The position numbers were made by a program, and so were the translations under genes. A stretch of DNA of 64,000 bases from Sipunculus nudus (taxonomy: Eukaryota; Annelida; Sipuncula; Golfingiida; Sipunculidae), in NCBI GenBank assembly GCA_026874595.1, contig CM049314.1, positions 30,205,729 through 30,269,728 on the forward strand, in the 5' to 3' direction. The notes beneath the pieces are model-generated. The model did no database searches. It saw only the letters and a list, made by a program, of their open reading frames with translations, and was not told the DNA's origin. Positions 1 to 64,000 of the stretch are shown here, piece after piece. Each line of letters opens with the position of its first letter. The stretch's first letter is position 1.

Positions 1-706
1 AATTGAAGTTTTTGCATTCCAGATCATCTTACAGCAAGACTGAGATACTAAGAGACTGACTTTCCATATAATTTTCATGTGGAAATGTCCTTGAATTTTC
101 CAGTTACAGGGGTGGACACACTTGCAAAGTGGCAGATTATATAGCTCATACATACAGAGTACAGACACACAAACCTAACTACGATTTCATTTGTATAAAA
201 GTTTAAAAGAGGCCCATGATTCTAACCTTGCAGCTAATTTCGGTTGATTAGATAAACATGAAGGTTTCTTACTTTCTAATCACAGAAGCAGCCACCACGG
301 AGTCTATAAATCTGTAAATGTAGTTTAATCGGTTCTGGGATATTAGATCGGTCACTGGAGACTTGCTCAGAAGCCCAAGAACGGAGTTCATATCAATATT
401 TATAAGTTAAGGTCAGCAAGGTTACGGGCCGAAAAGCTTGTATATTCATGAAGCTATGCCTATTCAAATTAAAACATGATAAAGTTGCCAAACAGCAGAG
501 TACTACTACTAGTTTACCGTAAACCACTGCCGCATTAAAAACTTAAATTAGAAGACTACAAAATCAAAATTATTTCAGTATCTCTTATAAATTACTTCTG
601 TTATCCTCGCAAACTCAGAAAGCCATGGCGGGGAAGGTATTTCAATATATGACCTTGAACCGAAAAAAACACCGACCATAAATTATTATAATTGAACCTG
701 GCTTAC

Positions 707-893
707 CGTTGTTTGCGTACTGTTTCCGACAAAGTTTACATACGACCTTTGTTCTGTCAATACTGTTGTCGTCATTTAGAAAAAATCCAAAGTAATTCCA
801 AACAACTGACTTCGCCTTTCCCTTGTAATTAACAATTTTCTTAATATTCTTATGCGCGTCGTCTGCTTGGCCGGCCCCGGAGTTTGTCGCCAT
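707..893 (-). CDS. BED zinc-finger exon, probably from a hAT-type transposase (partial)
   Basis: Read on the minus strand, an ATG at 893-891 opens 62 codons ending at a good donor (G|GTAAGC; GT at 706-705). The second half has the look of a BED zinc finger: a VVWNYFGF aromatic block followed by VCKLCRKQY, whose CxxC would be the first zinc-ligand pair. The His ligands would lie in a following exon that I cannot find to the left. BED fingers form the DNA-binding N-terminus of hAT transposases and of domesticated ZBED proteins. The sequence just upstream (about 955-1070) is rich in CGATTAATCGATTATCG-like words, which are common near hAT termini, so this is probably a fragment of a hAT element rather than a host ZBED gene. 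Family call fairly good; gene status uncertain. Confidence 0.5.
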
Positions 894-954
894 TTTGGTT
901 ACGTTAATGTCCTCACATGAACAAAGGTGGCAGCACATGACGTCGGTGGACGTC

Positions 955-977
955 GGTCCACCAAAATTTGGTGGACC
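955..977. repeat. Perfect 23-nt palindrome upstream of the BED exon
   Basis: The 11-base arm GGTCCACCAAA is followed by one A and its exact reverse complement TTTGGTGGACC. Next to it (about 1022-1060) are repeated ATCGATT/AATCG words. Together they look like the subterminal region of a hAT-type element. This is inference; no matching second terminus was found in the window. Confidence 0.5.
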
Positions 978-1070
978 GATTCTCGAGAATAAAAACAGAT
1001 AATCGAGAATCGAAGATTTTCTGAACATCGATTCGATTAATCGATTATCGTCGATAATCGCCGAGCTCTA

Positions 1071-3131
1071 CAAAAGACACAATCAAGCTATCATCTAGAA
1101 ATGAACAGGCGTAGGTTGCGACTCAGCCATTCCTGTCCACATTAAAATTCCTTGGGCATATTATTTAAACACATCATAACACTTTTTTTGCAGGGTCACT
1201 CAAGCATGAAGTTTGGGAAGACGTAAGGGCCGATGAACCTCTGCCTGTTTATACAGATTTTATATTCCGTGCCGTATTCTTGTTTACTACCGATTTGTCA
1301 TTATATTTTGGAAAAAAAATATTCTGCTGATCCATTTCAAGTCACTGTATATTTTAATTCTAAAAGTAATATTTTGAAATCTGAATTTTTGATGAAAATT
1401 CCATTTTCTGGAATTACTCGGAAGATTCAAATCATTTTCATACCGGTTACTTCGGTATTATCATCGTCATATCGTACGTTGACATCGCTCCATGTCACAA
1501 TTTGCTGGTGCGTTTGAAAACATCGCTGGTCTACTTAACTAAATATCAAAGTAATTGAAGTTACCTTGTCGAGATACGCACGTATAGGAAACATGACGCT
1601 TGAAAACGAGTGATTTTAAGGTAAAATTAAAGTGGCCAGTCCGGGTAAGCAAGATTTTTCCTGAAGAAAGTTTCCGTGTGGGGAGCCATTTTGTCAAGGC
1701 AGTGTTCACGCAAGGCACGATGGGACGAAATAGGTGGTTGTTCTGTTTACCACCCACAGCGTACAGCCGTTCAAAATATTCTTGGCAGAATACCAGGGCG
1801 TTTCAGCACATGGCGGCACTCAAACTTGATTTTAAAACGATCGTCTGCCATTGTGTGACTCTTTAAGATGTCAGCCTTTTATTCATTTTACGTTTGAAAC
1901 AAATAATCATTGCTAAATAATGCCGCAAATGGGTTTAAAGTAGGCTTTTATTTCAATTTTGCTTGACCATGCCCAACGAAGTGGGCCGCTGTGTGTTACA
2001 GCAGGGTTGTTGTAAACGTATTATTTGGTGACAATTACCAAGATTTTATAACAAGTTATATATCACACGAAAACTAATCAGCAATATTTAATCTATAAAT
2101 AACAAATAATCGTAAATAACACATTAACACACGGCTGCCATGCATGCGAGACTGCTGCTAAGAACGGCCTTCGAAAGTTGCGATATTATCGCCCACTCGC
2201 CGGCCCGAAAACGATGTCTGTCAGGAAGATATTCAGGAAACCCTTCTAGTATAAACCGCAGTGTGCTTTCAGGAAATCAACCCGATTTCAAGATTTTGAA
2301 TTTCTTGATTAAACCGCGGTTTTAAGTGGAGATTTTACGGTACTCATGGTCTGAATTTACAAGGTTATAAGTGTGTATGGATGGATGATATGATGCTTAG
2401 AAATCATGTATTGATGATGTAAAAGGAAGATTAAAATAAGTGGCAATATTGAGATATAAGAAGCTGGATATAAAATCATTTTCTGTTCACGCAAGTGTTG
2501 TGCCTCAGGGAGGTGCTTGAGTTATTCTATAGCTGTGCCCTCCAGTCAATGAAACATGTAGATGATTAACAATTTAGAATATCAAACAGGCAATAGTGGA
2601 GGCATCTACGATTTGTCAAAATTTTGGAGCGAGTATAGAATCCAGCCTACATGGACGAGGTGATGGTCGTATACAGACGGACGTAATGATGTTTACGTTC
2701 ATATATAGGAAGAAGTAAAGGGCGTGTCGATGTCAAATCATCAATATGTCATGGTTTATGTTGATTACTAATGAGACGGTCTAGTAAGTTAAGACCCATC
2801 TCGGAAATGTAGACCAGATTCTATATCGGGGCCTAAATTTTATTGTTTAGACTTAAGTTCAAAAGTTTATTTATAGTTTGATCTATTTTGTCAAAAGCTT
2901 TACAAATTTTAATCCCTTTTATCAAAGTTGGTATCTAAGATATGCCATTTTTATGTCAGAGCCTTGGACTATTCAAGCAAATATATACTTAAACAGCGTT
3001 GGGCACAGACTAGAGAAAATCAAACTGACACTGACAGCACACTGAAACCCAGCCAACTGTCAGCTGGAAACTGAGTGAAGAGGGGTGTGTTTACATGTCT
3101 GTACCAGTGCACCTGAGAAACAGCAATTTAC
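1071..3131. other. No confident gene; unassigned DNA
   Basis: Only short open frames occur on either strand, none with recognisable similarity. The remaining exons of the minus-strand gene that starts at 3269 should lie here or beyond the left edge, but I could not identify them. The frames around 1539-1866 overlap on both strands and show no domain signature. Confidence 0.5.
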
Positions 3132-3269
3132 CTCAACGGGCAGGGCCCTGACGCCCGAGTGCGTGGTAAGCTCCATAAAAGCATCTTTTTGTTTATTTGT
3201 CAGTGGAGCCTTTGCATCCAATTTAGCATCCCAGGAACTAAGCCGCTCCCGTAGAGTTTTGGCTTCCAT
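3132..3269 (-). CDS. First coding exon of an unidentified gene, head-to-head with PARL
   Basis: Minus-strand ATG at 3269-3267 opens exactly 46 codons that end in phase 0 at a donor (GTTGAG|GTAAAT; GT at 3131-3130). The peptide is hydrophilic and protein-like (start MEAKTLRERLSSWDAKL, then PLTNKQKDAFMEL), with charged helix-like spacing and no membrane segment or signal peptide. I do not recognise the family. The exon is 204 bp from the PARL start codon on the opposite strand, an arrangement typical of a shared bidirectional promoter. The downstream exons were not found in the 3 kb to the left. Confidence 0.55.
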
Positions 3270-3473
3270 CTTGACGTGGAGGCCATGAACAGAAAGCAGT
3301 CGTGCTGTACGACAGTGCGAACACTTTACGGCAATTCATTACGGTTCGAGCTAATTTTACAATCATTGAGTTAGCGGTAACGGAAAATGTGAATGTTGCT
3401 ATGCAAGCACTACACTTCGGGCCAATTATTTTCTATACTCTGTTACAATTCGGACTGCCGAACATATTCAGAT
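3270..3473. promoter_or_regulatory. Probable bidirectional promoter / 5' UTR interval
   Basis: The interval separates the ATG of the minus-strand exon (3269) from the inferred PARL ATG (3474). Both genes must start transcription in or very near it. No clear TATA box is visible. The assignment rests on gene geometry alone. Confidence 0.4.
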
Positions 3474-3532
3474 ATGTCGTTAACTGGAAGGTTGGTGACT
3501 TTGTGGTCCAGGAACCAATGCCATGTAACAAG
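3474..3532 (+). CDS. PARL: PARL coding exon 1 (mitochondrial presequence)
   Basis: ATG at 3474-3476, strong donor AAG|GTGAGT at 3533. The 59 nt leave two bases, completed by the first G of exon 2 to make an Arg codon. The peptide has Arg, Ser, Thr, Leu and Trp and no acidic residue. A longer frame starting at 3302 uses the same donor but ends in phase 0, which does not join to exon 2. Confidence 0.65.
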
Positions 3533-6500
3533 GTGAGTTAATAATTACAGGTGTTAATAAGTATCAGATTATTAAACTCATATGAATGTAACATATCTCA
3601 TTTATAATTTTATTACCATTTCCTTTCAGGCCTCAAGTTCTTTCTAACTTTTATCTCGATTCTCTTATTATCGCTCAGTCATATCTGATCGTCTGCTGTC
3701 AGTGTCAACTGAGTACATGGGATATATGATGATGTTACATCATTCATTCAAGGTCAGATAGACATGGTCTATAAAAACACAGATATGTGTATGGTTTTCT
3801 ATATGAGTCTTTTTGATGGATATCTATGTGATTTGTTTGATATTGCCACTTGTTTGAAGTTGTGTAACTTTTGTAAGATGTTCCATAGACCCAGTTGTGC
3901 TCTGTTGTAAACACAGACTGACAGAGCCACAGGTCCCTGCCTTCATTTATCAAGCGGACAGGAGCATATGCAGGTGACGGCGATGTACCCACTTTTAGTA
4001 TATTTAGCCTCAGGTTAAGCCCCAGGTGATTGGCTGGTGATTGTTTCAGGCTAACCGTGTGCACTGCACGTGTTACATCATCACTGCCAACTTACTGGTG
4101 CACCCAGCTGAAATGAGATACATTAACCTGGCCAGCTGAAACAATCCAGTGTGTTACCTTGGTAACAACGCTGCCTGTAGCAAGTTGTCCTGTGTGTCCA
4201 GTGGTCCAGTTACAGGACACTAACACCTTGTTGCGGATCCACAACTGTGATATGATCACAGTTGTGGGAAAGGCCTGTACAGTTAGGCCTTGTAATGGTG
4301 AAATGGTAGAAGGCATCAAAAAAACTCTTAAAACTACTAAATATACACACCAAAATGCATCCGTAAGTGTCTTTGGTAGTGAATGGGTCTTTCTGGCAAC
4401 TTTACCACGTTCTTACCTTAATATATTAATGAAATATTATCCCTAACGATCCTTATAAGCCCGCGGTGATTTAAACATAACAATATACAGGAATTTGTAA
4501 TGAGCGGATGTTGATCAACTGGTACCCGCCACCGAGATCTATTATCGCCCGCTTTTTTCCAGTTCAAACAGCGATAAGATCAGAGCGGGTTCCCAGTCTA
4601 AATCCTGTTGCAAAGGACTGTGGGTCATTTAATGTAATCATGGCGGCATGTTTTCTATGTAAACACATCAGCTCTTGGCAAAATTATGGATAAGTAGGGC
4701 TATTGAGCATTATTTTGGTGCCAATATATTACAGATGTTTTATAAAACATCCAAAGACAACAAAAAGGTTATTATTTTATGTTGACACCGCTTGAAATGT
4801 CAATTATACGATTCCAAATGGGTCTCCTATTTGGAACCTTACAAGGCGTTTTTTTAAGAGTTGTTCCCAAGACGTTGTTGACGGAGAGGAGCTGAGCAGA
4901 TCGGAATCACACGTCTTGGGCCGAGACAAACTAACACCATGCACCAGGTCACATTTCAAAAGGTGGTCCATAATGTGTTACATGGGCCAAAACTACCATT
5001 TTTTTTTAAATTTAATATGTGATTCATCTTAATAATTCCTATTAAAAACAGTATGTTTCTAGCTCAAATGTGTTTCATTAAGGCTGAAACCAATAAATTA
5101 CACATTAAAATACAATGTTAATTATTGTAAATCTGAAAATTTAAAGCTGTTTTTCTCCCGTTTCTACCTTTCTCAATAATCTCTGCATATCTTAGAGAGT
5201 TTTTATGCTAATTACTTCAAATTTTCAGAATTAACTGACAACAAGCGGATCAACACTTAGTATGAAAATAATGTTTGTACTTCAAGAAAAAAAAAAAATT
5301 GGCAAACAATTGTCTTGGTACAAAATTTTGTGAAGTCTGCCTACAAAAAAAATGTGCATCTTTGACCTAATGTGTTTTAAATTCATTAAATTGTAAAAAA
5401 AAATCACATGACAACTGTTGAGCACTTTAAAACAACACAGATATTATGTCTTGGTGATCAACATTGTTTAGAAAACTACCTTCTTTGATTTTGCCTACTC
5501 ACAAAACACAGTTCGCATGGACTTTTATATAAGCTTCTTTCCTGCCTAACTTATACTGAGATCCTGGTTTCATATCTTTAAGAAAATCAAAATAGTGACC
5601 TCTAAACACAGTTGGACCTTTGGGAAATAACTAGATACCTTAAAAAATTAATATAAACTCATAGAAATAAACATTAACATCAAATTTAACAAAACTACTT
5701 TTAGACCTGATTTAAACTGCAGTGTAAAAGTTTAAGATTATTTAAGGTACGTAAACTAAGAATATATTTTATTTTAAGCAAAACATATAATATACCAATA
5801 TAAAGCTTATGTAATAGGCATTTGGCTCACATACTTGCATGAACCCTAAAATGCTTTGTAAAGCAAAGAGGAATTAAAGTTAACTGAACCACTACTTAAA
5901 GTTTGGTAAAAATGTACAGCTTTACATAGATTTTAGATGAAATGAAGAGCCTGCTACAGACAAATGCTTGTGTAGAATCTAACTTGATACATAAGTCAAA
6001 GCAAAATGCTATGAGCGTTTTTGCAGTGGAACAGAAAAAGCAATACTGTAAATGTATTCTGAATAACAACAAACAGAAATAAAACAGGACAGCCTTGCCT
6101 TATGTGCTATATGGATGCAAAACATGGTCAATGTTCCAGATGTTGGTCTTTAAATCAGTTTAAAGGTTTAGAGGTGCATCTTTGAATTTCAGGTCTATAT
6201 TGTGCAACTTCATGAAGACTCTTAGAATTATCTAACTTAATTTGTTATTTTTGTACCTCATCATGTAACACGGGACATTCCAAAATGACATCAGCCAGAG
6301 AGTTTGGAGCTAGTTTGCTGCCCAGGGGAATTCCCCCAGCTGGCAAATTGTGATACAGTTGGACGGAGTATACTGATAGCCTTCAAGTGATGTAAAGATT
6401 GTTGTTGTAGCACAAAAAAATGAATTAAACACTACTATCTAAAAGAAAGTAAACCAAAATTTTCAAACAGGACCACCTTGTGAAATGTGACCACCAGGGA

Positions 6501-9500
6501 TGATGTAACACATGCATGCACACTGCTGCCTGCCACAATTGCACAGGGGCACCGGGATAGGCACCCAAATCAGGTATAGCCTAATCCCCTCGGCTAGATA
6601 AATGAAGGCAGGGTCCTGTGGCTCTGTGTTTACACCAGGGCCACAACTGGGTCTAGATGGTCACATTAACTATAATTAAAACTCACATAAAAGACAGTAA
6701 TAGTATAAATACTGCAGACATTCTAGGTTTCATGCATTGAGTGTGAGACACACAGTTTTCTGGTCTCATGCACTCACACCAGGGAACAACAGTCTCAGGC
6801 ATAATAGCTTTTGACAGCTATGTCCACAGTTGAGTAAAATATGGATATATCAGTGAAAATTTTCAAAACTTAAATTTTTTAATTTAAAAATGATATCACT
6901 GAATAGCAGTTTTAAAATGAAGGAAATATATCCACAGCAGTCCCAAAGATTTTTTATTTTATTTTCTCTGAGGATAGTGCTAATTGAGACTCATGAATCC
7001 AGGAAAAGCTGTGGCCATTGACCAGTGCTGGTGCCAGGCTTGGCAGGCTGCAAGTAATAAAGGGATGTGTCCCTAGCTGTCACTTCACAGTGGAAATTTA
7101 TACAGACCTTGTTATCTGTCATCTCGCTCATACAAACTTGCATTCTTATATTCTGCACCTCTGTGATGAATATTTGTAATGAAGGCTCAATATTCAATAA
7201 ACAGTATATTTGAAATAAATATAATTTACAAAATTTAAAATCACAACATTAAAAAAGATCATAATTACACTTGATTACTTTTTAGACTGAAATGAAGTCT
7301 TCTTTCTATTGAAAGAAATATTCCATAACTTGAAAAATGTTCTTAATGTTCTAAAATCATATTTAAAAATATAAATTTTTCAACAATTTAAATTTAAAAT
7401 TAGAGCTATCATTTTAAAGTTCAAAGTTTTTCTTTGATATCCTTCTTTTGTCCGATACTTCACTTCCGACTAACAGTCATAACTAAATACTAATAATGCT
7501 ATCACTTCTCAAGTATTACCACCCCCAATGTAATTGCATGAAATTAAAAAAAAAAGAATGGAAAGCTAAATATCTAAAATTAAAAAAATACCCTTGAATA
7601 CTTCATTTAAAATCTCAATCATTAACCTGTTCCTTGTCAAATAATAGGTATATACGAATACAAAGAGTTAAAAGAAGGAGAACCTAGCATAATATAGCCA
7701 AATAAAATTTACAACTACCACCTAGGCACCTACCAATACAGTGTATGCAAATGTACAATATCACATTGATAATGGAATGTATCTAAACATGGGAAAGTGT
7801 TATAAATGCAGGTGCAAATGAGAAAAAATAACAGAGACAAATATTGTTATATTATATTGGTTTACATTTATATAAGCAAACAATGTAAACATTTACTTAA
7901 TGACCATGCATTTCCTGATAGTAAAAGATACATAAAACCTTTTGACTTAATGAATGTATATATCAACCCAAATTGTAAACTTTTATAAACCCTCTTGCTT
8001 TATGAATACTTTTATATATTTATTGCATGATGTTATTTATTGTTCATTACTGCATGTTATTTATTGTTATTTGCTTAATATTATACTGCTTATTTTCTGT
8101 AATATTATACCCAATATGGTTGTGTTTTTGTTCAAAACAGGACCTTTCAACAAGAAGCCCTTTTCCACAGATTTGCTTGCCCAAGGGTACACCAACATCC
8201 CCTTCTCAGTCGGAAATGGCCGTTACTGCAAAATTCACGCAACATTCGAGGCAGAACAGATGCACCAAAGAGGCGAAGTCTAGCCCCAGTTGACCAGGTG
8301 TCAGGACACAGCAATGGCTTCTCTGCCCTAGCCAGGCCATTTGCATACATGATAGGGGTATGGTTATTTACAGTTCACCCCTTGCAAACACCCATATGCT
8401 CTGGTTGGCTTCATATTTGCGAGGCTGAAATTTCGCAATTTCTTCATTTTGAACTTCCCATGAGGGTTTCATTTTTGTGATCGCCCCCCCCCCCCCCAAA
8501 TAAAATCTACATTATTCAATATCTGTGTTTATTGAAGGATAACAAATCTTATTTATTTCTGTTATGGTCACTATATTATTTGATTAATTAATGTGTGTTT
8601 GTATGGGCCAGTTTAAATACCATGCACAGATAAGGTTGCTGGTTAAGGAACCATGTTTCCAGAGGTGTGATAATTAATCCATCTGTGCTGATGCATCATC
8701 CTCTTGTTTATATAAGTGTATGAGGCATCTTATTCCCAAGAGTTTCATATTTGCGATTATTTCCTATTCACGAATATTGTGAAATTAAAATCCTCCCCAA
8801 AAAAAAGTCAACAACAGAATATCTAAAATCAGTCCAAAAACTATTTTAAATACTTATTAGACCTCAAAAGTATATATTATTTTAAACCTTGTACAGTGAT
8901 CTCTCTGATGGTATACATATTTTTTTTTTATTTCTGCCTCTGTCTACCTCACAATGGAAATTTGAGGTTTTAATTCAACAAAAAAATTAAATGTCATTAA
9001 TAAACTAGACACATGGTAGAGGAAACACAGTTGTTTAAAATTAGCCGACTGAAAAGTGGCTTGTTGGTACTGGGTGCATAAAATAGGGTAATACCACATT
9101 TAAAATTAAAAAAAATAAATATTAAAGTTTCATATGAAAATGAATGAAAATTTCACAATTATATGTCTTAGCAGCACATTGTACAAGGGTTAAAATAATA
9201 AATAATATATGGGTCAAATAGTAATTTAAAACAACTTTTTTGTTGATATTGAATGAGTTTACGTTTCCCAGTAATGCTACCCTAATACATGGTTCAGGTA
9301 TAACTGTGTCAATGAGTGCAGTTTTTGGAATAATAATCTGCAATAAGTGATGGTAAGGTTTTGTTAATTTATTAAGGGTGTTTAATGGATTAAAATTAAT
9401 TCTTAAAGGAGCCCCCCATGAATGTGCTGCAATCTTTACACAAATATAACCTAGTGTTTTGCACTCACAACACGTGAAAGGTCCATTGAGACATCATATC

Positions 9501-12500
9501 TACCTGACCTAATTGTATGAAAGTTGTTAACCGGCCCGGTAATGCTGGGTCTTAAATGTCTGCTTTGTTCTACATGGTGCGTTGTTGTTTTCCCAAGCAC
9601 ATATACTGACCCAGTTTGATAATTACAAAATAGCCGTTCAAAATGGCAAATGGCATATTGTAAATGCAGATAAACCTGTCTTACACCCAGTTCCAATTTT
9701 AGCATACAAATTTCAAAGTCACTACAAATATGTCAGATACAAGGTTTTCTAGCGGAGTTGAATAAAATAAGACACCTTTTTAAGTTTGATATAGGTATGT
9801 TCAATTCTCACTACAAGTCAAGAATGTCCTTTTAAAGTAACATGCTCATGCACCATCATAATCTTGTTGAATTCTACCTCTTTTTCAGGTGAGCACAGTA
9901 AGTTTTACAGGGGCAGCAGTGTGGCAGTATGAAGCCCTACGAGTGCGAGCACAGAGAGCCCTGAAGGGTTTACATGGAAATTACACAGACAGATTCTTTG
10001 GTAAAGCCGGAAGTTTCAGGCACCATGTAAGAAAATTACTAGCATATATTCCCTTCATGTTTCCAGAAAAAAAACATAATCTTGAAACTTTTTGCAAAAG
10101 AGCATGAATTATCTTGGAATTGATGTTGGTAATTAATGTAGCAAATATGAATCACTATAATTTCTCACTGGAAATAACTAAGAGAAAAGCATTTACAGTG
10201 GAAGAATTTACAGTATTGTAGATGAAATATTTGACCAGAAATATAAAAGAACTATATACAATCTAAATGAAAAAGAAAAGTTAATTACCAAAAAAAAAAT
10301 TTTAAATTTAGTGGGTTATTAATGATTTATTATGAGAATCTGAAAGCTGAGTTTAGTCATATCTCAAGATAGCATATTAATATCTAAATTTTAATGTGAT
10401 TGCATAGGTTTTATAAAGTACTTGAAAATGATATCCATAGATTTGTGGATTCATGTTTAATTATGACACACATTTGTGAAAGGTTGTTATGATCCCTGTC
10501 TTAATTATATTGCATATTTTCCTAATTAATTTCCATCTACAGTTACATGTGTGGTGGCAGAATATATCCAATGGTGAGAGACTGGCGATTGGTATCATTG
10601 CTGCCAATCTGCTTGTTTTCCTCGCGTGGCGTATCCCCAGTCTACAAGGTGTTATGATCAAATGGTTCTCTTCAAATCCATTTGGTGGTAAGTCTTAAAA
10701 CTTTCCTTTGTCAGGAAGGTTGATGCAAAAATTAATTCATCTGTTTTGAAACAGTCAGACCTATGAATCAAAAATTGGCATACAGCTAAAATACATATAC
10801 AGGGAAGGTGACCAACTTAATGTTTGTCTATCTGTCCATACAATTATAAATTATAAATTTACTTGAGTCCTGTGCTAATCAAAACAGCAAGTCTTTCATG
10901 TGGGGTACCATACCTGCTTGAGTTTAACTCAGGCTTGGGTAACTTTCAGTTTTATATAGAAAATTTTCAGATTTCATTTCAATTAATTATGCTTTGAATT
11001 GATTGCAACTGAGTCTAAGATCCTATATCTTAACATTGAAATTTTTTAAAGTAAATATTTATATGTTTTACTGTAATTAAGTCACAAAAATATCTTTAAA
11101 TCATACTTGATACAATATCTTGTATTAAACAAAGAGCAGCCTTCCTTTATCAATAATAAACCAACAAAATACCAATAATTTACAAGCATATTCAACATCA
11201 TATTTTCCTTCTGTGTACTAGGGCCTAAAACAGACCAGCCTTCTCCTATACTTAGAAGATCGGACAGTTGTACAGGCATTTGGTAATAAAGGCCACTGTT
11301 TAACACCTCAATGGATTGGTTATTTGCTTTATCATATTTAAGTTGGTGTCCCTGTTATATATCCATTTTACTGAAGTTTTCAGGGTATTTCTGCCATCAT
11401 GGCAGTAACAAGGGCAGAAAGATATTTCTCCCGCCAGACAACTGCCAGGCAGAAACCGTGGCAAAAATGGCAATGGCAGAAACTTGCCAACCCTGGTTCA
11501 AGGTTCCTTAACATATATTTTTCACCAGATCATAACATCAATAATTAACACATGCATCACCTGTATACATCTCAAATTCAGCTGAGTGTCAGGACCCATG
11601 GGTCACTTGTTCATGATCATAATAAAGTTGATATCAAAAGTTAAACTAGACTTTTATTGTATTGTTTGTTTTAAATGTGTCTTATCAGTAGGAAAATAAA
11701 GCATAATAAACATTGTAAGCTGTATTGACATGATGTATCACCTTTTATCATTATATGAATCCACACCTTATTTATACCTGTATGATTATTCATTTTAGGT
11801 GCTCCCTGTTGGTCTATGCTGCTGTCCAACTTCAGCCATTATTCATTTCTTCACATCTTTGCTAACATGTACGTGTTTTGGTCGTTCACGCCTGTGGTAC
11901 TTCACCTGTTGGGCAGAGAGCAGTTTCTTGGTTTCTACCTCTCAGCTGGTATGTATTGTCATTTTACTTCAATTGTTACACTTGCCTCACAAAATGAATA
12001 GCCTGTATGTTTTTATTAACTGGCCACACATGTTAGTAACTAAACAGAATGCTCCTGACCCACACAATGTACACTTCATTGCTTCTTATTCAGAAAAGCT
12101 TTGAAATTAACTCTTTATTTTTTACAGGCTCACTTAAGTTCACTCATATTGGCACGTAAAACTCCCTAGTTTCTCTCGGGTGTTAATATTTCATATCTAA
12201 TTTGATAATTCAAGGATTCCCAAGAACCTCAGACATACTCTCAGGAAGAACTGTTGAAAATTTGGTGAAGATACATCAAAAGCTGAAAAGAAATAGCCTG
12301 TAATGTAAATGCCAATTGGGTCAGAATTTGTCTGAAATCTAAAATAAATGAAAACAGGAAAATGTAAAGCCATTTCCTCCTAAGATTAGCATGTACATAT
12401 AACAATATAATTACCTCCTCCAAGTGGTGGGGGTTATGTTTTTGCCAGTGTTAGTTTGTTTGTCTGTTAGCAACGTTACTTAAAAAGTTATGAACAGATT

Positions 12501-15500
12501 TCAATGATATTTTCAGGATGGCTAGGGAATGATAAAAGGAAAAATCGATAAAATTTTTCGGGGTTATCCAGATCACCATCTTGATCCAGGAATTTTTAAA
12601 GGAAAAATGCTGCATTTCTGACAGTGCAATATGGGGGTAAGGAGCTGCCTTGGCAGAGGTCTGTGCTCTCTGAATGCTATTCTAGTTTTGATATTTTATT
12701 GTAGGTGTTTTCTCTGCCTTTACAAGTTACATTCTTAAGGTATCCAGGGTCAGCTTGATGCCGTCACTAGGAGCTGTGAGTATAGTTACAACATTTCCAT
12801 AATGTCACTATAAGTGGTAGGAATCAGTTGAAAATAAAATTTTATGATTGAAGGATAAAAAAAATTAGAGATGATCAATTATTAATAGATGTCTGTATTA
12901 CACTGAAATTTGCTGTATAGAATTATACTTAAAATATTGACTAAGTAAACTCAGTCTACTGTACATCACTCTGAAAGGTCAAGGTAATGGCCAGGTTGTT
13001 AACACATATATTTTTGCAAAACATTAAGATTTATTGTTGTTCACTGTTTTGTGCCCCTTCTTTCCAACAAAATAAAAATATTTTATTGGGATATTATGAT
13101 TATTTTGCAGGCATACATAATCATTTGTGATCAATAATGCAAAAATGCAACAATTTAATCTATTTTGCAAAAAAAATGACCAATCATTGATTTAATCAAC
13201 TAATTTGCACACCACTATTCACTACATCTGTCCATTTTTCTAGTATAAAAACTTTGGTAATTTACACTTTCCTACAAAATTGAGAAAAAGCAGAGTTAAT
13301 ATGTAGTCCAATGGATATGGTGTAAGACTTTGGAGCCAATGGACTGTAGTCCTTTTATTAGACTTTCTTGAGTCTAAAATAAAATGGTAGAGACTGGCTC
13401 TAATGTTTTAAAAATGATTATGATTTCTTAATTAATTCTGGTCCAGTTAATAAAATAAGAAAATCAGTAGGCTTATTTAGAACGTATTATTCTTTTCATT
13501 TTATCACATCCACTACCACTTTAAAATGTTGTCACAATTAGACTTTGAATCTATCCTGTATGAAAGTTATCACTACACAGTCTTTTTTTATGTTCTTTTG
13601 TGAGAATACTTCAATAAATTAAAACTTAAACATCATTTGTAATTAAAAATATATTATGCAGCTTGAACATTTGCATTAACCAAAGAGAGTTTACAGAAAC
13701 TTTAAATCTGCCTTTCATTTAATAACATTAGGCAAAACATATAAAATAACTCTAAGATCCAGAGACCTACATTTTATGAATTGCTTCAATGTATTTTATT
13801 TTCTTTTAGTCTGGTGCTATTATGGCAATCATTGGAGCAGTCTGCTGTTATTACCCAGAATCCCGTTTGTCTATCGCATTCGTGGACCAGCTAATTCCCC
13901 ACTCCTTCTCAGCGAAGCAGGTAGGACTACAGCTTAATAGACCTCAAGGGAAATAAATCCTCATTTTCCATGCTGCTTAAGGGTCGCAAAGTTAAAATAT
14001 CACTGCCTGTATATTACAATGCTGTTGTGTGCTTGCTGTTTCAATTAAACAAATTATTAATTATTGCAGATTCTAGCCTTTTATTCGGATTACTATCCTG
14101 TGAAGATAATTGCATGTAACTGCAGTATTTTACATATGTTCCTATTTAAGTGTATGATGACCAGTTCTTTATAGTGAGGTTTGCACAATTGTTACTTTTA
14201 TTCTAGATCTTATTTTGTAATCTTTCAAACTTTTTTAAGCAGTTAAAGTTTGTTGTCCACCACAACCTGTAGAATGCATATTGCTTGGATCAATGGCCCA
14301 CAGGCCTATGAATATCTATAAAATGATTGAGTAACTTGAGCACCCAAAGTAAATGAAAAATATTCTACCGTGCATATAAGGCCAAAAGGAAAACAGATAT
14401 GGTTCTCAGGCATTTTTTTTTTTTTTCAAAAAAATTTTTTTTACCTTTTTATTGTATGTTTTGATAAAAATCTCATATGATAAGGGAAAAGCATGATAAT
14501 AACAGGATCTTATCAAAATTTTATTATTTTATCTTCTTTAAAGATGAAAATAAAAATAAAATTTTTTTATGCGAGGGGTTAAAATTAACATGGGCGGTGC
14601 CTGAGAGCCATACCTTTTTTTTGCCTAATCTGTATCTGTGGTCTCCATAATTAATAATATCACATGAGGTAGAAGTACCCTTTATTCTGAAGCCACTCCT
14701 GTCTGACGAACAGCTATAAAGTATTACTTTTCTGTCTTTAGGCAGTAACAGGTCTGGTCATCTTTGACTCGCTGGGAGTTCTTCTGGGCTGGAGACTCTT
14801 TGACCATGCAGCTCATCTAGGAGGGATGCTGTTTGGTTTGTTAGTATATACTGTGGCTGGCTTCATATTTTTGAGGCTGAAATTATACAATTTCCTGATT
14901 TTGAAAGTTTTCTCGAGAGGTTTCATTTGCGCGAACACATCAGAATATATGAAATCTAAGTACTACAGTACTTGCATTTACTATAAAATAAGAATAAATC
15001 CCACAATAAGTCACTCATTTCCTTTATACTTATATTTATTGTATTATGACATAGGTCATAGTCGATGTTTTGACAATTATTATTGCCTGTTTGTATGAGC
15101 TGGTTCCCATACCATCCACAGATTATGTTTTTTATTAACAAACAACATTTTCAGAGGTGTGATAACTTATCCATTTGTGCTGATGCATCATACCTTTTTT
15201 TTTCTTAATATACTGGACATCTCTAATTCCTGAGGGATTCATCTGTGCAAATATTGTAAAATTTAATCCCTCATGAACAAAAAGGCAACCACAGTAACCA
15301 TTACCTGAATTTTATATAGAGAGAATTAGAAAAAAAATCAAAAGATAATATTAAATACAAATATATGTACTACACACATCAGTATTATATCTCACCAGGG
15401 TCCGACCAGTTTTCATAATTTGCAGTTTGTAATTCATATATTCTTCACTGTACTTTCACGTTGTATAATTTCTACTCTTCAGGTGGTATGCGACCTATGG

Positions 15501-15570
15501 TCATAAAATAATCTGGGCAAACAGAGAACCTGTGATGAAAATGTGGCACCAGTTTAGAGGAAAACCTTAG
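3474..15570 (+). CDS. PARL: PARL: presenilin-associated rhomboid-like protease, mitochondrial (9 exons)
   Basis: Intramembrane serine protease of the inner mitochondrial membrane, known in animals to cleave PINK1 and PGAM5. Exons: 3474-3532, 8141-8357, 9889-10026, 10543-10687, 11799-11948, 12705-12775, 13810-13920, 14742-14839, 15483-15570. Every junction keeps phase, giving 1077 nt (358 aa; human PARL is 379). Residues 1-19 (MSLTGRLVTLWSRNQ...) are basic and lack acids, as in a mitochondrial presequence. Later landmarks are GAAVWQYE (exon 3), GIIAANLLVFLAWRIPSLQ (exon 4), LLSNFSHYSFLHIFANMYV (exon 5), the rhomboid GASG motif split over exons 6 and 7 with catalytic Ser261, FDHAAHLGG with catalytic His322 (exon 8) and WYATYGHKIIWANREP (exon 9). 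Exons 2-9 are strong; exon 1 was chosen because it is the only upstream frame that both fits the phase and looks like a presequence. The exon 8 donor was set at 14840 because it restores the conserved G-L-W-Y. Confidence 0.93.
4239..4267. repeat. Perfect short hairpin, 13-bp stem and 3-nt loop
   Basis: The arm CCACAACTGTGAT, the loop ATG and the exact complement ATCACAGTTGTGG form an uninterrupted stem. It lies in PARL intron 1 within a segment (about 3860-4300) that also appears inverted near 6560-6655. It may be the centre or end of a small palindromic DNA transposon. Confidence 0.6.
4947..6492. mobile_element. Candidate non-autonomous DNA element with 23-bp inverted arms
   Basis: 4947-4969 (starting GGTCACATTTCAAAAGG) and the reverse complement of 6470-6492 match at 22 of 23 positions. 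The 1.5 kb between is AT-rich and codes for nothing recognisable. Each arm is followed by a related word (TGTGTTACAT at about 4975, ATGTAACACAT at about 6502), so similarity may continue past the arms. No target duplication could be fixed, so the element borders are uncertain. Confidence 0.35.
8395..8830. repeat. Dispersed repeat, copy 1 (PARL intron 2)
   Basis: This segment shares ordered blocks with 14850-15300: a TTCATATTTnnGAGGCTGAAAT start, a GTTTGTATG block, an AGAGGTGTGATAA block, GTGCTGATGCATCAT, and a tail with a second TTCAT...GC-ATTnT word. The order and spacing are the same and both are in direct orientation. Spaced words like these, with TTCGCGA-like runs, occur in several other repeats of this window (38380, 45900, 49190). 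A C-run (8486-8498) lies inside. Confidence 0.55.
12411..12687 (+). repeat. Dispersed repeat abutting PARL exon 6
   Basis: Begins near ACCTCCTCCAAGTGGTGGGG and ends near GTGCTCTCTGAATGCTATTC. The frame of words (cctcctccaag...ggttatgtttttg...gtttgtttgtctgttagc...aaaagttatgaacagatttcaatg...gcagaggtctgtgctctctgaatgc...tctagtt) is a repeat type I know from several aquatic animal genomes. It ends about 17 bp before the exon 6 acceptor AG at 12703-12704. Confidence 0.5.
12776..14741 (+). other. PARL introns 6 and 7 around exon 7
   Basis: 12776-13809 and 13921-14741 are AT-rich and hold no further open frame that fits PARL. Exon 7 (13810-13920) begins with the catalytic Ser codon TCT directly after the acceptor TTCTTTTAG. 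Intron 7 has long A/T homopolymers around 14411-14450. Confidence 0.7.
14850..15300. repeat. Dispersed repeat, copy 2 (PARL intron 8)
   Basis: Direct-orientation relative of 8395-8830; see that entry for the shared blocks. The copy starts about 10 bp after the exon 8 donor, so the start of the intron is almost entirely repeat-derived. Confidence 0.5.
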
Positions 15571-16000
15571 AAAAACCGTTTGAACCAATTAAACTCAAGG
15601 AGGATGGAAACCATAGAACACCATCTGAACCAATAGAATTCAAGGATGATGGAAACCATAGTAAGCCATCTAAGCCAATAGAATTCAAGGATGATGGAAA
15701 CCATAGTAAGCCATCTAAAAGGGTAGGATAGAATTCAAGGAGAATGGAAACCATAGAAATCCATTTGAAACAAAAGACCCCAAGGAAGATGGAAACCATA
15801 GAAAACCTTTTGAACCAAAAGAACCCAAGGAGGATGGAAATCATGGAAAACCATTTGAAACAGAAGAACCCAAGGAAGATAGAAACCATAGAAAACCATT
15901 TGAACCAAAAGAACCCAAGGAGGATAGAAACCATAGAAAACCATTTGAACCAAAAATAACCCAAGGAGGATAGAAACCATAGAAAACCAGTTAAAAGAAG
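15571..16000 (+). repeat. 45-bp minisatellite in the PARL 3' UTR
   Basis: Nine units are marked by the word ATGGAAACCATAG or a one- or two-base variant starting at 15604, 15649, 15694, 15744, 15789, 15834, 15879, 15924 and 15970. Steps are 45 bp except one of 50 and one of 46. The array begins at the PARL stop codon itself: AAAACCTTAG resembles the AAAACCNTTTGAACC part of the unit. Because 45 is a multiple of three, much of it is open on both strands (15744-15959 plus; 15554-16144 minus), but the peptides are simple repeats and I do not call them genes. Confidence 0.85.
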
Positions 16001-17320
16001 AGATGGAGAAAGAAGCAGGAAATGCAGCAGAATGTCATCCATGTATAAAAGATATAAAGAATATAAGGAGTATTTACACCCATGTACAAAGTTTAGAAAA
16101 TATAGGGAATAAGTACACTTTGTAACATTAATTAAAGATTGCACAGAATATTATGAAGTACTGCACTTGGAATGTTATGCTGCTTGATTTTCAGGGTGAT
16201 ATAGGGCTCATGCAGTCTAACAAATAGTTAACAGTCATCTATTGTGAAATGAGAATTTTTTCCCTCAAGAATCTTGAATTTATAGAAAATATTCTGGAAG
16301 TCTTGAGGTTTTAAGACTGCATCGGTGACAGAGATCACGACCTTTGTTATCATTCTAGTGTAAAAAAATAGAAATAGAATAACTCAGTGGCATAAAAAAG
16401 TTAAAAAAATCTTTAGTGAGTATTCAGTTTTTTCTAAGATACATATTCATTTAAAATAAATAATACTGGTACATGAAAATTACATGTATCTGTTTCTCCT
16501 TAGTAAAGCCCTCTCATGCCTCATGAAGATGGTGTACTGACCAGAGTGTATCATATTCTACTTCTAAATATGTGTATTTATAAAGGAATCCTATATAAAT
16601 GAAATATGTACATACAAAACATATAAAATGTACATAAAATGATGGATTTTGGTGTGTAAGGAACATGCTGTTTGCAGTACATATAGAATGTATAGAGAAT
16701 GTTCGATTCTATTGTAAGATTTATGCTGTGTGCATTACTTGCTGACCCTGCAGTAAACTGTATGGATATAATCTTAAATTTCAAAATGTATTTATCTGAA
16801 CAGTCTTTACAAAATGCAAACTTTGTTCACAGTTAACTCAGGTTTTTGTCGGAACTATGCGCACAAACATGCAAACAGACCGTTTTTAAATATTTTCTTA
16901 TGTGTTACATGTGTTTTATGGATATTTTTTTTTCAAATTATAAATCATAATCCAGGTGTCAGACTCCGCCAAAGAGACTGCTTAACATCTAACATTATTT
17001 TTCATGTTATTTGAAACAGAAGTATATAATTTTTGTATGGAAATCTGCCAATTAGAATTTGTATTTTATTAGATTTTAAAACATCCATGGTGCCTTTATA
17101 TTTTGAAGGAATTACTTACTAGGTACAGCTAAGGTTTTAATTAAGTAAAGTACACATTTAAATTTGAAACATAATTAGTTATAACTGCTTTTGTGGCAGG
17201 GGGCAGATTGCTATCGTGCACCCTTCTGGATCCATTTCCCTCCACCAATATTGTAAATAGTTCCATGAAAAACACCAAATTCAGACTATAATATTTTGTT
17301 AGTATACTTCTTTCACTCAC
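16001..17320. other. Region 3' of PARL, no gene seen
   Basis: Probably the rest of the PARL 3' UTR and intergenic DNA. An ATTAAA at about 16131 and an AATAAA near 16458 are possible poly(A) signals. A loose duplication of ACATATAAAATGTA-like words lies at 16600-16740. Nothing here has recognisable protein similarity. Confidence 0.45.
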
Positions 17321-17321
17321 G

Positions 17322-17640
17322 AACACCACAAGTATGATTCTATATTCCCTGGGGCTTAAGGACACCACATGTATAATGCTGTATACCCTGGTGACCAAGG
17401 ACACCACATTTATAATGTTGTATATCCTGGTGGCTTAAGGACACCACAAGTATGATGCTACATACCCTTGTGACCTAAGGACACCACAGGTATTATTCTG
17501 TATACCCTGGGGGCCTAAGGACACTACAGGAATGATGCTGTATATCCTGGTGGCCTAGGAATACCCTAGGTATGATGCTGTGTATCCTGGTGGCTTACGG
17601 TCACCACATGTATAATGCTCTGTATCCTGGTGGCCTATTG
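17322..17640. repeat. Minisatellite, unit about 39-40 bp
   Basis: About eight imperfect units follow the pattern CTAAGGACACCACAnGTATnATGCTGTATACCCTGGTGGC. Unit boundaries can be followed through GGACACCAC at about 17350, 17399, 17440, 17479 and 17518, then through more diverged copies to 17636. Confidence 0.8.
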
Positions 17641-18584
17641 GCGGAAGGAAATAGATTGAGAAGTGTGTACAACGGGCTGCATGGTGGCCTGAGGCTACCC
17701 GGTGTCCCAAGGCCACAATACACGATAGTAATCTGCCACCTGCGCTTTTGTGATGGTGATCTTATAGTGCAGAATATTAAACAGTGGTAAACCCTCGCGG
17801 ACCGAAGTTTTTCAGTGTTTGAACCCCAGCAAATGTCCGGTTTCCAAGCCATTACATTAGATACTGCATTTTACATGTTTATGATTAATTAATATATATA
17901 AAACGAAAAAGTGAGTGATTCGAATGGTGTGTTTAATTTAGTTAATGTAAATAATAAAATGATATAATTCCATTTGATTTTGTTTTTTTGTAACTGAATG
18001 ATTGTAAAGTATACGTTTGATAAGAATGACATGTTTTGAAAAAATAGAAGTGGTGTTAATCTAGCAATACGTGTTGTTTTTATACTTTTCTCTGAAAATT
18101 TGGGACTGACTTTGACATACTATGTCAGAAATACTAAGCTTTTGAGGAGATCTAGAATTTTTTAGTCACGGGGCTTCCCCATGGCTGACATCAGTTGACA
18201 GTGCTCTTAGATGTGCCATTAACTTATGAACAAATCACACCTTATACTTTTTTTGTAGAATATTAGGGAAAAAAATTCCCTCCCTAGAATTTGGTTCAGT
18301 TTATGCAAAATCTTTATTAATATTTTTATAGACAAGTGTGATATATGATAATATAATGACATTCGGTATACTTTGCATGACCTTGACTGTGGAATGAGAG
18401 TGGCTGATTAGTTGTTCTTGCCATACAATCCATGGTGGAGCAGAGATTCACGCTGTCAAAGTTTGATTTTATAAATAGTTCCATATACTCCTCATGTTCA
18501 GTTCCCACATTCGTAATATGCCATTTATAAATTACCAGGTGTTTAATGCCGGTGTTTAATCCAGTGTCCGGACGTCCGTCTTTT

Positions 18585-20480
18585 AACAGACATAAATCAT
18601 AACCGTTCGACCTGGCAACTTTTAACTTTATATTCTTAGAGGTCCTTGTAAGTTGTCAATGGAAACTAGGGCCCTGTGCGGGCTGAAAAATTGAACCCGC
18701 ACCCGCCCCGCATCAGGCCCTGTCAGCCCGCAGCCCGCCCACCAATCAAAGAAATAAGTTCAGCCCACCCCGCAGTTACTATGATTCTTTCAGCCCGTAC
18801 CCGCCCCGCGAAATTTTCTTTCAGCCCACACCCGTCCCGCATTTTCTAAGTTTACGGCCCGCAGTCCAGCCCGCAAAATAATTAAAAATAGTTTTCTGAT
18901 CCAAAGGTTTACATATAAAGAAATTTGACCGATGTGGCTTTAGGTTCAGGGTGTTCATTGAGATCTGGACATGGCCAGAGCCTTGTTTCTTATAGCAATC
19001 ATCAACACATTATGCTGTGACCAAACAGGGATTTGACCAGCAAGTGGCCAGTGTCATTTACAATTAGACTGCACATGGAGTTACAATTAGATAAGGAGTC
19101 CACCATAGGCTTTGTGCAGTTCTAGGTCAATTGAGTCAACTACAGAGCCAGCTGTAGCCACACACTGTCTATTAAAAGATCAAAGGTAATCGAGCCCTTG
19201 CTTCAATCCCAGCCATATTATGTAATATGTGAGACCAGACACAAGTACAGGATTACAGTCCATATACAACATCAGGCCAGGTAACTTTGGTTATGACCAG
19301 CTCCCATTACAAAGACAATTGTTTAAAGTCTAGATTTCAGATTAAGGATGCACCATCTATTTTGTATAACAAATTGATGTTATCCCTAGAAAAGACACAT
19401 TTGCATAGAGTGTTGTTACAACTGTCAGTCAGTGTAAGGGGTTAACAGGAATAATTTTTTTTTCAAATTTACGACACCTGAAAACATTTTATACAAAAAT
19501 ACCAGTTTCTTCAAATGGTATTTTTTAAAGTATAATTTTATATTCATGTTTTACTGAACTGCCAGATCATCGACCCACAGCCCACTCCGCCCCGCACAGA
19601 TGTCATTTCGGCCCGCCCCGCCCCACACTTTTTTAGATGTAGCCCGCCCCACCCTGCCCCGCAAAGATTCCAATGCGGGGGGCTGCGGGTCAAAACCCGC
19701 CCCGCGCAGGGCCTAATGGAAACCTGTTCTTAGGTCACTACGAACTATATTCTCCGAGTTACGCGGCCTGTTTGGGCATCCCAAATAAATAAAAAAATTA
19801 TATTAAGGCTGTTGTATCTTGATAATTAATGCTTGGATTCCCATGAATCTTGCCTTAATTTTTAATCTTGGACACTCCTTAGTTCCTAAAGATTGATACC
19901 TGTATTTTTTTTTTATTTTATGCATTTCTCCTCTTATTTTTAACAATCAGATGAGAGAACCTTCTTAAATAGGGCATAAATCTTAACTGTTGAACCTAGA
20001 AAAGTTCTTACTGAAAATCTAGGGAGGTCCATTAAAGTTGTTTTTAGAAAACTGTAATAGGTTACTGCAACCTATATTGTTCGAGTTACGCAACCTGTTT
20101 TGCAACCCAAAATAATTACAAAAATTGATACAAAGGCTTCTACATCTTGATAATTAATGCTTGAATTGCCATTAACCTTGCCTTCAATATTGATCTAGGA
20201 TACTTTAATTAGTCTCTTGAGATTGGTGGTGCCACCTATATTTTTTTTAGATTTTTAGGCTCTTTTTCCTCATTTTAAAAACAATTTCATGAGAGGACCT
20301 TCTTTAACAGGGCACAAATTGTAACTATAGAACCTAGAAACTTCCTACTTATTATCAAGGAAGGTCTTTGAATGTTCCCTTTTCACCTGAAATTATTTCA
20401 CTGCTACCTGTATTCTCTACTTTCCTCAGCCTGCTTGGACACTCCAGAATACTTAAACATTTGATACAAAGGGTCTTATA
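18585..20480. repeat. Tandem satellite of about 330 bp, three units, interrupted by a hAT element
   Basis: The word TATTCTCCGAGTTACGCGGCCTG (19749) recurs as TATTGTTCGAGTTACG (about 20075) and more weakly as TATTCTCTACTTTCC near 20411, spaced about 327 and 337 bp. The preceding block (GCATAAATC..TAAC..TTgAACCTaG..A) is also found three times, at about 18590, 19974 and 20310. The first unit is split by the hAT insertion at 18667-19715. Inside the units are repeated words such as TCTTGATAATTAATGCTTG. Confidence 0.7.
18667..19715. mobile_element. Non-autonomous hAT DNA transposon, 1049 bp
   Basis: The left end TAGGGCCCTGTGCGGG and the reverse complement of the right end (TAGGCCCTGCGCGGGG) are imperfect terminal inverted repeats. 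They are flanked by an exact 8-bp target duplication ATGGAAAC at 18659-18666 and 19716-19723; 8 bp is the hallmark length for hAT insertions. Both ends are packed with CCCGCCCCGC-type subterminal repeats (18690-18850 and 19575-19700), much more GC-rich than the surroundings. The interior has no transposase frame, so movement would depend on an element elsewhere. Confidence 0.85.
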
Positions 20481-20484
20481 TGTT

Positions 20485-20562
20485 TATTGTTCACTCGAGA
20501 GTGGTCTTTATAGACAAGTGGTCTTATTAGACAGGTGGTCTTTCAGACAGGTTCTACTGTAC
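20485..20562. repeat. GTGGTCTTTnAGACAGG-type short repeat, copy 1
   Basis: Repeated phrases GTGGTCTTTATAGACAAG, GTGGTCTTATTAGACAGG and GTGGTCTTTCAGACAGG run into TTCTACTGTA. The same phrases occur at 62985-63092 beside the SLC1 gene. A short dispersed repeat built of degenerate tandem words. Confidence 0.6.
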
Positions 20563-20878
20563 TTGCTTATTTACATAGATGTATCTAGATTCATACCCAA
20601 TTTTTATACCAACGTGTCACCTTTGAGCGTCATTGCCAATGTGTCATTTGTTCTATTTCAAGGTCACGGGGTTATACGAAAAAATGGTGTAATTTTTCAC
20701 ATGACTGCTGATTTTGCAACCTAATGCATATGAAACAAAAATCGCGGATTGACAAGGTTACTGAAACGCAATTATATTTTCTTTTTGACTTTCCCTACAC
20801 CTGTAGACCTTGATTGTAACCATAAATAGCAGAGATAAATAGTTGACAACACAACATTAAACTATTTGGAAGCGTCCA

Positions 20879-23800
20879 TTTTTTTTTTTTTTTTTTTTTA
20901 GACCATATTTTATTAGATAAACAAAATTGCATTTACAGTAACATGCATAGGCATCACATTCACTATAGTCATGAACAATCGGATAAATCTAGTGATCACA
21001 AAAAAAAACAAAAAAAAAACTGTTTTGATTTTATAAATTACTGTATATAATAAATACACTGTACGACTCTTCGATGATTGCATCTAATTACTGAATATGC
21101 CATGCATCTTTGATTACTTGTATTTAAGTACCAATTCTTACATATCTCACTGGAATATTTGGTCAATTAATACATAAACAAAAATACATATATCCACAGT
21201 ACAAGACACAAATATACACATACTACAGTCTCTTTGATATTCTTGTGCGCATTCCTTCCGGCGTTACCCTGAAAATGTTTAGAAATTCGCAGTATTAATC
21301 ACACTTTTATCTTTGATGTTTTTTTGTACATTGAGAGGTATAAATATGGTTATATATACACATCATATAAATTAATCTATTCAGATACCTCATCAACAAG
21401 GACAATAATTTCAATCATTTGTGTTTTTATTCTCTACATGCAGTGTTAATCAGACATTTCAATGGAACCCATTTAGTGTCGTGTTTTATAAGTTTTCCGT
21501 TCTTGACTGCAATATACCTTTCTGTCTGAAAAATATCTAAAATAAAGCGCTTAACGTTCATCATGTCTGGTTTTTGTTTTCCACATCTACTGATATATAA
21601 ATATCTCTTTACTAACAAAGTAAAAAAATTTATCCACCCTTCTTCGTGACAACCAAAAATCATTTCCTCAACTGACAAATGAAATGATTGTTGGAGTGAA
21701 CCTTGTTTTTTCAATTCATTTAAAATTTCCTCCCATAGAAGCTTAACAAAAATACACTTCCAAAACAAATGTATCATAGTTTCCTTTTCAGATTTACAAA
21801 ATGTACACTCATCTGATTCGATTACGTTTATCTTATAGAGGAAAGTATTCAGAGATAATCTGTGATGAAGGGTCCTAAATTGAAAATATCTGAGTTTAAC
21901 TGATATTGTCGATTTAAATATATTTTTAAAACCATTATATATGTTTTCATCATCGCGTATGTTTAATTCTGATTTCCATTTTGCTATGCTGCTATGTGGA
22001 GATTCAATTTTTCCTTTTATTAATTCGATATAAATCTGATTTGTTACTCTTTTCTTTCTCTCCAGTCCGTCTGCCTTGTACGTATAAGTCTTGGTTGTAG
22101 TTGTACTTTTACTTTGTTTTATTATAGTTTTCCATGTATAAGGGATAGAGTTAAGCAGACCTTGATAGCTTAAAAAATCAATCTTAACATTATAATGAGA
22201 ACACATATCTGGATGGCTCATCCAAATCGAATCTGATCTTGTCTTACTCATTAAATCTGAGATATTTCTTATGCCTGAGTCGTACATATTCTTAAAAAAT
22301 ATTACTTGGCCGTTCCTTTTAATTTGAGAATTATACCACAGATACTGAGAAATTACGTCATCATATGTTTCAGGTTCACTATAGTTATAGATGCACCATG
22401 AGCGCAGAACATCATCCCAAAATTGAGAAGATCCACGCTCTAATTCTTTTCTATTTTCCACTGCTAAATTACAGTAAAACGATTGTTTGCCGAGCTTATA
22501 TTTGTTTACAGCTAACATTTTCCATGCATCGTTATCTGGTTTTGAAAGTAATCTATTCACCCAAGATATCTTAACTGCTGTATCATATGTATGCAAATGA
22601 ACCATCCCGAGTCCTCCCTTATTTACTGGTGCAATTATTACATTTCTTTTAATCAGTTCCCTTCCCTTGCCCCATATAAATTTATAGAGCATTTTTTCGA
22701 CTTGAATTATAATTTCTGAGGGAGGAGTTGGTAGGACTGACATTAAGTAGGTGAACTGAGAAATAATAAAACTTTTTATGATCACAACTCTACCCATAGG
22801 AGTTAGATTTCTCTGTGATCATAATGTTAAGGTTCTTTTGATTTTTTCCACAACTGGGAGAAAGTTAATATTTAAAATATTTTTCAAAGAAGGTGTAATA
22901 GAAACCCCAAGTAAGTTTATCGGTCCATCAGTCCATGAAAGTCCCAACTTTTCAACAAAATGTTTTTCTACATACTTTCCTCTTTTCATGGGCATAACAA
23001 CAGTTTTGTCTTTATTAATTTTTAATCCTGAAATTGTTTTGAATTCGTGGAAAATATCCATCACTTTATCGATACTTTTTACATCTTGGATGAAGAGGGC
23101 TGTGTCATCAGCATACTGAGTTATTTTATAAGTTTTATTTTCAACCTGAATACCTTTAATATCTTGAGTTGATCTTATCGCCTCAGCTAAAATTTCTACA
23201 CTTAATACAAAAAGATATGGAGAAAGTGGACAGCCCTGTCGTACCCCCCTTGTAACTGGAAAAAAATCTGAATTGAAGCCATTATTTAATATACAACTGT
23301 TTATATTGTTATAAAGAGTTTTTACCATTGTTATAATGCTAGAATTAAATTTCATTGTCCCTAAAGACTTGTAAATAAAATCCCATTCTAAAAAATCAAA
23401 AGCTTTTTCATAATCGATTGCCATTAAAAATGCCTTTTTATCATTATTACAAATGTGATCAATTAGTGTTAAAGTTTTATTAATATTTTCTCCAATGAAT
23501 CTTTCATTTATAAATCCTGTTTGGTCTTCATGAATTAATTCTGAAATTACTTGTTTTATCCTATTCGCTATAGTTTTTGCAATTATTTTATAATCCGTGT
23601 TGAGCAAAGTTAATGGTCTCCAATTTTTTAAATATTGATGATCTTTTCCTTTTTTCGGAAGCAACGTGATAATGCCTTGTCTTTGTGTAAATGATAAATT
23701 TCCGATTTGAAAACTATACCTGATACTATCTAAAAGATATTTCCGTAAATCCTGCCAGAAAAACTTGTAAAATTCTGCCGGAAGTCCATCACTTCCGGGT

Positions 23801-25191
23801 GTCTTTCCATTTTTTAGCGATTTTAAGCTGTCAAGTAATTCTTGTTCTGTGAGATAGTCTGGCCAAGATTGTTCAGGTATACTTCTAACTTGTATATTGT
23901 GTTTATTTATGAATTCCCTAAGTTTGTCTATATCATGCGACGGGTCTGATTTGTAAAGTTTTTCAAAGAATGATTTCTCCGATTTTAATATTTCTGATTT
24001 ATCTTTGACGATGTCACCATTTACGTTGAGTTTATTAATAACTTTCTTATTATAATTACGTTTTTCCAAATTCAAAAAATATTTTGTGGATTTTTCGCCC
24101 TCCTCTAACCATCTGGCTTTGTTCCTTACCATGGCACCCTTTGTTTTATCTTCAATGAGTTTGTTCAACTTATCTTCGCTTTCTTTAATTTTTTTATCAT
24201 TATCTTCTTGATTTATTAAGTTTTTTCTTAAAAATTCTAAGTCTTTCTCTATATTTGTTATCTCATCCCTTATAGTTTTTTGTCGTATTTTACTGTGGCA
24301 TATACAGGTTCTTCTTATGGTCATTTTAATTGTTTCCCACAGTAATGACGGGTCTGTTCCTTTATTATCAGTTACTGTGTCAGATATACACGTCTCTATT
24401 TTACTCACAAGCTCCGTATCGTTAAGTAATGATGTGTTAAGTTTCCAAAATCCTGGACCACGTTTATTCTGTTGGGTTTTAATACTTATATCTATCGCTG
24501 AATGATCACTTTTATACCCCGTTATTATATTTGACGTTTTAACTGATTCTAATAATCCTCTTGAAAGTAAGAAAAAATCTATTCTACTGGCTGTAAAAAA
24601 CGGATTAGAACGTGACCATGTGTATTGTTTTCTTTTAGGATTAAGGTACCGCCAAATATCTATAAAATCTAATTCATCAACCCATTCATTTATTAGTGTA
24701 GAAACTCGGTTTGGCCGAGTGTCAGATATATTTGTTTTATCAAGGCTAGGTTTAAGAACTATATTCCAGTCTCCGCCTAGTAAATTATTCTCGTTACTTT
24801 TGCTCTCAATTTGATTAAAGATTTTAGAAAAAAACAGTTCATTTGGTGTATTCGGACCATATATATTGCTTAGGTTTAATCTCACATCATCTATAGTTAT
24901 ATCAAGTACAATAATTCTCCCTTCCTCATCCTTAAATATATCATGTATTTCATGTGATAAATTGTTCTTTATTAGTATCGCTACTCCCCTAGAATTGTGA
25001 CTTCCATGATTGAATATTACTTTATGTCCCCATTCGGATCTCCATTGTACTGCAGTTTCTGCTGAACTGTGAGTTTCTTGCAACAAAATTATATCGTGTT
25101 TTTTATTCTGGAACCAGTAGAACAGTTGCCTACGTTTAGCAGTATTTCTAAGACCTCTAACATTAAGTGACATTATGTTTACAACACACAT
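20879..25191 (-). mobile_element. L1/Tx1-like LINE retrotransposon, minus strand
   Basis: The element reads leftwards: ORF2 at 25191-21427, a 3' untranslated part (21426-20901), then a poly-A tail seen as a T-run on the plus strand at about 20879-20900. ORF2 encodes APE-type endonuclease, reverse transcriptase and a C-terminal CCHC motif, the order typical of the L1/Tx1 group. A possible ORF1 remnant lies at 25878-26058. The target duplication was not found, so the 5' border is not fixed. Confidence 0.88.
21427..25191 (-). pseudogene. LINE ORF2 (endonuclease-reverse transcriptase) with one in-frame stop
   Basis: Reads from ATG at 25191 for 790 codons to a TGA at 22821-22819, then on in the same frame to 21427, about 1254 codons overall. 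Endonuclease hallmarks in order: SLNVRGLRN at the start, LLQETHS, GDWN and YKSDHSAID. Reverse-transcriptase hallmarks: YLKNWRPLTLLNTDYKI, DQTGFINERFIGENI, FLMAIDYEKAFD, GVRQGCPLSPYLF and the catalytic QYADDTALFI. Downstream of the stop are the L1-group thumb region and CTFCKSEKETMIHLFWKC, a CCHC knuckle. The stop lies in TLTL*SQRNLTPMGR, at a place where relatives usually have Trp. No frameshift was seen, so the copy is young or constrained; the stop would separate the catalytic core from the C-terminal domain. Confidence 0.9.
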
Positions 25192-25877
25192 AAAATTATG
25201 TAATCGAGAATGGTTTCATTTATATTTCTCAAAGTTATTAAAATGATTTTACCGATAACATACATTTCTGCCACCCTGCACCACAGTGATATTTCATATA
25301 ACAATATAATAGAATAATTTGGACGTGTTGGTGATGTAGAGGTGTCTGACATTAAGTTCAACCCATCGGTGACACGGGTATTTGGTTGCTGTCCTTGTGT
25401 AACGCGCAGACACTCTAGTGTTGAAATAAACAAAAGTTTAACTGTTTGTTTTACAGCAAATGAATACAGTAACATCAGCCATAATCGCAATATTAATGTA
25501 TACTTATCTTTCCCAGAATACGCTAAACTTGAATGGAAACAATACATACTTACAAATGTAACAGAAGTACCAGCACACAATACACACGCCAACAAGCTGG
25601 CGCTAAAAAAGAGTAGCAATGTTCGGTACAGACCAACTAACAAAACAATGTGGGGCCAACACGGGCCCCGCTGGTCCATTTTACCAGTCGGGTCGTATTT
25701 GGAGCCGCGCTCCAGAGGACCAGTCCTATTGTGTCACACAGATTTTAAAGGAATTAGTTCATGTCGTCATCATGGAGCAGGATCTCTGCTGAATGAAAGG
25801 GGCTCTAGGCTTGTTGCGTCACGTATTTGTAGTTGTATGCATGCAACAGGCCACATAACTTGGAAGATTATAAAATC

Positions 25878-26058
25878 CTACTCCGAACAATTACCTGGGT
25901 TGAAGGGTTTTCCTTCGACGTAGAGCTGGCCATGCCAAAAGCGGACCCGTTTACCCTCATTGTAAGCTGCTTGCATGTGTGGTTTTAGTTGTTGCTTTAG
26001 TTTGTAATCCCTCTGTGTCAGGTCCTCCACTAACCGAATGTTACATATGACTGGAACC
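25878..26058 (-). pseudogene. LINE ORF1-like C-terminal fragment
   Basis: On the minus strand, a frame reading VPVICNIRLVEDLTQRDYK, then KPHMQAAYNEGKRVRF and GQLYVEGKPFNPG, ends with TAG at 25880-25878. The pattern (R-L-V-E-D-L-T, a basic helix, then a hydrophobic strand) resembles the C-terminal domain of ORF1-type proteins encoded by L1-like elements. It lies upstream, in the element's sense, of the ORF2 at 25191. The frame is bounded by TTTTAG (acceptor-like) on the right and CCCAG|GTAATT (donor-like) at about 25900, which is odd for a LINE. Family call moderate; the link to the LINE is positional. Confidence 0.45.
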
Positions 26059-26293
26059 TAAAACTAAATGAAACTGAAAATCCTAATTATATAAAAGATA
26101 ATTAACCTAATATTTAAGGCGTAATTGGCATTTATTTTCCCTATATCCTTCTAATTTATATATATATTCCATGAGAAAATATCAGCATATCTCAATAAAT
26201 CTTCATTTGTTTGGTAAAATTGCAGGTTATTTGTAAATATAGGTGAAAATAATGTTTGAACACATTAGAAACAGAGAGAGAGACAGTATACAC

Positions 26294-26400
26294 ATAAATG
26301 TCGGTTCACTGCTGTTTGGATCGAACCCACGATCTCCCGATTAATTCGATTCCCGCCGGCAGTGAACCCACTTTTTCTGTGTATACCAGTTCCATCTACA
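26294..26400 (-). repeat. tRNA-derived SINE fragment (copy 1)
   Basis: The reverse complement of 26317-26328 gives GGGTTCGATCC, a good Pol III B box. It is preceded by GATCGTG and followed by CAGTGAACCGACATTT, matching the SINE at 33998-34090 (GATCGTGGGTTCGTTTTCC, then CAGTGAACCGACTTT). No clear A box on this copy. Confidence 0.5.
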
Positions 26401-26432
26401 TAACGATGAACCAACATGGCTATTCATACATC

Positions 26433-26435
<3 letters not shown>

Positions 26436-26481
<46 letters not shown>
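26436..26481. repeat. (AT)n microsatellite
   Basis: Uninterrupted TA dinucleotides. Others like it lie at 26618-26655, 26968-27012, 34619-34664, 34860-34876, 36697-36744, 45964-46010, 53619-53651 and 63092-63164. Confidence 0.95.
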
Positions 26482-26482
<1 letters not shown>

Positions 26483-26614
26483 AATAGTTTATATGTTTGC
26501 AGAACGAATCCAATAGTGCTCTATTAGCGGTATGCTAAGAGCTGGTACATAGTGATAATGTAGGAAAATGTTCAGTTACACATTAACACGTGCATGCATT
26601 TGCAATCTTCAGAT

Positions 26615-26657
<43 letters not shown>

Positions 26658-26929
26658 GGTAAATGTTAAATATTTTCAGGCAGATAACGTGTAGAACTCA
26701 CATGTGCGCACAGTTTATTTAAAGAAAATATATGCATATGTTATTGTCAGCATTTATTTTGATATTGTCATTTTGTTTGCATTCACTGTCTATTCTGCTT
26801 TAAGAATTCTGCTTTATTTAGTTCACTGTGTTTATATAAAGCTTGTTCATTTAACTGACTGTATTCAGATAATTTTCATTCAATTGTTAAATAAGAACTT
26901 GAATTATGTAAATCATGTTGGGAACTGTA

Positions 26930-26960
26930 GGCCCTGTGGCCATTTTTCCTGAATAAAGTT
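26930..26960 (+). other. 3'-UTR-like end with poly(A) signal
   Basis: The sequence GTAGGCCCTGTGGCC, then GAATAAAGTTCTGTTCT followed by (AT)n, looks like the 3' end of a retroelement or transcript. A similar GGGCCTATATTTTCTTAATAAAACTC occurs at about 50390-50415. No coding sequence attaches to either. Confidence 0.3.
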
Positions 26961-26963
26961 CTG

Positions 26964-27011
<48 letters not shown>

Positions 27012-27018
<7 letters not shown>

Positions 27019-27104
27019 AATAGCCATGCTGGTTCATTGTACATAGGTGGAAATGGTGTACACCTTCAGTAAACCGACAATGAACCAGCATGGCTCTTCA
27101 TACA
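27012..27104. repeat. Inverted repeat built from SINE tail sequence
   Basis: ATGAATAGCCATGCTGGTTC (27016) and the later GAACCAGCATGGCTCTTCAT (about 27081) are inverted copies about 45 nt apart. The second arm begins in CCTTCAGTAAACCGACAATGAACC, which matches the tail of the SINE at 34054. A related single arm is at 26409-26430. Confidence 0.65.
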
Positions 27105-27119
27105 TCTATATATAACATA

Positions 27120-28379
27120 TGCCGCACACCAAATTTATAAGGCCATTATATAGTGCAGGTTGATATGTACACAAACAGTGTCCCGTATGAACTTTCTGCC
27201 GAAATTGATTTTTTTTATCAGATTAAACACCATTAGGGGTTAAAAAAAACCATAAAATGAGAGGGTCCGATTTTTTTCGGGCTACCCATCCCTTTTATCC
27301 GGGCAGTATCCAAAATAGGTGGGCCAGCGAACCAATTCAGGGTCATATCTCAGGAAGGAATTGGCTGATAATGATGATCCTAGTATCTAGATATGGGACG
27401 CTGAGTCACATTTTGAGGGTACTGGATCGATTACAGGTTGGGGTGAAGGCATGTGTATAGAAGGTGGGGCATAATCATCCGGCTAACATAACCAAGTGCC
27501 AACATAAAATGTAATAAACGGATATATATTTTTTGCTTGGTAATATTAAGTAAGTTTTGAAAATACAGTCTTACATTCACATTTTTAAACATAATATCGT
27601 GATTTTATACAAGTTTTTTTAACAATCGTGTTGCCAGCAATATATTACAACAACATGGTACAAATGATCCGCGTGGCGTAAACGTTCAAGGTAAACGTTT
27701 AAAATAATTTAAAAAAACCGGAAATAAGAGTTTGGACTTATTTATTCACTTCCCTCCTCTTTGTTCACTCCCCTCGCAAAACACACATGAACAATAAAAT
27801 TATAGGAAGCACTTGAAACGGTAATTTTCTTCAGTTTGTTCCAAAACCGGCATGTGACAGGTGTAGCAGTAAAATTTCGGGGATACAAAATTTGACTGGC
27901 TAGTAATTTGAAAGGAAAACACTAAAAAGTAAGTGGACTAGTTTTCCTCCAATATGGTTTTGCAAACCACATAATTTATTTTATTTTTATGTTATTGTCT
28001 ATTTGCAGGATGAACATTCGAGTCTGAAAGAGGTATTAACCTGTCCATTGTTATGTTTGAGTGTTCGCTTTATTGTTATTACAGCTTGCATGTTCACTGC
28101 ACGTTCAGTTTGATACATTGCCTTCAAAATATGATCAATGCCAAACATTCAAAGTTAAACTATTTTACAATTTTTTTATATGGACGTTTACAACTTGTTT
28201 TGATGAGTCGGGTTTTATCTGGAGCTATATTAAATATTATCAGTTAATACTTCTGAAGTTTTCTCTCTCCTTGGAAAATATATTTTTTTATTGTTATTCC
28301 ATTTATATATTGAAATGAAGAATGGGTTTAAGTAGTTCGTTTCATGAAACATTGAGATCAAAAGGTTATATTCATGTCT
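27120..28379. other. No gene seen
   Basis: AT-rich DNA between the SINE/(AT)n cluster and the pseudogene. Open frames are short and show no similarity I recognise. Confidence 0.5.
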
Positions 28380-28828
28380 TTGAACAGTTACCTTACACGA
28401 ACTGGCTCGGCAAGAGCGCAGCATCACGCCTTAAGACCTCTTGAACAGATGTATTGTCTGCCTGACAGGTAAATCTTTGTAGAAGAAACTGGTTAACAAA
28501 CCTGGTATCAACAAAATTGCCGATTTGTTAGAATGTTGTAGATAGCGTATTCTCTGGACGAGAATAATCTTAAACCACTTACAGATCGTCTGTCCGATCT
28601 AGATGAATTTCAGCTGGAGAATGCACGGTATCTCAGTTAGTGCCGAAAGCCTATTGTGAAGAAAGACCATTTAGAAAGAGCGAGAACGAGGTAACGGGAT
28701 AACCCTAGAATCGTTTTCCCTGCCTACATTCTCAACAAAGAGAGGAGTTGGTCGTCCTTGAAAAGTTGCAGAAGGGACCCGCCCAGGGCGATTTCAAACT
28801 GTTCCGAAAGAAAAGAAACGTGTATTTC

Positions 28829-29335
28829 CTCCCTGCACGTTGTGTGTAACATCTGAAACAACCCCTCTCCATCGTATTTTGAGTGATTCTATGGGCAAAA
28901 CTCTGGTTGATATCAAGTGCAAAACAAAGGATGACATCATTAGAGTATGTGTTTCTAGTTTGGAACAGGCAGGCGATGCTGCTGCTCAAGAAAAGTATTA
29001 TCACAAAATTTGCTTACGGGATCCTCAACGGACAATCGCGGACAATGTTGACAAGGACAAGATTACGAAGGAAATTTGTGATGAGTTGTTGCTCATATCT
29101 GTCAAAACCTAACTCTCTGTCAGTGGGGATTTATTGAGTATAAATGAAATAAATGATGAGTACATATCCATTCTAGAGGAGTACAACATAAAAGAGTATA
29201 ATTCTGGTCACCATAAAAAGAGTTGATTCAAGAAAATTTTCCAAATGCTGTGTTTGTAAGAAATGTATATTTTCTCCTTGCACGTTTTGTGTAAATCCTG
29301 ACACAACCCCTCTCCATCGTATTTTGAGTAATGAT
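28829..29335 (+). repeat. Direct duplication inside the pseudogene (zinc-ligand segment)
   Basis: The segment with ACAACCCCTCTCCATCGTATTTTGAGT occurs at about 28858-28885 and again at about 29301-29330, with similar sequence before it (TGCACGTTnTGTGTAA). Both code for the same short CV...TTPLHRILS peptide. The second copy keeps a fuller CxxC pattern (CCVCKKCIFSPCTFC). Confidence 0.6.
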
Positions 29336-31983
29336 TTGAATTCAATTCTTAAAAACGAAAGTGACAAAGTGATTTAATCAAAATCTATCAGTAATGCAAA
29401 AGACTTTACTATAACATAGAGTACTTCAGTTGGTGCCTTGGTTGCTTGGTTTATTCACTCAGTGAAGAAATTATGAATCATCGACATGGAAATTCAGAGG
29501 TGCTTTGAACAATTTAAAAGACCTTCCTCTGTTATAATTCTTCCTTAACCAACTCTTGTTTTGACCGCATGTGAGACTAGTCACCGGTAGACGAGATGTT
29601 GATGTACAAAACACGGTGAATGTCACATGTCAATTCCTAAAGCAAAACACACGGAATGACCGACAAGTCAAGCATATACCTAAGAATGATGGAGGTTTTT
29701 GGAGTAACGGAATATTAACACCACTGTCAATCGGGCTGCCCTTCTCGATTCATTCCTGGATGCGGGACAAAAGCCTACTAACAAATCTCATTACTGTGTG
29801 TCTTGGCGGGGATTACCGTCACATACTCAACATCGAAAAACGTATAGAACACGCTGCACTACTGAGTATGCAGAAGACAGGAGGTTTCTGTCTGCCTGTC
29901 TTTGTGAAGAAAGGTGTTAACGTCTGGTTTGCTCTCGACAACCTCGATCTCCTTGAAGATACTCCCTATGGACATTCCATAATACATTCCATGGGACACT
30001 GATTGTCCTTAATCAAAGAGAAGATAAGAACGCAGAACCATTTAATACTCCTCTTGTCATCCAAGACAACCTCCCACCCGATTCTCTTAAAGTTAAGATC
30101 AGCAGTCTTGAAGAACCAGTTTTACAGCTGAAACCAATCCATTTTGAGTAGTACTTTTTTGGACAACGAGACCATCTGCTACTCAAGCGCAAGTACTATA
30201 CCCACACCAGGGTGATCACAAACCGCTTGGCTAATGAAAACCTTCAACCTCCCAGTGCTGTAATATCTGAAACAACATGAGATTCATCACAGTTTGGGGA
30301 AACATTTTTTATCCTGCTCAGAAGACCATTGAAGACCAAGGGCAAAGTGAGGGACTCTCTCCACCCCCTTCATCAGCTTCTACCTCAATGGAAGCGTCAA
30401 GTCTTGATGGCAAAACTGCATTTGGTCCAATCCTCAAGTGACCTGTGGAACTGGTAAAAAGGAAAAGCTAGCAAAACATGATGTGATACCGACGTGGGCG
30501 GCAACAAAGTCTTTCTTGTTATCTCAGCAAGGAAACGTTGAGGTCAAACGGACAAACTTCAAAATTATCCCACCCCTGTTCAAGACCACTCCAACTAATT
30601 ACGCCACACTATATATTGAGTTGAGCCTCACACAAAAACATATCAGTCACCATCGTCAGTCCCGAAAGACGAACACTAATCACGCTTGATCTAGATCTGT
30701 ATAATCATGCAGTCCAGATTCAGGAGTCTGTCTGCAACCGGAACTTGGTCTTGAGAGCCGGTGTCTTGCATATTGTATTCGCCTGACTACATGATCTAGG
30801 AAAACAGTTGAAGGTAGCGGTGTTGAAACTTGTGTCATTCAGAGCACCATTTACTCTTCTGCAGCGCTCCGCGGAATTTATGGTGGCAATGCCTTCAAAA
30901 GGGGCGTGGAGTATCACATCATTAATGCCTTGGCTGTCTTGATGATGAAGTTTGACGCGATATTTGCTGAACCTCAGTCTGGACCTCTTCTCTTACAATG
31001 TGTTGATTTGAAACAGGCCCTTTACGAGCGAGATCCTTAAATGGTTGTGCTATTCGAGGATATTCAGTCGTATTATACAGTCCAAATGCAATAGAAAGAG
31101 AAGCAGCATAGAACCGGGAAGCTGGCGCAGTTTCTTGATCAATACTTGGAGCAATTTGATTGCTTGTTACAACTGATCATGCATGCCGAAAAGAAGATTG
31201 GGTTATATCGCTGCCATAGATAATCAAATTAAGTACATCTTCGCACATGGCCACCTGAATTATGCAAGGTTGATGCCATACCACGTCGCCCAAATGAATG
31301 CTCTGGAAAAAAATGATCCAGTTACGTAGGAAGCTTTAAAGTCAGGAGATTTCGTCGTGAACAAATCTGAATCGCTTTCACATGCTTTTTCACTGACCAG
31401 GCCTTGGAGCAAGAGATAAAGGGTTTAAAAAAACACGGAGGTATTGTTGGACTCACTCAGGATGCAGATGCCCTGGACAGGTTTGGTCACACCACACCTC
31501 ACCTGGCTCGAATCGTCAGTCAGTTCTTGCTCAGTTTTCCTCACCCCTCTCAGAGCTCCAAAAATCAAAGGAGCATTATCAACTTTGTGGCAATATCTCA
31601 CTGCGTTCTAGCCAGAATGCTCTTAAACATAGAAACTCCTTTGAATGCCGCTGTAAAGGGAATCCCTACGTGACCTGAACACCTCTGAAGAACATTGTCT
31701 CCTCCGCACTCATTCCCCAAAAAGAAAAACAGGACATTCTGAATTAAACAAACTTAGGTAAAAAACAATACATAGGTTTTGTTGAAGATCATCTTCTTAA
31801 GACATCCAAAATGTCCATCCGGGACAAGATAAAAAAAACCTGAAATTCCCTTCTCCTCTGTACCGACAAGGCGCGCATCATGTAAGTTCTTGAAGGAACT
31901 GCTCAACCTGAAACCGAATCAGCCTGTACAAAACAAGTTCTCACTAATCGTGTACTAATACTTGATGCAATGGCTGCGTTGCA

Positions 31984-32155
31984 GAGCATGACAAAAATAA
32001 GTCATCTCAAGGAAGCTTTAATCACACGCATCAGCCGAATGTCAAATACATATGATGCGTTGCAGAGCATGAATAATCACCGAGCATGACAAAAATAAGT
32101 CATCTCAAGGAAGCTTTAATCACACGAATCAGCCGAATGTCAAATACATATGATG
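31984..32155 (+). repeat. Tandem duplication, 98-bp offset
   Basis: 31984-32057 reappears at 32082-32155 with one base difference (CACACGCA versus CACACGAA). The 16 bases GCGTTGCAGAGCATGA occur both before the first copy and between the copies. The duplication is almost undiverged inside an otherwise decayed pseudogene, so it is recent. Confidence 0.85.
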
Positions 32156-33175
32156 AAACGAGAGTACTGTTCGACGGCTATATTGAATGTATCCTGAAGG
32201 CAAAGACAAGAGCAAAAAGAAAAACATCTTCTGCTAGTTACGAGTCACATAATGAAATGAGCATTAGAACCATACCACTAGAAGACCTTCAGTCATCGTC
32301 TAAAACGAAGATGGGACTTTGTGAACTCCTGGCCGAAGCTCTATTGGAGCATTTCAAGGGATCATTGAAGAAAGTTGAGGTCGCTTACAGCACAGTAGTG
32401 AATATCTGTTGCCCTCATACCATTAATGAGGATTTTAAAGTTCACGGACTCGAGGAGGCCGACACCCTAATACCTCTTCACGTTATTGACAGCCTGCGTG
32501 ACAACACATTCAGGCTGTCATACGTTTACCTGATACAGATGTGTTCATTCTCTTGATGGAACTCGCCTCTAATGGTCGCCTTGGCCATCTCACTCAGCTG
32601 AAGTTTTGCACTGGCGCTGGTGTATATACAGAGAAACAGATGTACGATCATATGTGCAGGTAATTGGTCGGCGCACGGCCCAGGGGCTTATAGGCCTACA
32701 TAATTTCTTCGGTGCTTATTGGGTGGGAAGTTTGTTGGAATTTCGTAGAAAAGCTGGGCTAACGCCTATCTCTCCCTTGATAAGGACGATCCCATAATCG
32801 ATTGTTTCTGAAACCTTGGCAAAGAAGCTCTTTAATCTTCAGAACTGGTGAATAGAGAACTCCCACAAGAAGTAAAAGCACTGGAAACATTTGTCTGTAA
32901 AGCGTATTCACCCAAAGTTCCAACAACATTACCTGCTCTCCGATGGGACCTCTTTCGATCAAGAAGCCTTAAGGCTGAGATGCTCCCTCCGACTCGCATC
33001 AATCTGATGCCCCATGTTCTTCGCACTAACTTCATATGTACAAATCCTACGTTTCTCCAAACACGTCTTCCTTCTTTGGAGGAGCACGGATGGTTGCTTT
33101 ACGAGGGAGTTTATATGTCATTGAAATGTCTAACTCCCCCTGCTCCTCGTGCAGTTCTTGAGCTGGTATAACTTG

Positions 33176-33990
33176 TATGCCAGAAAGTATGCAAAGAAAA
33201 TTGCTCCTGCACCAAGATCAAATTCCCCTGCCCTCTTCTTTGGAAATGTTTCACCTCTGGCTGTTACAACTTTTCTGACCAACAAGACAATGAGGATAAG
33301 GATGACACAGAGCTTTAAGCCAATCCGTATAGCCTGTGTTTCATGCGAATATCTAACGTGTATAGTTATAACTAGTTTAATATAAAGTGATCTTACTTAT
33401 CTTTATTCATGTTTGTTGTTTTCACATCACAGAACTTGCTTGTATTACAACTATTATTCAATATTTGGTACATTAGTATTGAAGCGTTTGTACAGTCCAG
33501 TTGCTTTGGAAAAGGTCTAAAACGTAGTTTATATTGAGTTTGTATTTCAGTTATGAACTTGACCTTGATCTTATGACCAATTTCTATGCCCCCAATCTGT
33601 GGAAAACCCCGTATTGTCGTACACAGTACCATCCAAAACCTTCGGTTAGACACAAAAATTATTAAAGTCCGACAACTGGTTCCAGAGATACGAACGTGAG
33701 CCAGTAAGGCGGCGGCCCTTTTGAAAAGACCCGAATAAAGGGGTCTTGTGGCCCGTAAAATGTAGACCCTTAATTTTCTCTTATTTTAATCACTAATGTT
33801 ATCAAATCTGCGAAAAATAGAAAAAATCTTACGGAATAACACATTATCCCGCACTATTAATTTATCCCTGCTCCATGCAAAGTCGCCATGCCAGCACATG
33901 TAGTGAGTGAGACTATGACGTCACTACCGTGACGTCACTTTGCTGGTTCCTTTAAAAGTTAAGTGTGCAAATACACAGAGGGGAAGAATG
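33176..33990. other. No gene; CRE pair and small hairpin
   Basis: A hairpin AAGACCC/GGGTCTT encloses GAATAAAG at 33729-33750. Two perfect TGACGTCA palindromes (33916-33923 and 33930-33937) lie 14 bp apart. No coding sequence attaches to them. Confidence 0.5.
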
Positions 33991-33997
33991 TCTAGAG

Positions 33998-34090
33998 TAG
34001 CCAAGTGGTAAAGGCACCCGACCGGAAATCGTAAGATCGTGGGTTCGTTTTCCACCTTCAGTGAACCGACTTTGAATGAACCGCAACACA
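33998..34090 (+). repeat. tRNA-derived SINE head (copy 2) with A and B boxes
   Basis: A box TAGCCAAGTGG at 33998-34008 and B box GGTTCGTTTTCC at 34042-34053, with 33 nt between the boxes, normal for a tRNA promoter. The cloverleaf is not well closed and the downstream CTTCAGTGAACCGAC is not tRNA, so this is a SINE head, not a tRNA gene. Fragments of the same family are at 26294 and 27060. Confidence 0.6.
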
Positions 34091-34611
34091 TAATTTCAGA
34101 CACATATCCTTATAGATAAACTCTAGAACAATATAGATGCAATAATAATCATATTCTTTACAATATCTACAATAACAGACAAAATGATAGAATTGACGCA
34201 TAATAAAGCTTTACGAAGTCCCTGGTAAGTCCTGTAACATGAATGAAGTACATAACTGAAGTCCATAATGTTCATGGATTACTTGTTACACAATATTGGA
34301 AACAGTTGACGAAAGTTCACAGCGGGTAACGAGAGTCTATGGTTAATCCACTGGTGAGTGTAAATTATATTACGAGGTCCGCTTATCCGTAGGTAGGAAT
34401 CTAAAGCGACCAGCGTTGGCCACGGACCCAGTATCCTTGGTTGAAAATGACCAGCCTTAAGTAAACCCTGTTTAATTGCAGGGTGGTAAAAGTAATCTTG
34501 CGAGTTCCGTGTATTGTTTCTGTGCGTTTCGTGTATTGTTTCTGCGTGAAGTCAAAGATGACCCAAGACCCGGAAAGAGGCTTAAATCACAGGGAGAGAT
34601 CCACTTTGGGG

Positions 34612-34666
<55 letters not shown>

Positions 34667-36360
34667 GATTTGAAGATGTCCATCAGAAGCGTTTAACACT
34701 AACAGCCCAATCTGGATACACCACAATACAATCATTACCGGTAAATAGTGATTGTGGGGTTGAACAGGCGCTTGATGAATTTGTTGTACATTTCAGGACA
34801 TTTAAAGGAGGATGAGAGGGTTTAAAAATGGTCACCTATGTTGTTGTATACTGATGGTTATATATATATATATATATTTATATATACAAGAGAGGTCCTC
34901 CGCAGATAATTTGTGGTTGACGCCATTTCCATGGTGAAGAAGGACCAAGGGGTTATAAACAAACATACAAGCTAGAGGCTTTTGATATCCCTACACATCA
35001 ATGAAACCCTTAAAAAATGTCACTTCTCCTTATTTTCAGTGATAGCCTCTTCATCGTGATTAGATTAGAATAATTAATTGGAAAAGAGTGAAACATAGGC
35101 AAGCAATATTGTGAACCACTCAAAAAAGGCTGGGTATGCGAATGGTCTGAGACGGGGTCAACGACTGAGTTTGGTAAAACAGCATACTAGGTCAAATACT
35201 GTTTTTTTCTGTTTTCTGAAAAAAGGGAACTACAAATTTATAATTTCCACGGGTTATTGGCAATTTGATGGTAACCGACATTATAGTGCAATCGCGATAT
35301 ATCTCGTCTAAAGAATTACGTGTTTTTTTTTTGTTTTTTTTTTTTTTTGCTTTGGTTGGAAATAAGCATTGGGACAATTCTTCTAAGAATTTTCCCTCCC
35401 CACCTGTGAAATATATATTCAATGTGCTTTAAACCGCACTTAATGGTGTTCCAATTAATCGATTATGTCGGTGATTACATTTTACAGATTACATTTTTGA
35501 ATAATCGATCACCAACGTTTATTTAGTCACATTGTATCCAGAAAACCGCAAACGTATATAATACGCCCGTCGTGTATCTGTTGACCTCTTACATCATTAA
35601 AGGGACATCATCAGGCGCAATAGTATGCCTATTATCAGTTCAGTTTTGCTTTTTAAGAAAAGTTTCCCAGCAAAACCATCCCAGCACACAGTCTTAGTAC
35701 CTCATATAAGGCTGTTTAACACTTTGTTATGGATCTGCGTGTTGGTAAACACAGTCTACGTGCGTCTGTTTACCATAACAAGGCCGCGTGAACGAAGGTC
35801 CGATTGTGAGCCGCAACACGCGATGTTTCAGCCAGCGGGAACATGTATTACATTTTTTGGCCAAGTCAGTCAGGGCATCCCCTGATTGACACGTGGTGGC
35901 GCTCCGCAATGCACACGGTCCGACGCGCTTGTGTTTAAATTGAAACCTGTGATCGCGCCCGGTCCACTGTTTTGAACACTCGTTTACAGGATTAAGCAAA
36001 TGGTTTCAAGGCAATATTTTGGCTGGTTCACATCCTTTTTAAGGGAAGAAGCTATTTTTCGTGTTAAATTAACATGCTTTATAGGTTTCTGGACCCCTTT
36101 AAATATGCGTGAATTTTTGTTAAGAAGGTAATTCAGGTGAGAAACTCTATTGGTAAATATGTATAATGAGTTTCATGATAATCCATAGTAATTTGGTAAG
36201 TCAGCAAAGTGCTTCCAAAGAATGGTGACCTCTGACCTCATCAAATTTGCATAAATTTTGCTGAAAATCGAACTTAGGTGAGATATTTTATTGATTAACA
36301 TTTCTAATGAGTTTTATCGAAATCCTCCATATCCTTTGTAAGTTATCGCCGCGACACCAC
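34091..36360. other. No gene; microsatellites and hAT-end-like sequence
   Basis: (AT)n at 34619-34664 and 34860-34876, and T-runs at 35323-35349. At 35450-35515, GTTCCAATTAATCGATTATG and AATAATCGATCACC form partly inverted words like those of hAT termini. No supported coding sequence. Confidence 0.45.
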
Positions 36361-36429
36361 AAAGTAGCCTAGTGACCCGTGATCTTATTAAATGGTACCT
36401 GGAGATCTCTGACCTTTCACATCTCGGCC

Positions 36430-36565
36430 GACACGAAGTCAGACCATTTCAGATCGGACCTTTACGATCTCGGACCACTGGGCCGACAATCTCGGACCAC
36501 TTTGTATCTGGCCACTACGATCTCGGACCACTTTGTGATCGGGCAACTAGGATCTCGTACCAATG
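36430..36565. repeat. Short tandem array with ATCTCGGACCACT core
   Basis: GATCGGACC, then ATCTCGGACCACT at 36467, 36489 and 36520, then ATCTCGTACCA at about 36552. Spacing varies (22-32 bp) because the linker differs. The phrases are TTTACG, GGGCCGACA and TTTGTATCTGGCCACTACG. Confidence 0.7.
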
Positions 36566-36694
36566 TAATATACATGTCCTGCCTGCTTAAACTGATATGA
36601 AATAACCGAGGTTACGTTAACAATACACATAAGAAATATTGAACTTAAACGAACCACGCTTCTAAAAAGGCTAACAATATTATTCCGTCAGAGC

Positions 36695-36746
<52 letters not shown>

Positions 36747-36839
36747 ACTCAGAAAACAGATTCCACACACACATGCACACACACACACTTTATTTATAAT
36801 AGTTTGTATGAAACGCATGACACCATATTTTAACTCAAA

Positions 36840-37020
36840 GAATTTACAAAGTGTATTAGAATTAAATATACACTATATAACTTTCGTGAAAATCCATCAA
36901 AGCTCCGTTTAGATAATGCGGCGACGCTAAAAGTTAACGGACGGACGGATAGACATACAGACAGACGAAGGGTATACCATAATACTCCCGTCATATGACC
37001 CCCCCCCCCCCCCCCCCCCC
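36840..37020. repeat. Dispersed repeat ending in a 22-base C-run
   Basis: Words TTTCGTGAAAATCCATCAAAG, GTTAACGGACGGACGGAT, AGACATACAGACAGACG and GGTATACCATAATACTCCCG end in a C homopolymer (36999-37020). An inverted relative lies at about 58855-58940 (CCGTTCGTCCGTTAAC, then GTGGATTTTCACGAAA). The run is long enough to slip during replication or sequencing. Confidence 0.6.
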
Positions 37021-38053
37021 ATTAATACGGCGCGTCCAACGGTGCAGTTTGTTCATTAGAAATCATTGTGTGGTCAAATTCATATTGGTTAAAACAAATC
37101 CTTTTCATTTTGTACGTTTAGTGCAACCATCGAACTGTAAACTTTAAACATATTCCCACCATTTCGGCCTTTTCAGCCCAATACGATTGCCTGCAGAGTC
37201 ATTTAGTCAACAACAAGTCAAAGTGACTTTATGAAAAAATTGTCAAATAGTCCATCCCAGACAGTTTGACAAACATACATCATGCTTATATATTTTTTTG
37301 TTGTTGTGATTTGGCATTTATAGGTTACAACTGTGGTTGCAATAGTTGAATTACTCTGTGCAGCTTGCAAATACTAACACGGCGTGAACGTTACTTGTCA
37401 AGGTTAAACAAGGTTTATTGCCTTATAATTTTCGGTAGCAACAACATCACAATATCCGTGACCGGTATGTAATACAAGTGAACATTTCAGCCTTCTGAGT
37501 ATTATGTTGCTGTGGTTTAACGACAAAAACAAATGTATAAGAGGTCTTATTCAGTCAGTTTACAGCGTTTGTTTACGATACACCGGTCTTTATTTGTTTA
37601 ATGATTTAGCGTCATCCTTCCATGGTCTACGCCAATATTTGAGTATATTGAGTGCAAGAAGAGGAATTATGTAAAAAGCATGTACTGTTTATTAATTTAT
37701 TCTTCACAAACTGGTGTGATAACATCGTTCTGTCAAAGGTAAGGAACCTTCTTTGCTCAGGCGTTCATGTAACGTAGGACTGAGCTATTAACTTTTTTTT
37801 TGGCCTCCGCCGTCCCCTTGCATGTGTTTGTGTGTGTGTTTGTGTGTTTGTTCACAACATAACTCACGCAATCATGAACAGAATCTCATAAAATCCCCAG
37901 GGCATTTTGGAATGGGCCTATGAAGAATCAGTAAGATTCTGGTGGCGTTCCGTTCCGTGTACAGTCACTTATACACAAATATACCTGAGTACATTGGCTG
38001 AATAACTGAATGCAAACACAATTTTGTCGGCAAAACGGACCCCAACATAGCGG

Positions 38054-38470
38054 AGGCTTGCATTCCTTTTAAAGCAAATTTCTAATTTAAGTAATTTTAT
38101 TTTTTACAAAATATGTACCACATATTAGGATTATTTCTATCTTATCATATTTTTTCTTTATCTCGATAAACAACAGAGTTTTGTTAAATGTCGAAAGCTA
38201 TGGATTTGTTCATTAAATTAAGCATCCACTGAAATGAATAAAAGAATTCTGAAGTTTACTGCAAACTAAACTATAATATAAAGTAAAATATCCTTAATAC
38301 TGAAAAATCGTCAAACAAAGCTTTATCATTATTTCTTTGATACGGTGGTCGATTTCATAGTTGTGAGGTTCACAATTTGCGATTTTCACTTCTTCGGTGT
38401 TTCGCGAGGGTTTTCTTTTATGCGATTTACCATACTGTGACTTAAACTGTATATATAACCATTATTATAG
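38054..38470. repeat. 417-bp direct repeat, left copy
   Basis: Matches 43936-44352 base for base with no net indel (constant offset 5882) and about 11 substitutions counted by eye (about 97% identical). It starts AGGCTTGCATTCC and ends ACCATTATTATAG. The two copies bound the LINE at 38471-43935 exactly. Its last third carries the TTCGCGAGGG / GATTTTCACTTC words found in several other repeats of this window. Confidence 0.9.
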
Positions 38471-38624
38471 ATTGACTGATTGATTTCTTTATTCCTCCGC
38501 TGAGCGAAGAGCATAATCAGTACAATACAATATGTAATTCGAAACACAGAAATCAAACTATAGTATTCTAATTACACAGAGAAGCAAAATGAACACTCTA
38601 TTACAAAGTTTCTCAAATATAATA

Positions 38625-41600
38625 TTAATAAATGTCCTTCGGCCAGAGTGCATCAATAACATATTTTACAGATTTAAAGAAGTAAGCTGCAGCGCGTAAG
38701 AAATCCTTTCCGTCATCTTCTCCTAACATCGGGATTTCAGATCCCAACAAGCATCCTACAAAAGAGTTATCGTCTAGTCCATTAAAGTAGGCATTACTCG
38801 CTATAGGAAGCTTGTCACAAATATATTTCCACAGTTCCTCCCTTTCGGGTGTAACAGTCTTACATGAAACAACAACGTGTAATACAGGGTTACTCAATAA
38901 CTTTCCACAAAATGACATAATATCAGACTTCCGGCTGAGTCGAACAAACTATAGTGGGCCATAGTCTAACCATATAATAAAAGGATGGGAGAGATCCAGT
39001 ATAATCGTTTGCTGTATACCATAATCGTGAAGGCGCAAAACAACTTGTCTGAACCCTAGAGTACATTATAAAGTCGTCAGATTCACTTATTCTCTCATTA
39101 AAATAAAATTTCTTCCCTTTGAACAATTGCAGCGGTCACCTCCTTCTTCCACATCTGCTTGTTCAAGATGCAACTCTGCTTATAAAAATTAATCATGTGA
39201 CACTCAAGATTATAATTTCCTAATATATCAGTAATATCTGCCACAAAACCAATATTATATGAGGTTTCTTTTTTTCTATAGCTATGTATACGTTCCCAAA
39301 GTATCCGAGATGATATTGAATTGTTTTAATAACATAACCTACCAAAAAAATAATAGTTTTAACCTATCTAATATTGCTGAGAACCTTGGCATGCCTAGCA
39401 TTCCGAGTGCTATATCGCTGCGTACACGAAAAGGGAGACCCTGGGCTTTCTTAATATTAAAATGATGCATTCGTTCAAGAGCCGTGTATTCTTGTAAAGA
39501 AAGACCATTCCATAATTCTGCCCCATAAAGCGCACCTGGCAGTACTACCGCTTTATAGAGAGGGGCCTTTGTAAGAGGATTAAATCCACCAGCCCGTACT
39601 TCCGAGGGTGCGAGAGAAAGAAAAGATCCTTTGGCCTTTCGACAGGCATCACGTGTTCTCTCCACTGACGACAGGGAGGCCGATAATACAATACCCAAGT
39701 GTTTATGAGATCTTACATCTTCCATGAGAGAGTCACCTAAATACCATACTCTGTTTTCCTACGATTAAAGGTCTGAATTGATTCCCCAAAAACCATGATT
39801 ACAGATTTTCTAGAATTATATGAAAATCACCACTCCCTGGAATAATCATAACATATATTTATCATTTTTTGAAGACCTCTAGCTAGGTAACAGTGAAATC
39901 AGAGCCAAGTCATCAGCTTGTGTTGGAGATCCTGCGTAAATAGGGCCAATACAGGCACCATAACCACTGTGTCTCAGCTTTACCAAAAGAACATTTAAAT
40001 AGAGCATATAAAACCATGGTGATAATACGCCTCCCTGGCGTACCGATTGTTCAATAGTAAACCACTTGCTGATTACGCCATCCTGCGCGACATCGCATTG
40101 CATATTAGAATAAGAATTTCTTAGTACTCTCCACAAGCTTCCATTAATCCCCATTTCGTACAATTTTATAAACAAACCCTTATGCCAAACAAAATCAAAT
40201 GCTTTAGAAATATCCAAATAGCAAACATACACTTTAGATTGTCTTTCGAGGTTGTGATTTATACATTCAGACAAATGAAATGACGCATTTACTACACCGT
40301 TCCCTTTTTGGAAAGCGCATTGCATTTCATCAGGAAAAGATATATTGCAAAATTTTAGATAATTTTCTAGCCTTGCTAATATGACCTTCTCTAACAGCTT
40401 ATATACACTAGATAACAACGTAATCCCTCTATAATTATCAATGCTCGATTGACTTTTCCTTTGATTTTTTATAAGAATCACAACTATACCTTTATTCATC
40501 TCTATAGGTACCTTTCCAACGTCGAGAATTAAATTAAATAAGATTGTTATATGCTCAGCTAAAGCTTTCCCCCCATATTATAAATGTTCGTTGGAAATAT
40601 TATCTAAACCGCAAGTTTTACCGCTTTTCAGGCTTCTTATAGCCTTTTCAACTTCTTCCACAGAGAAAGAAACGTCAAGTATATTACCAGTGACGTCATG
40701 TGAATTACGGGAGTAATCACTCATCTTGTCATCAATCACTCTTTTAAAATCCTCCTTATAATTATCCGAGACAGAGTAGGAGTACAACCTCGAAAAGTGT
40801 TTAGCCCATTCTTCAGCTTTCGTTTCGGGATCATTAGTCACTTTACCGTTAAAATTAATAGCTACATTTTGACTTGTATTCGAGCGACGTCGGCGAAATC
40901 TAGACCAAAATTTGTTAAAATCGACCTCAGCACATTTATCTGTTTCTTCAAAAAATTCCCGCTCTCTACGCAGGTGATATTCTCTCATCTGTCTCCTTAA
41001 CTCTCGTTTAGCGCTTTTATAAGCGACAAACGAATCAGATTCACATCCCCTCGGCCTGTTTTCCCCTGTCCATAATTCTCTCGCCTTTAACATCTTCTTA
41101 TGGAGTGAACGCAAGCTTTCGTTCCAACTGGGTCTAATGTAGGGTTTATATTTGCGACAAGGGACAATTTTTTTAGAGGCTTCGTTTAAAATACTAACAA
41201 TCAACCTAAAATATACACTTATGAGATCAGAATCGTTCACATTTTCTTCATTAACTGTAAGGGAGTTCAGTTTATCTGTAATAATATTTTTAAAAAGTGA
41301 AACAGCCGACACCTGGCCTTTAAATGTTTCTCAGTTATAACCCATTGGATAAGATGACCTAGCGATAAAAGGACGCGTTGTGAGGTTTAAACATAGAAGA
41401 ACTGGAACATGATCTGAAACATTCCCGGGTTCAACTATGATTTTACAAGTTGACACATCTGGTAACAGCTCGTGTTGGACCATAATATGGTCTATAAGGG
41501 ACCTATTTTCGCCATTTTGGTACGGATCAAAGGAAAACTTAGGTCCTTTACAAAAAATGTCTGAACACATAATGATATCATATCAAGTTCTGTTAACAGT

Positions 41601-42133
41601 TTTGCAATAATTGACTTTTATGAGTTAATTTTCCAGAACATTTCGAACCACTAATTTCACAGTTAAAATCACCGGCTATAATAACTTCGCCGTCCAGTGA
41701 ATACCGAAAATATAGCTCATAGAGTTCACCAATACACTGTGTACAAATTCAGGTCATAGTTTGAACTTGGGAGATACACGCAAATAACGTGTAAAGGTGT
41801 TCTTCCATTAATATTTAAACGGACCCCAATAATACGATCACTTTCCATATCACCAAGCAAGGTTATAGCACTCTTTAAACTCCGTTTACAGAGAATGGCA
41901 ACACCTGCCTTGCCCCTGCGAAACGATTCAAATGGGTCGAGTGTTGAATCAGCTTTAGCAAAAGCAAAATATCCGCAGTCTAAGGAATCCAGGAAGTTCA
42001 AATTATCATAAAATAACCAATGCTTTGTTAGGTATAGTATATCTATGTCGTACCTATTCAAGATATCAGAGATAAAGATACAGGAACTGAAAGCTCCTCT
42101 TGCATGAAAGAAACTTATCGTTAATTTTTCCAT
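38625..42133 (-). pseudogene. LINE ORF2 remnant: endonuclease and reverse transcriptase
   Basis: Open pieces in order: 42133-41726 (endonuclease start, SFFHARG..., GKAGVAILCKR), 41570-41331 (endonuclease end with VSDHVPVLL), 41312-40578 (start of the reverse transcriptase, SLKSGKTCGLDNISNEHL), 40499-39879 (NYRGITLLSSVYKLLEK, CYLDISKAFDFVWHKG, RQGGVLSPWFYMLYLN, catalytic TQADDLALIS), 39725-39339 (HKHLGIVLSASL, LYGAELWNG) and 39126-38625 (C-terminal part, ALWPKDIY). At least four disruptions separate them. The missing part of the endonuclease (about 41725-41571) is present but out of frame. Confidence 0.85.
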
Positions 42134-42249
42134 ATCAGGAAGTATTCCCAGTTTTCTATCTATGTGATTTGAAATTTAGACTAGTGTAGTTACAAAGGCT
42201 AATATACCTGTCAAAATATCTCTTACAACTAAATCAGGATTTTACCCTC

Positions 42250-43677
42250 TGGACCCATTTTCTAGCATTAACCCCCCTGGGCCAAAAAACGCTCTGTCAG
42301 CAGGTTTTCACAACCTTTTGTAGGGACTTTCAAGTAGCATCCTTTGTACCCAGACCTCTTACTTGGCAATATAACCAAATCAACTATACGGCAATTTCTA
42401 CGCTTAATGTCATCAGAAATTAAATGATGATTCACATGGTACTCAATATTTCCAAAATAGAGCTCGGTATATAACGCTTGATCAGAGTCCATTTGCTTCT
42501 GTTTTTTTTTTGTGGATGACTTTTCAGTGTCGGTACGTTCATTTCCATCAATTTTATGTCTCTCAACAGTGGCATCCTGACCTTCAGTTTTGTCGATTTC
42601 TCTGCTCCAGTCACTGTGTATGCGAGCAGACAGGGATTCATCAGGCGGATGACCACTCAGGGCATGTGCATACGGTCGTTCTTGGTTAGACGACTTTTTA
42701 ACGTGACGCTGAAGCTCAGACCTCAAGAAAGTGACACTAGCAGACAGAGATGGAATTTGTTCCTCCAATGTATTCAGGTTCTCCTCTACTGACCTCACAA
42801 GCCCTTTTAGTCTTTTACCTTCACGCTTTAAGGCCAAAAGATCCTCCAAAATCTCTTCAGTTTTTTACTTTAATTCAGATTGTGCTTGTTTCATGGTCTT
42901 ATTAATAGACTCCTGTCCACCTAAGGCCTGTTTTTGCATTGCGATGGCATCTTGTAACGAAGACATCACACTGTTTGTTCTGTCCATGTGCTGTGACACC
43001 ATCATTTCTAATTGACCAATATCATCTCTATATATTTGGATTTTTTCAAGAATGTATTTCTGACCAATCTTATTTGCCTGTTTCAAACTGATTACCTCTG
43101 CTTTGACCTCCTCTAGATTATTCTTTACAAAGGAACAAAGGTCGTTTTGATTAGTGAGCGGCACAGTGCTATCATCTACCGATGAGGTCGGCACTTTAGA
43201 AGAGAATGTTACACAGACAGGCTGCGCGTTAGACTTGTTATGACCACTCAACACCTCACAGACATCAGTGGCTAGGCCACCGTTTATAAAACACACCAGA
43301 GTATAACTATCCTTAGCCAGTTTCGAGCTATAGCTCTCCCCATTTTTATTGCAGGATTTTTGTCTCTTAACCAGCTGGCCACCTGGAAAATTTTGCAAAG
43401 AGCTAGCCACCATATAGAGTTCATTTCGAATTGCATCCAACTGCCCAGGGCCAAAATCACTCTCCGACAATAGCCGCTGTATAAAAGTATCATATGGCAC
43501 ACTATGAGCCCATTCTATCAGTTTGTTTGCCGAAGAAGTAATATTATCATCACTTATACAGTCATTGCTGACATAGGTGTTAATGCTATCATCATTTAGA
43601 AGCTTCAATGAATCGCCAACCAATGCAGAGAGACATCTATCAGACATTTCTTCCATGTAAACAAAAAAGACCTTCAC
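42250..43677 (-). pseudogene. LINE ORF1 remnant, coiled-coil type
   Basis: From ATG 43677 for 270 codons to a TAA at 42867-42865, then on in the same frame to about 42268, where a T-run (CGTTTTTTGG) marks a likely one-base slip before VNARKWVQR. The protein has a helical, Glu/Lys/Gln-rich middle (VKAEVISLKQANK; QMESVEENLNTLE-like) suited to a coiled coil, then a C-terminal half. No CCHC knuckle is evident. Consistent with an RNA-binding ORF1. Confidence 0.65.
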
Positions 43678-43935
43678 CTTTAATTTGTCACCAGTGTTCC
43701 GCTGTTCCGCTTGACCAACTCCAAATTGAGCCCGACCGCATGTCCAATATATATCTGTGCAAAAACTGGTGAATTTGCTTACATTCTGTCTTCAACAGGT
43801 CATAATTTGAAAACTGCGAGCATGAATTTTCCCAGTATCTTCTCAAAAGATCCAGATAATAAAGATAAATAGTCCAAATTACGCAAAATTAGCGGAGCTC
43901 GTATAACCTGTGGCCGCTTAGCCAGCGCCATCTAC

Positions 43936-44352
43936 AGGCTTGGATTCCTTTTAAAGCAAATTTCTAATTTAAGTAATTTTATTTTTTACAAAATATGTAC
44001 CACATATTAGGATTATTTCTTTCTTATCATATTTTGTCTTTATCTCGATAAACAACAGAGTTTTGTTAAATGTCGAAAGCTATGGATTTGTTCATTAAAT
44101 TAAGCATCCACTGAAATGAATAAAAGAATTTTGAAGTTTACTGCAAACTAAACTATAATATAAAGTAAAATATCCTTAATACTGAAAAATCGTCAAACAA
44201 AGTTTAATCATTATATCTTTGATACGGTGGTCGATTTCATAATTGTGAGGTTCACACTTTGCGATTTTCACTTCTTCGGTGTTTCGCGAGGGTTTTCTTT
44301 TATGCGATTTACCATACTGTGACTTACACTATATATATAACCATTATTATAG
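43936..44352. repeat. 417-bp direct repeat, right copy
   Basis: Partner of 38054-38470. Starts AGGCTTGGATTCC and ends ACCATTATTATAG, after which the copies diverge (AAAGTACG versus ATTGACTG, the LINE 3' end). Confidence 0.9.
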
Positions 44353-44470
44353 AAAGTACGTGATATGTACGCAAAAGTTTAACACGTTGGAGCTAATGAA
44401 ACATTGAACGGATGGGATTTCTTCATGCAATATAGGCAGATATGCAAAATTATTTGTATTGTTTATATAA

Positions 44471-45758
44471 TCTATATATTAATAGCGTAAGGCGATTTTT
44501 GTAATTTTCCGTATCTTCTCTGATACCACCGTACGGATTGCCGTGATTTTCGACATACACATGCTCCGGGTTTGTCCGAAGAGATTCCACCCATTTTTAT
44601 TTGCAATATTTGCGTATTACTTGCATAATTAATAATTTTAATATTTGCTCCCCCACGGGCGCCTCTTTTCTTTGTGTCTTCGGGCCCGGTAACACAATGG
44701 CCATAGAGTGTGTGATGGCGGGACAGAGTTTTACTCCGGGGGCCCTATGTGGGGTTTTCGTACAATTTGCGGTTACCGGCCCGAAGTAATCCCCACCGGC
44801 AATCCCTTCTTAAAAGGGGGATCTTTGAAAGAATTGTTTTGCAGGCCTTCCTGCGATGGGGGGTCGCACGAGGACTCCTACCTGCGACCCCCCTCACATG
44901 ACCTGATATGCTTGAGTGCACATCAACCGGGTCGCGGAATCCGTGATGGTTAAAAAGCGCACACGCGGTCGCACGAAGTCCAGGGCCTAGCATGCGATTG
45001 AGATGCTTGACAAATATTCAAACATATGCATATGTAGACCTACTATGTAACAGATGAAAAGAAAATGATAACCAAATTCACGTCGAGGTTGGTACAGTGT
45101 GATGTGTACACGTGTGGATTTGTAAAAGTTGTAAACATAATATTGACTTAAAATGTTTTGAATATCGAGATTTTTTCTCATTACTACATTTACGAATGTA
45201 TAATTCTTGTGAAAAATGTAGATTTAATACGGTTATACTGGTATTTGTCTCTTTTATATCCATATGACATCTCATTCAATAATGTTTATGTAATACTCTT
45301 TGTTTTTAAAGACTTTATATTCTTTCATTCGGTATGTATGCTTATTGCGTATAAGCCATGGCCATCATTGTTATTATTGTCACAAATAAAACTGGTATTT
45401 TTGGCATTCTTTTCTTAGGTCTATTCCATGGGCGGTTTCTTTTGTATGTAAATGTGATATTGTTAATCAGTTTCTCATGGCACATGGTACATGTGTAGGA
45501 GACTATTTGTTAAAGACCCAGACCACATGTAAGGCACTTTGAGCGACCGTGTGCGACTGTACGCTGTTCCGAAACATGTTCCGAACGCTGTCCAAAAGAT
45601 TTTTATCCACAACACCATACATATAATGGATCTATATATTAAAAGCGAAACGCGATTTTTGTGATTTTCCGTATCTTCGGCTTTCCGGTGGATTTCCGAT
45701 ACCACCGTATTGATTATTGTGTTCGCCCCAAACCGTGCGTAGCACGGGTTATTGCTAG
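44471..45758 (+). mobile_element. Non-autonomous Helitron, 1288 bp, with a second nested 5' end
   Basis: Starts TCTATATATTAATAGCG after an A (44470). Ends with a hairpin CCGTGC-GTA-GCACGG (45733-45747), ten bases, then CTAG before a T (45759): the classic Helitron 5' TC, 3' hairpin plus CTRR and A|T target. A second 5' end, TCTATATATTAAAAGCG, lies at 45632, also after an A, with closely related following sequence (GCGATTTTTGTnATTTTCCGTATCTTC). The interior is GC-rich (44640-44960), with a local palindrome around 44852-44890 (GGGGGGTCGCA ... TGCGACCCCCC). No Rep/helicase frame. Confidence 0.75.
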
Positions 45759-45765
45759 TCAGTAT

Positions 45766-45959
45766 TTTAATTACGGATAATACAAAAACTGTTTGCTAAT
45801 ATTGATACCGGCACAATATACGGTATGTTCCACTGAAGCTACAGAATAAATTACTCTTCACATGTGCAGATGTGGTGTCTTATTCGTGGAGGTTTTATAT
45901 TCGCGACAAATTCCCTTCCGCGTGTATCGCGAATTTGAAATCCTCGCGATCGAAAAGGT

Positions 45960-46014
<55 letters not shown>

Positions 46015-46432
46015 TGTGTGTGTGATATCTGTTAGGTGGTAGAGATGTAAATTATAATTTTATTGATCTGTTATTTAATTATAATTAAATGAAAACGGTG
46101 TTTTACGCATTAGATAGGACGAAAATAATTGCTTTGAATAGGAAAACTAATCATTTCATGCACCTGTTCATCTGTTATTGAAATATGGCGTGCGAAAAAA
46201 CAATGTTGTATCAATACCCGTAGATTAGTATACATGGCATGTTTAAGGGTGAACTGAATTTAGACGTGACGGTAGCAAGCAGGTGCAGATTAGAGTTGAA
46301 TCTGTCTGAGAGGCCACCTGCATATGAAGACCACCTTTGAGTGAACTCAAACATTCATATTGGTATTGGTCTATTAATTTAGACCACTAACCACCAGTGA
46401 AATAAGACCACTTTTGGCCAGTCCTGCATCGG
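45766..46432. repeat. Direct repeat of about 650 bp, copy 1
   Basis: Matches 49058-49684 along its length: CTAATATTGATnCC, CTACAGAATAAATTACTCTTCACATGTGCAGATGTG, TCTTATTCGTGGAGGTTTT, TGTATCGCGAATTTGAAA, a microsatellite, GTTAGGTGGTAGAGATGTAAATTATA and so on to GACCnCTTTTGGCCAG. The (AT)n is long here (45964-46010) and short in the partner. Confidence 0.8.
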
Positions 46433-46479
46433 CCCTTTTTGTACGGGGGTCATCAGTGCCTGTATCATACTGACGGCTA

Positions 46480-48010
46480 CAAAAAAACTTCTTCTCTGAA
46501 AAACCATATGGCCAAATTGTTTAATATCGCGCAGAAATGATCCTAGGGTAGTGCTTTCTGAAGTTTGTTCAAATGGTCTTAGTTCAGTGACTTTTGGCTG
46601 GGTTATGGAAAGCTGAATTTAGTCATATGCCATAACAGCCCATTTTAGCTCAGTGGCTACAAAGATCATCTTCTCAAAAACCACTGGGCCAAATTCTTAA
46701 ATATCACAAAATAATTATCTTTAGATGTTGATAATTCAGGTTTGTTCAAATGGTTTTGGTTCAGGGATTTTCGGCTGAGTTATGGGGAGCTTAACTTAGC
46801 CATTTTCCTGTATTTTCCCGTATGAGTTATAAACCTGCAAAACGTTTTTTGACTGATGCCACTGAGGCCAATTTGTTAAATATTTTAAAAGAATAATCCC
46901 CTTAATAATTCTTATAATAATTGTCTTTTATGGTTCCAAAGAATGAATTTTGGCTGAATTATAAAGATTGAATTGAGTCATTTTACCATATATGTTAGCT
47001 ATGTGAAGCAGATACATCTAGCCTGGCACCAGTTTATCAGCATCCGTTACATCATGCCTCTAGACATTTAGATTTCAGGTTATCTATGGTTAATATTGAC
47101 AAGATTGTTTTTTTTTTAAGTTTTAAAAATTGTAGATTTTTTATTTTAGATATTCCTCATGCCAGGCAGTGTTTACAGTCATAGGTATACAGCTCTCTGT
47201 GCGTATATAAAGACGGCTGTACATGGATTATAAATAATTGGTATCCATAATCAACTTAATTCAAGATTTTCATCAAGATTAGCATCATGAAATTTAATGC
47301 AAAAAAATAAGCCATCTAAAAAACTCTGCATTTTCTTAGATTTTATAGAGAAAAAGCTAAAAACCCTTTTAAAATCTTCTGCTCTGAAACGGTCAAGCCA
47401 AATTGTTGAATATTTCATAGAAATAGTCTTTTATACCATCTCTCTCAAGTTTGTTCGAATGGTTCAAGTTTGGTGAATTTTGGCCAAGTTACAGGAAGTT
47501 GAACTTAGTCATCTGTCCAAAAAAGCATACTAAAATGACAATCTCAGAAACGGCCGGAGCTATCATCACCAAATTTTATGCCAGTGTTGGTCACATGAGT
47601 CATATATGAAATTCAGGTATTGGTAGCGCCACCTGCATTGACCTTTTTTGTACGGGGGTCATTGGTCATCTGTACATTAACCCATCATTTCTCAGGAATA
47701 GCAGGAGCTACCATCCCCAGATTTTATGCAATAATCTGTCACATATCAAATGTTGTGAGATTCAGCTTATTTTTTTGCTATCTGCATTTACTTAGATTTT
47801 ATAGGGAAAAAGCTGGAAAACCTTTAAAAGTCTTCTTCTTGTAGAGTTTCACGAATTTGAACAGTCATTTGGCATACTGACAAGTAAGCATACTGACATA
47901 GTAATCTCAGAAATGACAAAAGCTAGCCTTACCAGGTATTGTGCAAATGTTGGTCACATGACTCATATTTGAAGTTGCAGATTTTGTGGTGCCACCTACA
48001 TTGACCTGTT
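46480..48010. repeat. Two families of degenerate tandem units
   Basis: About 180-190-bp units beginning near 46480, 46661, 46838 and 47370 share CTTCTCnnAAAnCCA..GGCCAAATT..TTAAATAT, then GTTTGTTCAAATGGTT, then TTTTGGCTGAGTTATGG and GAATTTAGTCAT. A second set at about 47540, 47695 and 47905 shares ATCTCAGAAA...GGAGCTA..CA.CCAnATTTTATGC..GGTCACATGA and GCCACCTGCATTGACC. Similar wording is widespread in bivalve genomic repeats. No coding potential. Confidence 0.6.
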
Positions 48011-48576
48011 TTTATGGGCAAAAATCTCATAATTTTAGCCTATTCAGCTGAAATGTTTATGATGAAACTGTCAAAATGAATCGTTTAATTTGTCAAAAGA
48101 ATTATCCTAGGACATGGTTGTTTCAATCATATCAGAAAAGCTTAAGTTGGTCTTATGGCCATTATTATGTATATTTCAAACTGAGGACTGCAAAAATGTT
48201 TTCTACAAAATTATTGTTTCAATTATAACTTTCTTACATTGCACACAAATTATTCTTAGGTGGCCTTTGTTCAAGTTTACTTGAATGATTTTTTTGAGAA
48301 TTATTGGACCTTTAACAATGAAAGAACTGCATCTTTTATTTTTCTAGATATTTTGATAAAAAGTTTATGAATATGTCAGCTTGAAAAAAAAGCATTTTAG
48401 CCAAAGTTTTTCAGTATGTGTAAACAGATGTACCAACAGGCCAAGATTGTGTCTGTATCTTTAAATAGGTTGAGAAACTGCCAACTGTTTTAGATTTGGC
48501 AACAGATCAAGAGTTCATTCAGTGCTGCCAGATATAGGTCAAGAGTCAATCAGTGCAGACAAGCACAAGGCATGTG

Positions 48577-48655
48577 ATCACCTCATGGGTGACATGTGAA
48601 CACCTCATGGGCACCATGTGATCGCCTCAAGGGTGACATGCCCCTCAGGGCTGCA
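48577..48655. repeat. Short tandem array, unit about 27 bp
   Basis: Three units: GATCACCTCATGGGTGACATGT, GAACACCTCATGGGCACCATGT and GATCGCCTCAAGGGTGACATG. Confidence 0.75.
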
Positions 48656-49057
48656 TGTGGAACCAATCTGTGAGCTTATGCAATGGTGTGGCTATTATTT
48701 CAGATTTGGCAACAGGCCACAGGTCAGTCTGGATCTATTTATAGCTTTGGAAGACTGCCACCTATAATAATTTTTGCACAGTGTGTGTCCCTGTTTATTT
48801 CACAGGAGGGGTTTGATATATCAGTCTGAAATTGGGCATATGTATATATCTCTGATAGCTTCGCTGTATACAAGACTGGTGGTGCCAGCTGCAATCATTT
48901 TTGTGTTGAGTGCACCCATGCCAGAATTTCAGCAGTGATGTTTGTGTAATTGTTTCTTATTCAAAATGTTTTAGTACTTGCGTTGTCCATATACATGAGA
49001 AGTAATGGTCCAGCATTATACGGTACCTGGTGTATTAGGTTCGCATTAGGCCTGTAG

Positions 49058-49684
49058 GCCTTAATTACGGGTTTAAAAAACTGTCTGCTAATATTGATTC
49101 CAGCATAATATACGTTATGTTACACTTAAGCTACAGAATAAATTACTCTTCACATGTGCAGATGTGGGGTCTTATTCGTGGAGGTTTTGTATTCGCGTTA
49201 ATTTCCCTTTTGCGTGTATCGCGAATTTGAAACCCTCGCGAACGAAAAGGTTACCACAATTATATATATGTATATATATGTGTGTGTGTTATCTGTTAGG
49301 TGGTAGAGATGTAAATTATAATTTTATTGATCTGGTACTTAATTATAACTAAACGCAAACGGTGTTTTACGCGTTAGATAGGACGAAAATAATTGCTTTG
49401 AATAGAGAAACTAATCATTTCATGCACCTGTTACTCTGTTATTGAAATATGGCGTGTATAAACAATGTGGTTTCTAACCCCGTAGATTAATATACATTTG
49501 AACTAAATTTAGATTTGTCGTTGGCAAGCAATTGTAGATTATAATTGGATCTTTCTGAAAGACCACCTGTTTTTGAAGACTACCCTGGAGTGAACCAAAA
49601 CATTCATATTGGTCATTGGCTTATTAATTTAACACAACCAACCACCTGTGAATTAAGACCTCTTTTGGCCAGACCTATGCATGG
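49058..49684. repeat. Direct repeat of about 650 bp, copy 2
   Basis: Partner of 45766-46432, more diverged at its right end, with a short (AT)n/(GT)n where copy 1 has 47 bp. Confidence 0.75.
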
Positions 49685-52600
49685 ATGGTCGTATTTTACA
49701 GCTCGAAGCTGAGGATGGTGCGCCTGGAGAATAAAACATTTGACATAAAACCTGATGTATGGTATTTACTTGGCATTTGTCATAATTTCTTTATTAAGGG
49801 TGTATACAACATTTCTTATACAACATGAAAATACAGATGACTGGCCAATCTATCGTCAACTTGATCCTTACATATATGTAAAGAGTTTATAGTTCGTTAA
49901 TATTTTATTTAAGCATTACTTAAACAATCTGTCTGTCTCTGTATCTCTCTCTCTCTCATATTTACGTGGTAGATTTTAACGTGCAGTTGAATTCTATTTG
50001 TGCTGCTGTGAATAGAAAATATGAAGCTGTAAATCTGGATTTGTTCAGTACTAAAACTTTGTTCACGTCACAGACTGCCCTTTTTATGCATATTACTAAA
50101 ATAATCAATTTCATTGATCACTCCCATTAAGGTTATATACTATATGATAAACTTTTTTATTTATGATTTATTATGTATGCATGTATTATTATTTTATTAT
50201 TATTATTTATTATGCATTATTATTATTACAATTATTATTTTTTCGTTGATAATATTAGTATTGTTATTAATGTTGTTGTTGTTGTTTTGATCTTTGATTT
50301 TGTATTTTAATGTTTTGAATATCAGGTCACGTGACTATGACTATGTATTAATGCATTATTCGAATCATTATTGTGAAGCTATGGGCCTGGGGCCTATATT
50401 TTCTTAATAAAACTCATTAATTCACTTTATGATATACTATATAAGTTTGCAAACATATTGTTATATTTGAGTAATAATTATGTGTATTTCGTCAAATTAA
50501 TATTCATAATGCATTTATAATATCCGTATTGTATACATAAGGTACACACAAACTCAAGATCACCTGGCAATGGTTCAACTTAAAACTGAAAGGCGTCTGA
50601 TTTTGTTTACTCTTGCCCCTGCCTTCAACCGTATCTAGGTGGTGGGCCTTAATTATGGTGACGGGGAACGCTTACTTATAAGTTTATGCAGGTCTAAAAT
50701 TATCTTTAACCAAACCCTTATGATTTATACAATAATCATGCGTGTTTCTGTATGTAACAGATCATATATAAAGGTTTATGTTGTGAGTACGTTGCTACGG
50801 CATGTTTTATAATTTTTTGTTTCTGCAACTGAAGTTACCACGCACACAAATTATATTTATTATGTCCCCGGACCGTTTGCCGTCACGGTATCTGTATTAC
50901 TATAGTTCCACTCGCCCTTCTTTATAATAGACAAGTTTCGCATGACGTTCCAAAGTGATATACTGTAGCATCGCCTCCGTCAATTATTAAGTGCGGAGTC
51001 AACAGTGGGACACAAGTTCAGCGTCACGGGTATGGTTAAACTCACTCATGTGTGGGCAAAGCGAGCGGTAGGACAACAACGTTACAGGGCATCGTGTGAG
51101 GTGTTCATGTAAAGGTAAGTGTCATACCCTAAAAAACAGTTATTTTGACCGCGAATATTTCGCCAGGGTAAATATTTCATACAAAGAGATTGCGGTTTTT
51201 TTTTCTTTAAATGATTGATAATTACTAAACATCAGTCAGTTGGTAAACCTCGGTATTGTCTTCTGGAGACCCAAGAAAAGTAGGAGTTTTTTAATCATAT
51301 CCATATGCAATATTCAAGTATGTAAACTCACGTGACCTTAAATATTTAAGATATACTGTTAGGACTGAATATCTTCCCTTTAAAAAAATATACAATGAAA
51401 GTACATGTATATTAAAGGTAGTCAAGGCTTGGAATTTATTAATGGGGCTTTCCCTTTAATTTTTATTTGTATTCAGTGGTCGAAATGTAAAACACTGAGT
51501 CACGTGACACCCGATATGACCTACCCAGGCCAAACATGCGAATACTCATGAGAGATTGTAATTATGCCCAAGTTTTGTTCGTCATTTCTAATGCTGTATT
51601 TTATCCCATCAAAATAGAAGCAAACAAGTGCATATCATTGTACGTTGCTATTTCAGGCCGTGGTATTTTGACTTTATAATCAAGCATTTCAGATTGTCAA
51701 CGTCCAATTCAAGCATAATAAGACGGTCCTCGCCTCATTGAAATGAGTCACCGATTGTTTCCTCTGAACGACTGCCTGTCTCCTTCACTGACCATATTAC
51801 TATAATAGCTTTACAAGCTGGTTAATAAAACTTAACATTTATAGATAAATTTTGTTTTAGATGTTTTAGATATAAGAGTACCTGGGCTTTTCAAGCAGCT
51901 CTATCTCCATTACCTAAGACGCCGTTACATGTAAAGCCTGCAATTTAACCCAATACAATTTTACCCCGTGCGGGGGACCGCATGTATGGAAAAGCACCCT
52001 AAGACTTTTGAACACTTCAAAAAGTGCATAGATAGTGGTTCTGGGGAATACTTCTCCCATCTCGACTTAAGGCTTTCTGCTGACGTCTATCTGTTTTTTT
52101 TTAATCACTAAATTAAGGAATGAATCGATAACCTTGCCTGTCCGAGGTATTCCTAACCATGCATAGTGTTGTTTAAGTATCAGGGAAAATCTATTCACTC
52201 GATATTTATTTTATTTCAGCTTTTAAATAGTACTTCTGGTTCGCCGAATTATTGTAGTTACAAGATCTGGAAATTTTGGAAAGTCCTTTGACCTGGGCTA
52301 ATACTTTGAACCAAATGTACCTTATCCCCTTATAAAAGAACGGTTACCCAATGTCTTTTAATTAAAATTAAGCACTAAACCGCTCTTATCGTGAAATTTC
52401 CCCGGCAAACTTAGAATACAATGTTCGTATGTAAACTATATGTGTGGAAACTACATTCTTTCGGAGACGATGATTTTAAAGTTTGATTTAAAGCAAATTA
52501 CGGAATATTCATGTATTTTAAAAAAAGGAGAAGATTATAGGACAGCCTCCTTTTCGATACTGCGCCTACCACAACCTAAAGGGAAAGTGGATGGTTAGCT

Positions 52601-53607
52601 GAATAGAACATGAGATGTCACGTTGTATGAATCAACAAGACCGGACTATACGGGAGGAGCCGGTTGCGTGGCATGCAAGAGTCTGAAATAAGTGTGAGCT
52701 GGCTTGCACAGGACAAAACCTGGGACACCTGTACGTTGTGTATGCACAGTTTTACAGGAAGTCGCAATACAGGCCTATTCTGCAAAAGGATTTAAGATTC
52801 GGTTACCTTCACCCCAAAAGTGCTTAAAAAGTAATGAACATCTTAAATTATCTACTACATCTGACCTTACTTCAGAGCGTGATTGACAAACTAGGGTTTA
52901 CTTGAGCATGGTTTGCACGAGGTTGACCTGGCACTAGGTCCCTATATCCATGTCACTTTCGAATAGTTTTATTAACTTTTCGTTTATTCAATACACGTGA
53001 GAAAGCGTTAAGAGAGTACAAAGCAAAAAGGCCTGGGGTAAGGATTCTTTGGAAAAATGAAAGACAGACGGTTCTGATCACGTATGCTGCACAAGTCACT
53101 GTACATAGCTAGTACATATTTATAATAACGTACCTATAGATAAGTATTTTGTCAAATTCTGTAGAGTATATAAACCTTGATGAGCACCGTAAACGTTTAA
53201 ATGTGTGGATTATATGTATTTTCATCATTTTAGCCTGGGTACGTCTGGTGACCCTACCTTTTTCACCCCAGCTATGTTTAGTCAGATGGAACGTATATAT
53301 CTGCAACGGACCACGGCTGTCACAAGGGTCCATTATACTGTTAATGGGTATGACGGTTAAATGACTTTCCACCTATAAGTGAAATACCAAATTTACCCTT
53401 CTCGTTCACTTTGTACTGACAGTTCAGAAGCGGATCCGGACCCCCTAGACCCCCCCCCCCCCCCTTTTTTTTTTTTTTTTTTTAAGCAACTTTCTTTTTA
53501 AGGGAACGTTTCACTAATTCTCCCAGATAATTCTCTAATACAGTAATACTCCCTCCACGCAGCACAAACATGGAAAAACGACAATGTTGGAATTTGCGAA
53601 TTCTATT

Positions 53608-53656
<49 letters not shown>

Positions 53657-53680
53657 AACAAGTATGTATGTATCGTTTCA
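49685..53680. other. Upstream region of the SLC1 gene; no coding exon
   Basis: Low-complexity TATT/ATT DNA at 50150-50260, a 3'-end-like AATAAA at about 50405, a strong donor AAAG|GTAAGT at 51114/51115 after moderately GC-richer DNA (possible non-coding first exon), and C14/T20 homopolymers at 53450-53483. The open frames here (for example 52704-52886) show no similarity. Confidence 0.5.
50900..51114 (+). promoter_or_regulatory. Possible non-coding first exon/promoter of the SLC1 gene
   Basis: The ATG exon of the SLC1 gene is preceded at 53680-53681 by a splice acceptor (TATCGTTTCAG), so transcription must begin upstream with a non-coding exon. The best donor seen in the preceding 4 kb is AAAG|GTAAGT at 51114, in a stretch with more CpG than its surroundings. 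The left limit is arbitrary and the link is unproven. Confidence 0.3.
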
Positions 53681-53689
53681 GGTTTTAAA

Positions 53690-56600
53690 ATGGTTTGTTC
53701 GTGCAGATGCAAGTGTAGCCGGGCATGCATGCGAGCATTTTTCAGGAAAAATGCCTTGCTGTTCGCCAACATGGCTGCCATCGTACTCGGCTTGGCTCTC
53801 GGGTTTGGTCTGCGCCGGGTGGAGCTGAGCTCGAACGCCATCGTGTGGATCGGACTGTGGGGAGAATTGTTCATCCGCATGATCAAAATGCTCATATTAC
53901 CAATCATTGTCGTTAATCTGATTTTGGGTATGTTGCAAATTAATATGTTGGCCATTATTTATTTTACCATAACAGGTGTACAATAAGACGTGTGTTTTCT
54001 GCATTTACTGAAAACCTTGAGCATAGGAAAAGAATAGTTTGTGATGAACCTCGCCGTTTAATTAAAAAAATTGTTTGAGCATCAGTACAGAGAAATTGCA
54101 GTATATGAATAATGTATGCCTAATATATCTTATTTAAGTGTACAAGGGTTGCATGTAATAGACACATTAGTCCTAGCTAGTCTTAAAACAAGGATAAATG
54201 AGAGTAAAGATTTATATTAAATATAAAATTAATGTTGTTGTAAATAATAATAATAATAATAATAATAATTATGAGTAAATGTAAAATAGTATTATTTTAA
54301 TATTGACTAAACGGCTCCATTTATAAAGCAAAATGTATTGGAACCATCAAATCAATATCGGTAACTAAACGACCAGAAGACTTGCCGGAAGTAGAAATTA
54401 AAAAGACAGATAAACTGACAGACAGATAGGGGAACATGTAGAAATGTTCAAATAAAAAAAAATTCTTGGACAAACTGGAAAAAAACTGCACATGTAGTTA
54501 TGCTGATTCTATGTTACAGACACATGGACGTTCAGAATAAAACGAGGTTAAGGTCAAATCTTGTTATCTGGAATGACAAAGCGAATAAAATGAGTTACAG
54601 TTTATGTAGTACGACCATTTTGAGGAAAATAAAACATTTAGGATCTTGATGACCTTGACCTTTGACCAATCATGACAAAAACAAAAAGACCTCGTGAGAC
54701 AATAAACACGTACCAGCTGTCGTTTCAAAACGATTGCAGGGGACTAGATTCAGAGATAGAGAAAACTCCATGTTGTCAGCTTCAACAAGTTTAACTCTTA
54801 AGTATGTCACCATGATAATGGCTTAAGGACCTTGCAAGAATAGGCCAGATTCAGACGAAGCAATAAAATTGTATATTGAAAAAACATTAAGGTAAAAATT
54901 CCATGAATTAAAAAAATGCGTAACCACGGTTGTCGAGTGTTTCTAGGAATAAACACATGGCTCCTCGCTTCAGATTCTGAAATAAAATTAATGACATTGT
55001 TTATAGTTTTGAAGATATGACACAATGTTATGTTCAATTTTTCAGCTGCAGCACCAACTGGACACTATTTTTTCCAAAAATGAAAAATTGTTTTCGATAT
55101 ATATTGAATACCATAAAAATATCAGTTTAATAACAATTACTGCAAAACTGCAGCCTCTAGCCCATCATTAAGTGAAGTCTCGCACAGTCTCGTTTGACGA
55201 GAAGCAATGCGAGCTTTTGCGAGTCGTAAAATAAAATAATTTAAAACTCAGTGATAGCTATCTGATGAAAATAAAATTATTTTCTCACTAGCTTTGAAAA
55301 AACGTTATAAATTTCCAAGATAAGGGTAACAATTTTCAAATTTCATGATATTTTTGCCACAGAAAGAATATTCATGGAATGACGAATAAAATGAGTTACA
55401 GATTATATAGGTACGATCATATTTGTCAAAGCTATAAAGATATACGTTTTTTTAGGTTTTGGTTGGTGACCCTTACCTTGACCATTGACTAATTTTGACC
55501 AAAAACAACAGGCTTCCAGAAGAAACAGATTAATAATATCTGTGTAAGTTCAAAATGATTGCTTCAAAATTGTGGCCTGTAGAGAGCTGACAGACAGACA
55601 CACAAACAACAAACATACGGAACTGACCAACATGTTTGCCAATCCTTTTATTCCGGCAAGAGAAAACTAACAGCACCATTGACATTTTGTATTCTACCTC
55701 TGTTTTCTTATAATATTCACTATTACCTGCTTCCAGGTGTGTCCACGATGGAAGCTAAGGTAGGCAGCCGCTTGGGGGCGTACAGCATGGCGTACATCGT
55801 GCTGACGAACCTTCTCGGTTGCTGTATTGGTGTTGCTGTTGCGATGATACTTAAGCCAGGGGCTGGGCTGGCGGAATCCAGCAGCGTGCTCCAAACAGAC
55901 AAGTCAGACTATTCCACGGTATTCGCTGATCTCATAAGGTCAGTGTCTTCCCAGATTCAGTTTCACTACAAGAAATCTTTTAGTGTGTCTGAGGCGACGA
56001 TTGGATCTATATACGTGAATATTGGATTGTTCCCTTTCGTTTATCGTATCGTTAAAGTATTAAACAAATTATAAAAAAAAATAATTGGAGGGAAAAACGC
56101 ACTGGGATACTTAAATATACCTGCTCGGTGGATATATTTTCTGGTCGATATTTTATCATTATTATTGAAGGTGTATCATGTCTACCGTCATGAACGTATA
56201 TATACTAGTACATCATAATACTCTCCGGGACCTGCCTTTTGCCTTTCTCGACTACGCGCCTCACGCAGGTCTTCCGTTATCCTTTATTATAACCGCTGCT
56301 TTGCATAGCAATATTCTTTGGTGTGATTCTTGGCGGAGTTTCAGAATCGTCGTAATTAGACCAACGACAGCGTGCATAAATTTGGAGCTGGATACATAAT
56401 GCGCTAACCCGTTGTCATTGGTCAGATGGTGGAACCCAGAGAATCTTTCTGTGCAAACAGCGGTTCAAACAAAGGAGATCTAAGACGACTGCAGTGTGAG
56501 GAGCGTTCCCCCTGGACCTGCAGTGTTCCAATTCCGCTCATTTATATGTTATACTTTTTTGTCCCGGCAGGAATTTGTTCCCGGACAACCTCATCAAGGC

Positions 56601-59600
56601 GACATTCGAGCAAGTAAAGACCGTGAAAACAGAGTCAGTCTCGATAGGAAACATTACCAATGTCACAACAGTCAAAACGGAGCTCGGCGTTCAGACGGGG
56701 ACTAATGTACTTGGTAAATTAGCCGTTAACCCTCAGTTAATTATGTTAAGGTGCGCAGGCGTTTATTTATTAACATAAACATGTAAATAATACAAACCCT
56801 TTTGATCGTTAGATTACCATTCAATTTGTTCATTGTGCCATTTTACCTGTGTTTAAACACTTCTTCCTAGAAATAACGAGAGACGTATTGGGCCGTAATG
56901 ACAGAACCTTTATGACATAGCAATGGGCCACGTAAAAGGCCCCATCTACATATGTGACAGAATATACGTTAACGGAAATATAACATGCATCTCATGAAGA
57001 CATACAAACAAGAACAAAATATAATCTTAGCAAAAAAAAAAAACCAAACAAAAAACAAAAAACGGTGCGTCCACCCGATCGTAACAGATGTCAAAAGGTG
57101 AGGGAGGGAGGGTTATTACGGCAGTGCATCGTGCGAATGGCGCTGGCGAAAGGTCCCCGTGTGCGATATTTAGTTCGCCTTACGTAATCGATGTCACGGT
57201 CAGTGGCTCGAGAGGGGTGGTTTCTCGTGTACATTATGAATGCGCCGTTTTAACCGCTATTAACCTGCAGTTAATTGCTACTTAAACGCTTCTTCTTAGA
57301 AATAACGAGATACGTATTGGGCCGTAATGACAGAACCTTTATAACATAGCAACGGGCCACGTAAAAGGCCCAAGGTCATCACGCTTATGCTGTTCCAACA
57401 ACTTATCTTGTGCCTTTAATAGATACTATTTTAAAGAGTGTTCTGATACGCGCCCAAATTAGACCAGAATTGCCGTATTTGTCAAATATAGGTATAATTA
57501 AACGCAAAGAATTCCATTGATGTGTGAGAAAAAGACCCTGTTAAACTTGTAATTAGTTCATAACCTTTTGCATCGTTTTTTTTTTTATAATGAATGTAGA
57601 GCAAAATAATCTTTGTCAACAAATTAGTAGATGGCATGAAACAATGAAGCCATAATAAATAATAAATCCTGTCCCTGGACAATACTCAAAGCAGAAACTT
57701 TAAACTGTAGCAGTGGTTTCGTTATTTCACGTGTCTTCAACCATCGGTTACATTGCCATAAGGAAAAATGTAAGATTTGTCTAAAGTATACCTTTTATTG
57801 GTCTGAAGTCTGACGATGTTTAGTATATAGCCCCGCAAAGCGCCGTGTATAAAAATTTGCGTGTGATTCATACAATATGTGATGGTGTTTACTATAGCCG
57901 TAGGTTATTTATTTATTTATAACAACATTTTACAGGGTAGCCTGTACCAGAAGAATACTTCTGTTGTAAGCAGGTCCCTGATCAATCTATGTTATAAAAA
58001 AGAAGACATTTACGCATCAGGTTGCCCCGTCTTTTTAATATCTAACTGCCGTTTATTCCAAGTTTGACAGTGTTCACTGTAGCGGCAGAATACCTATGAT
58101 AAGTTTATATAAAGCGTATAGGTTTTCAGCAATAACTAAATTGTTCAATTTTTTGTATTTATACTTGGTTTATTCAAGGTCTAACGATGGTAAGAATAGA
58201 AGCGGAGGGGTTCTTATATGAAGACTTGTATCAATTTGCGTTTGCATGGTTTTAGTTTAGGCGTGACGATATTAAGTGTGGCTGTGGGCTGCTCCTTGTT
58301 CAATATTTTCATTTGGTTTTTTTATGGTTTGAAATATTTTAGTGTCGCCGTGAGATTGTCCATATTTAGACAATTATTTTTTGATTATTTAAGGCCTGAC
58401 GGTGTTTTAGTATAGCCGAGGGATCCGCCATGTTTTATAACATTTACGTTTGGTTTATTTTAGGTCTGACGGTGTTTAGTATAGCCGCGGGGTGCGCAGT
58501 GTTTGCCGTCGGGGAGACAGCCAAGCCACTCATCCGGCTACTTGAGGCCATCAACGCCATCGTCTTCTGGTTAATGAACCTTGTCATGTGGTATGTCCCT
58601 TATCTTAATGATCATTCCTATTAATACTTAAAACGTATTGTAATAGCACAGACCTAGTAAACAACACAATGGAATGAAATGGCTATACAAAAAATCGTGA
58701 TTTTTAAGAGAGAGGACAGGTCTTTGATATGTATGCCTAATATAAAATGATTGCTAATTTCAGATTAAACTGTAAACTGAAAACATGAGGTGTGGTAGGC
58801 GCATCGTAAAAGAATAGGGTTCATACGCCCTTCTATGACGGGACATAATATGGTAAACCCACGGTCCGTTCGTCCGTTAACTTTTATTGGCGCCGCGATA
58901 GCTTACCGGGGCTTCAGTGGATTTTCACGAAACGCACCATAACTAGTCTTCTAATATATTATCTCGCTCGAGTTCGATTATGGGCAAAATCCACGCATAA
59001 TAAATAAGGTCAGTGTTCCTTGGGCTACTGTGTGGCCTCGCATCGATATCTTACGAAGAATAAGATGGATTTTCATTAAACTCAACAGAAATATTATCCT
59101 TTAAAATATCTCACACAAGTTCGATTTCCAGCGAATTCCACGCATATGTAATCACCAGACACAGATGGCACCATGGTTACTTACAAAAAATCCTATGGAT
59201 TTTCATGAAAGTCATTATACGTATTTACATATTTCTCACCTCAATTGAATTCTCAGCTAAATTCACGCATAATTAATGAGGTCAAATGTAACCAGATACG
59301 CTACGGGCGTATTATGCCCCATTTTCGGCGCTCTTGTTTTTTTTTAATGGGAGCAAGGTAAAGTGGAATAGGAATTTGAGAAGGCGCTTCATTTACAATA
59401 TCTAAGGTATGCCATGATTCAAACTCAGGGTAAAGCTTTGTTTCCATGTGCGCGTATATGTGTGAAAAATTGCTCATATGATATTGACGTAACTGTTATG
59501 TTCCATGTGTCCATCAGCGTATATGCATGTGTACGTACACATGCTTGAAAATCGCCACAGAATCCAATTTTACGCATAGGTTCTGCGTGAACTTTGGGAT

Positions 59601-62600
59601 TTGGTGTAAAAAGACGTCACTTCGCCATCTTATTTTTGGAAGACCTGCTAGATCCACTGTACAAATATACGTCTGTCAGTTTACGCATATGTACGAACTT
59701 ACAAGCACAATCATGGAAACACATTTTATTCACGCATATTCTCACAAACGCATATACGAGCACATTGAAACACGCATTAATATGGTAATCCACGCAGTTA
59801 ATATGAAACAAACCGATATACAACACGCACTTTTTATCTTCAGGTACTCACCACTTGGCATTACAAGTCTAGTGGCGGCCTCTATCATTAAAATTGACAA
59901 TCTGGAGCTTGCGATGGCGTCTTTGGGCATGTTTATACTGGCCACACTGATAGGGGTGGCTGTCCATGTGTTCGTCTTCATGCATCCCCTTTTGTTCCTG
60001 TTTATACGGAGAAACCCGTACAAGATCAATTTACGGATATTAGATGGCGTGCTCGCGGCCTTGTCACCCCCAGCTGGGTAAGTTCAATATCACTATGCGG
60101 CGTCCAGCAAAGTATAAGGGACAAGTTGAGTGAAACCGAGTTTACATGATTTGGGTTTTTAATCCAAAAGCACCTGGGATGAGCATGACATCCGTTAGGC
60201 ATGGCAAATACTAATCTGATTCAGTAACCAAATAATATTTATAATAACTATTATTATATTTATTATTATTAATTTTATTATTATTATTATTATTATAAAT
60301 GTTAGTAGTAGTAGAAGTAGCAGTTGCAGTTGTTGACGTTTTAGTAGCAGTATTAATTACTTTCAGCATCAACAATTGTATTCCAAATATTTCATGTTAT
60401 ATAAAACACATCAGAGATGGAGCGATGCCGTGCTTCTGTCAGGATTGTAATTATTATTGTTGTTATTATCATTATTATTATTACATGTATGTTATTTATA
60501 CCCCACATACTCCATTAATATTTCCCAATCTTTCTGAAGTGCTGATATCGGGTATTATTATAATTATTATTATTATTATTATCATCATCATCATTAAAAC
60601 TGTTATTTACGTTTCCCTTTCTCTCTCCAATTATAGAATTGTAGCGATGCCGTACTTCTTTCGGACATTAGAAGACAAAGAGCAAGTTGACACGCGAGTG
60701 ACCAAGTTTTACCTCCCGATCTCCCACACGCTCAACAGGGACACATCGCTCATGTTTATATGCGTGGCCGCCATCTTCTGCGCGCAGACGTTCAGCGTCA
60801 GCATCAACGCAGGAACTCTGGTTGTTATGATGTAGGTTAGCAAAGTCGGCTGATGATTTATTGAAGTGCTCACTTGCGGAACGTTTGCCGGAGTTGAATG
60901 TTTATTTATGAGGCCTTGGCGCTATTCTTAACTCAGTATCATTTGTTTTACTTTATTTTGCCTGGTCTGGCTATATTATATTCCTCCAATGCGTGAACAT
61001 AAAGATAGTAAATTATGAATATTCAAATTCTTTCCAAATTTCTCCAAGATCCGCATTTGGGCTTTGAATACTTGTCTTACATGCCTGGTTGCTTCAGAAT
61101 GTTCTGGCGAATTTTGATAGCGTTGTCGCATAAAAAATAATATAAAAAAGGATTTAGTATTGTTACGGTTACCATACGATTCTTCACCGATCTTAACAAA
61201 TGTAAGCACCAATCTGAGAAAACCAAAATCATTTTTGTCGACGCTAATACATGCATGTATATATCAGTCAGTGCTGTACCCTTTCGACCATGTGTGCCAT
61301 AATTTTTTCTTGTTATGATAATCTGTGCAATTCAGAATACTTAAGACATATTGCGGCAGTATTATTTTGAATGATCCTTTAAGATTTAGTTGAGAATACC
61401 AGGCAGAGAAAACTGTAAAAATCCACCATCCAAAAATCGTTCAAAACTGGATAAAAAATATATAAAATTAAAATAACGCCATACACTTTTCCGAAATAAT
61501 AGCGCAAAATAATGTAAGAGTGGAGAAGCCATATGTATGGAGAAGCCATTGTGGGTGAACTTACTCTGAATTAAGAGGAGTCATATCTTTTTTTTACAAT
61601 TTCCAGTTTCCTGGCCACAGCGCTGTCGACTGCCATAGCTGCTGTTCCGAGCTCCAGTGTGGTGCTGTTGTTGATGTTATCAGGCACCATCAACGTGCCA
61701 GTTGCTGAAAGGCTGGGCCTCATTATGGCCGTAGAATGGGTCAAGTAAGTTACACCAGTCTTAAGATGGCATCCCTGGGTAAATCTCCTAAACTTAAAAT
61801 CAAGCACAAAGTCGTATAAAATAAATGAGAGGACCATAAAATATAAATTTTCTATTTATCTTGTTTAAAAATTAAATCTATATTTTTATTAAATCAAATT
61901 TTCAAAGTTCAATTTAAGAAATATGAACGAGGTTTTAAACTGAGGGGGTTTTGCAAGGGATGCTACCAGGTAATTGATGATGAGGTAGTTTACGGTCTCG
62001 GGGTTCGGCAGCGACATTGGTATTTACAAAGTAGAAAGCCAAGCCGACTCCTGCACAAACGAATTAAGTTTATGTAATGTTGTGACTCTTGTAATGGTTT
62101 CAGCGTAAAGAGTATAGGAAAATTAAAGAAAATATATAGCTGTGCCGTTTTAATATTTTTATTTGGAGACATTGTACTAAAATTATGCCAAAATTAAGAA
62201 TTGTCTGATTTATACTTATTGAGCTATAATATTGACATGCTGCTAAAGTAAATTCAGCTGCATTCACGTTAAATGCAAAAAGGACGATCTCGGAATTAGC
62301 GGTATTATCAGACCAACAAACGGGTGTCGCGTGTTTAAAATCTGGAGCTGGATGCAAATTGCGATACCTGGTTACACATCTCTGCTCTGTGCTCTGTGCC
62401 TCTGTTACCCAGAGTACCTTACTGTACTAAGTAGCGTTTTCATATTGGAGTTAATGAATACTGTCTGCGTATTGAAATTATATCCCTAATAATAACAAAG
62501 TTATAATAATAACGAATAAAACAGTTTCTCAAGCAGACACTGTACTAATGCAACAAAGAGCTTATTTTGGCCTTGAAATTTTGCGAAAATGTATTTTATC

Positions 62601-62848
62601 TTCAATTTGATTTAAATGTTTTGCTATAGAAATTCACGAGCATTCTTATTTCGTTATACATTGTTTTATATTTTATTTTTAGTGACCGACTGAGGACGAT
62701 CGGTAACGTAATCAGTATCGCCTTCGGATGTTTAATTGTGGAGAAATTAGTAAAAAATGAACTGGACAAGGAGGGCCAACCGGATGATGTCCATAAAACG
62801 CCAAAAGATGAAGAGAACGGACTTCTCACTAACGTCACAAACGTCTGA
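53690..62848 (+). CDS. SLC1 family (excitatory amino acid transporter-like), 8 exons, divergent
   Basis: Plasma-membrane carrier family that couples glutamate or neutral amino acid uptake to sodium. Exons: 53690-53927, 55737-55938, 56571-56713, 58464-58590, 59844-60077, 60637-60831, 61607-61744, 62683-62848. All phases agree; 1443 nt, 480 aa (EAATs usually 500-570). Family landmarks: GELFIRMIKMLILPIIVVNL (TM2), GVSTMEAKVGSRLG, AFDLIR-like VFADLIRNLFPDNL, NITNVT glycosylation sequons (TM4 loop), WLMNLVMWYSPLGI, RVTKFYLPISHTLN (TM7), VEWVNDRLRTIGNV (TM8), VEKLVKNEL. Changed motifs: HP1 serines become SPPAG (311-315), NMDGT becomes NRDTS (348-352), the AGIP of HP2 becomes AAVPSSS (391-397), and the TM8 Asp two residues past N-V-x becomes Ile438; Asp427, Arg430 and Asn434 stay. 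N-terminus has five Cys in 13 residues. Family sure; substrate unknown. Confidence 0.93.
54000..55736 (+). other. SLC1 intron 1
   Basis: AT-rich, with an (AAT)9 run at 54246-54270 and two related segments at about 54560-54720 and 55360-55570 (GAATGACnAAnnGAATAAAATGAGTTACAG, then CCTTGACCATTGAC). No exon that fits the gene. Confidence 0.6.
56852..57372 (+). repeat. Direct repeat pair in SLC1 intron 3 (about 90 bp each)
   Basis: 56852-56942 and 57282-57371 share ACTTCTTCnTAGAAATAACGAGA, GTATTGGGCCGTAATGACAG, AACCTTTATnACATAGCAA and GGGCCACGTAAAAGGCCC, differing at only a few positions, 430 bp apart. An A-run (57032-57060) lies between them. No coding frame. Confidence 0.8.
57800..58463 (+). 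repeat. Degenerate tandem copies of an intron-exon junction (SLC1 exon 4 start)
   Basis: The real exon start, AG|GTCTGACGGTGTTTAGTATAGCC at 58464, has copies at 58394 (GCCTGACGGTGTTTTAGTATAGCC), 58327, 58261, 58179, 58062, about 57880 and 57808. Steps are 66-70 bp near the exon and longer further out. Most are preceded by TTTATT- or TTTAG-like acceptor sequence. Two copies still encode the exon's first 14 residues in altered form: GVTILSVAVGCSLF (58261) and GLKYFSVAVRLSIF (58327) against GLTVFSIAAGCAVF. The others are broken by indels or stops. Confidence 0.8.
58855..59340. repeat. Dispersed repeat with GGATTTTCAC-GAAA units (SLC1 intron 4)
   Basis: Three loose units near 58915, 59065 and 59195 share ATGGATTTTCATnAAA, then TCTCnCnCnAGTTCGATT, then CnnATTCCACGCATAAT. 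Its beginning is an inverted relative of 36890-36985. It ends with CGGGCGTATTATGCCCCATTTTCGGCGCTCTTG. Confidence 0.55.
60240..60600. repeat. Trinucleotide (ATT)n-rich segment, SLC1 intron 5
   Basis: Runs of TTATTA at 60245-60297, 60450-60485 and 60560-60590, with (GTA/GCA)n at 60302-60330. They lie upstream of the exon 6 acceptor TTATAG|A at 60636/60637. Confidence 0.8.
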
Positions 62849-63088
62849 CAGCAGTCACGTGTTTAACACGATCATTAGAAATCACCATACAGAGCTGATA
62901 TAGTTTCAATCGTGTTTTTTTTAAATATAAAGTGAAACCTGTGTGATGCGATCACTCGTGGCACTAGCCAAAATCGGTCTTAATTCACAGGTGGTCTTAT
63001 CAGACAGGTTAGTTATAACCAATGTTACTCAAGAGTTGTCTTGAAAGAGTGGCGATCTTATTATAGAGGTGGTCTTTCAGACAGGTTT

Positions 63089-63165
<77 letters not shown>

Positions 63166-64000
63166 ACCTATTAAATATGATGAAATATAGGTTCTGTAAG
63201 AAAATTCTGCAAAAATGCGCTTTCCTTTCGAACCAGAGTTTAACAGTGAAGTAGAGTTAAAAGAGAAAATTTAATTATGTAAATCATAACATGGAATATA
63301 CTGACATCAAATTTTCTCCTGTTGTAAAATATGGGGCATTACCTGCAGACAGCTTCATGTATATAGATTTATGAATTTTACTAAGCTTTCACTAGGACTT
63401 ATCTGATTACATATAGTTTCAAGGATTTTCAAGTTAAGGATGACAGTAAGTTCAAATGAAGATCTCAGACCAAAAGGTTCTCAATTTTTAGGTGATAACC
63501 ACAAAGATTTGTTGAACTCTCATTTGTTCGGGTACAGATCTACAAGTTAAGCAAACCTATTCCAGGTCCCATAATATTATCATGTAACACTTTGACCCCT
63601 AGATAATTAATTAATATTGATTTTATATAAAATGAGACCATTTCCCGACAGAAAAAAAAATTCTATTTATTCTTACACAAAAACACAGAGGTAGTGTGAT
63701 TTGTTCAGGAGCTATCAGCACCGGCATGAACACTGTCAACTCTGCACTGACGGCAGCCACTGGAAAACCCCTTGTGACATTAAATTCTAAATCTCAGTAA
63801 AAGCACAGTATTTCTGCCACTGTCGGTCCAAAATTTTCAGGAAAATTAAAACAACATGTATAAATGCATCTGAGTTCCTGATAAAATTAAGTTCATAATG
63901 TCACATATGTATCAGCCAATCAAATCAGGGCAAAGTGTGGGATCTGGACTAAACCCTCCAGCCACACAACAAACGCATGTGGAATAGGTTTACTCGTCCT
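62849..64000. other. 3' flank of SLC1: repeats and unassigned DNA
   Basis: Includes the GTGGTCTTTnAGACAGG-type repeat (62985-63090, copy 2 of 20485-20562), an (AT)n of about 70 bp (63092-63164), then unassigned DNA. A frame at 63700-63800 (ISTGMNTVNSALTAATGKP) is protein-like in composition but has no match I recognise. A conventional AATAAA close to the SLC1 stop was not seen. Confidence 0.5.

Follow-up and report, generated by a model that had tools for sequence, protein, structure and literature searches.

An EAAT-type SLC1 paralogue with altered ion sites and a spared scaffold, possibly an ion-uncoupled carrier

We found that the window (the whole 64-kb stretch of DNA analysed) holds an SLC1 gene on the forward strand (53690-62848). 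We tentatively propose, as the best explanation of its residues, that it encodes a maintained, fast-evolved EAAT-type SLC1 paralogue that would work as a facilitator or exchanger of an acidic substrate, uncoupled from Na+, H+ and K+. The sequence supports a maintained paralogue whose transport mechanism is altered, and the protein may carry its cargo without sodium, or carry nothing. The sodium coupling of SLC1 carriers is an open mechanistic question, approached through mutants and reconstructed bacterial ancestors (PMC8431971, PMC12668577). A natural EAAT-type protein that lacks two sodium-site residues and the proton/K+ switch while keeping the TM8 ligands and the scaffold would test what binding, coupling and the anion leak need; should it carry nothing, it would be an SLC1 pseudotransporter retained in some other role.

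The sequence-only reading had described eight exons in phase with no stop, and this was reproduced: the exons join in phase with zero internal stops, all seven introns have GT-AG borders, and the coding sequence is 1443 bases including the stop, giving a product of 480 residues. The exons, all on the + strand, are as follows.

53690..53927, +, exon 1: residues 1-79, TM1-TM2
55737..55938, +, exon 2: up to residue 146, TM3
56571..56713, +, exon 3: up to residue 194, TM3-TM4 loop with NIT and NVT glycosylation sequons
58464..58590, +, exon 4: up to residue 236, TM4-TM5
59844..60077, +, exon 5: up to residue 314, TM5, TM6 and HP1a
60637..60831, +, exon 6: up to residue 379, HP1b and TM7
61607..61744, +, exon 7: up to residue 425, HP2
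62683..62848, +, exon 8: residues 426-480, TM8 and C-terminus, stop TGA at 62846-62848

An acceptor-like TTTCAG stands directly 5' of exon 1, so there may be a further, non-coding exon at the 5' end. The product matches the PF00375 (SLC1 / SDF) profile over residues 26-447 (E 6.1e-75; 253.1 bits against a cut-off of 27.9), and its best relatives of solved structure are EAAT1 constructs, some of which by name include ASCT2 pieces, and EAAT2, each 35% identical to it; the EAAT1 reference used throughout is a crystallisation construct. With these as tblastn queries against the window, all eight exons were matched, each at E 0.006 or better, and no match below E 0.4 lay outside them. A search of all six frames of the window with five composed patterns for canonical SLC1 motifs gave one chance match, on the other strand at 50134, and no canonical motif in any other frame of the strand that carries the gene. 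Because neither tblastn nor the patterns found a canonical exon, the odd motifs described below are not due to a wrong choice of exons within the window. No second SLC1 copy was found in the 64-kb window, and neither protein search nor alignment found SLC1 relatives in viral contigs.

The sites that bear on transport, with GltPh numbering for comparison, are the following.

60064..60077, + (Ile316 in exon 6): HP1 tip SPPA(G), with Pro313, Ala314, Gly315 and Ile316 at GltPh Arg276, Ser277, Ser278 and Ser279
60734..60748, +: NRDTS in place of NMDGT, residues 348-352, with Asn and Asp kept, Gly changed to Thr351 and Thr to Ser352
62684..62707, +: in TM8, unchanged substrate ligands Asp427, Arg430, Thr431 and Asn434 at GltPh Asp394, Arg397, Thr398 and Asn401, together with Arg428, also unchanged
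62717..62719 (ATC), +: Ile438 at the Na1 aspartate (GltPh Asp405), by alignment

The motifs and residues quoted earlier (SPPAG, NRDTS, AAVPSSS and Ile438, with Asp427, Arg430 and Asn434 present) are thus correct. The HP1 motif SPPAG comprises residues 311-315 and straddles the exon 5/exon 6 boundary; at GltPh Ser277 and Ser278, where this protein has Ala314 and Gly315, all 31 references have Ser or Thr, and Ser278 is a ligand of the substrate main-chain carboxylate (PMC10160106). The earlier use of SSSAT as the normal HP1 motif went too far, since this motif is not universal: EAAT2 reads ASSAGT. The Na2 methionine (GltPh Met311) is Arg349 (codon AGG, 60737-60739), and the YE proton/K+ switch in TM7 reads Phe355-Ile356, with Ile356 in place of the glutamate. 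Three of the four Na3 side chains are kept, namely Thr103 (Thr92), Asn348 (Asn310) and Asp350 (Asp312), and the fourth, Ser93, a Ser/Thr position, is Asn104. Further substitutions are Ser344, Thr351 and Ser352 for GltPh Gly306, Gly313 and Thr314. In HP2, AAVPSSS from residue 391 is a mild change, and AAVPS is also found in a bacterial relative (L010). To call most transport motifs rewritten is therefore too strong: the HP1 serines, Arg349, Ile438 and Ile356 are changes of that kind, but the TM8 ligands are kept, Na3 is mostly kept and HP2 is mildly altered.

The roles of these sites follow passages of PMC5110648, PMC3302783 and PMC10160106. The expectation that changes at such places stop or uncouple transport holds in part. 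Alanine mutants of Asn310 or Asp312 in GltPh show no uptake (PMC3302783), but both residues are kept here, and GltTk Met314 changed to Cys or Ser retains 3:1 coupling with impaired cooperativity and turnover (PMC8431971). In EAATs, E374Q is reported to eliminate both coupling to K+ and concentrative transport (PMC10160106). An arginine at the Na2 methionine does not appear among the tests in the passages of SLC1 mutant literature consulted.

We placed the protein in a maximum-likelihood tree of 36 rows, where it groups with EAAT1 and EAAT2, the two animal references (100/98), on a branch of 2.14 against 0.21 and 0.37 for these two. Without L031-L034, the four other longest rows, the EAAT grouping has support of 100/97 but the branching order inside it is not resolved, and in both trees the software flags the protein as a long row of unsure placement. 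Among the 31 references, Met311 and Asp405 occur together in 18 and are both missing from 12, with Asp alone in one (L031) and Met alone in none; 11 of the 12 double losers sit in one clade, so that the association reflects few independent events. All three proton-coupling marks of prokaryotic carriers, namely a hydrophobic residue at Thr92, Met311Leu and Asp405Asn (PMC12668577), are carried by 8 of these 12. The tree suggests that the present protein lost both residues within the EAAT lineage. An Arg or Lys at Met311 is found in 3 of the 31 references, each without at least one Na+-ligand acid: L006 (Clostridium) has Lys, with Asn310Ser, Asp312Ser and Asp405Asn; L034 (Burkholderia stagnalis) has Arg, with Asp405Ser and Ser279Glu; and L031 (Sphingobium) has Arg, with Asn310Phe and Asp312Ala. 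From their residues, we regard these three as candidate sodium-uncoupled carriers, and we know of no transport test of any of them.

The changes are unevenly spread between the two domains, whose borders we drew from the alignment. At the 75% conservation level with 18 references, 17 of 35 conserved transport-domain sites and none of 18 scaffold sites are broken (Fisher 0.0002); with all 31 references the counts are 17/36 and 0/12 (Fisher 0.004). At the 85% level they are 7/15 and 0/9 with 18 references (P 0.022) and 9/21 and 0/9 with 31 (P 0.029). The contrast is thus significant in all four of these settings (0.0002 to 0.029), and in a preliminary 15-reference peptide-masked set it falls short of significance at a threshold of 0.7 (P 0.18) and reaches it at 0.8 (0.022) and 0.85 (0.019). 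The 18-reference set, free of loci fetched by peptide, consists of the EAAT1 and EAAT2 rows and 16 prokaryotic proteins from whole-protein tblastn of plasmids, chosen from the matches listed (2 among 12 and 14 among 40); the 31-reference count masks the two scaffold peptides used for fetching. Left out of the counts were L018 and L019 (partial), L002, L004, L011 and L016 (at least 85% identical to another row), and, for the conserved sites, the reconstructed ancestor 9bgz. When each of the 18 references was left out in turn and scored, broken transport-domain sites ranged from 0/35 to 21/40. L031 breaks 21/40 transport and 4/17 scaffold sites, and L033 breaks 18/38 and 6/17. L033 is annotated as SstT, which we take to be a working carrier. 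Since L031 and L033 break as many transport-domain sites, the number of broken sites alone is no mark of uncoupling.

In the ion-uncoupled carrier that we favour, the elevator would still run with an acidic amino acid or dicarboxylate bound, perhaps with the anion leak kept, and Arg349 would do the job of Na+ at Na2. In passages of PMC5110648 and PMC12668577, the methionine of empty GltTk, and of GltPh in one of its empty states, faces lipid, and in the outward-facing form of GltPh it holds HP2 open; as Na1 and Na3 fill, the NMD loop moves into the pocket, and the energy difference between the two NMD states has been proposed to set Na+ coupling. A charged Arg349 should disfavour the lipid-exposed state, which would promote the high-affinity form of the pocket even when no Na+ is bound. 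Ile438 would stand in place of the neutralised Asp-Na+ pair and Ile356 in place of the protonated Glu, so that the net charge of the pocket would resemble that of the loaded carrier. Cycling of the EAAT type is unlikely, given the reported effect of E374Q in EAATs. We favour a facilitator or exchanger over a non-transporter because of this NMD-loop and charge mechanism together with the unlikelihood of EAAT-type cycling. Of the earlier suggestions, the use of another substrate or ion fits best, in the form of ion uncoupling. The full form of the proposal, in which Arg349 would be a tethered cation at Na2 that holds the high-affinity pocket and yields a Na+-, H+- and K+-independent carrier for an acidic substrate, convergent with the Arg/Lys-bearing bacterial relatives, we consider unlikely.

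A sodium-uncoupled reconstructed ancestor described in PMC12668577 supports the uncoupled reading, and in an extant Bacillota clade of that source the whole set of Na+ residues is present in 16% of sequences and the complete H+ signature in none. Against this reading, the uncoupling described there was allosteric at first and left the Na+ sites untouched, with losses of their residues following later (PMC12668577). Arg349, as a second charge nearby, might also repel Arg430, and the carboxylate ligand Ser278 is Gly315. Because Na3 is largely kept, one Na+ might still couple. Six of the seven ligand residues are kept, against 20 of 35 conserved transport sites overall (P 0.098), and at this P we do not claim selective retention of the ligands. 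The loss of Ser278 and the unproved retention of the ligands (P 0.098) make our preference for transport over non-transport a tentative one.

Comparison with known systems places the protein close to animal EAATs (the EAAT1 construct and EAAT2), with which it shares full-length alignment, 35% identity, the 100/98 grouping and the TM8 Asp-Arg-Arg-Thr-Asn, but from which it differs in lacking the Na1 Asp, the Na2 Met, the YE switch and the HP1 serines. ASCT1 and ASCT2, like this protein, have no glutamate at the switch position. In them, Ser or Cys replaces the arginine of TM8 (PMC3737229), whereas Arg430 is kept here. The Ext-H proton-coupled prokaryotic SDF carriers have also lost both Met311 and Asp405, and their signature consists of a hydrophobic residue at Thr92, Met311Leu, Asp405Asn and a putative protonation site, Ser279Glu (PMC12668577); unlike them, the protein has Thr103 at 92, Ile316 rather than Glu at 279, and Arg349 and Ile438 rather than Leu and Asn, and it groups with EAATs. 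As in the Ext-Int clade of Bacillota (PMC12668577), both the Na+ and the H+ signature are incomplete in it, but that clade is bacterial; from its place in the tree (93/86, or 96/85 without L031-L034), we would guess that L006 belongs to Ext-Int. Mosquito CuqDCT and AeaDCT are likewise invertebrate EAAT-like paralogues with altered motifs, but Asp444 and Thr448 are changed there, and their equivalents Asp427 and Thr431 are kept here (PMC3737229).

The main rival reading, which we think less likely, is that the protein folds and trimerises and carries no substrate, serving as an amino-acid receptor, as a substrate-independent anion channel or as a subunit that restrains normal EAATs in mixed trimers. 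The loss of HP1 Ser277 and Ser278, of the Na1 Asp and of the YE switch beside an unbroken scaffold (0/18) would fit such a protein, but a carrier that binds nothing would have no need of Asp427, Arg430, Thr431, Asn434, Asn348 and Asp350 (whose retention is not significant, P 0.098), and L033, annotated SstT, is equally changed. In favour of this reading, the EAAT TM8 arginine at GltPh Met395, which serves anion selectivity (PMC8763778), is kept as Arg428, and a TM5 proline is kept as P240 (EAAT1 P290 by own numbering); against it, EAAT1 Ser103, a site tied to anion permeation, is Asn76 by own numbering. The earlier suggestion of a non-transporting protein thus does not follow from the sequence alone, given the equal change in L033 (18/38) and the retained acidic-substrate ligands.

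That the protein is a Na+-coupled carrier of the usual kind, which has changed its substrate and tolerates the motif changes, seems improbable to us. It would account for the retention of the Na3 residues Thr103, Asn348 and Asp350, and it has precedents in the GltTk Met314 mutants that keep 3:1 coupling (PMC8431971) and in mosquito CuqDCT, which shows that changes in TM8 can turn an EAAT-like carrier into one for dicarboxylates (PMC3737229). However, the Na1 acid and the methionine are otherwise lost together in 12 of the 31 references, all prokaryotic, eight of them with the three-site proton-coupled signature.

A recent loss of function, or a silent gene whose frame is open by chance, would agree with the long branch and is, in our view, quite improbable. 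When the gene was tested as a pseudogene, stops, frameshifts and broken splice sites were absent from its eight exons and the borders of its seven introns. If the whole gene had drifted like the conserved transport-domain sites, 10.1 stops would be expected and none was observed (P(0)=4e-5), the depth of drift being taken from the 15 of 35 transport-domain sites changed in the 15-reference peptide-masked set. The zero stops argue that the gene as a whole has not drifted neutrally to such a depth, and are compatible with a recent loss of function. The G+C content of the coding sequence is 0.51, with 0.50/0.39/0.62 at codon positions 1/2/3, and 156 of 247 four-fold sites (63%) are G or C against 0.35 (35%) in introns, which makes decay of the whole gene unlikely. 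Together with the seven intact introns and the spared scaffold, these observations argue against loss. The earlier impression that the gene is maintained is thus supported by changes lying in the transport domain with the scaffold spared, by third positions of a live gene and by the absence of some ten expected stops.

An error in the gene model or assembly, with the true transcript using other exons that bear canonical motifs, could draw on the HP1 motif spanning an exon boundary, but we consider it very improbable, as neither tblastn nor the patterns revealed a canonical exon in the window and, for all six AGs in the acceptor copies of intron 3, a stop comes ahead of the donor.

Of these copies, decayed versions of the exon 4 acceptor and exon 4 start, intron 3 holds seven at 57793-58463, 63-76% identical over 41 bases; spacing between the starts of the final three and of the true site is 66-70 bases. 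Such copies were found neither in 200 simulated introns nor on the + strand of window positions 1-53000. Two of the seven have no AG at the acceptor position, and the remaining five contain six AGs from which a stop is always reached before the donor, so only the real exon 4 acceptor is usable.

Searches of the open literature, judged by titles and abstract openings, listed no paper on an animal SLC1 protein with these changes, which is no proof that none is in print. Elsewhere in the window, a LINE-type retrotransposon made up of two stop-free pieces lies at 21430-25215 on the - strand and has endonuclease, reverse transcriptase and zf-RVT domains, and there is probably a second retrotransposon at 39342-43791, also on the - strand, in several stop-free pieces with a reverse transcriptase domain in 39882-40577. 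A 40-residue stretch at 14742-14861 on the + strand gives a sub-threshold rhomboid match (E 0.01) and presumably resembles the end of PARL. Finally, a BED zinc-finger match at 645-1067 on the - strand (E 8e-6) is perhaps a fragment of a DNA transposon.
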